From assembly GCA_951230915.1 (NCBI GenBank), contig OX579635.1, positions 21,204,001-21,268,000 of the forward strand: a stretch of DNA of 64,000 nt, read 5' to 3'. The translations under genes were made by a program, and so were the position numbers. This document shows, piece by piece, positions 1 through 64,000 of the stretch (position 1 is the stretch's first letter; the number at the start of each line of letters is the position of its first letter). The stretch is from Antitrichia curtipendula. Its lineage: Eukaryota > Streptophyta > Bryopsida > Hypnales > Leucodontaceae. The notes beneath the pieces were generated by a model. The model was given only the letters and a program-made list of their open reading frames with translations, ran no database searches and was not told where the DNA came from.

Positions 1-1299
1 AGAACATGAGTTGCTCAATGACTAAAGAAGAGACTGAGACAGAAACACTCCTGAAACAGGGCTTCACTCTTTTCAAAACTCAACTCATAGCTTAACTGAG
101 ACTAACAGTACTTTCCATAAGCTGGCTATGGAGAATCAAATCACATCAAAGGCATTTGTAACAATAGTACAAATCTAACTTGGATCTATATGTCCAAGGA
201 CTATTCAAAAGTGCAATCCCTCATCCCTATTTATTCATAAAATTCAAGCATAGTAAAAAGAGGTCCAAATAGATCTCTATGTGCTTGAAAATAAATTGTT
301 GCATGAATTCCAAATCGGAAAAGTAGGATTTGAAGGCTCAGCCTCACCTGTACCCGTCCCAAACACAAAACAAGCCAATGTAACGTGAGTGAGGATGCAT
401 CAAGTGTTTACAACTGAAGCCAATTGCTATCTATGTCACAAATCCATCAAATCAAAAAAGGAACAAAATCACAACATAACACCCATGGCCACAACAAAGC
501 AACAAAATCTTAAACAAACTTCACATAGCTAGTGACCTTTGCCATTCTTCCTTCACTTTGGAAGCTTAAGAGTTGCACAAAACTTGTATCTTTGAAAATC
601 ACACCACAATAAACCGCCACAGTCACACCCAAGAAGGAGTGACTTGGGAGAATGGCGGGGTAATATAAACTCCAATAGTGGAAGGGAAACCACCTTAGTG
701 GGCAATAAAGAGGTAGGTGAGACATGATTACTCACTACATGATTTTGAATTTAATCTATATGATTTTAAATTTAGGCGCCACCCATCGTGGGTGGGTGGG
801 TGGCCATAGGTGCCATTCCCGCCTTTCATCAAATAAATTTGTAGACTTGCATGATGTGTCTACCAACTTGTGAAAAGTGGGTACAATCATGTTATGATTT
901 AAAGTTAAATCTCCATGGTAGAGGTACCAAAGTAAAATTGGATTTTTAGCTCATTCTAATTTGGAGAGAAACCATCACTAAGAAGAATTATAGTGAGATT
1001 TTGGTTTAAGCAAGTAAATCCATAAATTGGATTCTAACTAAAATATTTTAAATGTGGATTTGATACTTGTGCATTTAGATAAATTTATAAAATCATTGGA
1101 ATGATTTTAATCATACCAAAATAAGGTTCTAGGCAAATTTTCATGGCAATTTTAAACAAGGGCAAGTAAACCCTAGTTTGAAAAAATAACCTAAATAATT
1201 GCTAAAGAAGAAGAAGAAGGAAGCTACAACCCTAGTAGGTACTTTGTTTTTGGGTGAACATTTGTACTTGTTAGCTTAGAGGTTTTGGGTTCCTAAAAG
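1..1299. other. AT-rich flank, no gene recognised
   Basis: No open frame here resembles a known family. The only visible structure is a short GC-rich palindromic patch near 774-800 built on GCCACCCA/TGGGTGGC, followed by AT-rich sequence. From about 1200 the sequence may be the leader of the Mutator-like transposase gene downstream, but no splice site or terminus fixes that. Confidence 0.4.
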
Positions 1300-1317
1300 T
1301 TGTTTACTCTAAGCACT

Positions 1318-1735
1318 TCAAACATACTTCTCATAGATTCTAATGCGATTTGTTTAGGATTGTAAAGAGAGTATTCTCCTAAAGAATTCAAAGGTGCTTT
1401 GCAAGATTTAGGGTTCTATATGTTTAGAACATACTTCTCATACATTCTATTGCTATGTGTTTAGGTTTGTAAAGAGAGTACTCTCCTAAAGGGTTCTATA
1501 TGTTTAGAACATACTTCTCATAGATTCTATTACTATGTGCTTCAAAGGGTTGTAAAGAGAGTACTCTCCTAAAGAGTTCAAAGGTGCTTTGCAAGATTTA
1601 GAGTTCTATATGTTTACAATATACTTTTCATAGATTCTATTGCTATGTGTTTAGGGTTGTAAAGAGAGTATTCTCCTAAAGAATTCAAGGGTGCTTTGTA
1701 GGAATTAGGATTCAAGGTGTTTAGAATAATTATGG
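1318..1735. repeat. Tandem direct repeats upstream of the MULE transposase
   Basis: A block of roughly 65-120 bp recurs about four times. Each copy contains ACATACTTCTCATAGATTCT, then TTGTAAAGAGAGTA and CTCCTAAAG. The array ends just before the first ATG of the transposase (1793). Tandem repeats near element ends are common in Mutator-like elements and may bind transposase, but I could not pair this array with an inverted copy beyond 6.7 kb. Confidence 0.6.
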
Positions 1736-1792
1736 TTTAGGGTTTAAAGGATTGTCTACTACAAATTTCAAGTTTTGGTTTAGGCTTCCATT

Positions 1793-4700
1793 ATGGAGGA
1801 AGACAAGAACTTCAATAAGGATGAACGCTTCTATGCTTCTGATTTTGAAGATGATCTACAGTACATTGTAGGAGTACAAGATATACTTTATGGAGCTAGT
1901 ACCAGTCATGGAACTTCTACAACCTTTGACGATGCCTACTTCCACATGTCAGATTTTGATTTTGATTCTAGTTGTGATGAAGACACAGGGTGTGTGTGTG
2001 TTAAGAAGAGATGGCGCTTCGGGCTCAAACTTCATGACTTCCGCCTTATCATATTTTGTAGATGAGCCCCCCGAACCTTCTTTTGATAATGTTTTACTAG
2101 AGTCTTCTCCAAAGTTTGTTCAATTCAAACTTGCTAGTACAAATCTCATGGTACATTGTTTACAAAAGGAGAAGTACCCTACTTTCCATGAGATTCGTGA
2201 AGCGGATAGCAATTTCCGTCTGCTTCTTACAAGCTATGGAAGATCTATTAATATGAATGATGTTATCTACACTCAAGACTAATGGGAAAAACTTCAAAAG
2301 AGTTTGAACTTGATAGAAACCATTGATGGAGTTCAACTTTCACCTTTATGTGATACAAAACAAAGACAAATTGTTCCTACAGAAAAGTGGTCTTCTATAG
2401 TGTCTACCTCCCATATTGATGAGAGTGGTAAGCACTTATCAGTACATGCTACCATTTCTTCTATACAGAGCAAGTACAATACTAATCAAAGGGTAGGAGG
2501 AATTTCTCAATCTTATATTGAGAATTGCATTAAGTCTTGTCCAAGTTGTCAAGAAACACAACTTTGGGACGAAGTTCATAGATTTCCTTGTGAACTTCTT
2601 AATGACACATTGAATGAGATATGCAAGACTCACATTGTAGTACGTCGTGTTCCTTACACTATGCTAACAAAGCATCATAGAGTCACATATTACCGTTGCC
2701 ATAGAAGTGGAACAAAAAGATCCCGAAAAAAGAAAAAAGAAGAAGATGTTTCCATATCATCTCTAAGAAGAGAGAGGAAGTCCATGAAATGCCATTGTGA
2801 GTTTCAAATGAAAGTCATGGTACCTCTTGGCAAAGAGAAATGCTCCAAAGAATTGAACATGTCCACAGAAGTAGTTATATTTGTGCATACAAGACATAGT
2901 GGACATTATCTAGGTACCGAAGTTGACAAAATGTTTTTACTTGTACCACTAGTAGAAAATACAGGAATTTTGACAGAATTTTGTTGATTTGGACGTGTTG
3001 TCTCGGTCACTGTTTTGTTGATTTCAACAGAAATCTGTTAATTTTAATAGATTTCTGTTGAAATCAACAAAACAGTGACCGGTACAACATGTCCAAATCA
3101 ACAGAACTCTGTCAAAATTCCTATGTTTTCTACTAGTGTACATCCATTGGTTATTTCTTTTGTGGTTGAAAATTTGAAGCACATGATATCTACATCTATT
3201 GTGGCATTGGCATCTGTTCAAGAAGAAATGAAAGTACAAGCTATGGTTGAAGACATAGAGTGGGCAACATATTGATTCTTCCTTATTCCAAAAGAAGTTG
3301 AACAAATCTCTTACTTCCTCCGATTGAACAATAATTAGCTTCTTCACTCTTTATTTTAAGTTTAAACCTATATATGTATTTATTATGTGAAATTTGATTG
3401 TGTATGTTTTTTTTTGTATAGATGCTTTAAAAGCAGATGATTGAGATGCTGCAAATGTGGAAGTCATCAGGCTTAAAAACCAAGGAAAGGTGATTTTCTA
3501 TCAGCAATATTGTCCTGGACATGAAGATCCCAAGCAAAGACCATTTATTGTTGTAATACAAGACAACTTCATGAAAGCAAATGCTGCACGATTCTCTAGG
3601 GGGCATTCATGGGCATTTGATTCCACATTCAAAATGAATCAATACGATTTACCGTTATATACTACGGTTGTTCCCAATCAAGATGGTAAAGCTATGCCTG
3701 TCTTCTACATGCTATGTAGTAAGGATAAAGATGCAGGTTACAAAGATATTGCAATTGAACTTGCTTTGATACATGTGTTTTCAAACATAGGAGACATAAG
3801 ACCATCCGCATTTATTATTGATAAATGCAAAACATCTTTGAATGCTATAAACAAGGTTGTAAACAATAATAGTCATTATTGGAAACATGGAATACTTGGA
3901 GAAGAGCAAGTTGTAGGACGAGTATTACTATGTTGGTTTTATGCAATGAAGGCATGGAGTGAGAATTTGTTGACCCGCTTACCAATTCCGGAGAAAGATA
4001 AATTATGGCAAAGTCTTCACGTACTTATGAATTGTCCAAGAGAAGATCATTTTCAAGAGAATTTGAGAAAATTCTACATGGATTTTGAACACATTCTTGA
4101 GGTAGAAGAGTACATGAGATTTGGATGGACGGATGATATGGTACTTTGGAGGACAATGTGGCCGAAGTTTGGAAGATTTTTTCCATACGGGGGCATGGAT
4201 ACTACGAATTATGTTGAGAGACATTGGGAATGGATTAAATATACTCTACTTCAAGGAAAAGTAAATCGATCGGTGAGAGATTTAATTGTAGCCATAATTG
4301 GAAGTGCTGCGGATGGAAGTCGTATTGGAGGACCTACTCTAGTAGACCACTTCAAACAAGTGCAAGCTATAAGTAAGTTTCGTCATTGTAATTCATATGT
4401 GCTTTATGTATTTTAAAATGAAATAGGATTTATTATTGTGTCCCATTTAATATTTATTTCTACAAATTGTAGGTGATTCAAGGAGGTTCTCAAGAAGAAC
4501 TAATGATAAACCTCATTAACGTCGTTTAGTTATCGCCAAAAGACTACTCAAGAAGTATGAAAGTAAACCCGAAGATGTTTTAGAAGTATTGGATGCAAAC
4601 AAAGGATATTCCATATTTCAAGTGATACTTCTCTTGATACAAAGTACAGTGTCTCCTTAAGTGCTCATTTTTGTGATTGCGCTTCTTTAGTATCGAGTTG

Positions 4701-5355
4701 TAAACATATTCTTGCAGTGCAATTGATAGTGAAGAAGTATTACGAAAATTTAAATGATGAAGATGTTCCATCTTCAAGCGCAACAATGGAAAGTATAGTC
4801 TTCCCTGTATTTCCAGAGTTTGACAATGAAGACAATACCAACAAAATTATACCATTTGTTGATGAGGGCAAAGATTTCTTACAAGTAATATGTGCTATGG
4901 AGAATGTACTTCTAAAGTTGAAGTCAAGTATTGGAGAATACGGGGCCGAAGAAATGAAGTGTAAGACTGAAATAATGAAGGAATGCATGAATTCAATAAC
5001 GGAGCCTTTTACATTTGCAAAGCCTTCTCCTATCAATCTTCCATCTAAAGGTTCTATTTTATCCATTCAAGAGAATGTACAACGTACAAGAATGGGACAT
5101 GGGAGGAGTTCAAAGAAGAAGGCTACAATAGAAGAAGACACAACTTCGCTTTCAAGAGAAGTCCAACCTATATTGAGACCTCCACCTCACAAATTGATGT
5201 CTACTTTGAAACGAAAAAGGACTATTTTTCCAAGAATTCCAAAGGTAGTTTGTGATGCATGCTTCACAAGAACTATGATAGAGAAGGGTGGTACAATAGT
5301 ATCTTGTCGTAATTGTGATAGACAATTGAAATCTACTAAAAGTAACGTGACATAG
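1793..5355 (+). pseudogene. Mutator-like (MULE) transposase, broken
   Basis: This is a decayed cut-and-paste transposase gene. The N-terminal parts (1793-2065, then 2056-2282 in another frame) are acidic and unrecognised. Segment 2304-2987 carries a Cys/His-rich zinc-finger-like region with the motif YRCHRSG and later CHCEF and HSGHYLG. Segment 3457-4416 is the MULE DDE domain: the first Asp lies in HSWAFDSTFK, followed by YTTVVPNQDG and the TTNYVERHWEW stretch. A SWIM finger of the form CxC-x7-CxH (CDCASLVSSCKH) lies at 4672-4710. A short intron is plausible at 4372-4472 (GTAAGT to TTGTAG). Reading frame breaks occur near 2050, 2282 and 4505-4620, and a MITE interrupts the gene at 2947-3138. 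The C-terminal tail (4717-5355) ends in a CDACFTRT...CRNC cysteine pair. Confidence 0.85.
2947..3138. mobile_element. CACTA-type MITE inside the MULE transposase
   Basis: The element is 192 bp and almost wholly palindromic. Both ends read CACTAGTAGAAAA inward, close to the CACTACAAGAAAA ends of plant CACTA elements. The inner arms (AGGAATTTTGACAG onward) pair over about 80 bp around a short AT centre near 3036. It is flanked by a 3-bp duplication TAC (2944-2946 and 3139-3141), as expected for CACTA. Removing the element and one TAC restores the transposase reading frame across the site (LVHPLVI). Confidence 0.88.
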
Positions 5356-5522
5356 TTGGTAGAAGATATTGTTTTCTATGTTTTTATATTGAAATATAAA
5401 TTGTCTAGTATATTGAGTAAGTAAGTGAGTTATAACATATAAATTTGCAAACCTATATTTCTAAACAATTAAAAATATTCAAACATCATATGTCAATTAC
5501 ATTACAAACAAAGAACAATAAA

Positions 5523-5733
5523 GGTAAGATTATAATGCAACTTAAACATAAGAAGTAGAATTATAATGCAATACAAACATAAGAGGTAGAATCATAATGC
5601 AACACAAACATAAGAGGTAGAATCATAATGCAACACAAACATAAGAGGTAGAATCATAATGCAACACAAACATAAGAGGTAGAATCATAATGCAATACAA
5701 ATATAAGAAGTAGAATTATAATGCACCTTAAAC
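5523..5733. repeat. 31-bp minisatellite between convergent MULE genes
   Basis: About six to seven head-to-tail copies of a 31-bp unit (core AGGTAGAATCATAATGCAAC) lie between the 3' ends of the + strand transposase and the - strand second gene. Central copies are nearly identical and outer ones have drifted. Placement between convergent 3' ends suggests intergenic or 3' UTR sequence. Confidence 0.85.
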
Positions 5734-5774
5734 AAAAAATGTAATACAAATATATGATTATGAGCTTGGCCTCA

Positions 5775-6722
5775 CTATTTCTTGCCCTTGCCTTTGGTTT
5801 GGGACTTTGGCTTTGGCTTTGGCTTTGGTTTAGGCTTAGCCTTAGCCTTAGCCTTAGCCTTCCCAGTGCTTGTAGATGTAGATGAACTTGGACTTCCTTC
5901 TTCCACATTTATGCTCTCCATCTTCTTCTTTTTAAGACGGTCTTGCATTTCTTTCGTCTTCAAAGGATGGAGAAGTTTCCACTTTCCCATTCGCTTAGTC
6001 TTCCAATCTTCTTTCCATAAGCTCTCATTCTCCCACAGAAGCTTACCATAGTGAAAATCATTAGCTTGGAGTAGGTTTATAAGATGAGATGCCCTTGTAT
6101 ACTCAAAGTCTTCCCAATCTTCATCTACAAAATTTCATATTGGGAAAAGAATGAAAATTTAAAGTCCTATAAATATGAAACACATAGAAAATATGTAAAA
6201 AAAAGGAATGGAACTTAAATAATTGATATAAAGAACCGCATACGTTGCATTATACAAATTGAAATGCATAATTCAAAAAATAAAAATAAAAATACAAAGA
6301 AATGAAGTGTTACCTTCAAAGTAGTTTTGTACTATCTCTACTCTTCCTTCTTCTTGTGTGTCACCTTTAATGGATTCGAAGTAATCTTGTAACCCTTGCT
6401 TGATGTGTTGAACAAATGAGTTGGAAGAATCCATAAGGATAGGAACAAAAAATTTATGGTCTTTCATACGAAAGATTCTCAAATCATTGAGAAATCCCTT
6501 GTCCATAGCCTTCACCAAAGGACAAGATTCCACTTCTTTGCTCATATGAAGAAGATGAGGAATTCTTGCCCTTTCTCTCTCAAATTTTGATTGAACACTT
6601 TCTTCTATCCTTGCCTTAGCATTAGCTTCGGCATTCCTCTCATTTTATTTATTTTTTCTAGCCTTCCTTGCTTCCTTAGCACTCTCATCCCGTTTCCAAA
6701 CCCTCTTCCTCTTTGGTGCCAT
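5775..6722 (-). pseudogene. Two-exon lysine-rich second gene of the MULE
   Basis: Start chosen at the ATG at 6722 (MAPKRKRVWKRDESAKEARK), a basic, nuclear-signal-like start. Exon 1 runs 6722-6314 with a GGTAAC donor. Exon 2 runs 6124-5775 with a TTTTGTAG acceptor. The join gives 759 bases, exactly 253 codons, with one in-frame stop at codon 26 (TAA, 6647-6645). The middle is a mixed charged helical region (ESCPLVKAMDKGFLNDLRIF and later EDWEDFEYTRASHLINLLQ). The C-terminus is a Ser/Thr stretch followed by alternating Lys-Ala and Lys-Pro repeats, likely nucleic-acid binding. I know no family for it. Its convergent placement against the MULE transposase resembles the mudrA/mudrB layout of maize MuDR, but I see no proof of homology to mudrB. 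Confidence 0.6.
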
Positions 6723-6874
6723 GATGACTTCAATCTAATTTCAAGATCACATGAATGTTAAACCCTAAATCCTCAAACATATTCCAAACACAAAGCAACA
6801 ATTCTAAATACAAACTGAACTCTACAAATTTTATGAAGACTATAATGCTTCTAAAACCCTAAACTTCAAGCTTA

Positions 6875-7238
6875 CAAACTCTCATAAGCTCAAATTGAAA
6901 GAATATAAACCCTTAAAGCTCACACAAATTCAAGCTTCAAACAAAAAAATTGCAAATGCTTTCAACAACCTAAACCCTTATGAAATCCTTACATTCACTT
7001 TCATACACTCAATGCATCCTAAAACCAAAGCAAAAGAGTGATCATGCAAACTCTCAGAAGCTCAAATTGAAAGAACCTAATCTCTTAAAACTCATCCAAA
7101 TCCAAAACCTCAAATTCAAGCTTCAAACCAAAAAATTGCAAATGCTTTCAACAACCTAAACCCTTACAAAAACATTTACAAAAACCCTTACTCTACTTCC
7201 ATGCACACAATAAATCCTAAAACTAAAGCAAAGGAGTG
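6875..7238. repeat. Tandem duplication, ~171-bp period
   Basis: Two diverged copies (6875-7040 and 7046-7238) share CTCAAATTGAAAGAA, GCAAATGCTTTCAACAACCT and a final AAAGCAAARGAGTG. They lie upstream of the ATG of the - strand lysine-rich gene and so would be in its leader or promoter. Confidence 0.7.
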
Positions 7239-7345
7239 GATTGAATAAGTACTTGCAACCAAAAGAAGCACCAAAACACAACCTAGAGTGTGCAACAATG
7301 AAAGCCTCGACAACCTGCAAGCGTAGCTAGATAATGTACGCCTCT

Positions 7346-7431
7346 ATACACTCTGGAGTGCAGCGTATGTCCACCCCACAGAGAGCCGGAGTGTTTGATG
7401 TGGTGGCCATACACTGCACTCCAGAGTGTAT
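7346..7431. repeat. 24-bp inverted repeat hairpin
   Basis: Arms at 7346-7369 and 7408-7431 (ATACACTCTGGAGTGCAGCG against its complement) match at all but about one base, around a 38-base loop. Transcribed, it would fold into a strong hairpin. Further partial copies of CACTCTGGAGTG-like sequence follow at about 7453-7470. No element ends could be assigned. Confidence 0.6.
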
Positions 7432-7586
7432 GGCTCACCCTGCCCTTGACCATGCACTCTGAACGAGAGTGTGTGGCCATCCTATCGGAGCATGGGAGCG
7501 TTGGATCTGCGGGAGCTGCTTCAACGGGCGGGCTGCTGCGGGAGCTTTAAAGGGTAGGGGCCTGAAATTTCCTTTCCCAGGCAATG

Positions 7587-7650
7587 TGGATGATTTTTGG
7601 TCAAATTTTGATGATTTTTGGTCAAATTTTGATGATTTTTGGTCAAAGTG
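7587..7650. repeat. 21-bp tandem repeat, three copies
   Basis: GATGATTTTTGGTCAAATTT recurs three times head to tail. It lies in otherwise featureless sequence between the hairpin and the WD40 pseudogene. Confidence 0.8.
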
Positions 7651-7953
7651 GGATGAATCTGTTGGATAACTGGATGAACGTTGTGACACAAGTTGGATGA
7701 ATTTCATCATTTTTGGATGAAATTTAATAGGATGGATGAATTTGCGCATTACAGGCAGTGGAAGCAAACTTTACGAATGGATAAAATGGATAGAAAAGGC
7801 AGCTGCGATGACAAGAGAGTAGCTACAAATTGCACATTTTATTTTGAAAAATTTGTAACTTCACAACTACTTCCATAATAGTGATAATACCATCTATAGA
7901 CTTCAAATTTCTAAGAAAGAATTCCCACAAGACTACCACACCAAGAGCAAATA

Positions 7954-9232
7954 TCAAACACGTAATATCAAGAGCTTGCTTGAGAACGCTCTGGCGACCC
8001 AATCAGGTTTGGTGGACGACCATTGCAGTTGGTTAATCTCAGCCCCTGCCGTATATGCTATTATCGGGTCGAAGTTGCCTTCAACGGGTTGGCTGATTGA
8101 TGATAGTATAATCAGAGCCTGCACAGAAACCAAATGTTGACACCACGTGTTCAAAAACGATTCTTTGTTAGTCTCATCTCACGAACCACAAGAGCAAACC
8201 ATAACAAGAAAAATGTGGCTAAAACAAATGTGCCCATCACACTTGATTCTCACAAGATCTACCGACGGCAATGTTCTTTCCAACCCAAAAAATAGAAGAA
8301 AAAAGGAATTCCTCGTACTCAAGAAACTGCAAACTGCGAATCCTCTAAAACTCTCACATGCAATACAAGCCGTTCTTCATGCAAGCTATCGGAGAAAGAC
8401 CCAAAGACAGTTCAACATCAAACCCCAGTTACAATACATCAAAGCATGTAGCCACGCGGTTAGGACAGAAAAGGGCAATCACAATCGCCACTCGTCATTG
8501 CAATTCGCACACGTACCTGGAAACGATCCGAGATCCTCATTTTCGGAAAAGTGCTGAGTCAAATCTACACTTGGACTCTCAAATATATCTACATCCACAC
8601 GGGGAAACAATGACATTCATTTCCGCATGGAATAGGTCTGCTCAACGAACTCATCCCCTTTCGCTACAACTTCTTTCTCGCCTTTCCCATTGGGCTTCTC
8701 CGATGGCATTTTTGAAAGAAAAAAACTGTAGATATAAGCACATCAGAACAACAAAACAAACGCATTTGCAACCAGGACTATCCACAAACAACATCCCACT
8801 CCCCATACCTATACAATCCCAAAGATCCGGATTCAAAAACTTCGATTCACATGCCTACTGCACAGCCCAAAAACAACCGAGACATCCAATTGCAGAAGAG
8901 GGGTATCTGGCTGGGTACTTTGGTAAATAATCGTTGAATGCTCTTTATCTCTAAGATCAAACACACGAATGAATCCATCTGCATGCTAAGACGGAAGCAA
9001 ACACACCAGCACATCTCCACACAATGTCGTAAACTTCTTTGTCGTGGGCTATCAGTTGGGCGTCTCCCACTTCTCTTTCAATATATCATATTGTACAAGT
9101 TGTGTCAATGCTCGACATCCCCAACCGCTATGGCTCAGCCTCATTCAAATCAAACCACGTCAATGGGGCACAATATTCACTCTACTTGTTATTGTTAAGA
9201 AGACTTTTCATTTCCACCCTGTCATTGTGGAT
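7954..9232 (-). pseudogene. LWD1/TTG1-like WD40 protein, decayed
   Basis: The - strand retains the C-terminal half of a plant WD40 protein of the LIGHT-REGULATED WD / TTG1 group, nuclear adaptors in clock and MYB-bHLH regulation. From 9232 (after a TTGCACAG acceptor) the frame reads stretches such as [28 protein letters not shown] and [15 protein letters not shown], ending near 8885. After ~760 bp of intron-like sequence a TTCTGTGCAG acceptor (8122) leads to the last exon, 8121-7954: [20 protein letters not shown] and the final ILRV before TGA. Three in-frame stops interrupt the first block (after NNNK, after AEP, after CTI). About 65 residues expected between the two blocks are missing. Family recall gives LWD1 rather than TTG1 as the closer match. 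Confidence 0.85.
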
Positions 9233-9462
9233 CTGTGCAAAGTACAATTTAGTCAAAGAGGCTGAAAACAAACATCACTAACAATCTGAAGCCGCCACAA
9301 ATTTTGATGCGATCAAACTGAGAAGAACAAAATACTGAATTAATTTGCGCCCACGTCTCAAAGACAAAATTAAACCCTTCTATCCTCTTATATTGAAGTA
9401 CAATAGAAAGAAAACTAAAAAGGAGGGGGGGGAAAATCTTTAAAAGTTGCATATAACTCACA

Positions 9463-9613
9463 GTGCATAATGTCGTCCAAACTGGCCATGACGTCGGCAT
9501 CTGAGTTTGCACGAATACTCAAGGGTGGAGAAGCTTTCACCATCAATGACTCTACAATCTTCTGAAGCATCCTTTGGGCTCCATTTAGCGTTCTCTCCTT
9601 GTTGGGATAATCC
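9463..9613 (-). CDS. Orphan internal exon, function unknown
   Basis: On the - strand a TTGTTTGCAG acceptor leads to an open stretch (DYPNKERTLNGAQRMLQ, then KIVESLMVKASPPLSI and DADVMASLDDIM), ending at a good GTGAGT donor. It reads as a real internal exon. It does not resemble the WD40 pseudogene next to it, so it may belong to another gene or be a captured fragment. No flanking exon could be joined to it with confidence. Confidence 0.4.
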
Positions 9614-9636
9614 TGCAAACAATTAATTATTTGCAT

Positions 9637-10153
9637 TAGAGCTCAGTAACAGCCAATTTTTTACAATGGAGAAGCTGCCAAAAAAAAAATTCCCTTCCGG
9701 ATTATGTCAAGATTGAGGACACGATTACCTGGAAAGTTACCATCTGGATTTTTTTAGGTTGAATTAGGTAGAATTAACGCATTAAAATGAATGAATCACT
9801 GCATTTCTGTTTTAAACTTTCCCATCTGTTTCTTGATGAAGTATGTCTATTTCGCGAAGAGGAAAGAAAATGCGTCACTCAATCAGCTCTCATGTGCTGG
9901 TCTGAATTATATCTTCCAAAGTAATGCTATGAGATATAGCTGACTTTTCTCCAAAAGAAGACGTTGTTCATGTATGGAAGAATTGAATCAACAGAGGGAG
10001 AAGAAAGGTCTAAATAAAAAAAAATTAACGCAGAAAGTATAAAAAAGGAGAAAAAAGAACGCAAAATTCCGAAGGAACTAAAACCATGTTTGAACCTATA
10101 ACATGCTCTCCAACGAAGAAACATTCCCGCATTCTTCTGGAATTACAAAACGG
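9637..10153. other. No gene recognised
   Basis: Mixed AT-rich sequence between two exon-like pieces on the - strand. Nothing in it matches a known family by eye. Confidence 0.3.
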
Positions 10154-10420
10154 TTTACAGCTTAGGGTTCAAGGGCGCAGCTGAATACAATGCAGCTCCC
10201 GTTTTCGATCAAGGCGGCCACCAAAGTGCTCAATCAGGGGCATTCATCACGTTGTCATTCGTGATTAGCACATTTGGCAAGGCATTGACTGGAACATCTA
10301 CGGTGCTCCCAAGTGTCGCCTCCTCGTGCTTTCCACAACGTGCTCTTCTTCATTGTTCTGCTTGCTGAACCTGTGCGGTAGGTGACTCCTGTGTACATAC
10401 TGCTTCAATTGCAGCCCTAG
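10154..10420 (-). other. Possible terminal exon fragment
   Basis: A long pyrimidine tract ending TTTTTCTAG (about 10421-10435) precedes open coding-like sequence on the - strand (AAIEAVCTQESPTAQVQQAEQ in one frame, VDVPVNALPNVLITND in another, then TGA). The change of frame suggests decay. The family is not recognised. Confidence 0.25.
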
Positions 10421-11000
10421 AAAAAAAAAATATTCTATCACAACCACACTTCAAAATATGTACAAATTCTGACTTACACAAACACTGCTGGGTCGATGAA
10501 AAAATAATTGCAACGATGGAGATGCATCAGCAATAATTTGCAAAGTCAGGAATGCAAATTGCTTCAACAAGCAGAAACTTTAGCAGTTAGAGGGGAGAGA
10601 TGGTGATCGCAGGTGACTCACATGCTGGGTATTGGTCCGCTCAGACTAAGCTTTTTCCCACCATGGACCTATCCGAAGGCAGATTAGCCCAGTACCACCT
10701 TAACCAGCTCAAGATTTTTGTAAAAGATTTAAGACATCATGACTAAGAGTTGAATTAAGAGCAACATACCCTACAAAAAAGAATGCGTGTTATTAACTGC
10801 ATGTAGCAGAACTGTAAAAATTTAGTAATCATTCTTTTTCATAATGTAATTGACTAATTGTTGTTGACACTGAAACCAAACTTTGAAAAGAATTTTAAAG
10901 ATTTTAAAACTATACAAACATGAAAATGCTCCAATGTAAATAAACATTAATTTTTTTAAGAATTCAATAGTCAAATCATTTCGAATTAAATTGATGACTC
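10421..11000. other. No gene recognised
   Basis: AT-rich intergenic sequence. No open frame with family resemblance and no clear repeat boundary. Confidence 0.3.
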
Positions 11001-14000
11001 CAAGAAGTTGCTTAACCATGCGCCTATGTCACGCCCATCCCGGGGAACAGAATTGCCCCCATCTTTACTCCGCCATGAAGCCTCCAAAGTTTCCCAAGGC
11101 ACTAAAAATATTAAATTTTTTTTCCACATCTATTCATACAATTGTGTACTAAACTAGGGTAAGAATGTGTGAAAGAATTTTTAAAAACTTTCACTATGTA
11201 GATTTCAAGATATTTGCATTAATAGTGAGAAAACAAGTTTTTTTGTACCTTCCTCAACTACATTTATTGGCTTTGAACTTCATTAATTTAAGAAAATCCT
11301 CTATTGATTTTAAACTTCTAAATGTAAATGATAAAAAATTGAATTGAGAGTCTAGGAAAAGAAATTTAAAAAAAAAACATTCAATTTTTATTATTAATTT
11401 AAAAATTGTTTAGTAGAAATAGATTCAAGATTGAAGGTAAAATTGAATTTTTTAATATTTGTAAGATAGAATTAAAATACTAATATCAACCATGAGATTG
11501 TTTTAGCAAGAGATTTAAACCTTGTGAAACTATATTTTTGGAAAAAATTGAAAGTTGAGTTCAAAAACTAATCATACAAGTTATTTTTTGAAGGAAATGC
11601 TGTAATTGCTTTTAAAATAAGATTTCCACAACTTTGTATACCAAATGCAAATGGAATGAATTAAAGCTTCCTACACACATAAAAATACAGTGTACATGAA
11701 CTTTTCAATTTAAGTTTTTTAATCATTTTCTTTGTACCCACCGAACTAAAATTTGGGCTTCTTGTGCTCCATTTTTTTGTTTCCGGGCATCAATTGTTTT
11801 AAAAATTATATTTCCAAGAAGGTACTGTTTTTTTCTATCTTGACCAAAAAATTCAAAAAATCACAACAAACATTGAGATCTTAGAAGCCTATCAAAGTCC
11901 ATTTTATCCTCAAGCACAATGGCATTTTACGCGTCAATTACAAAGAAATTCTATAATGTGGCCCAAAGTATAAACTTCAACATTGTAATGCACATCTATG
12001 GTAGAATTTTGGAATCAACACAAAATGAATTCTGTAGTAAATATGAATTTTCTTCAATTATTCTTCAAAAAAAATAAAATTTAATGGAATTTTTTAATGA
12101 TTAATGGAAGACATGTGATTCCATAGTTGACAAATGAAAATAAAACTTATAGTCAAAATTAATTGTAGAATGTGACAAAAAGAGTGATGAGGTTGTCTAT
12201 TTTTAAAGCAATCACTAAAGAGCAAATTTCCTTTGGGGGGAAGCTGAACCCTTTGAATAAATTTCAAGAAATTTATATAGGAAGAAAAAAAAGAATTGGC
12301 ATCTAATCCAAGTCATTTTGTATATTTTGGACCTTTATAGAAGTAACTGGAAAATTCTGAAGTTGAGATGCAATGGTCACTAAAAATGACCACCTCCTCA
12401 ATTCTAGATTGCTAGTACATTGAAGAAAGCAAAATGTGCTTTTGTGTGAGGATCGCTTATAGAGCATGGATACTACCTTATATTTTGAAAGGTACTAGAA
12501 GTCAACTACTTGGAGAAAGCTTGTCCATTCATAGTGACGTTTGACTTTTCAATGTCTCCTCTAAAGGTCCCACATATGACTTTGATATTTAGCTCAAGTA
12601 AAAAAAAGCATTATTAAATGTGCTAGAAATTCAAGTTTAGACTTGTATTATTCATACACATATATTGAACGTTAGTATTGACCTAAAAACAGAAGTTGTT
12701 CTACTGCATATCACCTAAAATCCATCACCCAAAATTATAAAATACTGTGCGAGAATCTCTATATTAATAATGTACCTTAAATTCCATGTAAGAACATTTA
12801 AAATTATTGAGAGTAAATATTTATTTAAAAGTGAGATTGGGGCACATGATCATTGTGTATTGTTTTCTTAATTATTGAAAAATAGGAAAATGTAGCCAAT
12901 AATATTACAATTTGAACTTGCACACAATTAAAAGTAATGTACATGTATGGTAGATTGTATGAATCCACACTAAACAAACTTTATAGTGGTCAAGAATTTT
13001 CTTCACTTTATTTCAAAGAAAAAATTGTAATTCCAAATCTTCAAAAAAAAGAATTTTTTTATGATTAATGGAAGACATGTGAATTTAGAATTGACAAATA
13101 AGAATAAAAACTTGAAGTCATAGTTAGTTGCAAAATGTAAACACATAAATGAGGTCCTTTATTCTTCACCTCTAAATTTTTTTGACTATGTTTTTATGTC
13201 AAAAATGCTCTAGAATTGCCGTTAACTTTCTAGTATTGTAGAAGAACCAAAATTTTAAGAAAAATATTTTAGACGCATGTAACTGTAGGATTCTATAGTA
13301 TGCTAGTTTGCAAAGATGAAGAAATGTTTTTAGAAGTTCCACTTTGTGGATTGCAGGACATTAGCATTTGAAGTGATAGAAATGCTTTTTTGGGCCCTAT
13401 CAAAAAACTACATCTGTACTTTACAGAGGCACATTCAAACTGTAAGAATGTCCACAATGGTGGTGCTTTTTTGAATTCATTCTTCAAGGTAAGTTTTTTA
13501 CATGGTTTACAAAATTTAAATCATTTGGAATTGTACACTATATAAGAAAAAATAGTAAGTAAAAAAAAATTATTTAAAATAATAATTTCTTAACAATTTA
13601 TTTATAAAATAGAGAAATGCCAATTCCAATGGTTGTAATGTTGTAATAAACAATCTACATCTAATTTATTTTTTTCCTAAAATATTGAAATATGAGTTAA
13701 CTCCTAAATGAATTTAACTATATTTTCATCAAAACCGTTCCAGAACTACCATTTCTATTACAAGAACAAATTTTGGAAAAAAAAACATTTTTGGACACAT
13801 GTAACTGTAGGATCTTGTCGTATTCTAGTTTGAAAAGATGTGCAAATATTTCAGAAATTTCCACCATGTAGATTGCAAGATATTAGCATTTAAAGTGACA
13901 AAAATCCATTTTTGGCCCAATAAAAATCTGGGCAGCTGCGCTTCATGACATCACATTTGTATGATAAAATTTCCAAACTGGTGGTTACTCTTTGAATTCA

Positions 14001-16550
14001 TACTTCAAGTCAAGTTGGCTACATGCTTCAAAATTTTCACATCATTTGGAATTGTACAACATTTATGAAAAAAATAGTAAGTAGAAAGAAGTCAAGAATG
14101 ATTGAAAATACTAAATTGTTAATATGGAATTTAAAATTGCCAATCCCAATGGTTGTAATGTTGTAATGATTTGATTTTTTTATCGAAAAATATTGAAAAT
14201 TGAGTTAAGTAAGGGACTTTGAAGTTTGTCTTAGAATAGAGATTCAATAATAACCCACAAACTCCCGCAAACTAAAAGTCCTCATAATTTTTGATTCATT
14301 GATCAAAATGGAATTATTCAAAGTTTTTCAAGTATATATAAATGCAAAGAACCAATTTCAAATTTTCATTTTAAAAAAAATGATTTTTAAGGATGTTTTT
14401 TTTGCTGCCCGGGTTGCCCGACGAGTAATAAAAACACACATCATACAATAATTTTTTAACCATGTAGTCAAAAGTTATGAAAATTATTGGGCCTTAAAGC
14501 TATCCCTTGTACATATGTTGTGTTAAAATTCCAAAGAAAAAAATAAAAACTTCATGTGTAGTGAGCTGCCCAAAATTTATGTGTTGCCAAAAAATGAAGT
14601 TTGGGCATTTAGGGGTTAAATAACAGACTTCAAAGTTTATTTTAAAATAAAAAATCTATGATTGCCTGCAAGCTTCTCGCAAATTGAAACTCCTCATAAC
14701 TTTCATCTCATTAACCCCTAAAGGTCCAAGTTCTTTTTTCTGTAAAGAAATACTCAAAACTTCCATTTCTACAGCAAATAGTAAAAAAATTTGAAAATTA
14801 TTTTTTATGCACATCTAACTACATGATATTACACCTAACTAGTATGAGAATGTGTGGAAAAAATTTCAGTGTTTTTTACCGCACAAATTGCAAGATATCT
14901 GCGCTTAAAGTGAGAAAAGTAAGGTTTTCACTTTTCAGGACATTGTGGGACTAGATTTTTGACTTTGAACTTTACTTACCTCAAATTTTTGCACTACAGA
15001 GTTTTGAGCTTTAAATCTTTATAGTGGAGAATTGAGTTAAGAGTCTAGCAAAAAGAAATTCAAAAAATTTAATTTTCATTCTTTAAAAAATAGTTAAATA
15101 GAAGTAGATACAAGATTGAAGGAAAATCTAAAATATTAATATTTTTAATATAGAATTAAAATGCACTAATCCCAAAGGTGAAATTGTTCTAGCAAAAAAT
15201 TGAACCGCGTAAAATTTATTTCTTTGAAAAATTGTAAAAATTGCATTTAGAAATGAATCCTACTAGTTATATTCTTCAAGCAGGTGCTCTAAGTGCCCGA
15301 AAAATAAGATTGTCCATAACTTTCTTATACAAATCCAAATGAAATGAATCAAAACTTTCTAGATAGACAAAAATATAATGTATGGGAAAATAAATAAATA
15401 AAACTAAATAAAAAAATTTGCAAATTTTTTTTGCTGCTCCTTCTCCCTTGTTTTGAGCTTATTTGAGCATAACTTTTGTTTCTAAGCACCAATTGAAAAA
15501 AAAATTGTATTCCCACAAAGCTTATCAGTTTTTCTATCTTCCAAAAAAAAATCCAAAAAATCAAGACAAAAATTCAGCCCGTAGGTACTTGTCCGAAATC
15601 CAATTTATCCCTCGAAGGGGCAATGGGCCTTTAGGGGTTAATCGAAATGGAATGATTCAAAGCTTTTCACATATTATATAAACTAAAAGAACTAATTTCA
15701 ATTTTTAATTTTTAGAAAAAGTGATATTTCAAGAAGTTTATTGAGCTACCCGTTGAGCAATGAAAATTATATATCACACAACAACGTTTTGAAGCATGTA
15801 ATGAAAAGTTATAAAAATTATTGGGGCTTCATGCTAGTCCTTGGGCATATGCTTTGTGTAAATTTTGAAGATAAAAAATTTAAATTTCATTTGTAGTGAG
15901 GTGCTTTAAATTGCAATGTAAAAAAAGCCGCAAATTAGTGCTTTAGGTGTTGAGGCAACCATTCAAAATCAAATTTCTTTTAGAGGATAGTTTAATTCCT
16001 TGAACAATTTCCATTAAAATTTTACAGGACACAACCTTATAATTTTAAGGGTATGAAAAGTTGACTACTTGGTGAAAGTGTCATCTTTTCATAGTGAAGC
16101 TCGACTTTTCAATCTCTCCTTCAATAGTCCTAGATTTGATTATTTTATTTAGCTCAAAAGCACTACAAAATGTTCTGGGAGTTCAAATTTAAATTCCAAT
16201 TATATATATAAACTGCAATGGAATGCTTCTGTGAACTTAAAACTGTGAAGCAAAATAATCTCGGGGGAGGTCACTCTGAGAAAAGTAGAAAATCACGTGA
16301 GTTAAAACTATAGGGTGAATTTTATTCATTGGAGCAAAAATTTATAAATGATGTAGATCTATTTTAGCCTGGATTTAATTCTGGGAACATCATTATATAT
16401 AAAATAGGATATTGAAAAATCTTTTGATTTAAAAAAAAGTTGATATAAATTAGTGTGAATAAAATCATAGAAGAAAAAAAATTAATTTTAGGATGAGTAT
16501 AATCCTTAGTCCTTCTAAAGGATGAATGAAAAATATTATGTTTTAACTAT
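11001..16550. repeat. Cluster of decayed, mutually similar AT-rich repeats
   Basis: Several blocks recur with drift. One carries CTGTAGGAT, AGATTGCAAGATATTAGCATTT and TTTTGGCCC and appears near 13260-13500 and 13780-14060. A second block carries AAAATCATTTTT, GCTGCCCGGGTTGCC and AAGTTATGAAAATTATTGGG and appears near 14300-14640 and 15640-15920. Both blocks recur in inverse order and strand at 39600-40520. No terminal repeats or coding capacity were found, so the class of element is unknown. Confidence 0.6.
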
Positions 16551-17309
16551 TTAACGCTTTATACAAAGAGATGTGTTAAAAATGAATCATCAAAGATGCT
16601 TTCTTAGTGTATTTTGGTACCTCCTAGCTCCTTGTTTTGAATCTCAAATTTAGCCATGAAAATGGTCTCTTTTGAATTTGAACCCAACTAATAAAATGAA
16701 GCAAACCAAGTTTAGTTTCTATTCCAATTTGAAATTATGGAAAATTCCTAAAATTGAGTGTTTTATTGCAATCCCTTGTGAGCCCTCAAGTTAGCACTTG
16801 GAGCTCTAGGTTTATTTTTTGCGATTGTTGTTAGTTTTTAGCATCAATTCATGCCAGATAGCATGAATAAGTCAGTTGAGAGGAGTTTGGTAGAAGTCTC
16901 TGCCAAATTAGTGAGGAGTCTTCCTAAAATCATGGAAAGCACAAAATGTTTTGCTTTTCCAGATTTAGGTCTTAGTTTAGAGTCTTATAGTCCAGATTAA
17001 CGTTTCCGAGAGATGTGAGGATGTGAGATTTAGCCAAATCTAGTGCCTGACCCCTGTAAAAACTCAACATGTAGAGTGCATGTGACAGCCTGGCTAAACT
17101 ACAAAAGTCTATAACCAAGTTTAGAAGTATCTAGATCCAATTCATGTAGAATATAGAGTTATAGACTAGTTACGTGAAGACCTACAAAGGTTGAAGAATA
17201 TGAATCAGAATGCAAAGTAGAAGAAGGGCGAGGTGATTGGAGCTTACAGAAAGATGCTTTTAAGGTAAAAGCATCCCAAGAGATCAACAACAGAGCTAAT
17301 CATCTACAA
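16551..17309. other. No gene recognised
   Basis: AT-rich sequence with no open frame of note. It may be internal sequence of an old retroelement, but nothing diagnostic is visible. Confidence 0.3.
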
Positions 17310-18715
17310 CAACCCCGGTACCATAATAATTTTCCCCCCGGGCGGAAATTATTAAGGAATTGCTAAAATTAGCATCCTTATTGGAGGTTTGGTTTTGCCC
17401 TTGGCCTTTGGACACTTCCTAGAAGTTTGCCCAAAAGTTTCAGGATTTTACAAAACTCCATGATGACTCCATGGGAAGTCAACCGCCTTTGAAACTGATG
17501 GTAAATTCATAGAAATTACCCAAAATGCGGTAAAATTTCACTAAAAATTAGACTAAATTATTACATATTAAATAAACGACCTGTCAAGTTTGAAGACTTT
17601 TTGATAGTCAGCAGTACCAGAATTGGCAACGACATCGAATTTAACAATAATTTACAACATGGCGGCGGGTTGACCGGCAAACTAGGAGCTAGTGGTGTCC
17701 GAATGTCGCAAACAAGGAATGTTTTCTTACTCTCACAAACCTTCTAGGCAACTCTGGCCAGTCAATTTCCTTGGGAAACGCAAATTCCATTAATTGGGAT
17801 TTTGACTTTTCGTTGGAGTTATCGTGAGTGGTTTTTACAAATATTTATAGCCTGGAAGATGGGGGTTGGAGGTCTTCTAGACTAATTGGGGTCTTCTAAA
17901 CGCGATGGCGCAATGGATTTTTAATTTGGAGTTGTTCTCAAGAAGATAGGAAGAGTTCAGCTGTAACTTTGACTTTTTTAGAGTAATTAGCGATAATTCG
18001 AGGTTAATTTACAAAATATCTTGGTGAAAGTCGAAGATTTGATTTAGTTAAGATTTCAAATCTTTACTTTAAAAGCCAATTTAGATTAAGTTAAGAATAT
18101 TTGGAAATATCCTAGGGTTGTTGGCAAAATATCTCAAGGTCAAAATAGTTAATTTCCTAAATATCTTTGGGAAAAATCTTAGATTTTATTTAGACAAGAT
18201 TTCCTTTCTAATTAAGGCTTGTTCTAGAAGATTTTAATGATTAAACAAAGATTATTTAGCAAATATCTTAGGATAGTTTAGGATTTAGCGTAGGGTAGTT
18301 TTTGAGTAAAAGAATTAATATCTTATGGTAAACTAAGGTGGCAGGGCCTTCTAGCAAGTATATAAGGCCCCCCTCCGAAGTTTTTCATGCCCCATTTTTG
18401 TTTCATTATTTGCCTACCGACACTCTGTCGGAGTGTAGAGACTCTCTTTGTTCAATTTGCTTACCGGCTTTGTCAAAAGCAATTAGTTAGGCCAAATTTT
18501 GGTCATCTTTTCTCAATATGCTTCTTTGCTTTCTTTTAGTGGAGGATTTGGTTAGTGGACTCGGGGTTCCCTTTCAAAACCATCAATACCACACTAAAAT
18601 CACGCTTTTTGGGAGGCTTCATCCCCCAAAACTTGCATACCTTGTTTACCTACTAATTTTATATTTTGCAACAGCCACTGAGTCAAAATTCTTAAGGCGG
18701 TGAAGCTAGTCTTTA
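17310..18715 (+). mobile_element. Possible LTR remnant with a TATA box
   Basis: The stretch starts with CAACCCCGGTACCATAATAA, which resembles the TGTAACACCCCGGTACC start of some plant LTRs. It contains a clear TATA-like box (TATATAAGG, 18360-18368) about 1 kb in, followed by GC-rich sequence. A hairpin AATAATTT/AAATTATT lies at 17329-17357. No matching second LTR, primer-binding site or target duplication was found, so this may be a solo or eroded LTR or something else. Confidence 0.25.
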
Positions 18716-21700
18716 CCAAAAGATTATAATACTCAAAATACCTGCCAAACTTCGTTGTATAACAAAGTTTGGTTTGACTTAATCCTTAATGTTTGGTTAA
18801 ACACTTTCATGTATACCTCCTTTAAGAATTGAAACATTCCTATAGTCACTCAAAACGATATCTTACGAGTTTAGCTTGGGATTGCTCCCGCTCGGCGAAG
18901 CTTTGACCTTAAGACAATTCCCTTTGAAAGGAGAAAATTGGGAAATACCCTTGGTCGTTGGGCTACTTAAGCCAAGACACCACACCAAATGGCTCCCTTT
19001 CTTCCGCCGGAATTTGCTCACTTTGTTTTGTTTGCTTCCATTACCAAATTGTGGATTTAGTCGATAGTTTAGTTTTGCCTTAGTTTAGTTTATCCTTGCC
19101 TTGGTTAAGATTAGATCACTTTGTCTTAAGTTATTCCCCAAACCCCAAAGAACCATTTAGTTTAGTTTATCTAAAAAGCCAAAAATCTCAAAGAAACTCA
19201 TTAGCTAGTTGCTTTGTTTTAAAAGTTTTCCCAAACCCATAGAAAATCTTTAGACTAGTTTGAGCCTTAAGTCATTTAGTGAAGTTTAGTTCTTTCTTTT
19301 TATTAATCAATTAGTTTAATTTAGTTTTAGTTTAGTTTAGCGAGGAACCAGATCCAATTTAAAAATCCAGGGACCAGCCCGAGAGATCCAGGAACCAGTC
19401 TAAGAGACCACGGGGACCAGCCGGGAGACCATGGGAGTCAAGACAGTTAGATCCGACCACCGGGGAACGGCATCGAGACAGTATTGGGATGGCAACAGCC
19501 AATCGCAACGCGCCACATGGCGACGAAAGCAGTGCGGTAGCAAGGGCCGACGCCATAGGTGACTAGAGCAGGGGCCAATGCTGTAGGTGACCGGAGCAAG
19601 GCTCGGTGAGCAGGGGGTCGGCAAACAGCAAGCCCAGGCCTTACGAAATCAGGTTTTCAAGGTCCAGGCTTTACGAAATCAGAGTTCTCAAGGTCCAAAC
19701 TCTTACAAAATCAAGCTCTCATTCAAAGTAAGTTGATTCTAGGATTAGTTTACTTAAGTCCACCATCTCAAAATATTGCACTAAAACTTCATTTTTCAAG
19801 TCAACTCTATCTTACTTACAAACGCATGCAACCAAATTGAAGAAGAAGGACGACGAGAGAGGCGGATGCACAACAACTCAAACTAACAAGAATGAAATTG
19901 AATTGAATCACACTTAAGAAAACAAAATGGCGGCTTGAGAAGGATTAGAATTAAAAACTAATTCTTTTGGAGAATCTAACTATTCACTTGGCTCTTGATT
20001 TTGTTTTGTTGTGCTTTTCCTATTCATTTTGGATTTTTTTTTTTTTTTAATTCCGTTACTATTCATTTCCTATTCATTTGGAATAGTTCTTTGGTTTTAT
20101 TCCTTTTACTATTGAAGAATTTGTTTTTTTCTATCAATTAGGCTTTGAAGAAAGAATTAGTAGGTTGAATGTTTATTTAGGTTTTGTTTTATTAGGCCTA
20201 ATAAGCCACATAGGAAAAAACAAGAAGTCAACAAAAACAATAGATTAATCTAGCGAAATAATAAACTAATGAATAACAAACAAAATTAACTATTCATTGG
20301 AATGTTATTACATTTGGACGATATTAATCTTTTGAATTAATTTTTAAATAAAATAAACATTCAAGGTATTTGGAAATAGGGCCTTGAAGTTTATTTTAAT
20401 TCAAAGAGTGTTTTAAAAATCAACTTAAGACCATTAAAAATTTAACGTAAATTCCTAAATTCAAAGGAATTAAGTTAAATACTTAGACTAGCCCCTCATT
20501 TATAGGAAATTAGCCAGAAAGGATATAGGAAAGAAATTTTCCTCACATTTTAATACCAGACTCTCATCAAATAGACGGAGTATACATGATGGAGGACAAC
20601 GGTTATTTTGAGTCCATTATGCTAGTAATCTGTAATGACGGAACTGTGACTACGATGGACACAGAGGTATGTTAATTTTACCCTTTCTTTTGCTTTGTTT
20701 TCAAATTAAAGTTAGAATCATTGTTGTTAGAAGTTAGTTTTAGATTAGAATTTTAGGATTTAAGTTAGAATTTAGAACCTAATAGGTAATTTAGAGGCTA
20801 CTAAAGTTGAATACACTTTAAGGATTAATCCAACAACAAAAAAGTTACTAATAATTAATTATAACCATAAAATTGGATGATAATTTAAGATTTTCATCCA
20901 AAAGAATCTTTAAAGAATCTTTTAGAAAGGAATTAAATAAGGAATTTATAACAATTCCAAAATCCCTTTTAGTTTTGAAAATATTTTATTTTTGAAGGAT
21001 AAGAGGTTGGATGAAGTTTGAGACCAATTTTGGATGAAAAACATCCCAATAGGTCAAGATTTCAATTAATCTTAAGAATCCATAACTTAAAAGAATTAAT
21101 AACTTAACCCTAGAATTTAGAATTATTTTGGATTGATTTGCTATTTTAGATTAGTGGATGAAGGTTAGCACAACTAAGAGGCCGAACTCACCCCATGGTA
21201 ACTTTTGCTAGGAATCTCGGAATCTAATTTTCTTTATCATTCTGGGAAAGAAATTCTATATTCTAAAAAGCTACTTAGATATAATCTTAGTTAGATTAGA
21301 TTTTGCTTTCTTTTTCCTTTTTTTAACCTAATCATAGTGTTTTAACTAGTTAACTAAGTAATAGTTTTTTTCCTTAGAATTAGTGAAATTTTATAGGATC
21401 ATCAGTCATAAAAAGTGTCCATTGCTTGGAAGGCAAACACTTATTTAAGAACACCCAATCAGGAGTGAATCTCCAACAAAACAGCCGCTAGAGTTCGTGT
21501 GCAACTTTCTGACTCAAGGGTGAGTTAGAAACACTCACATCCCCCCAATCTATTGACTTTTTTGTCCAAGCACCCAACCACCTATGCTTTGGGATTTAAA
21601 AAAACAAAACAATAGCTTATTATGTAAATCTAACTGCATATAAAGATGGGCAACTTGATTCTTTAAAGCATCACTTCAAGTGCAACTTCATTTAAATATT

Positions 21701-22099
21701 TTTAATAATAGAAAAAATACTTCAAAAAACAAATTAACCACATTCTGGTCGTTCAAAAAGTTAAGGGTTAAGTTTGATCCTAATTTTTTATGTATGTTAC
21801 ATGTTTTTATGCCCAACATTCACTCAAAAATCCTTCATTATCAAACAAAACAAAATTCCTAAAGTTTATAAATACTATAGCGTGCCAAAAATTAAGTTAG
21901 ATTTTCATTTATAATTACCTATAGGATGCTTAAAATTAAGACCAAGTAGCTTTTTTCTACTAAAAGGGTCCTTTAAAATCATGATTACTAAGTAAATAGC
22001 CTCCAAATAAATAGGTGGTTAACGCATGTGGTTACAAAACATAAGGGGAAGTGACCTCCCTAAGAAAATAATATTGGGTAATTGTGTATTTTTTTAGTA
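18716..22099. other. AT-rich region with low-complexity TTTAGTTTAG and GC-rich patch
   Basis: 19060-19345 is rich in AGTTTAGTTTAG-type repeats. 19345-19640 is a GC-richer patch with repeats of ACCAG and GAGACC. A possible small exon lies at 20560-20666 (acceptor TACCAG, open frame with VYMMEDNGYFES, donor GAG/GTATGTT), but it has no recognised relative. Otherwise no gene is seen. Confidence 0.3.
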
Positions 22100-22509
22100 G
22101 ATGTATAATACATGAAACTTGCCTCCAAAGGTTTCCACTGCACATCCGTGAACTTTAAACAGTGACAATCCCCGATGGAGGTGGAAGAGACAACTCGACG
22201 CGACTCCATTGCCGGGCTCTGTTCGCTTTTCCACCTGGGTTGCGCTGTTGGGTCGGGCCCGAGGCATTACTCCCCACTTTGCCCCAAGGGTAAAGCCTCC
22301 AAAGTTCCCAGTGACTTGCATTCCCTCAATCTATGGCATTCTGAGCTACTGTGAATATCCAGCGTTTTTCAAAGCAAACGGTCTATTGATGTGTAGATGT
22401 ACATGTTCGTGCTGAAGTAAGTCTTCGTCGACAACAAGTTGGTGGAGAAAGCAATCCAGCAAGAAGGCGCTGAATGTCCGACCGAGGCTGAATGGACCAT
22501 GGATCGATG
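22100..22509. other. Unidentified target sequence left of the pogo element
   Basis: GC-richer than its surroundings and open over short stretches on both strands, for example VEKAIQQEGAECPTEAEW on +. It looks like old coding sequence, but I do not recognise it. It becomes contiguous with 27538 when the pogo element and one TA are removed. Confidence 0.35.
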
Positions 22510-22537
22510 TATCGTAGACATGCCACTTGTCGTGCAC

Positions 22538-23986
22538 AACTACTTACTGTGCACAACACTATATTGTGCAGTGCCACTTATTGTGCACTTTTTATCTTAG
22601 CCATCCGATCCTTTCAAATGCAATATCGACCGTCCAATCATCAATCATGTCTGTGCCTGTGACCTAAATGTCACTATCTATCAACTCGCACTCAGCAACT
22701 CGAGTCTCTATCACAAGAGCAAGGTGTCTCTGTCACGCAAGAGCAAGGTGTCTCCTCCTTCTCACTCACACAAACAGGTGTTCTTCTAGCTTGCATTTGA
22801 AGCTCAAGCAAGTTCAATGAAGCTCTTCATCATATCGAGTTCTTGTACAACCTAAGTGTGTTCTAGCACTTTCGCAAGTAAACTCTTTCTGAGCTTTTGC
22901 TCAATGTTATGAAACATTCAACAGTCTTTTGATTTTTCCTGCTTTCTTGTGAGTTCATGTGCTTGGGGTTTTGACTTGGAACTTGGTGTTAATCTGCAGC
23001 ATTCGTTTTGCTTTAGTAAGTGCGGATGTTCAGTACGAGGCTTAGAGTTTCTTTTTTGCATCAATCCTTTTTTTCTCAAATTTGTTAGAGTTAATCGGAG
23101 AGTTGATCAAAGAATTGGATAGTTGTTTTGGTTGTTTTAGTCAAGCTCGTTATTTAGAATGGTGGATAAAAGTGTAAAAGCTGCGTCTACAATAGAATTT
23201 TATTGTTGACTTCGCTAATGCTGCTTGTTGCAATTTCAGTTGACCCTGTGGAGCGAACTCCGTCACGTCTTCAAGGCTTGGAGTGCTCACGCCAGGAATC
23301 TGTTTGGGCTGTTTAATTGGAGGTAAGATCTGGCTTTAGTAAGATTAAAGGATCTCAGAAACAAATGGACATTTCATGTCTTCTGTCTTTATCTGTCTAT
23401 AGAGATTGATTTAAGGGATGTAAACAACATAACATCAAATTGTGTGGCGGATTTTGAACTGAATTGCTGCTTTGTCATAGCATAATCCCCACCTGCTTTG
23501 AGTCTTGGTACTGAGGTCGTAAATGAATTCATGCATGGCTTAGAGTAGTTTATTTCCTACAATTTGAGTTGATTTACAATGACTTTATATGCTGCATTGA
23601 TCATGGGACCTGTCTACACTCAAATGTTGCAATTGACAACGTTGTATGTGGTGAGGTCTATGAGGAAGAGAGAAATCGTCCTATTCTACGTCCGTGATTG
23701 AAATAAATTTTTTTTGTTTGATTAATTGATTGCTTTCTGAGGACAGATTAAGTAATGGGAGAGAAAGGAAGTGAAAGATTACATGAGGATTGATTTTGAA
23801 TTCATTTAGTTAAAGATGAGAAACAATTTCTAGTTCTGTTAAATCTACAAGTACTATTGTGGCTTCAATTGTGGTTTGATGTTCTAGGTACAGTGTTTAA
23901 GGACTGGCAATCCTTGCCCTAATTTTGTGCAGAACTAACGCAATTTTGGTTCATTGCAAAAGAGTTTGAGTGCGATCTTCTTCACA
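22538..23986 (+). promoter_or_regulatory. Left subterminal and leader region of the pogo element
   Basis: Contains TGTGCAC-type repeats near the terminus, a short direct repeat CAAGAGCAAGGTGTCTC (about 22716-22758), and T-rich sequence compatible with leader introns. No separate gene is seen. The promoter is inferred from position only. Confidence 0.35.
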
Positions 23987-26900
23987 ATGAGCAGCCCCAG
24001 AGGGTCTCAATGAGTTGAAGCTCCTAAGCCTCATGAAGGTGGACCTAGCCGAGGAAAATGGACAGAAGAGTTGATGAGAACTGCAATAAATAGCATCAAA
24101 TCAAGAGAAAGGTCCATTAGAAATGCTTCAAAAAAATTCTCAATCCCTACATCATCAATTGCAGATTGGATGTATGGAAAGACCAAGAAAAAGAGACATG
24201 GCTTTGATCCCTACCTAACCAAGGAAGAAGAGTGTGAGTTGAAAGCATGGTGCTTTAAGATGCAAGAAATGACATTCTCTGTGACGTTATCTATTTTAAA
24301 AAATACTGTCCAAGATATTGTAAAAAAGCATCCAAGAAAACATCCATTCAAAGATGATCGTCCTAGACAAACATGGTGGCAATGCTTTAAGTTACGGCAT
24401 CCGGAGGTGGTGTTGCAAATGGGTGAAGCTTTAGAAATGAAAAGGTGTATTGGTTTGAACAAAGTCTTGTATTCACAATTTTATGACAATTTGACCACTG
24501 TGATTACGTCTCAAGGATATGGAGCATCCCATATTTGGAACGTTGATGAAACATGGGTGCAAGCAGTGGGTAGGAACAATACTTTGAAGGTTGTGGCAAA
24601 AAAGGGATCAAAGAATGTGAACGTTTGTGCTAGTGATAGCAGGGAGTGGTTAACTATCTTGGTATGTATTAGTGCTATTGGCACTTTCATCCCTCACTAT
24701 TTCATCTTGAAGGGAACCTATCTTCTTCACAATTATGTTCAACATTGTGGACCAGGTACGACAACATTTGAATGTCTAAGAAAATGGATGGATAACTAAT
24801 GAGATTTTTTGTGACTGACTTAATCACTTTTGACTCAATGTTCCAGGAGGTGTAAGTAAAGACAATAAACACCTTCTTGTCTTAGATGGCCATTGTAGCC
24901 ATATTAGTGCCATGGCACTAGATACATGCATCAAGATGGGATTAGATATCATTACAATCCCTTCACATTCCTCACACCACATGCAACCTCTTGATGTCTT
25001 GTGCTTCAAATCCTTTAAGCAAAATCTTCAAGAGGATAAAGCAGCTATGACATTAGAAAATCTTAATTAGGGCAATGGAGTAATGTTGAAATCAACCTTG
25101 GCCAAAATGGCACCCAATGCTTTGGACAAAGCCTTGAAGCCATCTAATATAATATTAAGTTTCAAGGCAACAGGTATGATCCTATTCAACTCTTCCTTTG
25201 AATATTTGCTAAATTTTTTGCTTGAAATATAAATAAACTTTTATTCAAAGATGTACATGGCTATTTTATTATATTTGAGTTACTGATAATTGAAATTGGA
25301 TTTTATTGGATAATGGGCATCTTTCCAGTGGATTCAACTGCAATGAATAGATACTATGGGCCAAGTCTACCTCACTTAAATACCTTGCCTTTGCTTACAC
25401 ATGTGAAAGAAGAAAAGGAGGAGTTGCAAAAAGATTTGGATGAAGAGATATTGCATCAAAATGTTAACGAAGTCATTAACCGTATTATCGAAGAGGTGCT
25501 TTATGAAGATGATACATTTGAAGAGAATTCAGTTTACAAAGATGATACGTTTGAAGAGTATTCCATTGACATGCCAAATGAGGCACAAAGAGTGGTTCAA
25601 GATTCATTTGTTTGGCCATGTGATGACTCAAATCCAGTGACTCTTAGGACCACTGATTTTGAGTCCCTCACTAAGGGTCAATGCTTAATAGACACAATGG
25701 TGGATTTTTATCTCAAATATCAAGAAAAAAGCATCAATATATGAAGGGATTATATTTTTTCAATAGCTTCTTTTTCAGGAAGCTTGTGATTATTCTAAAG
25801 GAGGATGCTGCAAATGGATTCAAGATAATTGCATGTTGGTTCAAAGGCATCAATATCTTCAAGTGTGACTATATCTTTTTGCCTATTTTATTCAGGTATT
25901 CACTACTATGTTTTGTGAAATCTTATTTGGAAACTTATTTGAAAATTTTAATTTCCAAAATGCTACTAATTAACTATGTTTTCTTCTTGACAATGGACAT
26001 TGGAGCATGATTGTTATGTGTCCCTTGGAAGTGGACCTCATTTATTACATTTGAATTCATTTAAATCAACAACTCATCTGGATGTACAAAGACATATTGA
26101 ATTGTAAGTATTTTTAAATTATATAAATTTTTTCCATTCTATCTTCCATTGTAGATTATTGAATGTAATGCATTAACCTTGATGATATGTTATTTGTATG
26201 GCAGTCTTTTAAGCTCAGAATGGGAAAGACAAAATAGCTTGGAGACTTTGAAAATTTCCAAGAAGGACCTACTTGAGCTTCAAATGCAAGTGGTTGAAGT
26301 AAGTTACAATTTTATCATATATATTTGAAGATGCATTGTTAACAAAGCATATTACAATGAATTTTGTCTTTGAAAATAATATGATACAAATCCAACTCAT
26401 GTTTTCAAATGTTATGTGTATGATTGTATGTAGGTTCCTCAACAACCCAAAGACAATGGCACAGATTGTGGGATTTATTTGATAAAAAATGTGGATGTTT
26501 TTTTACACAATTGTAGAAGGTGTTTCTTTGGGACAAAACAAAGAGAACATAGTAAGTGTGCTTCCCTAAACTGAAGAATATGAAGAGTGTCAAGCTTTTT
26601 TGAATTAAATTTTGAATTATAGTATTCCAAAAGCTTTAGTTGCTTTCAAGTAGATTTTGTATTAACTTGTTGTTAATGCATGTTTGTTCCCAATTGAAGA
26701 AGGTGCATTGGGACCTTCAAAATGTGACATTCCAAGAAACAGAAGTAAATTCTAAGAGAATGAGTATAAAACAAACAATATTGATGCTTGAAGGAGGGTC
26801 AATTTTTTCAACAAGTGATGAAGACAGGTAAGTCATCTAATCTACTAAAAAGAAATTAGAAATTTACAAATTCTTTCAAAGTTATTCAACTTTTTGCAAA

Positions 26901-27319
26901 CTCAAGTTATTCAAACACATGCTCAAATTTTTTTTGTCACTGCAGGAATGGCAATTGTACATTGAAAAGTCGAGTCCTATCCAACATTTTGAAAATTCCC
27001 TCATATCTTTGTTCCAAGAGGAGAAAACCAAAAAATCCTAAGAAATTGAATCCTAACGGCAAATGCCTTACTTCACAAGAATTTACTTTGAACAAGTTGA
27101 AAACAGCAAAAGAACAAGAGAACATTTTTTATGATAAAGAAGAAGAGAAGAACAGACCTTACCAAGGCTAAAAAAGAAGCCAAAATTCAACAACAACTTG
27201 AGAAGAAATTGGCTACAAAAGCCAAAAAGACAGTAACTAAACCTCATGAACTTCCTATGCCTACAAAGAAGAGGGCAACATTTGTACCTCCCATAGTGAA
27301 ATCTAATGTGCACGGTTAG
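23987..27319 (+). pseudogene. Pogo transposase-Ulp1 (C48) fusion gene, multi-exon, broken
   Basis: Start taken at the ATG at 23987 (MSSPRG), in frame with the transposase but followed by TGA at codon 9. Order of domains: psq helix-turn-helix (KWTEELMRTAINSIKSRERS to SSIADWMYGK); CENP-B/Tc5-type helix-turn-helix (PFKDDRPRQTWWQCF); DDE core with first Asp in IWNVDETW, second in LVLDGHCSH (~24878-24904) and third in MQPLDV (~24980). Frame breaks occur near 24785. The transposase C-terminus (FPVDSTAMNRYYGPS, 25313 on) runs in the same open frame into an Ulp1-like start (DFESLTKGQCLIDTMVDFYL). C48 motifs follow: FFNSFFFRKL, NIFKCDYIFLPI, HWSM (His at 25998), LLHLNSF, and VPQQPKDNGTDCGIYLI (Cys at 26467). 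Exons 26205-26298, 26434-26551 and ~26700-26827 have GTAAGT donors and AG acceptors. The tail is Lys-rich. It would act on SUMO if active. Confidence 0.8.
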
Positions 27320-27509
27320 TGAATAGTACATTGAGCACACATTAGTGCATGTTCATCTGAACTTAATTTTAGAAAGGTCACAACTTTTCCAATACAATAG
27401 TCCTTTCATTTTTCCAAAATACTCTCATCTCATTTACTAATGATAATGTCAAAAAAAAAATAGTGAAAAAGTGATACCTACCTTGCGTAGAAACATTTGA
27501 AACCCAAAT
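27320..27509. other. Right subterminal region of the pogo element
   Basis: AT-rich non-coding sequence between the stop of the fusion gene and the right terminal repeat. Nothing else is visible. Confidence 0.4.
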
Positions 27510-27706
27510 GTGCATGGCAAGTGGCATGTCTACGATACGCCCTGAAGAATGTTGCCTCTACCGTGACTGCTTCACATGGATTGCTCCATAGACTGCCGTG
27601 ACTGATCCAGAGGAACATCGGCATTTGAGCTTATTACGGATGAGCATTGGCACTTGGGATTTGCTGAATGATCATAGCTTCCACCCACTCCCATGTCCAT
27701 ATTGTC

Positions 27707-28057
27707 CTGATTGCAAGCAATGCCGAGCTGACCGCTAGATTGGAAGATCTCTGAGGATTGGCCGGTAGTTGATGTTCAGTCGACTGGATGCTTAGGTGAC
27801 GAGTATGCAGCCACCCTTGGACAACGTAAAGCAGGCGAGATTCAAAGCACATATAGAACCGGGTGTTTTATTGTCCTGAACATGGGAAAGTGAATTGTGA
27901 CTTCCAACTATGGATTGTTGACAACCGTTTCCTACAAGCTTCGACCTGGTGCTCGTACCAACCACGCATTTGGAGAACTCTATTGCAATTGGAGGAGCGC
28001 AGTTGTTCCGTGGTTGAAGGATAACTTGGACATCATAAAAAGTTCAAGTGAGATTGA
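27707..28057 (+). pseudogene. Glycerol kinase pseudogene, 5' portion
   Basis: Glycerol kinase phosphorylates glycerol to glycerol-3-phosphate with ATP. Across shifting frames this stretch keeps family stretches in order: SNAEL, then KISEDWPV, GCLGDEYAATLGQ, STYRTGCFIVLN, NYGLLTTVSYKL and WLKDNLDIIKSSSEIE. Stops (for example TGA after NMGK) and frameshifts mark it as dead. No intron is visible over 350 bp, so a processed copy is possible. A copia element interrupts it at 28058 and the reading resumes at 47051. Confidence 0.88.
28053..28057. other. Target duplication ATTGA, left of the copia element
   Basis: ATTGA at 28053-28057 is repeated at 47046-47050, directly outside the two LTRs. This 5-bp duplication is typical of Ty1/copia integration. 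Confidence 0.93.
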
Positions 28058-28267
28058 TGTTAATGATTTATGTAACATGTAAACACTTGAATATACAAAA
28101 ACACAATATGCATAAGAGATATTTATGTATTAATAATAATAATATACAAGAGAGACAGTTCTCTTATAACTCATGAAGAGTTGTAAGTCTAGCGACCCTA
28201 GTTATAAGTAACGGTGTGACTGTTGATGTTCCAATACTAATCTAGATTAAACTAATTTAGTCTAACA
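28058..28267 (-). repeat. Copia 3' LTR
   Basis: 210 bp. It is 3' on the - strand, adjacent to the polypurine tract at 28268-28279. Confidence 0.93.
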
Positions 28268-28572
28268 CTCCCCCTTTAGTTGTAGAGCTGAAAAATAAGT
28301 TGTGAAGAATTGTTTGAAACTTTGAAACTGTAATGAAGCTCCCCCTGTTCAACAATTCGATAAACCAGGAGGTTCATTAAAGTTCTAAACTCCAAGGAGA
28401 CAGGCTTGGTGTTTAACTTTGGGTAAAGATTTTGTAAGGACGTCGGCCCACATGTTAGAGGTGGAGGTGTAAACTAGGTTGATGAGCTGATTTGCAACTT
28501 GTTCACGAAGAAAATGAAATCGTATATTGATATGTTTAGAACGATCATAAAATTGGGAATTCTTTGCTAATG

Positions 28573-28948
28573 CTATGCAAGACTGATTATCGCAGAAGAG
28601 AACATTGGAAAGCTGTAAAGAATACTAGAGTTCGCCAATAAGGGTTTGAAGCCATAATAATTCCTTGGTCCAGTAGCTGCAGCAATGTGTTCAGCTTCTG
28701 TTGAGGAAAGGGCTACAACTGATTGCTTATGACTTTTCCAAGAGAGAATACACGAAGAATCCAGAAGAAAGATATAGTCGGAGGTTGATCGACGAGTATC
28801 AGAGTCCCCAGCCCAATTTGCATCACTCCAACGGTCGAACCTACTAAACGATGTTGCATGGAGGGTGTGAAGTGAGATCCACAATAAATAAGACCAGTCT
28901 GCATAGATCCTTTTAAATAACAAAGAATTCGTTTAATTCCGAGCCAAT
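28573..28948 (-). pseudogene. Copia RNase H, 3' part
   Basis: The - strand keeps the RNase H1 region of a copia polyprotein: RILCYLKGSMQTGL, then after a frameshift WSDANWAGDSDTRRSTSDY, ILSWKSHKQSVVALSSTEAE and HIAAA. The acidic residues of DANWAGD and STEAE are the expected catalytic sites. A CACTA element separates it from the reverse transcriptase at 28949/42812. Confidence 0.85.
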
Positions 28949-29316
28949 CACTACAAGAAAACGCGTATTTTATGACTGCAAAAATATGACTGAGGATGAC
29001 TGACGACTAGTTGCAGTCATATTCTTGAAGGCCAACACCTTGAGGAAAAATATGACTGCAAAATATGACTGTCAGTCATTTTTGGGCCTTCTACTTCACA
29101 AGTATACACCATACGACCATTAGAAACACCAAAGTACTTCATAGGGAACGTAGAGAACATGTTTGGGGAACGCTAAGTCATATTGTCAGTTACATTTCCA
29201 TGATAGTGTCATTTTTTTTGTTTTGGGCAACCCAAAAAAATTACAGGCAATTCAAAAAAAAATTGGACAAGCCATCGTTTAAGATTTTGAAATCCTACTC
29301 ACCTATTTTGGGAGGC

Positions 29317-29400
29317 TTTTAAAACCTAGCCGCCATTTTTTTAGGATTTTGAAACCCTAGCTGCCACTTTTTAGGGTTTTGAAACCCTAGCCGCCACTTC
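29317..29400. repeat. 34-bp repeat, three copies, inside the CACTA element
   Basis: Three drifting copies of TTTTGAAACCCTAGCCGCCA with a T-rich spacer. They precede a long T-rich tract (29410-29860) built from TTCTTGTTGCATCTTAACTC-like words. Confidence 0.7.
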
Positions 29401-30007
29401 TTTGGGCCCTTCTTCCTTGCCTTTTATTGTCTCTTAGTTCATACTTGTTATTGCTTCTTAGTTATTGTCTTTTGTTGCATCTTAACTCTTCTTTCTTGTT
29501 GCTTCTTAGTTCTAATCATGCTTCTTATTTCTTTTTGTTGCATCTAAACTCTTTCTTTCTCTAACATTTTAACTCTTTCTTCTTCTTAGTTCTTGTTTTT
29601 TGTTTCTTCTTGTTACTTTTCAATTCTTGCTTCTTATTTCTTTTTGTTGCATCTTAACTCTTGTTTCTTGTTGTGTTTTAGTTGTTGCTTCTTGTTTCTT
29701 TTTGTTGCATCTTAACTCTTATTTCTTGTTGTGTCTTAGTTGTTGCTTCTTGTTTCTTGTTGTGTCTTAGTTGTTGTTTTTTTATTTCTTATTGTGTCTT
29801 AATTCTTGTTTCTTGTTGCATTTTAACTCTTGCTTGTTGTTTTCTCTTAGTACTTGTTTATTTTTCTTCTTGTTTTCTCCATCACCATTCTTATTTTTCC
29901 TACCCTAAACTTGAGCTACATATTTTCTGTTGTTTTAAGCCTTTGAAGGTTGAGCTTTGTTGTTCATTCACTAAAAATTAACCTCCTATTTCTTTAATTG
30001 TTTATGC

Positions 30008-30110
30008 AGGCACCAAAAGTTGAAACAAAGTCATTGGAGGCTACTTGCAACCCAATAGAGCCATTTTTACATTATTGTAAGAAATATAGGCCTTATTGGA
30101 TTTTGTGAAA
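30008..30110 (+). other. Possible captured terminal exon in the CACTA element
   Basis: TTTATGCAG is followed by an open frame (APKVETKSLEATCNPIEPF, then KKYRPYWIL) ending in TGA. It reads like a 3' terminal exon that the element has picked up. The source gene is not recognised. Confidence 0.3.
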
Positions 30111-30332
30111 TGATTCATTGTGTTATATATGTTTTGTATTGGTGACTAATAAATGTCAATGAAGAGAGTTGCTTTCCTTCTTACATTCTTCCTTTGCAAT
30201 ATGATTATCTCTTGTATATTTCTAAAATCATATATATTCATTTTTAACTACATAAAGTCTTTTCCAAAATATGACTTTGTATTTTCCAAAATATGATTGC
30301 AATTAGTTATAAACTACCAATGACATCCACAT

Positions 30333-30673
30333 GAACTACCACATCCACCAAAATATGACTCATAAGAGTCATATTTCACATTAGTAAAGTATGACTCACA
30401 AGAGTCATATTCCACATCATTCAAAAATATGACTAACAAGAGTCATATTCCACATCTACAAAAAATATAACTGTACAAAGTTATATGCCACATTACCCAA
30501 AATATGACTAACCGTAGTCATATTCCATGTCAGTCAAAATATGACTGACCGCAATCATATGCCACATTAGCCAAAATATGACTGATCGCAGTCATATTCT
30601 ATGTCAGCCAAAATATGACTGATTGCAGTCATATTCCACGTCAGCCAAAAAATTACTACATGGAGTCACATGC
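30333..30673. repeat. ~37-bp palindromic minisatellite in the CACTA element
   Basis: About nine copies of a unit of 36-39 bp. Each is itself an inverted repeat: AAAATATGACT, a short centre, then AGTCATATTCCACAT. The hAT element is inserted in the last copy. Related ATATGACTG motifs occur at 28985-29070 and 42650-42790. Confidence 0.88.
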
Positions 30674-30689
30674 CACGTAGGCAGGGTTG

Positions 30690-31065
30690 ACGAATTGGAA
30701 CGTCCGGGGGCAAATCATGTCCAAAAATTGGACGTCCGGACGCAGCGGCCACCGTCCGACGGACGCAGACCACCGAACGGGGCGGACGAGCGGACGGCGG
30801 TCGGCCGACGGACGGTTCGACTCAGATGATCCGACCGTCCGATCAAGCGGACGGTCCGCCCGCTCGATCCAGCGGACAGTCCGTCCGTCCGCTCGATCGG
30901 AAGGTCAGACCGTCCGTTCGAACCAGCGGACGGTCAGACCGTCCAATCGAGCGGACAGTAGGTTCATCCGATCAATCGGACGACCGAGTCCGCTTCGGGA
31001 GGTTTGGGAGGGCGTCCGCCGCCGGACCTACTTTAGGGTTGGTGGCGGACGGGTATAAAGGCGGA
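30690..31065. repeat. Left subterminal CGGACG/CGTCCG array of the hAT
   Basis: Dozens of copies of GGACGG, CGTCCG and the palindrome GGACGGTCCG, very GC- and CpG-rich against an AT-rich background. Clustered short motifs near the ends of hAT elements usually bind transposase. The matching right array is at 42165-42520. Confidence 0.9.
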
Positions 31066-31211
31066 CGGCCCTTCCATTCTTCCTCACTTCTTCTCTCCAT
31101 TTAGAGGTGGAACCTGTGTCGAACGTTACAACCGTTGCTTCATTGTGCTGGTTGCTCCTATACGGGTGGAGAGTGAGGTCAATTATTTTTTGATATCACT
31201 TGTCGTCAGCC

Positions 31212-34200
31212 ATGACAACGAAAGGTACGAGCAAGGGTACTGTAGTGATGACTTCAAGAGGTGGCAAGAGCGGGAAGACAAAATCAAAGGGGACTGCCCA
31301 CGAGCTTCACTGGGACATTTTAGATGATCCAAATATCAAAGCGGAGAGCGAATGGGAGAAGGAGGAAGAAACTTATTGGACCTCCAAAATCTGCAAAAAA
31401 TATGTGCAAATGTATCACATCAACAAGTTGTGGCCTCGTGAGTTCCACATTATTCACACACGAGGGTTTTGTTGCAAGCCATCAAATTGCAAGGATGGAC
31501 ATTTTGTCCATCGATCACTTGAGGCTTGGCGGGCCCTCTTCGGGGACAAATCAATGAGTAAGGGTCTCATAAACTACAGCACGGCCTCTATGGTGTATGC
31601 TGAGCTCATATTGGCTCGGAAGGTGGACTGGAGCACATATCCAACAACAACTACGGCTCCGCTTTTGCTTAGAGTAGGGCAAAAAGATATTCCGGATTTG
31701 TATGATCTAAAGGCAAGTCCAAGTGAGGCACCAAAATCACAGAAGCGACAAAAACATGCTTTAATGCAGGTTAAAAAAGAGATCATGGAGGGGGGAAATA
31801 TTGGAGTACATTTGGATTCTACGAAGATTCCAACTACAATGTCAAATGCCACGGTGGAAGGTGTTGACGGAGAGGTGTTTTCAACTCCTCGGGCGGATTG
31901 GATATGCACACGCAATTTTATATCCGTGGGTGAACAAAGTGGTGCTTCAAGCATGCGGCCCGTGAAGGAGGAACCGGTGCCCCCGTCTGCACCACAAAAA
32001 CGTCGGGAAGAGGTTCGTCCCGAACAAATGGCAAGGGCCATTGCATCAATTGATAATATCATAGCGAGCGATGCTACGAATTTTATGACACAAGTACCTT
32101 GCAATCAAGACTTGCCAATCACACCGAGCCCCGTATTGAGTCCCGTATTGGGCCCCGTATCGAGCCCCGTATCAAGCCCCGTATCAAGCCCCGTATCAAG
32201 CCCCATGTTGGGCCCCGTATCGAGCCCAAGAGTTGAAGGGCAGATGTTGCCAAAAAATGGAAAGCAACTTGATGGCATGGCGCAAAATGTGTCCATTGAT
32301 GACAACCCATTGGATAAGAGCTATCCACATTTGTCAACTCAAAATACGGCACAATTGAAGGATCTTTGTCATTTGCCAATGGTGAGTGAATTGGAAAGCT
32401 TGTTGGAAGCTTCTTATTTGTTTAGAGCACATCAACAAGACATCTCTCTTCAACCAAAGCAAGTAATCGAGACAAATGAGTCCGGTCCTAGTAACCCCGC
32501 AAACAAGGCGGGCTTGATTGAAACCGCAAACGAGGCCGGACCGAGTAATCCCTTCGCTGAATACAGTGATGAATGGCCCAATTTTGTGATCACCTCAAAA
32601 AGATTGTCGATTACAGCTAATTTTGTAGCTAGCATTGCCCCCAAACTTATGGAAGTTGCTCAGGTATTCACCAAATCCGGGCCCGAGTTGGTGGAAGGTG
32701 CCTTGTCATTTTGGGATTTCGTCACGTCTATGAAACTATTATTGGAGGAGCGGGTCGAAAATAATCGCAAGGTGCTCATCTTTGCTGAAGAGAATGAGAA
32801 ATACAAGGCCTTGAAGATAGAGCACGAGAAATTGAAAGAAGACCACAAGCAATTGAAGGATGCATTCAAAGGAATGTGCGCTAATTATGAAAGATCTGCG
32901 AACGCACTGGATCGCCGATATGACACTCTAGTTTCTCAAAGGGAATTTATCAAGAAATTGGAGTACGAAATTGTAGCACTCAAGCAAAAGAATTTGAAGG
33001 ACAGGGGATATGTTCTTCTAAAGACCGGCGGAGCCGTGCGTATAGAAGCGGTTGAGGAAAACAACCAAAAGGAAATAATATCCGAAACCGCCATGGATAA
33101 TCCTCCTCCTACATTCCAAGACGCGTTCATGCAAACGGAAGGCCACGAGTTTGAAGAGGTGAAGCATGAACTAGAGTCGGTAACTCAACAAAACGTCTAT
33201 TTGGATGCACAATATCAGAAAATGATGCAAGTAGTGGAGCTAGATAAATGCTTGCCAAAGAGCAGTTCCGACACTCGTTGGTTGACGTGGGTTCAAAAAC
33301 TACAAGATAAACCGTCTGTAGTAACCCGAGCAATGAAGGGGCTTCTCAAATTAGCCATGAAGTCGAAGGAGCAATGCGATGCCATTTCCTCTGACCTCCT
33401 ATCTATTAGAAGGATGTTTGAGGTACATCATAGGGGTTCAATTGATGTCACATATTAGGGGGACATGTCGGCAATGTTTGAGCGATTGAAAGACGCGCAG
33501 AAGATTGCGTCAAAGTCCATCAATTGGACCTTGGAAGTAGAAGAAGGTTGGACCCCTTACAACACGCATTCAACGCACATCAAAGAGGCAGACAAGATAG
33601 TAGTGCATGGTGAAAGTTCAAATACGGAACTATTGGAGGGTAATTGCAGCCTTTGTCTAAATCATTTTGGTCCCGAGGGCGCCTTAATCATGGGCCAATG
33701 TCGCCACACTTACCATATCACGTGCATGGTGAAATCATCCCTTGTTCGTTCGGTTTGTCCCGAGTGTCGGTCTCCTTTGAGCCCTAAGTTTTACAAAATG
33801 GTTGGGCACGAGGAGAGCATGCCCCCTAGCCACGAACACAATCGATGGATCCTTCCACTTGACCAAAAGCCATTTCTATTCCAAAATTACATTCATTGGG
33901 GGCGACCTCTAATTTGGAATGCGCAAAAACTCATGCATGATGTTTGTGAGAACTACAATGACGAATTGGATGACTTTGACTGGATGACGCGCAATAGAGA
34001 GGTGGAGTTGCGGGCTAGGGGTATTGAAGACTTGGAGGCTCGAGAATTGTTTTGTCGTAGCATGGAGGGGACACTGGAGCATCTCACATCAAAAGTTCTT
34101 CCGGTTTCCTGAAAAAGAAGTGCGGAAAGGAGAAGATGGCGTTTGGATAGAAGTGCAACTATCCCAAGAGTTCAATGAGCAGTACGGAGCATACAATCAC

Positions 34201-34554
34201 AGCTTAATAGGGAAGGCACTCTTCTTATCAAAATTGGAAGAAGCTGCGCAAGTTTGTGCTGCTTTTAATGTAAATGGGCTATCAAGCACAGAACATGTAC
34301 TCGTGGAGGTGGCAAGTGCATTTGATAAGAGGATCACCGACATTATAACGAAGTGGAGGACTTTTCTACATGGCATAGGGCAAGCGATCTCGTTGACCCC
34401 TCGAGATGATGACAAAGCGGTAAATGCTATGATAGAAAAGATTTATTCGGCTTTGAGAACGTTAAAGACACAGGAAGTAGATTTGTCTCCCACAAGGAAA
34501 AATAAACGGAAGATGGAAGACGAAGATGACTACTCTCCAGAAACCAAAGGATAA
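31212..34554 (+). pseudogene. hAT accessory gene A: novel module, coiled coil, RING-H2
   Basis: Starts at the ATG at 31212 (MTTKGTSKGT). A stop (TAG, 33456) and a frameshift near 34090 break a frame of about 1,110 codons. Residues ~55-170 form a module with KICKKYV, a Cys cluster, HFVHR, NYSTASMVYAEL and DWSTY, which is shared with the - strand gene at 40.8-41.9 kb. Residues ~305-340 are repeated SPVS. Residues ~525-640 are heptad-rich (coiled coil). After the first stop a RING-H2 finger is clear at 33645-33773: C-x2-C-x14-C-x-H-x2-H-x2-C-x10-C-x2-C, as in ubiquitin ligases. The tail ends KRKMEDEDDYSPETKG. I know no named family for the whole. An E3-like role is inferred from the RING only. 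Confidence 0.7.
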
Positions 34555-35089
34555 TTCATCGCCGTGGACATGGAAGTCCAATCAGGAGGGGGCACAGCCT
34601 CCGGGTCGGTTGGTCCTCAAACTCGTAGAGCAAGTTGAAGACTTAAGGAACAAGAGGGTGCCTCTCATATTTCCGCGAATGGTAGCGATGATGCAAAATA
34701 GTGTTTGTATTAGGGGGTTAACCAATGAAATTTGTTTTGTACTTATTTGAATCTCATGAGGATTCAATATTAATAATGCACAACACTCATGGTATGTCAT
34801 GAGTTGCTTTTAATTAATGTATAAATATTTATGCAATACAAATATGTTTGGATTTGTTTTTTCATAATGGTAAATTTTGCCTTTTTTATTTGTCAAATAT
34901 GTTTCTTTTGTGTACCTATTGCAGAAGATCATACCTATTGTACATTTGTACAAGATCATTTCATGTTATTGTTATGTTATCTTCTATAACCCCATGCCTA
35001 CAAATCACCCATTTTCATTTGCACATACATTTCTATTCGCCTAATCCACTTATCCACCTGTCTACACACTTCAAACATCTTACTGAAAT
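34555..35089. other. Spacer between accessory gene A and the mid-element array
   Basis: AT-rich, with no gene recognised. It holds presumed 3' sequence of gene A (AATAATG and AATGTATAAATA words near 34760-34830). Confidence 0.4.
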
Positions 35090-35512
35090 TGTAAGAACCG
35101 CCTGTCCGCCCGACAGGTTTTAGGTCGGCCCGTTCGCCTGTCCGCCGTCCGCCCGTCCGCTGGACCGACGGCCTAGATTCTCGTCCGCCGACTGCCCATC
35201 CGTTGGACCGACGGCCTAGATTCCCGTCCGCCGACCGCCCATCCGTTGATCTGATGGCCCAAATTCCCATCCGCCCGTCCGCTATTCGGACGGCCCAGAT
35301 TCCCGTCCGCCCGTCCGCTGATCCGACGGCTTAGATTCTCGTCCGCCGTCCGTCCGTCCGTTGTTCGGGTGGACCAGATTCCCGTCCATTGTCCGCCCGT
35401 CCGGTGATCCGATGGCTTAGATTCCCGTCCGCTATTCGGACGGACCAGATTCCCGTCCGCCGTCCGCTGTTCCGACGGTCCAGTTGGCTGTCCGCCATCC
35501 GCGTGACTGTTG
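35090..35512. repeat. Internal CGTCCG array upstream of the hAT transposase
   Basis: Repeats of about 50 bp with GACGGCYYAGATTCCCGTCCG and CCGTCCGCCCGTCCG. Same vocabulary as the subterminal arrays but located mid-element, some 280 bp before the transposase ATG. It could be the transposase promoter with self-binding sites, or a relic of a join between two elements. Confidence 0.85.
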
Positions 35513-35795
35513 TGGGAGGATTTTTTTTTCCCATATTCAACGGTCACAAACAGATGAAGACTATAAGAGTCCTGAAATTGACATTTGCAAACACTCCTAA
35601 GAAACTGAACGTTAAGATTTTCAAGGGCTAGGCGCTGCAATTTTTTGTGTCTTTTGCTTGGTAATGCATAGTTCAGTGGAAAAGAGGGCCTTGTTTTCCA
35701 AGGCTTTGTGCATAAACATTTGAATGATTTTATCCAATTGTTATCATTACGTTTTGAATTTAGGGTTTTAATACACAGAGCCTAAAACAGCCACC

Positions 35796-38700
35796 ATGAC
35801 CAAAGATTGGTCTTCTTGGTACAAAACCCTATCAAATGGAAAAGTACAATGCAAGGCTTGTAAATTGGTATTTGCCAAGAAGCTGGTCCGTATGTTTACT
35901 CATTTGGGATATGCAGGCATATCGGGGAGTCGTGACAAAAGAATCAGCCTTTGTACTCAAATGACATCTGAAATTCGAGGTCTATTTGTTCGTTGCAATG
36001 GAGTGATTCCACAAAGAGGTACTCTACACAATGTGGATGGCAACGACACACCTATGCCTATGGTTGTTCGTGCTATATCAAATGCCAGAGACACTGTGAA
36101 CTCTACTAAAGAAGTCTCATGCATGGCGCCAGAGGAATATGTTGGTGGTTCTTCCCAAGGAAATCCAAGTACACAAGCATCAGGTGGACGTGGAACTCAG
36201 TGGACATCAAGCAGTAGGCCTCAAAGACAGAGTAGGCTAGTAGAGGGATTCGACGAAGCAAATAAACGCATTTTGAATGCGATGTGGGCCAATTTTTTTT
36301 ATGCGGCAAACATACCATTTGCTGTAGCCCGAAATCCAGCCTTCAAAGAAGCAGTGAAGAAAACGGCGGAGTTTCACCAACCTTATAGCCCACCATCATA
36401 CCATGATCTACGTCATAAATTGCTTGACCAAGCAAAGGTAGACTTAGAGGTCAATCTCCGTAAGCGAACAGAAACCAGTATTAGGAAGTTTGGAGCCACA
36501 TTGTCTATTGATGGGTGGACCTCGGTTTCGAATCGGCCATTGATAAATGCCATACTTGTATCATCCGCGGGTGAGCAATTCCTAGGATCGGTGGATACAA
36601 CTGGGAAAACTAAAGATGCTCCATATTTGGCCTCTATATTAGAGAGTTTTATAGAACAAGTGGGCCCTGCAAACGTAGTGCAGGTGAGTATAGATAATGC
36701 GGCTATAAATCCAGCAGCATGGAGTTTGGTATCTACTACCTATCCCCACATTTTTTTCTAAGGTTGCGTGGTGCATGCCTTGAATTTGTTGCTAAAAGAT
36801 TGGGCAAACGAACAATGGATTGATGATGTCGTGAAAGATTCCCGAAAGATAGTCAAATTCCTCAAGAAGAGGCACATGCTGCTTGCGATACTTCGAAAAT
36901 ATTCAACGCAGTACAACTTGTTGTTGGCGGTGGAAACAAGATTTGCCTCGAATTACAACATGGTTGCATGTATGCTCAAGGTGAAAGCACAATTGCAACA
37001 AACTGTGACAGACCCGCAATAGGAGGAATATGCTAGAAAGCACTCGCGAAAATCCAAAACTCGTTTAGAATCCGAACGGATGAAGAAGACCATTCTAAGT
37101 GGGCATTTTTGGCATCGTTGTCAAAATTTTGAAAATGTGACAACTCCAATTGTCAGTGCTCTTCGTAATTTGGATGCGAAGACACCATGCATGGGCAAGG
37201 TGTTACATATTATGAGGAAACTAGAGAAGAACGTCCTCACTTTAGACAAAGAGCCTTTTTGTTTGGCTTTGGACAAAGCCATCCCGTTGGTGAAGGCGTT
37301 CTACGAACGACGTGATATGGTGAAGACCGATTTACATTATGCAGGAGCACTTTTGAATTCCTACCTTCTTGAAGACAAAGAATTAGCCGACGACACCGAT
37401 GCCATGGCTGCATGCAAGCGCGTTTTGATGCAAATATGTACACCTTTAGAGTACGCGAAGGTGGTGAAGGAATTTGTAGCCTTCCGCCATAAGGAACCTC
37501 CGTTCCACAACATGTTGGATCCGGGTGAACAACAATTGTCGGCGCATGCTTGGTGGGATTTTGAAGGCGCGTGCGGGAAGCTCATTACTCCAATTGCCAA
37601 GAAGATTTTGGCCCAACCAATATCATCGTCTTCATGAGAACAAAATTGGAGTAGCTATTCTTTTGTTCACAACAAATATCGGAACAAGTTGAAGCCACAA
37701 AGAGCACAAGATTTGGTATATGTGTATACCAATTCCAAAGTCCTCGGTGCATCAAAGCAAAATGACGAGAAGAAGTGGTACGATGAGAACCTCGAGTCGA
37801 AGGATTCAGCCTTGTCTTCATCGGAAGACGAGGGTGGTGAATCCGGTGAAGAAGTTGATCCCCTCATGGACGATGAAGATGACCACGGCATCCGCAATTT
37901 TGATGATGAACCGCTTCGAAGCCCATCTCATTATGATGCAGACATCGGAGATCATTGTGAAGACCCTTACAAGTTTCCGTTGGATGAAGACGACTGTGAA
38001 TATGACGAAGGTGGACCTTCCATAGCTAAATACTTAGATGGAACCGGGTTGTTGCGTAGTGAAAACATTCTAGCAAATAGGGAAAATACTTATGCAAAGG
38101 TAGCGGAGGAAGGTGAGGAAATGGTTATAGGTGATGACACTCCCCAAATGGATGAAGTGATTCAAATTTCCGAGTGTCCATCCATGACAACGGTAGGAGC
38201 GGAAGAAAATGATCAACACGAAGACATGAGAGAGTGTAGGGTGAAGTCCCACACAAATGTGGTCAACCAAAGTATTGAATTACCAGGGGCATTGACAAGT
38301 GAAACTATTGGACTTTTCGGCATTCAAAATGCCCAAGCACCTCGGATAGAGGGAAGTCAAGATCCATGTGTATTGGAGTCCATGTGCCCAATGCCAGACC
38401 GCAACGCCAAAGACATGAAGCACCTCGTGCGAGATCCTCAATTACCATCACGTAGCGGTCCTCGACATGCACTATATACAAGCGGTAGCACGACTTTGAA
38501 TGGTCTTGGAGACTCATGGTTTAAAGAACAACATTTGAGCAATTTGAAAGAATTGCACATTGAAGCCAATCCCAATCCATCCGTTTCATCAGACAACGAT
38601 GATGTGCAAACATTGGAGTCTATGTTTCGTCGATTTTCTNNNNNNNNNNNNNNNNNNNNNNNNNNNNNNNNNNNNNNNNNNNNNNNNNNNNNNNNNNNNN

Positions 38701-39271
38701 NNNNNNNNNNNNNNNNNNNNNNNNNNNNNNNNNNNNNNNNNNNNNNNNNNNNNNNNNNNNNNNNNNNNNNNNNNNNNNNNNNNNNNNNNNNNNNNNNNNN
38801 NNNNNNNNNNNNNNNNNNNNNNNNNNNNNNNNNNNNNNNGATTGGGACATGACTACTTTACGTAATGAATCAATTAAGTCCTTGTACACGTTCACCTCTC
38901 AGAGTGAGCGGACTGAGACCTTGAAAAAGAGGTGGTGGGTGGACCCTTCTATTGCATACTTGCATAGAAGAGATGCGGATGTGTCAATGATACCGGATTT
39001 ATCACCTAAATTGGAGGAATATGCGGTTGGTCGAATAGCTCAAGCCATCAACAATGGTTGCATGTCGACGGACTATGTGAGCTTACATCGGAAAAATGAA
39101 GGACATACAAGATTTAGCCATGAGGATTTGGCAAAGATTTTTCACCTTTACTTGGAGCGCCTTTGTGATTCGGTGATTGATTCTCGCGGTAGCTTGTCCA
39201 AAATCATCCATCGATTTACCAATAATTACAACTGGCCTATTCCGGATGAACACTTCCGCCACTCATATTAG
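35796..39271 (+). pseudogene. hAT transposase (DUF659 type) with acidic C-terminal extension
   Basis: Start at the ATG at 35796 (MTKDWSSWYK), which begins a BED-type zinc finger (CKAC to HLGY and C; residues ~18-55). DUF659/RNase H core from ~220: SIDGW with a candidate catalytic Asp near 239, VVQVSIDNAA, GCVVHALNLLL, TRFASN. hAT dimerisation region near 37640-37740: NWSSYSFVHNKYRNKL then PQRAQDLVYVY. All of this is in one frame, broken only by stops TAA (36759), TAG (37020) and TGA (37635). Beyond the usual end of a hAT transposase the frame continues ~300 codons of very acidic sequence (SSSEDEGGESGEE, DDEDDHG) to an assembly gap. It then resumes (RWWVDPSIAYLHRR) to a TAG at 39271. The frame across the gap cannot be checked. 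Confidence 0.88.
38640..38839. other. Assembly gap, 200 N
   Basis: A run of exactly 200 N, likely a placeholder of unknown true length, inside the C-terminal extension of the hAT transposase. Confidence 0.98.
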
Positions 39272-39589
39272 TGTCTATGGTGTTAGTGAACGACATAGAA
39301 GTGATAGAACTATAGAAGTATTAGGTAAATGTAGAGGCGAGTACATAAATTTGCATGATTGTTTGCAAACTATCTAGTATATATATGCACCATCAATGTA
39401 TGCCAATATATGTGCACCCTTATAATTCATATAAAATTTTGAAATGTTTGTGTGTTTTGAAACTTCCAATGTCCAATGTCTACCATTCATCATATGTTTT
39501 GCTTGAAATCCTTGGATGAGAAGTGCAATGCAACAATTATTGTTGATGGATGTTAGCTTGGTATGGTTGGGTTCAAAATTGTATAATCA

Positions 39590-40530
39590 ATGTTGAACAC
39601 ATATAACCCCTAAAAGACCAAAGTGATTTTTTTGGCAACATAGCGATTTGGGGCAACTCACTACAAATGGAATTTATATTTTTTTTCTTTGAAATTTTCA
39701 TACAACACGTGCCCAAGGAGTAGCTTTAAGGCCCAACAATTTTCATAAATTTTGACTACATGGTTAAAAAGTTATTGCATGATATGTCGTTTTCAGTCCT
39801 TGGCAGGCCGCACGGGCAGCGAAAAAACTTCTTCAAAAATCACTTTTTAAGAAAATAAAAATTGAAATTGGTTCTTTAGATTTATATGTACATGGGAAGC
39901 TTTGAATCATTCCATTTAGATCTATGAGTCAAAAGTTATGAGGATTCTTAGTTTAAGGGTAGTTATGGAATTTCAACTCTAAAATAAACTTTGAAGTCTT
40001 TTATTTAATTCAATTTTCAATATTTTTGAAAAAAAATAAAAACATTGGGTGTAGATTGTTTATTACAAAATTACAACCGTTGGATTGGCATTTTTCAATT
40101 CCATAAATTAATTCTTCACAATTTAGTGTTTTGAATCATTCTCTACCTCTTCCTACTTACTATTTTTTTCCTATATGTTGTGCAATTCCAAATGATCTGA
40201 AAATTTTCAAGCATGTAGCCAACTTGCCTTCAAGAATAAATTTAAAGAGTAACCACCATTTTGGACATTTTTTCATACAAATGTGACCTTGTGAAGGGCA
40301 GCTGCCCGTTTTTTTGCAGGGACAAAAAAAGGATTTTTGTCAATTCAAACACTATTATCTTGCAATCCACATGGTGGAAAATTCTGAAATTTTTTCCACA
40401 TCTTCTTAAACAAGTTTACTACAAGATCCTATGGTTACATGTGCCCAAGAATGTTTTATTTCTAAAATTTGACACTAGTATTAGAAATGGCAGTTTTGGA
40501 GCGTTTTTGGTGAAAACATAGTCAAAAACA
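39590..40530 (-). repeat. Inverted copy of the 13.2-15.9 kb repeat family inside the hAT
   Basis: Read on the - strand it repeats the blocks seen at 13260-14640: CTGTAGGAT-like start, AGATTGCAAGATAAT, GTTGGCTACATGCTT, then GCAGCGAAAAAAC (+ strand order reversed) and AAATTTTGGGCAGC-like words. It lies between the 3' ends of the transposase and accessory gene C. It may be a separate insertion or part of the element. Confidence 0.65.
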
Positions 40531-40812
40531 TTTAGGAGATAATGATAATAGAATTTCATCGTACGCAAATATTTTTTATATTGAAAAGCAATACAGTTGA
40601 TACTTGAACAATACCGCTATGATGATACCAAGTACTAACGTCCAAATACATTTTAATACAATATATTTACATCAAAGTAATTTAGTACGTAAATGCTATT
40701 TGCCGAAATGCCGATATTTTTGTACTGTGATTGCCACACTCCATAATCCAATGGCAAAAGATTCCAAGGCCCACTCGATTGTGAGACAACAACTAAAATA
40801 GCTCTACCTACT

Positions 40813-41910
40813 TTACTCGGAATCTGAATGGATGTCATCTCTACGTTTTGGTGGTGTGGAACCGGATCCATAAGTGCCAAGATATGGTCCTCCGCCCCAA
40901 GTGCATCCATAGTCGCTTGGCGTAGCTCCTTGATTGGGATTTCCATAGTAAGGACCTCCAAAAGTTGGAGGAGGAACTACATCACGGTGCTGAGACCTTC
41001 CTTGCATTGGTTCGACATGACGAGAGCCTGTGTGACGCTCATATGAACCACCCGTAGTAGATCCGGACAAGTATTGGGAGCCTCCTTGGCTAGATCCAAA
41101 ATCATGTGTGGTTCCATGGCTTCTTTCTGGGTTGTAATAAGTACCTCAGGGGTTGTTAGCGTAGTGTAAGACCCTTTGACCATCTTGTGAATCAGATGCA
41201 GTACGATCATGTTGGTAGGACCTGTCATGCCCGTGTTGTTGACCCCGATCCTCCATGCTTCTACGCATAGCTTCTTGCATTTGTTGATTGAACTCGATGT
41301 CTTCCCGAGCTTCTTGATGCTCATGTCCCACTGTAAATGTTACGGGTGCTGGATTGTCTTCTACATCATCGTCGTCTGACCGTTCATCCTCAGCATCCAG
41401 CAATACAACCGGCGGAAATCCAAACTGCCCTCGAATGGACCACATTTGCATACAATCGCTCGGTTGAGTCCAACTCGTATAAATAACAGCGTCAGTGCGC
41501 TTCATATTGTCAACATTTTTCCCATAAATTGTGCACCAATCTTCATCTTTGTGGAGTACAATCTCTGCCCAAACCATGGCCATGTTGGAATAATTCATAA
41601 CATTTGGTTTGGAATCAGGCAGCTCAGCGCACCGCATTACTTCCTCGTATCGGTGCACAAAGTGTTGGCTCTCGCACGTGGAAATTTGTCCTTCCCAGCG
41701 TCGAACTTGTTTGTCTGCTCTTTCTTGTGACCACATTTTGGAGAGGTGCGTCGTTTTGACGTACTTTTTGCACATTGTGCAGTCCCAAACCTTCTTGGGC
41801 TCTTCTTCCCATCCAGGTTCAGCTACACACATTGGATTTGCCCAATCTCCCTAGTTCATGTCCTGGGATTTGCTTCTGTTACTGGACCTTGAACTACTAT
41901 TGCGAGGCAT
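40813..41910 (-). pseudogene. hAT accessory gene C, sharing the N-terminal module of gene A
   Basis: Start at the ATG at 41910 (MPRNSSSRSSNRS). In-frame stops at codon 20 (TAG, 41853) and after HYANNP (TGA, 41148) break an otherwise continuous frame of ~365 codons ending at 40813. Residues ~30-130 match accessory gene A motif by motif: DWANP; CTMCKKYVKTTHLSKMW; QHFVHRYEEV; MNYSNMAMVWAEIVL; DEDWCTIY. After this the protein differs. It has an acidic stretch (DAEDERSDDDDVED), a helical Gln/Arg-rich part and a Gly/Tyr/Pro-rich tail (GGPYYGNPNQGA) with no coiled coil or RING. Function unknown. The shared module could be a DNA- or protein-binding domain common to both accessory proteins. Confidence 0.65.
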
Positions 41911-42164
41911 GATAACCTTGATTAAAATGAAATGATTTGATGACAAAGTTCACATGAATCTTTAGAACAACTGAACAAAATGTTTGACACTTGCCAATGA
42001 AACGAGGTGAAGTTGTTAACAACGCCTTCAAAACCAAGTAATCACCAAAATAATTTGGTGCAATTCAGTATCCAAGCACAATCGTTCACGCACCAAAACA
42101 AAAGGGGCACGCAGAGCCACTGAGAGGCACTGGATCACCCACTCCGCAAGGAAAACGATTGTGA

Positions 42165-42520
42165 GGAATGAGCCGTCCGCCGCGCTATTTATGGTGTCCG
42201 AAGGCGGACCAGGCAATGCGGGCAAATCGGACGGCCCAGAATCGGACGGGCAGATCATGCGGACGGGATCGCGCGGACGTCCCGTCCGCACGTGCTCGTC
42301 CGCGCGATCACGTCCGCAAGATCCGACTGCGCAATCTCGTCCGCGAGCCCGACGCCCTGTCCGCCCGAGGGCCCGTCCGCGGGACTGTCCGCGAGCCTCC
42401 CGACCGCGCGGACGATCCGACCGATCGGATGGCCCGTCTAGGGATGTCAAAAGACGTCCGGGGGTCAGCGTCCACGTCTGCCGGACGTGGACGCGGACGT
42501 CCAGACGTCCTGTCAACCCT
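42165..42520. repeat. Right subterminal CGGACG/CGTCCG array of the hAT
   Basis: Dense GGACGG, CGTCCG and CCGCGCGGACG words, running up to the right terminal repeat and mirroring the left array at 30690-31065. It lies upstream of accessory gene C and so also covers its promoter. Confidence 0.9.
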
Positions 42521-42815
42521 GCACGTAGGATTTATTTTTGTTTGCCCGAGCAACTCGAAAAAAAGTCAAGCCCTCAAAGATAGTCAAAGTATACGCCTTA
42601 TTGGCAAAAAATACGGCTAATTATGGATAATTATACTCCCCAAAAAATATGACTGCCAATATGACTGATGTCCGAAGCGACTCGTCGGTAATGACTCATG
42701 TCAATCATGTTGCAGTCATCTATAGTGATTTCTGCGGCTAGTTATATTTTTCAATTTTACGACTCATTGCAGTCATATTTTGCAGTCATAAAACATTGGT
42801 TTTATTGTAGTGAAT

Positions 42816-43841
42816 GTACGGGAGCTGGGTTTATCATGAACTGAGCCAAATGATTTATAGAAAAAAAAATATCCCATCGGGTACAAGAAACAAGATATTA
42901 TAGGGCTCTAAGGCTTGCTTATAAGGCACATCATTCATAGCAACAATTTCACCATCAGTGAGGTTCTCGCTTTGCTCACGAGAATAATGGATCCCAACTT
43001 CTAGAGGAGTACTGACAGAATTACAGTCAGTCATGTAGAATTTAGTCAAAATATCGGTAATATATTTTGCTTGTGATAATGTGAGGGTCTTGATTGAGCG
43101 ATCATGGTGAACTTGAATTCCAAGTATATATTCAATTTCAGAATTGTCCGTCATAGAGAAGTGTTGTGAGAATAACAATTTGGTGAGGGATAAATATTGA
43201 AGATCATTGGAAATGAAAACCAAGTCATCAATATATAAGCCAATTAATAAAATGATAGAGTAAGATCGTTTGATGTAAACATTAGGATCGGAGATGCATT
43301 TTAAGAAGCATTGGTCTAGTAAGAAAGTAGCAAACAATTCATACCATACGCGAGAGGCTTGTTTAAGCCCATAAAGAGACTTAAGCATGCGGCATACTTG
43401 AATCCGGGTACTGGGGTGGATGTAACCTTCGGGTTGAGAAATAAAAATTTCTTCTTGTAAAATGCCATTGAGAAAGGCGGTAGTCACATCCATTTGATGA
43501 ATGTGGTAGTCCATTATTGTGGCGAAGGCCAATAAAAGTCGTAGTGATGTCATTTTTATAACAGGTGAGAAGGTCTCATTATAATCAATACCTGCTTGTT
43601 GAGAAAAAACCCGAGCTACAAAGCAAGCTTTGTAGCGAGCTAAGGAACCATCAAATTTGTATTTCCAACGGAAGAGCCATTTTGTACTAATAATATTGCG
43701 ATTGAGGGGTGGATCAACTAATTGCCAGGTTTTGTTTTGAATCAAAGAATTATACTCGGCATCCATGGCACTTTTCCATTGAAGAGCATGAGGACTAGAA
43801 AGTGCTTCAGTCACAGTGACAGGGTCTAAAATTTGAGTCAT
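42816..43841 (-). pseudogene. Copia reverse transcriptase
   Basis: The - strand frame keeps the copia RT order: WKSAMDAEYNSL, ISTKWLFRWKYK, YNETFSPVIKMTSLR, QMDVTTAFLNG, SLYGLKQASRVWY and the catalytic box GLYIDDLVF. Near 42880 the reading leaves the expected frame, shortly before the CACTA insertion point that separates it from the RNase H at 28.6-28.9 kb. Upstream of 43841 the polyprotein continues in broken frames toward the integrase. Confidence 0.9.
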
Positions 43842-44747
43842 GAAAGCAAAAGCATAGAGGCTTTCATCTTCATATCTGGTTGATTGCCAGTGGCCCTTAG
43901 TGTAGCGTTTTGATCGTCGAGGAGAAAGACCAGTTACAAATTGAGGTCTTTAGGGAGGAGAGCGCTGCGGAGAGGGTGCTGAAGATTTAATCGAGGAATC
44001 TTGTGATAAATGAGGCGGTGATGGTGGGTCAGGTAAGTGTTGCTAAATTGGAGGGGTTGGCGGCCCATTCAACGGAAGAGGATTGGTAACCTCTAGAATA
44101 TTATAATATTCATTAGTCTCAACAGTTAGTTCATCAGGTGGTCGTTTGGAAATAAGAGCTCCCCTTGGAAGTAATAAATTTTTTGAGAAAATTACATCAC
44201 GGCTTGAGAAAACACGATTATTCTTTGAATTGTATAATCGATAACCTTTTGTGCCAATGGGTTTACTATAACCAATGAATATACACTTTAAAGTTTTTGT
44301 GTCAAGTTTGGTGCGCTTTTCATCTGGATTATGAGAATATGCTTGGCAACCAAAAATACGAAGGTCTCAAAGATCAGGTTTTATACCTATCCAAAGCTCA
44401 AATAGAGTAACATTTGTTAAAGCTGAAGTGAATGAACAATTTTGTAAATGGCATGCAGTCGCAATTGTTTCTGCCCAAAAGGAGTTATTTAATTTAGCAA
44501 TGTGAAGCATACATCTTGCGGATTCAATTAAAGTACAATTTTTCTTTTCAGAGATTTCATTTTGAGTAGGAGTATATGGGTTAGTAAGTTGGCGTTGAAT
44601 GCCATGAGCCATACAAAATTGTTGAAACTGGTGTGAAATATATTCTCCCCTGTTATCAGATCTGAGAAGGAGGATCTTAGAATCACCATGTTGATTTTCC
44701 ACAAGAGATTTATAGGTTTGAAAATGGATCAAAACATCAGATTTCAT
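43842..44747 (-). pseudogene. Copia integrase and linker
   Basis: 44367-44747 on the - strand holds the integrase core: LRSDNRGEYIS with the second catalytic Asp, TPTQNEISEKKN (usual copia form QNGVAERKN; Gly replaced by Glu) and ARCMLHIAKLNNSFWAE. Sequence down to 43842 is the linker between integrase and RT, with stops and shifts. The first catalytic part near 44750-44890 is out of frame. Confidence 0.85.
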
Positions 44748-44891
44748 GTGTAGGAAATAAATGTGAGTGAATCTGGAGAAGTCATCAATGAATGTGACGA
44801 AATAAATTGCACCACCAAAGAGGGTGTACGCATGGGTCCATAGAGATCATTGTGAATCAAAGCTAAAGGGACAAGAGCCCGGGTTGCAATA

Positions 44892-46409
44892 TCAATCGGA
44901 TAAGAACTTTTGGAGTGTTTTCCAAAAATGCAGCCTACATAAAGGTAAGGTTGATTTCATTGGAGGAAGTCTATTTACTAAATTGTTGGAGTTCATAAGA
45001 GATAAAGAACAGATGTTGAGATGCCCGAGTCTATAGTGCCATTTGATTGTATCAAGATCAGACGTTTGTGAAGTCATCATATTATGACCTAAATCGGAAG
45101 GCTCAATGCCAACTCCAAGGGTAAATAAGTTACCGGTTTTGCTCAGTTGATATTTGGTTTGCTGTTGGGACTCTGGAGATCGGGTAGCAATAATGCATTT
45201 TGTGTTTGTAAAGGTAATAGTGGTATTGCCAGTTTGTGTGATCTGGACTACAGATAAAAGATTTCTGGCTAATCTTGGGACAAAGAGCGCATTTGGGATT
45301 AATAAAGTTTGGCCAGTGGGCAGCCGCAAAAGTATGGATCCCATTGCAATAGCACTGTAGGAGCTATTATCTCCAAGGAGAATTGTGCGAGAGGAATCCA
45401 ATATTTTATAATTTCTAAATAGTGTCTTAAGAAGCAACATGTGGTGGCTAGCACTAGAATCGATGTACCACATTGAAGAAATTGCGTGGAGAGATTCAAG
45501 GGCTGTAAAAAGATATTCTATGTCTTCTTCACTTGCTGAGCTATTGAGATGAGGTTTTGACAAACCAGGCTTGCCCGCGAAGTCCTGCTTTTTCTTTCTG
45601 CAATCGGGAGCTTTGTGCCCCGAGATGCCGCAATAGTGACAAATTATAGCAGATGATTGATTTGAATTGGGGAAGTACTTTTGCGTGGAGTTGTTACTAT
45701 GCTGTGGTCGAAACTTTGGCTTACCCAAGGTTTGAAATTGATTTGAAGGTTTTCTATTATTTGTGGATTTTATAAACTTCCCTTTGATATAAAAAGCGGT
45801 AGATTTAGATATCTCACGTTTAGAAATATTGATGGAGTTTTGCTGGAGAATATTAGATAGAAGAGTCGAAAAGGATAAATTGTTAATACCACCTTGTGTG
45901 GTGATAAAGGCGCTCCAGGAATCTGGTAAAGCTCCAAGCAGCAAATTGACTTGTTGATCTTCTGTAAAAATACAGCCGGCCATTTCAGCTTCGGTGAGAA
46001 GTGATTGCCATGTCTCCAAGAAGGACATAGTTTTGTCTGAATCAAACATAGTTAAGTGGCATAGTTTCTTATGCAAATTGAACTACGACGCTTTATTAGA
46101 TCTCTCGTAAATTTGTTTTAAACGATCCCAAACCTGCTTAGAGGTTTTAAAAGAGCGTAGAAAAAATAATTGTTTCTCATTGCAATGGAGCAAAAGCTCT
46201 GATCGAGCTTTTACGTCACGTAATTTCTAGGCTATCAAGCCTGCTACGTCACTTCCAACAGAAGTTGCATCGCTGCCATCGACAACGTTCCATAGTTCGC
46301 AGTGAATTAATAATAACTCAAGTTTCATACTCCAAGACGCATAATTATCTACGCTTAGAATTGGAATTACATAAGTTAAGTTTGCTGAAGTTGATCCAGC
46401 GGTGGCCAT
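44892..46409 (-). pseudogene. Copia gag-protease with zinc knuckle
   Basis: Starts with MATAGSTSANLTY at 46409. That frame ends at a stop at 46227, and the gag frame re-opens from 46076 (SFLETWQSLLTEAEMAGC, LLLGALPDSW). The zinc knuckle CHYCGISGHKAPDC has the C-x2-C-x4-H-x4-C form. The protease site reads WYIDSSASHHM, with Ser in place of the usual Gly of D-S-G. The pre-integrase motif WHYRLGHLN closes the segment. Confidence 0.9.
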
Positions 46410-46823
46410 TAAATGCTATTACTAAAATTTATACTACCAGTGAGCTAATTAAAGTTCCTGGTACAAATAAGAGGGCACATTTTCATAATGATCGTCCTCA
46501 ACATACTATGGAATGATCTCATCAAATTGGCTAGCTTGGGTTTGGGAATCGACATAGCTTGCAGGTGCGTTGTTAAGTCCGTATGAAATGTTCTCAAGAT
46601 TTGGATTCCGAGGCAGTCCAATGTCTTCAACGTCTTCAACTGCTAACTCCTCTGCAACTTGAATAAATCCACCTTCAAGAAAATTTTGAAAGAATCTTAT
46701 CATGGGAAACTCATTCTCATGTTCATTTTGCTCTTCTTTTGTTTCTAGGACCTCAAAAGATCTGCGCTTGAACACTCCTGTGGAGGAGTTGTGCGAAGCA
46801 CATATTGAAATTTTAAGTGCCTA

Positions 46824-46835
46824 GCTCTGATACCA
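46824..46835 (-). other. Copia primer-binding site
   Basis: TGGTATCAGAGC on the - strand, the usual initiator-Met-tRNA-type primer site of plant Ty1/copia elements, immediately next to the 5' LTR. Confidence 0.92.
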
Positions 46836-47045
46836 TGTAAATGATTTATGTAACATGTACACACTTGAATATACAAAAACACAACGTGCATAAGAGATAC
46901 TTATGTATTAATAATAATAATATACAAGAGAGATAATTCTCTTATAACTCATGAAGAGTTGTAAGTCTAGCGACCCTAGTTACAAGTAACGGTGTGACTT
47001 TTGACATTCCAATACTAATCTAGATTAAACTAATTTAGTCTAACA
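46836..47045 (-). repeat. Copia 5' LTR
   Basis: 210 bp, beginning TGTTAGACTAAATTAG on the - strand. Differs from the other LTR at 11 positions by eye. Followed outside by the target duplication ATTGA (47046-47050). Confidence 0.93.
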
Positions 47046-47205
47046 ATTGAGAGTGTCGCACAGACTGGAGAATACGGGAGGATTCTACTTTGTCCCAACG
47101 TTAAGCAAGCTATTTGCTCCATCATGGCTGATGGAGAGATGATGCATGTGGTGTCCTGGTGGGCATCACCCAGTACACAAACAAGGTGATGGTCCAATGT
47201 AGGGG
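47046..47205 (+). pseudogene. Glycerol kinase pseudogene, 3' portion
   Basis: Directly after the copia insertion the glycerol kinase reading resumes: ENTGGFYFVPTLSKLFAPSW in one frame, then WRDDACGVLVGITQYTNKV in the next. These match the family's TGGVYFVPAFSGLFAPWW and GITxxTNK stretches. Homology fades after about 47205. Confidence 0.88.
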
Positions 47206-48323
47206 GGGGGCATGATTAGTTCAACCTAAGATTACAAGTGGAGTTCATCCAGTTGCACAAAATAATGTCAATAAAAGTAGAGAGGTACATATCTACAGCA
47301 CCATAGTAAATTCAAATCTGAAAGCACATGATTTTGATTTGTCAATACCTTCTAGAATAGTTTGCTCTTTGATAATGGATAACCCAATCAATGGTTGTAG
47401 GAGGATCCTTGTTCTGTGGTGGTGACGCTGAGCACAAATACTATAGATATGGATGAGAATGACCGAAAAGCCTTGGCCCAAGCATTGCATGAAAACATGA
47501 TATACTACTTCCTCTATGTTGCTCTTTTGTGCAAGGATTTCCTTTACTATTCTGTACTCTTCATTTTCCAGCCATTGTGGCTTGATTGTTGTTGTCTTCT
47601 TTTCTTGCAATGGAATTTTTATGCTATGTAATGTGTAATGGGATGAGATTTATGACAATGTATAACTAGTTAATTCATTTTGAACTTCAGATGTGATACA
47701 AAAAACGAAGGGGCTTCAAATATTGCAATGCTTACTTTGTTTTGATCTGCTTGCTTGCAGCGATGGTTTGGAGTAGTTCCTCAAAGTCCACACTGTAGCG
47801 GCAATCAACGCTCTTGCTACTAGTGATCGGCAATTCCACCTACATCCAAGATCGCCGCTTCAGCTTCTGCTTTTGCAGCCCCAGTGATCGGAGCTACCGC
47901 CCGAATGGTCAATGCTTTTGCTGACTGCAACTCCGCCCGTCTTCCACATCCCTGCTATCCCTATTGCTTAGTGTCCTTACTGTCCTTGTTGCTCAATGTC
48001 CCTGCTCATTCATTGTCCTTGCTGCTCAATGTTCCATGCTTCATTGTCAACATGTCACTTGCACAGCTGATTGGAGCCCACTTTCCAAAATTATATTCGC
48101 TTCTTTAGACTGCCGACCTCAACTTCTACTCTGCTATACTAGGTAAATCTTTGCCTTCCAACCCCTCTTCTTTCTTACTTTCTGTCATTCTTGTCTAGCA
48201 CCTGACTTACCTTCCTTGCTGTGCAAATTTTCTTCACCACTGGCCCCCTCCTCACTTCTTGTATTGTCGATAAGTATATTTACATACGTTTTTCTCATTT
48301 CTTGTTGCTTGTCAAAGTTGAAG
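47206..48323. other. No gene recognised
   Basis: Mixed sequence between the glycerol kinase remnant and the second pogo-type element. 47760-48130 is GC-richer with short open frames and repeats of TGTCCTTGCTGCTCAATG, but no family is evident. Confidence 0.3.
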
Positions 48324-51300
48324 TTATTGAAGTGAGTGTGAGGGCCTACTGTAAGTGACGACTTGTGCATTTGTTCTGGCAGGTATGGAGGGCGTGACTG
48401 AATGGAAAGCACTACCATAATGCATGCTTCCAATGTTGAACAAAGTGGCATGCAGGAATGGAGAAGGTTGCAGCATTTGCAAGTGACCTACATTGGAGTT
48501 CAACAACTGTGGAAGAACTTTTTGGAGAGGTGGTAAGCTTCTTGGATCCTCCCCTCTCTTTTTGGCTCTCCTTCTTTGTATTGTCAAATGTTGGTTTTTC
48601 TTGCATACTTGGGGCATGAATTCACAATACAAAGAATTGTAACCTACCACTGGGGCATTCTCACGTATAGCCGCATGCAATTTGTCTCCCAATGCCTTCA
48701 CGTTTTTTAAACTCCACAGCTCTTTGTATTTTTTCTTACATTTGCTAACTCTTCCCTCACTTGTTTTGCTATGAACTTCTCATTTTTCTGCTTAGCTTTT
48801 TGTTCTCTACTTGCCTCCTTTTCTAATAGTCTTTTATGTCTTTCTGTTGCAGTTATTTTCTTCTTGGTTGCCATGTCCTCAAGAGCTTTCACATGACCTT
48901 CTTCAATGAGTAGAATAGAGTTCTGGTAGTCAATTTGTAGTTCAAAGCTGCATTTCAAAATGGAGGACATTTCCATGTGTAGTAGTGCTAGAAAACGTCT
49001 AAAACCATGATTGTTGTCATTTGCCTGCCCTTAGAGCTTCCTTCACACCCTTCCTGTTGGTTTCCTTGATCTTCTCCTTCATTGTAGTTGTCTGACACTC
49101 TGCCTTGAGAACCTCCTTCATCACCCTCTAAGTCAACATAATATTGTGTGTAGTTAGGAATGTCCAAAGGAATGTCTTCTATGATCTCTTCAAGCTCCCA
49201 CTGGTGTGAATTTAAGTCAACTTGCATTGCGGTAGGGTTGTCATGTGATTTAGCATGTTGTTTTCCTTCTCTCTTGCCATAGACCTCACCAAGGCTTTTT
49301 TTTTCATTTTTGAAGAAGTGCCATAGTGGCGATATAAAATGTTACAGTGGTGCTCCAAATTGCAACATTCATCCACTTATTGGATGTATAGTATAGTTTT
49401 CATCCACAATTAGGCGATTTCATCTAATATTTTTTTTAATTTCAAAGTTGTCTGGCAATTTCATCCAATTTTTTTGGCATTTTTTATAACCTTTTTTAGC
49501 CAGATTTTTTTTTCTGGTGCAATCTGGCACCAGAAAGCCAAAAAAAAAAGCCCTGGACCTCACTAGGTCCCATCTTAGAGTTCATAGCATCCTTATTGAG
49601 AGGAAAAATGTCAGTGACTTGAAATCCTCTTTTTAAGTTCTCTGTGGACAATGCTCTTCAGCCCCATAAGACCCATTGGGCTAGGTCCTCCTTAATGGGC
49701 ATTTGACCACTATGAGCATTAGTCCATCTATCCATATAGGCCCTAAAAGAGAGTTTGAATGGTTTAAAACATGTTACATCTAGAGGTTGCAAAGCATGAG
49801 ATGTGTGGGAAGGGAAAGTGAGGAGATCCAGTCCTCTTGCCATAGCAGTTTGGATGACTTGTAAACTGACATGGGACTTATGTCCATCCAAAATAAGCAA
49901 ATGCCTATTGGTTTGAAAAATCCCATGCAACTTGGAAACATTGAGTAAGAAATGTAGCATCTACTCTCTGAACAAAGCATTTGTCATCCAAGCTTTAGGT
50001 TGCATAGCTAAGACAGCTCCTTTTTCACTTGTATTTTTCAAGTAATTTCTGGCTTTTCTTTTGCCTTTGAAAATGAAAAAGTTTGGGATAGTTTCACCTG
50101 TGGCATTGATGCAACTTAATATTGTAAGCCATTCTCTTTGGTTTGGAGTTACTTTGTAAACTATTTTAGATCCTCTTTGAGCTAATACATAGCCTCCCCA
50201 ATCTTTTCCTGCATGTGCTCCAATTTCGTCACAATTCCATATATGATGGGGAGCATAATTGTGAGTCTCATATAGTTTCTGGAGATTGCTGTAGAATGAT
50301 GCCACTGATTCTAGATTCAGATTTTTAGCTCTTTTTTGCTCTAGGGCTTAGGCTTTCTTCACTGCTAATTCTCTATGTCTTTTTTTGAAACATTTAACCA
50401 GCTTGGGTTGGGGACTCCATCTTTGAAGGGGGTACACCTTTCTTGTGTAAAATTTCCTATTTTTTCTCTCAGTTGTCCAATAGTAAGAGGGAACCCCAAG
50501 TTCTGTATCTTCAACAAGTATTGAACTAATTATTTCTCCTCAACATCAGTGAGCACCTCCACATTCCCCTTTTTTCTCTGCAAAGTTGTTCTATACATGT
50601 GACCCCTCAAGCTAGATGTAGGGATCCCATTATCTCTAGCAGCTTGTCTAATGGGAATACCATCATCAAAATCAGCAATAGCACATTTTAATTGTTGGTC
50701 ACTCTAATTCCCATTTTTTCTTCTTGAAAAATGTCTCCCCATGGATGTTGATACTTTGTATGTCTATGGAGGTGGAGGTCTTATTGGATCCATACCTAGA
50801 GAAGTACATACTTGTGGTTGCCCTTTAGGATGTTGATGTTCAGCATGAGATCTCTACTTCCTCCCTTTGTGCGTTTCTTTCTCTAAATCCGCATGTTGGG
50901 CCCTACTACTGCTAGCTCCTGTATGAGGAGGTGGTAAAGTGGAGCTGTGATCCGTTGAAGGGAAACAAATTCATGGACTTGGGAGCCCACTGCCACTCTT
51001 ATTGCCTGAGTTGTTCTGTTTAGTGGAGAAGTTTGGCGCCGCTCCTATACTGTGCCAGGCTTGCCTCCTTCCACGTGAACTAGGACTTGCATGAAATTCA
51101 ACCCTCTCAACAACAGTGCATTCTGCCTCTCCCTCTAAAGTTTGACCTCCTACCATGCTCCTATGTTGGACATGGACTCTTCTCTATGTATTATCAGCTA
51201 GTGTTGATGCTCCAATTTCCCTCTCAAGTCAGATAATTGGCCACTGCTCTACTTTGCAATAATAGACACTCTCATGGACTGCGTCACTCTATTCATCTTC

Positions 51301-51500
51301 TTTCTCAAAATGTTCCATGTCTTGGAACCAATCTCACTCTTTTCACGTTTAGGCCAATCAAAGAGATCTAGAGTTTGGTCATCACCAAACTCTTTTTCAT
51401 CACAAAAATCAGATTGATTGCTGCCCCAACTCCTATGAGGCTGCCAACTCCTAGAACTATCATCTTCACTTCCATCCTCAGAGACAGTAGTGTTACTCAT
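48324..51500 (-). pseudogene. Second pogo-type transposase, broken
   Basis: On the - strand 51500-50971 encodes an acidic, unrecognised N-terminal extension (MSNTTVSEDGSEDDSS). A psq helix-turn-helix follows near 50710-50600 (SDQQLKCAIADFDDGIPIRQ, IPTSSLRGHMY), then FTQERCTPFKDGVPNPSW of a CENP-B-like domain. The DDE core has Asp in IWNCDEIGAH, LLILDGHKSH and LQPLDVTCF, and the C-terminus reads FQVTDIFPLNKDAMNSKMGPS. Stops hit at several Trp or Gln positions, for example TAG after ALFRE (49961). A MITE cuts the tail at 49290-49555, after which a Lys-rich helical tail continues (48976-48707). Unlike the 22.5-27.5 kb element it shows no Ulp1 domain. Its termini were not found. Confidence 0.85.
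49290..49555. mobile_element. 266-bp hAT MITE, copy 1
   Basis: Ends CAAGGCTTTTTTTTT and its near complement AAAAAAAAAGCCCTG. Target duplication GACCTCAC (49282-49289 and 49556-49563), 8 bp as for hAT. Sequence matches copy 2 at every position I compared except the third base of the left end. It lies inside the tail of the second pogo transposase gene. Confidence 0.93.
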
Positions 51501-53960
51501 GTAAAAAGATGAAATTGAGGTAAAGGGACTGAAGTTCTATGTGATGCAAGTTGGATGAGCAATGTGTGTAGCTATTGTTGTCTGAATTGTAGTGAATTAC
51601 AAGCATTTTGCCATGTCAAAATCTGTGCAATCCTACAATTTTGGTAAGTTTTGCTAGTGTTGGCAAAGGAAGCACCCAACTGCCATGCAGGAGATGCCTT
51701 TTTTAATGTTTTTTTTAGGCTTTAATTGTACAAAAGATAAAGTATTCTATATACTTTGTAAAAACAACGGCTTCAATATGTAAATGAACGTTGTCATAAT
51801 CTTAAATAGCTTAGCACTTCTCAATTTATTGAATACTTGTTAGTCTCAAATAAATATTTACATTTCACAAAATCATACACATATGTCTTCATGCAATTTA
51901 ATACCCACACTACAAAAGAATTAATTGTATTCCATTATGTGCACTCCACTTTCAACCTAATGTAATTCAAAAATGCAGTATGTGCACGGACTACTTATTA
52001 TAGTTACTTTTTTCACCTTATTAGACGTGCAAAATTGTGCACACAGAGTCGTACATTTATGCTTTTTCAAACTTCTTCTACAGCATCATTCCTCTGCACG
52101 GTTCAATTTACTTTTGTAGGGGTGCTTCATAATGCCCAAACTATTTTCAAGCCTCCTCCTATAGCACAATTTTAAGAATGCAAACACAAGGACTTTCTAG
52201 ACAAACACAGAAAAATTAAAAAACATCAAGAGGCAAGACAGAGAATATCATTGCTCCATCGGTACCTGATGATTATGAGCTTACAACAGCTCACGCTCTG
52301 CCGCTATAGTTTTTGAACCCTCCTTACAAGCAAGTTTTGGACTACCTCCATTCCGAAATAAATCATTGGATTTTCCTAGAAATGGCTAGATTAGTGCATG
52401 AGTAGGATTGTCTTCCCGAACATCGCAACATGCGACGTCACGCAACGTCCAATAGAGCCTCCGCAACATCCAACAAAGTCAAACTAACCGTTGACTTTTT
52501 TATAAAAAAATCTTTTGTTGCCCGGGCCACCTGGATGCCATGTGGCAGCCTCGTGGCACATTCATGGGTGACCGTAGGTAGGGGCGACCACGAGTAGGGG
52601 CAACTACGTCTAGGCAACCGCGGGAACGTCATGAACCTGCAGTCGCCCCTTTTTTTTTAGATTTTGTAGTCAGAAATAAAATCTTTGGTCATAAATCACC
52701 ACACAAAGAGATTAATTTGGCTACTACATGGATGGCAGTAACAGTTCATATGCTTTAACTGACAAATTAGCTCCATTACTAATTCAATATCCAATACTGA
52801 GGAATTTGAATACCTAAGTATAGCAAGTCGAGTAGGAGCAACGGTGGGAATATGGTAAACCCGCAGTCGCCCCTTTTTTTTTTTTTTGCAGTCACCCCCT
52901 TCTTCTTTTTTTTCGCGGTTGCCCACAAATTTTGGACCCGCAGTCGCCCCCTAAACCCGAAGTCGCCGTAATCTTTGTACCTGCGGTCACCCTACTCAGA
53001 CCTACATGCGCCCCGACCAAAGTCGCCCTAGATGACGTGGTTCTCTCTTTCCACGTCACTCTTGACAATCAGCCATATAAGACAAATTCGAACAACCCAG
53101 GGTTAAAAAAATTGAAACCCTAAATTTCTATGCAACACCTATTCTCCTTTTCTTAGACACTTGTTCTATACAACACACGACATCACACGTCCAACACACC
53201 ATCAATACCCTCGGACATGTTCAATAAGACAACCCTGTGCGTGAGTAGCTCCTATTTTCAAAAGATTGCATAGTTATTGTAGCTTCTACTAAACTCCACT
53301 AGGCTTGAAAAAATGGAAGTCAACAGTGAAGCATCGCATGTTGAAATAGGTAGCAAAATTGACAAATTTTTGCCCTTTTGGGAACTATTCCAACAGTATT
53401 AATTTTTATCATTCTCCAAGCAACATTGGTGTAGTGATGTCTATTGATGTCCTTTGTATTCAATTCCAACAATGTCCCGTTATTCAAGTCCATAAAATTC
53501 TCAACAAGAGATTTGTAAGTAGCAGTTTTTGTATAGTTGTGGGTTGAATTCTTTGCCTTTGGTTGGTTGGAGGTTGCGTTTCAATTCCCTTGCAAGAATT
53601 GAATTGCTACATAGTCTTTGGAGTGTGGTTTCTATGAATTCTTTTGCTTTAGAGTGTTTGAATTAGCATCAATTATTGTCCATCAAGTAGCGGAGAACCA
53701 ATATTGAGTTTAATTTGGCACAAATATATTTGAAAACCCTAGATTTATTTTGGTACAGAGGGAGTATAATCTTATAAGACATGTGGCATGAAACTAAACT
53801 CTAAGCTTTTCAATCCCCTAAATACAGCACATGAGCATATTCCAACTGAACAGAGGAAACCAAGCTTGGAAATCGGTAGAAGAGGAAAATGTCTGTCCCA
53901 GCTAGAATCTTCATTCTACACGATGGACCGCAAATCTATTTTGATACGTAGTGCATTGCA
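51501..53960. other. No gene recognised; GTCGCC-rich patch
   Basis: AT-rich sequence apart from 52560-53060, where GCAGTCGCCCC, GGGGCGACC and GGTCACC words recur on both strands. An imperfect direct repeat of ~60 bp (CGAGTAGGGGCAAC to GCAGTCGCCCCTTTT, near 52590-52648 and 52829-52878) encloses about 180 bp. No coding frame is supported. Confidence 0.4.
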
Positions 53961-53964
53961 ACTT

Positions 53965-55544
53965 CACAATGCACCCAGCAGGGCTTTTTTTTTCATTTTT
54001 GAAGAAGTGCCATAGTGGCGATATAAAATGTTACAGTGGTGCTCCAAATTGCAACATTCATCCACTTATTGGATGTATAGTATAGTTTTCATCCACAATT
54101 AGGCGATTTCATCTAATATTTTTTTTAATTTCAAAGTTGTCTGGCAATTTCATCCAATTTTTTTGGCATTTTTTATAACCTTTTTTAGCCAGATTTTTTT
54201 TTCTGGTGCAATCTGGCACCAGAAAGCCAAAAAAAAAAGCCCTGGCACCCAGGCAGCCTGTGCCTGCCTGGCCCCCCCGCCTCAAGAAAATCAGTGACTG
54301 TCGATGTGTTTTGCAGAAATTCAGGCCGCCGTCCCACGCCGTCGATTGTGAATTCTCAAGAAAATCGTTAGTGCAAAGCCCCGCCGTCGATCTCCAAATC
54401 GACCCCTCCCAATGCTGTCGATCTAAAAGGAGAGCAAAATCATTGACACTATGAAACTCGGAGTGCCAGCGATGTGCCGCAAAGCTCCAGAAAATTTGGA
54501 GCCGTCGATGCTGCTCCGGCGGAAGCTCTGAGCCGTCTGTAGTGTTAGGATTCGGCGCCCTGAGAGTCGGCTTCTGCTTTGTGCGATGTGCGTGTGGTTT
54601 GATTTGCAGCTCTCTCGGACGTTGCATTTTAGGTTTTCCTTCTGCGTTGCGTTGCGATGGTTGAGTTGCCGAGGAGCACAGCTCGTGAAGCCGCCGTCCG
54701 ACTCTCCGAATCAAGAACTTTGAGTTTAGCTGCACTTTCGTTCGTAAGATTCGTGAAGTATGCTGCTTGTTGTGCTTGATGTCAACCTCCATCGTCCCTC
54801 CACGACCTTGCAGATCGTTGTTCACACCTAGTTTCGTTTTGCAGTGGAGACTTGGATTGGGGTTGTGCTGCATGCTTCGTCTGCTTCGTCAAGGAAAGAT
54901 TTGGGGCTGTTTTTGAGGTATGGATCTAAACTGAATACCCTTTATAGTCGATGTTGGAAGTATGTGTCCTGTCTGTTGGTACCTTCATGTTGCAAGAATG
55001 TTTGCTTGCTGTGCCACAACACCAAGTTACTGGAGAGCGTGTTTGGAAGCTGGACAGCTCCTGCTTTTCTAGGACCTTCGTAGCTTCCCAGAGGCCACCC
55101 CAATCAAAGTTGGCAAATGTAGTCATGGCAGCCGAAGTTAGGGAATGAGCTTACATGCTTCGTCTCGCGTTGCCTGTGTAGCTAATCCTGCATGTTTTTG
55201 GTCAAGGCAATCTCGACATAGGACCCCTTCAATTCTGTCTAGCTGTCTTTTCAATTTTATTATTATAAGCATCGATTTATTGCCTTGATTTTTTATCATA
55301 CACTAGGGTTGCATTTGGTACACATCGATGGCGAAAATTATTTTGCTCTACTTTTAGATCGACGGCATTGGGAGCGGCCGACGGCGGGAATTTGCACAAT
55401 CGAATTTGCACAATCTTGTGAGTTTATAATCGACGGCGTGGGACGGGGGCCTAAATTTCTGCAAAGCACATCAACGGTCACAGATTTTCATGAGGCGGGT
55501 ACCCAGGCAGGTCCAGGACGCCTACATCTTTTGGGTGCATTGTG
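53965..55544. mobile_element. Element with ~217-bp inverted arms upstream of the BTB gene
   Basis: The left arm (53965-53978 plus 54253-54455, split by the MITE) and the right arm (55329-55544) are imperfect inverted copies starting CACAATGCACCCA. They share GCCTGCCTGG, TTTTGCAGAAATT, GTCCCACGCCGTCGATT and GCCGTCGATCTAAAAG. ACTT flanks both ends (53961-53964, 55545-55548), a possible 4-bp duplication. The ~870-bp middle is CpG-richer and looks like leader or exon sequence, perhaps captured. The superfamily is unclear: the long arms recall MULEs, but a 4-bp duplication does not fit. Confidence 0.65.
53979..54244. mobile_element. 266-bp hAT MITE, copy 2
   Basis: Ends CAGGGCTTTTTTTTT and AAAAAAAAAAGCCCTG. 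Target duplication GCACCCAG (53971-53978 and 54245-54252). Nearly identical to copy 1. It is inserted in the left arm of the long-arm element, so it is younger than that element. Confidence 0.95.
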
Positions 55545-55682
55545 ACTTCTTTATCAAGTTCTTTCAAGAACCTCGAAGAAGTGACCTCAATTTATTTGTT
55601 GTAGCTCATTGATATCTACAAGATTTAGAAACCGTCAGTGAGTTTCTTTTTCCGCGCGTTGAGACGAAATCCAGGACCGGAG

Positions 55683-57050
55683 ATGGCGCCAACTGAGCGT
55701 GAAGCAAATTGTGACCTTGATGTCACCATCTTCTTGGTGGAGAAATTGAACATGGAAAAGCACGAAGCAGGCAGCACGGTCAGCAATAAGAGACGTCGAA
55801 CTAGCACTCAAGAGTCAGAAAGTGCACAGGGAGCAACGCTCGGCCAAGTGAAGGTGAAGGCCAGCAGATTGCGACAGTGCAGCACATACTTCGACACCTG
55901 CATGAGCGAGAGGTGGACGAAATCCAAGATGCCGTCAGAGATGGAATTCCACCTTGAAGTTCACACAGAAGTGCGTTACTACGAGGATTGCTTCTCTCGC
56001 ATGAAATACCTTTACAAGCCAATCGGAAGTGTGGCATGTTGCATTGAGATTCTGAAAGTCGCATCCCAGATCGGTTTTCAGGCTCTGGTGGACATTGGTG
56101 TGAAATGCCTGGGAGGAACAGCCTGGTCTGACGAGGACGAAAAGCTGGTCGGCGAGTTTTGTACTTCAGGGAATTTGGTTCCGTTTGACTCCCTGACTGA
56201 CTTGCTGAGTGCACGCTTCCATCAGTTGCCTTTGACTCAAGAGGAGCAGCAAGAGAGGCTTTCCTCAAATGCAAAGGATTTGTTCAGTGGCTACTTGCGG
56301 AATGCCTTACCAGAGGAGTCACTGTTGGAAAGGGCAGTTCTTGAAAGTCGGAAACGAAGCCGAAAAAAATGTGTACAGACAGTCCAAGTTGTCATGTCTG
56401 GTGTGAAGTCTGGGGTTGTGTGTGACGAAGTTCTGGAGCACATCCAAGCTCTTCTAACGAAAGCATTGGTTAATCTCTTGACTCGTGTCCACAAAGAACT
56501 GAATGATTTGCCTGCAAGGGCCTCCGCTGTGGAAGGTGTGTTGTCAGATATGTGTTGGCTTTTCGAAGTTGCAGGACAGTCCTATGCCGCGCAAGCAGTA
56601 CTCGTGATACTGCTTGGCGAGGACTTCGGTATCTCAGAAATGCTTAGTTCTGCCGTTTTTAAGGGTGATTCTTGTCCCCTAAAGGCTAGGCAGTTGACGA
56701 AGTGGGCAGCAATCATCTACGCACTCTTTCAGGGCGTTCTGGAGGGGAAACTGTTTCTAGATTCTTTTCAGAGGTCTACTTTGTTCTGGCGCTGGGGCTG
56801 GCTTGTGCGAGACAAATTCTTGGGTCTTGATGATAAGCCTCTTAAAGCTGTCCGTGTTAGGTTCCTCACGACTCTACCGCAAGCAGAGCAGGAAAAGTTT
56901 TGGATGAAAGTAGATATTGAACCTGAGCGAGGAATCCTTTGGGAGGCTCACAGGATGTGGATCTCACGGATGGTCACCAGAAAGGTACAATTTCTGCAAC
57001 CACAATGCACAGCGTCATCGAGCGAGGTCAGGAGCAATACTGAGGATTAG
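55683..57050 (+). CDS. BTB/POZ domain protein
   Basis: Single-exon gene of 455 codons. I start it at the ATG at 55683 (MAPTEREANCDLD), which has G at -3 and G at +4. The frame is open some 45 bp further upstream but without an ATG. The N-terminal third is a BTB fold of the plant At3g05675/At1g63850-like group: LRQCSTYFDTCMSERW, YLYKP, and ILKVASQIGFQALVD followed by the typical TAWSDEDEKLV. The C-terminal two thirds is the helical region of this family (GDSCPLKARQLTKWA, FLDSFQRSTLFWRW, FLTTLPQAEQEKFW). Such proteins are thought to be adaptors for CUL3 ubiquitin ligases, an inference from family. No stops or shifts. It is the only intact gene here. An inverted-arm element ends 138 bp upstream of the ATG and may lie in its promoter or leader. 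Confidence 0.9.
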   Translation: MAPTEREANCDLDVTIFLVEKLNMEKHEAGSTVSNKRRRTSTQESESAQGATLGQVKVKASRLRQCSTYFDTCMSERWTKSKMPSEMEFHLEVHTEVRYYEDCFSRMKYLYKPIGSVACCIEILKVASQIGFQALVDIGVKCLGGTAWSDEDEKLVGEFCTSGNLVPFDSLTDLLSARFHQLPLTQEEQQERLSSNAKDLFSGYLRNALPEESLLERAVLESRKRSRKKCVQTVQVVMSGVKSGVVCDEVLEHIQALLTKALVNLLTRVHKELNDLPARASAVEGVLSDMCWLFEVAGQSYAAQAVLVILLGEDFGISEMLSSAVFKGDSCPLKARQLTKWAAIIYALFQGVLEGKLFLDSFQRSTLFWRWGWLVRDKFLGLDDKPLKAVRVRFLTTLPQAEQEKFWMKVDIEPERGILWEAHRMWISRMVTRKVQFLQPQCTASSSEVRSNTED

Positions 57051-58018
57051 GGTTCCACTTTAGCATCTTGAGTCGGTGAAATTCTCTTAACGTGAATGAA
57101 AGTTGAAAGACTGAATTCACTTCGAAAGCAGAAATGTCAGCAGAATATTGTTGTGAATCTGAAGTAGCCTGCTTGTTAAATTCACCATGGCAATTCTCCT
57201 TCCTTTAGTCCTTCCGCTCCCCAATTTCCTGCTTGAATGTTTCTATGTATATAGGGGCTACCCCCTATGCAGACACTTCAAACTTTACCTTGATTTACAT
57301 GTACGAGGTTCATGCAAACAGCATGCCTCGCAAGCTCTTTATGGTTGCATGTCAGTATTCTGCTTTGCTTTGTCGAGAATCATCTTCTTTAAATGTGGTG
57401 ATTGGAGTCCTTGAAATTTTAATCTTCCAATTCAAGTTCTGATAGCTGGTTTTCCGATTGAGTCGTTGCACGTTGGTGAAATTGCGCACTCCAAGCAATC
57501 AGAAATGGAGCGAGGTGAAGTGAATCTTTGAGGTACTTTTTTTGACAGGGACTAGTTGTATTTTAATCTCAGAATGTTAATACAGTTGTAATCAGCTTTG
57601 AAGAGTGGGTGCAGGAATGACAAGTAATCGTGCTCCTGCAACTGCATAGATGTCTACAAATTTCCACAGTATTTACCATTGAAGAAATGGCAAGGTTCCG
57701 TAAAACCGTAATTTTTTCCTGCCAGTCACAATGAGAAGTACCTCAAAGATTCAGGGGTGTATGCCAAATGGTAGTCCTGCCAGGGATTGTTTCGAACGAT
57801 AGACTTAGTGGAGGGACCACTCCAAAAAAATCTCCAAGGCCTCCTATTCAGGCTTCGTTGAGAGCTTGAATTCTAAGGAAAAGCAGCAAGAGTTGAGAAA
57901 AGTGTCCACTAAGAATTGAGGACAGAGTAAGCAATTGCTGAGTGCTTTGAATGCTCTACAATGCAGAGAGAACTCTGGGCTGGAGATAAGAGTTCAGCAT
58001 TACGCGCTGCCAGTTTGT
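57051..58018 (+). other. 3' flank of the BTB gene
   Basis: Presumed 3' UTR and downstream sequence. AT-rich, with no further coding frame recognised. No canonical AATAAA was placed with confidence. Confidence 0.4.
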
Positions 58019-61000
58019 TCATTCACATCTCTCAACCAAGACAGGAGTACGCTCAAAGTCTGTTGGTCGTGTTTTACTTTCAACTAATTTTTTGAACATG
58101 GGCAAGTGGCCTTTTGCCCCAAAGAGCAAGAATGTGAATAAAGCTGAATGCAGAAAATAGTATGTTGTGCTTATTAACCCCCCAAGTGCCCAAGCCTTTC
58201 CAAGCGTAGTTTTCCTGTGAGAAAAGAGCATGTGCTTATAGGTATCCCAGTGAAGCAAATTGTTGTGCTTTTTCAAAATCCAAATGTATAGATGTTTAAA
58301 GAGCTTTCTTATTAGTGGGCTTACCAATTTTTAGTGTGAAATAGCATAGGAGTTGTGAGATTATAGCAAGAGAAATGTGTGTATCCTATTTTTAGTAAGT
58401 TGTCCCTCACCACAATGTTTGAGAAATTTGCGTGTAAGAGTTTTCTTGAATTGGAGGTGGCATGAACTACTAGAAATTGTGTAAGCACATTGAAATGCAC
58501 TTTGAGAAACTTTAAGTTCAAATGTAGAGCTATCAAACTCATTACCCACTCTACCTTACAATTGTTGAAATGCAGTTTTCTTTGATATGTAGGAATTACA
58601 AATTTAATTGCATTCAATGTTTGAAGGTTTACATTTTCAATGATGAAAATCATGAAAACACTTTACTCTTTTCACTAGGACCATTTTAAAAGCAAATAGA
58701 TAAGTACAATTATTTAAATCTCATATTAAGTGAAATTGGCAAGTTTTGCTCAAAGTTGGCAAATGAAGTAAAATTGACTAGTTGTATACTTTTATTAATG
58801 GTACCTACATGTCATTGAGGACCTTTCAAGAATAAAATATTTATTTTTTTCAATGAAAAATAAAAGCTTCTAATAGTTAACCTTCAAAATTGCTCATAAA
58901 TTTTTTTAAACGGTCAAAGGAATATATTGACTACCCACACTAAAACAAGCTTGAAATTTTATATTATCCATATATGGTCAGTTAGGCAGCTAGGAATTAA
59001 GCATGAGTTCCCTCTCTTCGAATCTTGAACTTTTACTCCTATGTGATTGAGTTGCACTTCATTAACTCCTCAAGAGAATGGATAATCAATAGAGTCCTCA
59101 AAATATGAGGAAACTCCAATACAATAAGGAAAACCACTAAGTTAGACATATGTATGAACAAAGAAGAGTTGCACCATGTTGAAATGCAAATTGTCCAACT
59201 TTTAGAAAAAATTGAAACTACCATGTGTTTCTAGAGCGTTTTTTCTAATTGTATATCAGAGTATTCAGTGCAAGATACAAACTTAATATGACTAGAATAG
59301 AAAGTGTGGTATTATGTGGTACCATGTGAGAGTAGGGATGGAGGAATCTCCAAGGCAATTAGGATGCCATCACTATTCATCCCCACTCAACAATTTGTTG
59401 TGGACTGTAAAGCGGAGCCTTGAAATAAATTGGTATTTAGTTGAAAGAAACCCTAAAGCATGGGAACAATACTACTATTCCATTGGCGTGTCCAAATAGA
59501 AAATTATTTGCACAAAGTAACCAACACAACTTGTAAACTTTGTACACTCTATGACTTGAAAATCTACACAATTCTAAAGGCCACTCATTCACTTGGTGTC
59601 CAATGGGGAATGAGTGTCACAACCAAAATTGAAGCATGTTGAAGGGAATGTTTCTCTCTCTTAAGAAATTCATGGGGAATGAATGTCACAACTACAGTAC
59701 TACATGATCACAATCCCATCACGCAAAGGTCACTATGCGGTGAAAAGATGTATCTAGCCCTAAGAGTTCTCCATGGCCCCCCAATTGGAAAATCCTTCGC
59801 CGTCAAATCAAATTTTGAAAAAAATGATTCATTCCTTTGCTATTGATCTCATATCACAGAACCAAAAAGCCCTCTACCGTCGATGTGCACCGCCGTCAAT
59901 GTTCCTTAGGGTTTGTTGATGGCGGAGTTCCGGCAATGGCATCTAGATTTTCTTTATCTTTTGGTAATCAATGCTTGCATTCCTCTTCTCTACACACCTT
60001 CATACAATGTCTGTCAGGGTGTTGGATTGTGGTGCAACTATTACGCAATTGTTGCTCGCTCACAACTGGAACCGAGTTTTTCTTTGTTAATCTTGCTTTT
60101 GGTACAATATGAACTAGGCCTAAAATTCCATGAATCTATTTTCCTTCTGCACATGCTTCTATTAGTTCTATAGGTCGACACTACACAACTGAATTTGTTC
60201 GTGGTGTTGGATCGTGGTGCAATAGGATTTGTTTTTTGTGGATGTTGGCAATCGTAATTTTCCTTCTTCCGGTTCTTGCAGGTATGTATCCCAATTGCCA
60301 TTTTGTTGCTAATTGGTTTGTGAGGTTGGATTGAATTAGAGAAGAAGAAGAGGAACTTGTCTATTTTAGAATATAGCTGATGCAAAATTAGTCAAGCATA
60401 TTTTGAAAAATTTTAGCTTTTGCAATTTTGGTGTCTTAAGACAGTGGATGAAGTAATCTAAAGGGACATCAAACGTTTTGAGGTTTTTAAATTTTGGTCA
60501 TTTTTGGAGAGATTTGCAATGGACAATAAAGCGCAAGTCACAATTGTTTTTGTTTGTGAAACCTGTTGCAACACTTTAATCAAAATGAAACTTTGAAGTT
60601 ATGTAGGTCTTGATAGTTTGCCATGTTGTAGATTGTTCTCCCGGGTAAGTAACACTTGTCATAATAAAACTTATTTATAAAAATTTCAAATACATAATAA
60701 GTTATTCTAAATGTTCATGATTATAAAATAGAAACTTTGATGTGAAAGTGTTTTGAAAGTCAAATTCAATGATATCACATTTAATAAATTTAGAAATGTA
60801 TTTTATAAGTTACAACAAATAATAAGTGAACAATAAGCCAAATCATAAATATAGGTGTGCCTATATAGAGGCTAGGTCATTTTTTAAAATAATTAATAGT
60901 TGAAAAATAAAATAAAATTTATTTTATTATTTTGATGAATATAGAATTATAGATGTTAGAGTGTAATTATAAGAGATGGTATTAGGCAACCCTATAAAGT

Positions 61001-64000
61001 TTTGGAAAGTAACCATCGCATCATAAACCAATTAAAGTACAAAGTTGTCGCTTGAAGTTTTGAAAAGCTATTTGAAAAGCCGTTTCAGAATGTGGCGTTG
61101 CCGTGTGAAGTTTGGAGAATTCTAGCTCAACTGTTGTCTCCTCCTTTGTGGTTCACCTCATTTTCTATCATTTTCCAAAACTTTGCAAGTATATAGTTTC
61201 ATTTTGAACATTGTAGCACTTTTCTTCAAAAAAAATCTATGCATCACATTGTTGTTACTTGGATCATGCACAAAACAAATGGCGCAAACAAAAATCGGGA
61301 TTTTAAGTGGAGAAGTCATATCCCGAGATAGTGCTAAGCGTAGATATGTTGACATACAAGGTTTAGTTGTTGTTGAGGATTGTTGTTGTCTTCTGAAGCT
61401 TCGATCTCCACCAGCTCCCGATTGAGGTGAGATCTCTACTCTCTTTGGCTTGTTGACAAATTCAAGCCCTCTCTAAGATGCATGCACAAGATCATCTTGT
61501 ATTGTGAGTTGTCGTTGCATTATTTGTCCCACGTTTCTCGTCTATTGTTACACATCACACTCTAGGCACTAGGTCTTTGGGTGGTGTGGGAGTTCTAAGC
61601 TAGATATTTGGTTTTGGTATATAGAAGTGGTGTACCCGATCTTGCATACTCATTTGTGGCAATATTCTCTCTTGCAAAGTTGTGAAGCCTTTGAGGGAAA
61701 AAGCCTATGAGCTCCATGTAAGTTCTCCCCTCAAGGTATGAATGGCTTCATTTGCATCTTTGTCAATATGGTTGGGATTGAGATGTTTGTGTTTATGGAT
61801 TGATTCTTGTTGAGAATTGAGTCTGCATGACATTGGGGCAAGCAATTTTAAGATCATTTATTCTAGAACTTTGTTGATCTTTGTTGTTGAATTAGTTGGG
61901 TAGATTTTATAGGGTAGGACTTGGCCACTTTGCAATTTAAGATTGCCTTGCCCTAGAACTGGTACCATCTCTTGTATGCAAGAAGTTCTCCAATCTACAA
62001 CAACTCTTACCTCAATAGCTCTTGAAGTAAGTTCAAATGATTTTTTTAGCTTTCAAAAGTTGTTTTCAAAGGTTGACTTTCTAGCTTCTAAATTGTTGAC
62101 CTTCTACCTTCTAGTGTTGTGATTTATAGATGTTTAGAGGGTTTTTGGACGGCTTAAGGAAAATGGAGATGTTTAGAGATGATTTATAGACCTCTAGAAA
62201 GAAATACAAGCTCAAAATTCATGTTAGACCCTTGGAGATGATTTTAGTAAACAAGTCCCTTGACTTATTGGTAACATATATTGTAGTTTTTTCCAGTTTA
62301 TTTTTGTTTTAGTATTGTTTCAACATAGACACAATTTAGCTTGCTCGTATGTGTTGTCAATGGGGAGCTTTGGGATACCTATCTAGTACTATAATTGTAT
62401 GTATTTTAGTTTTCAATTTTAGGATTTTGAAATTTAGGTCAGCAACTATCTACTCATATGAACATTTGAAAATTCTAAATCCCAACACTTTCAAGTCACG
62501 TTTCGACACAAAAATTTGCAATAACAATAATTGTGACCATGCTAGGCACAACTATTTGTGCTAAGATGCAATACTTATATGTAGCAATATGATATTTTAG
62601 CAAATTGCAAACATTTGAATGGATTAAAATAAGATTGAACTTACTCAATCTAATTTGTATTGCTTTGGTTTGTTGAACAAGAAGTGCTCGTGTTTAGAAT
62701 GCCCGTTCAAAATTGAATTGGTTCAGAATGCCCTTTGAAAATTTGATCTACAAATTCCTTAGATTTCTTAAGCATTGAGGTTTTATATCTTGGTTGGGCA
62801 ACTAAATACCCATCCAAATGTTTGAGTACTAATAGTAACTCTCAGCACTAGAATGTGGCGTTTTGCCTCACTGGAATTTGCCAAAACAATTAGCTGTCTA
62901 TCTACATGATGATTCGTCATTTATGAAATGTTGGACTTGATTGGATATATATAATTGAGATTAGTATTCATACTAACAATTGAAAAATTAACTTCCAATT
63001 TTAACAACTCTAATCTAGATAAGTATCCAGATTTAAATTATTTTTGGTTAACATCACCATTTCATTGCTTAAAGATGGTGACACCTGAACAGTGTTGAAC
63101 TTTTGTGTAGTTTTTGATTTCACGTCCTATAGAATTTAGAGTGGAATCTTCCATTTAATGAACATATTGTTAGTAATGTAATTAAGTAAGTTTTAGTAAT
63201 GAACCATAGTTCTTTCTATGCATTGATAGTAGCCTAGTATAATTAAGTTCGTTTAGAGCATGAATTCAAGCTTACAAATCACCAATGTACCTAATTCAAT
63301 AATTGCATCAGCAATTGGGGAGGTATGTATAGTAAGGTCTACTTCATTTACAAATTCTTGCTTCCCCTTCCCTGCGCCTATCCACTTTTCTTGACTTTAG
63401 GTCCCGGCTTCCATCCCGCACCTCCGCTTCATACGCCCATCTTTGCTCCCATGCACAATTAAATTTTTTTTAAGTATCCAAAACTTGGTGAAGTTAGCAC
63501 TTAATTGCAGACCTTCTTGTCACTACACTACCGCCCGCCTTAACTTCGCAATTGATCCTTACGGTTGATCCTTACTTTCAACATAGTTGGAAGCACCATT
63601 TTCTAGAAAAATATTTTTGAAGTATTAGCAAGTGAAAATCATGAATTTAAAAAAAAAATTGGATATGACTTGTATTTTCTTTGAATTTTCAAAATTCAAG
63701 GTCACCAAACCACTAAAATTGTTACATTGGTGGATCTTAAAACACATTCAAGAAAAATCAACAATCAACCAATCATCATTAAGTATGGGGGTGGTTTAAG
63801 GACACTTTCAGGGGATACTTTAATGGGAGTCTCTTGACATATTAATGGAAGTCTACTTTGTACAATTGAAGACAGAGATGGTTTGGGAGTCTTTCACCTC
63901 ATTGTACAAGGCCTTCCCTTTTTACTCAAAATTTCAATGATGAGCATGTGCACTATTGGTCTATTGTCTTACGTAGAAGGATTCTTTGTCATCCATCAAA
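58019..64000. other. AT-rich intergenic sequence, no gene supported
   Basis: Short frames on both strands show no family resemblance. 59860-60240 contains CCGTCGATG and GCCGTCAATG words like those in the long-arm element at 54-55.5 kb, and a short direct repeat GTGTTGGATYGTGGTGCAA (60018 and 60203). This could be a decayed relative. Nothing else is visible. Confidence 0.35.

What the first reader, a model, noticed from the sequence alone, without database searches (positions are those of the whole stretch)
30682..42521. Very large hAT element carrying two paralogous accessory genes
Seen: exact 8-bp duplication, CAGGGTTGAC ends, and three genes between them. The outer two, in opposite orientation, share a module (CKKYV, HFVHR, NYS..MV.AE, DW). 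One adds a coiled coil and a RING-H2 finger. Known: plant hATs are normally a few kb with a transposase alone. Inference: accessory proteins may help the element, for example by binding its arrays or by ubiquitin-based control of host factors.
Basis: partly seen in the sequence, partly recalled or inferred. Interest (0 to 1): 0.93.

Follow-up and report, generated by a model that had tools for sequence, protein, structure and literature searches.

The report
Multi-gene hAT transposon with ligase, kinase
This is one worn copy of a common jumping gene, about 16,000 to 18,000 bases long when complete, that carries not only its own cutting enzyme but also a ubiquitin-ligase-like protein, a kinase-like protein and a small partner protein, each behind its own cluster of short repeats, which is far more machinery than this class of jumping gene is known to carry.

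Summary
In detail: exact 8-bp duplication CACGTAGG, CAGGGTTGAC ends, and two proteins (A, C) sharing a module. Other copies in the same genome show it was understated. Complete copies are about 16-18 kb with four genes: A (module, coiled coil, RING-H2), B (hAT transposase), D (494-aa kinase-like protein) and, facing the other way, C (module plus disordered tail). The window's 200-N gap hides most of D and the end of B. Eleven of 12 copies read at both ends have perfect, different 8-bp duplications, so the unit moves as one. A, B and C relatives lie on ENA contigs of length 17,649, presumably one contig. A distant contig, L001, has an intact A beside the C-terminal part of B. A second family in the same genome has its own A, B and D in 16.1 kb with a perfect duplication. 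CCGTCC-type arrays precede every gene in both families. How the extra proteins act is not shown; I favour an element-encoded circuit acting through the arrays, like VANDAL/VANC. Selection tests among recent copies were inconclusive, a test for protected arrays negative. New variant of the hAT kind.

The parts
30674..30681 (.). left copy of the 8-bp target site duplication, CACGTAGG
30682..30691 (+). left terminal inverted repeat CAGGGTTGAC
   Evidence: left end of the 11 other copies read with 0-1 mismatch
30701..31067 (.). CGTCCG array upstream of gene A (18 sites, both orientations)
   Evidence: 18 observed, 1.79 mean and 7 at most in 300 shuffles
31212..34698 (+). gene A: shared module (about 31275-31637), coiled coil, RING-H2, conserved C-terminal region; broken in this copy; end taken from the match to relatives
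33642..33770 (+). RING-H2 finger of gene A, spacing C-x2-C-x14-C-x-H-x2-H-x2-C-x10-C-x2-C
   Evidence: zf-RING_2; RING-H2 spacing pattern in 6 of 6 A proteins
35146..35466 (.). CGTCCG array upstream of gene B (17 sites)
35796..38639 (+). gene B: hAT transposase (DUF659, hATC), acidic extension; broken; end lost in the gap
38640..38839 (.). 200-N assembly gap; about 4.9 kb of a full copy is missing across it
38840..39271 (+). C-terminal part of gene D (kinase-like, 494 aa where open in other copies)
40813..41910 (-). gene C: shared module plus disordered tail, about 365 codons; broken in this copy
   Evidence: relative P0004 predicted disordered after the module
42174..42499 (.). CGTCCG array upstream of gene C at the right end (14 sites)
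42512..42521 (-). right terminal inverted repeat
42522..42529 (.). right copy of the target site duplication, CACGTAGG

Best explanation
SHOWN: the window holds a decayed, gap-bearing copy of a multi-copy hAT element whose complete copies (about 16-18 kb) carry transposase B, RING-H2 protein A, kinase-like protein D and module protein C, with CCGTCC-type arrays before each gene. SHOWN: A, B and D also occur together in a second, distantly related family in the same genome, so they form an old set. INFERRED (about 0.4): the arrays are both transposase-binding subterminal sites and the element's own promoter switches. Protein(s) carrying the A/C module, or B's zinc finger, bind them. A (ubiquitin transfer) and D (phosphorylation) then act on the array-bound complex or on host silencing factors held there, so that the element keeps its genes on and times transposition, comparable in layout to VANC acting on VANDAL arrays. 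C would be a small partner that competes with or recruits A.
For: Unit moves as one: 11 of 12 copies read at both ends have exact 8-bp duplications, all different. Spacing: 21 of 40 left ends have a convergent C gene within 22 kb, chance about 0.003 each (coordinates from the capped lists). Gene set in 10 fetched copies: A in 10 (one cut short), B in 9, D in 7, C in 6 within the stretch fetched. Second occurrences: A, B and C relatives with open frames (1140, 1080, 392 aa) on ENA contigs of length 17,649; L001 with intact A (855 aa, RING E=4e-9) beside the C-terminal part of B, which runs off the contig; family 2 with B2 (open, 1026 aa), D2 and A2 (both broken in the copies read) in 16,129 bp, duplication CCCTTGTT. 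D: Pkinase E=8e-6 and 1e-4 in two copies; glycine loop, lysine, HND...N and DWG seen in 7 of 7 copies, two of them near-identical; D2 26.8% identical to D over 467 aa, E=7e-47. Arrays: 49 of the window's 52 CGTCCG sites lie in three arrays; arrays precede A, B, D and C in family 1 and B2, D2 and A2 in family 2. Host attack: 671 of 964 private changes are C-to-T type, with rates highest at CG and CHG, as expected of methylated plant elements.
Against: pN/pS among recent copies is A 0.72, B 0.59, D 0.54, C 0.56; the two out-of-frame readings give A 0.64/0.91, B 0.58/0.66, D 0.56/0.63, C 0.74/0.65. Only C, and barely D, lie under both controls, so constraint is not shown. The arrays show about the same methylation-type decay as the genes (CG 0.32 against 0.27), so no sign that they are kept unmethylated in resident copies. 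No Pfam match for the shared module over cut-off, and Foldseek and VIA found no convincing relative of the predicted fold. Family 2 shows no separate C gene, so C is not part of the core. The Pkinase match is under Pfam's cut-off. Activities of A, C and D are unmeasured.
Confidence: 0.55

Rival explanations
1. The accessory proteins are transposition factors only: they assemble, activate or turn over the transposase on the arrays and have nothing to do with host silencing.
For: The window's arrays reach to about 20 bp from both ends, the right arrays of other copies as near or nearer, as transposase-binding subterminal repeats do; B's N-terminus has a C..C..H..C pattern like a BED finger (sequence reading, not a call); a copy without B still has perfect ends and duplication and kept A, D and C, so B can probably act in trans.
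Against: Arrays also stand before internal genes, away from the ends, which fits a promoter role too.
Confidence: 0.3
2. A, C and D are captured host genes riding along without function.
For: No clear selection signal among recent copies; gene capture by plant transposons is well known (recalled; stated for MULEs in PMC6446971, passages seen).
Against: A and D occur with a divergent transposase in family 2, and A in L001; L001's A is an open frame of 855 aa at 24% identity to P0045; none of the relatives listed bears a host-gene name.
Confidence: 0.06
3. The window is a nest of unrelated insertions or an assembly artefact around an ordinary hAT.
For: There is a 200-N gap, and one fetched locus (C8) looks rearranged.
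Against: 11 of 12 copies have perfect duplications, and the order A, B, D, C recurs among the fetched copies.
Confidence: 0.02

Closest known systems
Ac/Ds-type and other plant hAT elements (recalled)
   Same: 8-bp duplication, CAGGG-type ends, DUF659/hATC transposase, subterminal repeats
   Different: Known autonomous plant hATs are a few kb with the transposase alone (recalled); these are about 16-18 kb with three or four genes, and the arrays recur before internal genes
VANDAL21/Hiun with VANA, VANB, VANC (Arabidopsis MULE; PMC5735166 abstract and sections 4 and 9 read; PMC10398659 abstract and passages)
   Same: Three-gene element; tandem arrays of a short motif in non-coding parts (upstream of VANA21, in VANB21 and VANC21 introns); motif differs between related families
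   Different: MULE, not hAT; VANC has DUF1985/DUF287, not found here; no RING or kinase named in what I read
MuDR (mudrA/mudrB) of maize (PMC6446971, passages)
   Same: Plant DNA transposon with a second protein of unclear role
   Different: Different superfamily; two genes; no RING or kinase named in the passages
En/Spm TnpA/TnpD (recalled)
   Same: Accessory protein binding subterminal repeats that overlap the promoter
   Different: CACTA superfamily; no RING or kinase (recalled)

Membership tests
hAT superfamily | 8-bp target site duplication | tested here: met
   11 of 12 family-1 copies exact; the one family-2 copy read exact
hAT superfamily | short terminal inverted repeats of CAGGG type | tested here: met
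   CAGGGTTGAC in family 1 (12 copies: 0-1 mismatch left, 0-2 right), CAGGGTTGTC in family 2
hAT superfamily | transposase with DUF659 and C-terminal dimerisation region | tested here: met
   P0056: DUF659 1.5e-36, Dimer_Tnp_hAT 29.4 bits over cut-off 21.4; in the window DUF659 1.6e-24, hATC 14.8 bits, below cut-off
RING-H2 (C3H2C3) proteins | eight metal ligands in RING-H2 spacing | tested here: met
   6 of 6 A proteins; zf-RING_2 over cut-off in the window, P0050 and L001, just below in P0045 and P0046
RING-H2 (C3H2C3) proteins | ubiquitin ligase activity | not testable with these tools
   needs a bench assay
protein kinase fold (gene D) | profile match over curated cut-off | tested here: inconclusive
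   Pkinase E=8.3e-6, 25.8 bits against cut-off 31.7, and E=1.2e-4 in a second copy; best solved structure by sequence E=0.035
protein kinase fold (gene D) | glycine loop, lysine, H-x-D...N, D-x-G | tested here: met
   by eye in 7 of 7 family-1 copies, two near-identical; HND...EN and DWG also in the C2 family-2 copy, not in one frame in the C8 copy
VANC anti-silencing proteins | DUF1985 / DUF287 domains | tested here: not met
   window A fragment: 0 Pfam families at E<=1; window C fragment: only zf-C3HC at E=0.015, below cut-off; P0004, P0010, P0021: 0 families at E<=0.5; P0045, P0046, P0050 and L001 A: RING and chance matches, neither domain
VANC anti-silencing proteins | sequence-specific loss of methylation of own element | not testable with these tools
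   fossil test negative: arrays decay like genes, which does not test an active element

The most novel reading that the evidence does not exclude
An old clade of hAT transposons carries its own post-translational regulatory kit, a RING-H2 ligase and a kinase-like protein, targeted to arrays that precede every gene. This would be an hAT counterpart of VANDAL/VANC, evolved independently and using ubiquitin and phosphate transfer rather than a bare DNA-binding anti-silencer.
Probability: 0.35. Interest if true: 0.92.

Novelty: new variant of a known kind. Interest (0 to 1): 0.85.

Why it matters
Plant hAT elements are the textbook case of a transposon that needs one protein (recalled). A clade with a conserved multi-gene kit gives a second, independent system in which to ask how transposons escape or use host control, with defined cis targets and a natural copy lacking the transposase. 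Copy number looks very high: 1,866 first-look candidates for C (114 scored, all matched) and 1,842 for the family-2 type transposase (44 scored, all matched) in a 400-Mb genome; the candidates are not verified copies. Eukaryotic transposons carrying both a ligase-like and a kinase-like gene did not turn up in my paper searches (listings only), which cover open-licence PMC papers only.

Tried and rejected
Nested or artefact reading: rejected by duplications at 11 of 12 copies. Captured host genes: unlikely, because A and D recur with a divergent transposase. Selection by pN/pS among copies: inconclusive; C and barely D fall under both out-of-frame controls, A and B do not. A recheck showed that the alignment made one false stop in the window's A where matching pieces were joined, so the per-copy stop counts, and the 65 stops drawn from it, are approximate. 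Arrays kept unmethylated: no sign. Fold of the C module: confident model (pLDDT block means 83-95 for residues 21-130 of P0004), but no convincing match in the PDB, VIA or viral libraries; the module was not predicted alone, so its fold relationship is open. The gene A model was too poor to use (mean pLDDT 38.5). A SUMO-site reading of the transposase's C-terminal motif GAEVKGDSDY (14 of 20 B relatives by pattern) was dropped, because P0073 and P0074 have P for K. Viral-contig scans with C, B, A and D gave no loci. Rfam (gathering scores) and tRNA scans of the window: none. Family-2 ends at the C8 locus were not found; the locus looks rearranged. A search for plant genome papers to place the host gave nothing useful (listing). 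TATA-like boxes beside CGGACGG upstream of A in the window and in L001 are suggestive only; L001's three CGTCCG sites at its right end are no more than the highest of 300 shuffles of that stretch.

Host not identified.
Full report
What is in the window. The element runs from 30682 to 42521. It has CAGGGTTGAC ends, each found once in the 64 kb, and an exact CACGTAGG duplication. A and C share a module: four C relatives match the window's A at 37-44% over 117-123 residues, and three A relatives match C. The copy is broken: A has one in-frame stop, a frame change near 34.1 kb and two later stops, B three stops, C two. A 200-N gap lies at 38640-38839.

Relatives. Gene C has 44 relatives among 80 candidates, 24 of them 337-397 aa long and the rest shorter, at 37-70% identity. 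Gene A has 10 among 7,983 scored, three of them over 1,000 aa. The transposase, read through its stops, has 26 among 7,987 scored at E<=1e-20. One protein from each list (P0046 for A, P0056 for B, P0004 for C), each from a single ENA contig, is given a contig length of 17,649. I take this to be one contig carrying all three genes, but the contig itself could not be fetched. A scan of bacterial and archaeal genome contigs gave three transposase loci. One, L001, filed under a cyanobacterial MAG and evidently misplaced eukaryotic DNA, has the C-terminal part of B, open for 680 aa from near the contig's start, and 744 bases after it an intact A of 855 aa with a RING at E=4e-9. Three CGTCCG sites stand at the end of that contig, which may be the start of an array; 300 shuffles of that stretch also reached three.

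The complete element. The window's own genome could be searched: 400 Mb in 303 contigs. The left end with the start of A has 543 first-look candidates, of which 40 were scored: full or nearly full matches at 78-100% identity, the window's own copy included. Gene C has 1,866 first-look candidates; all 114 scored are full length or nearly so, 40 of them without a stop. I fetched ten copies. A is present in 10 of 10 (one cut short), B in 9 of 10, D in 7 of 10 and C in 6 of 10 within the stretch taken. One copy has an open B of 1,105 aa. A fourth gene, D, lies between B and C: 494 aa, Pkinase E=8e-6 and 1e-4 in two copies, below Pfam's cut-off, with a glycine loop, lysine, HND...N and DWG in 7 of 7 copies, two of them near-identical. 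Against one full copy the window lacks about 4.9 kb across its gap, most of D included.

One unit. Of 12 copies for which both ends were read, the window's included, 11 have exact 8-bp duplications, all different. The exception, C2_266325-, may be two elements mispaired. From coordinates alone, 21 of 40 left ends have a convergent C gene within 22 kb, 18 of them at 15.3-17.4 kb; chance is about 0.003 each. The other 19 had none among the 114 C genes scored, out of 1,866 candidates, so their state is unknown. An 11.6-kb copy with a perfect duplication has A, D and C but no B; it was probably moved by transposase from elsewhere, unless it lost B afterwards.

A second family. At C8 and again at C2 the same genome carries another hAT with A2, D2 and B2. 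The C2 copy is 16,129 bp with CAGGGTTGTC ends and duplication CCCTTGTT; its B2 is open (1,026 aa), its A2 and D2 are broken. B2 is 55-57% identical to P0074 and 48% to the L001 transposase over 259 residues; A2 matches L001's A over 725 residues (25.5%, E=5e-42); D2 matches D over 467 residues (26.8%, E=7e-47). No separate C gene was found there. P0074-type transposases have 1,842 first-look candidates, 44 scored, 7 without a stop.

Arrays. 49 of the window's 52 CGTCCG sites fall in three arrays, at the left end before A, before B, and at the right end before C; 300 dinucleotide shuffles of the element give 3.07 on average and 9 at most. The nine copies with B also have CGTCCG sites after B and most densely before D where D is present, and all 13 right ends read carry an array. 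Family 2 has related but different units (such as CCCGTCCA, GCCGTCCA, CCGTCCAG) before B2, D2 and A2 and at its other end. A shared core with family-specific flanks resembles the VANC targets (PMC5735166, sections 4 and 9; PMC10398659, passages).

Tests that went against function or gave nothing. Among copies pN/pS is A 0.72, B 0.59, D 0.54, C 0.56; the two out-of-frame readings give A 0.64 and 0.91, B 0.58 and 0.66, D 0.56 and 0.63, C 0.74 and 0.65. C, and barely D, fall under both; A and B do not. With this mutation bias I do not count it as constraint; that evidence rests on open frames and conserved motifs across distant lineages. Of 964 private changes 671 are C-to-T type, at rates of 0.29 in CG, 0.25 in CHG and 0.12 in CHH, and 53 of 65 stops, counted on the alignments, arose by one such change (at least one of the stops is false). 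Arrays decay like genes (CG 0.32 against 0.27, CHG 0.21 against 0.25, CHH 0.16 against 0.12), so there is no sign that they stay unmethylated. The module's fold has no convincing known relative in these searches, which does not show that it is new.

How it most likely works. Shown: a mobile four-gene unit with arrays before each gene, and an old A-B-D set. Inferred from the domains: B cuts and pastes at the ends; the arrays are both subterminal binding sites and promoters; A transfers ubiquitin and D phosphate on the array-bound complex or on host factors; C, which shares A's module, is a partner or competitor. I give about 0.4 to a role in keeping the element expressed and about 0.3 to a role in transposition only.

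Novelty. No paper describing an hAT with such genes turned up (search listings; open-licence PMC only). It is an hAT by every feature tested, so a new variant of a known kind.

Noticed in passing
window 2304-5355: MULE transposase remnant (PF10551, E=1e-11 for 3457-4413; neighbouring frames 2304-2987 and 4717-5355 not tested).
   Followed up: partly
window 24071-24799: Tc5/pogo-type transposase fragment (HTH_Tnp_Tc5, E=3e-4, just below cut-off).
   Followed up: no
window 42855-46076: Copia-type retroelement remains on the - strand beside the right end (RVT_2 E=3e-67, Pol_BBD E=3e-18).
   Followed up: no
window 30339-30678: Tandem array of a 37-bp unit with TATGACT/AGTCATA words directly left of the element; similar words right of it, so the insertion may sit inside another repeat.
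   Followed up: no
L001 (CADCWO010000266.1): A contig filed under a cyanobacterial MAG carries plant-type hAT genes: probably misbinned eukaryotic DNA.
   Followed up: partly
C5:28294824-28306469 (L052, L046): Transposase-less copy with a perfect duplication that keeps A, D and C.
   Followed up: partly
L030 4512-6065: 517-aa open frame beside the family-2 array at the C8 locus, no Pfam match over cut-off.
   Followed up: no
L025 3328-4920: 530-aa frame with a RING (E=7e-5, below cut-off) beyond another copy's transposase; relation unclear.
   Followed up: no
C-terminus of B relatives: GAEVKGDSDY-like motif near the end of 14 of 20 B relatives by pattern and in family-1 copies (e.g. HSSGAEVKGDSDYQP); unexplained.
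   Followed up: partly
full copies about 8.9-11 kb: About 2 kb between B and D, 93-97% alike between most copies compared, with no long open frame in the five copies listed.
   Followed up: partly
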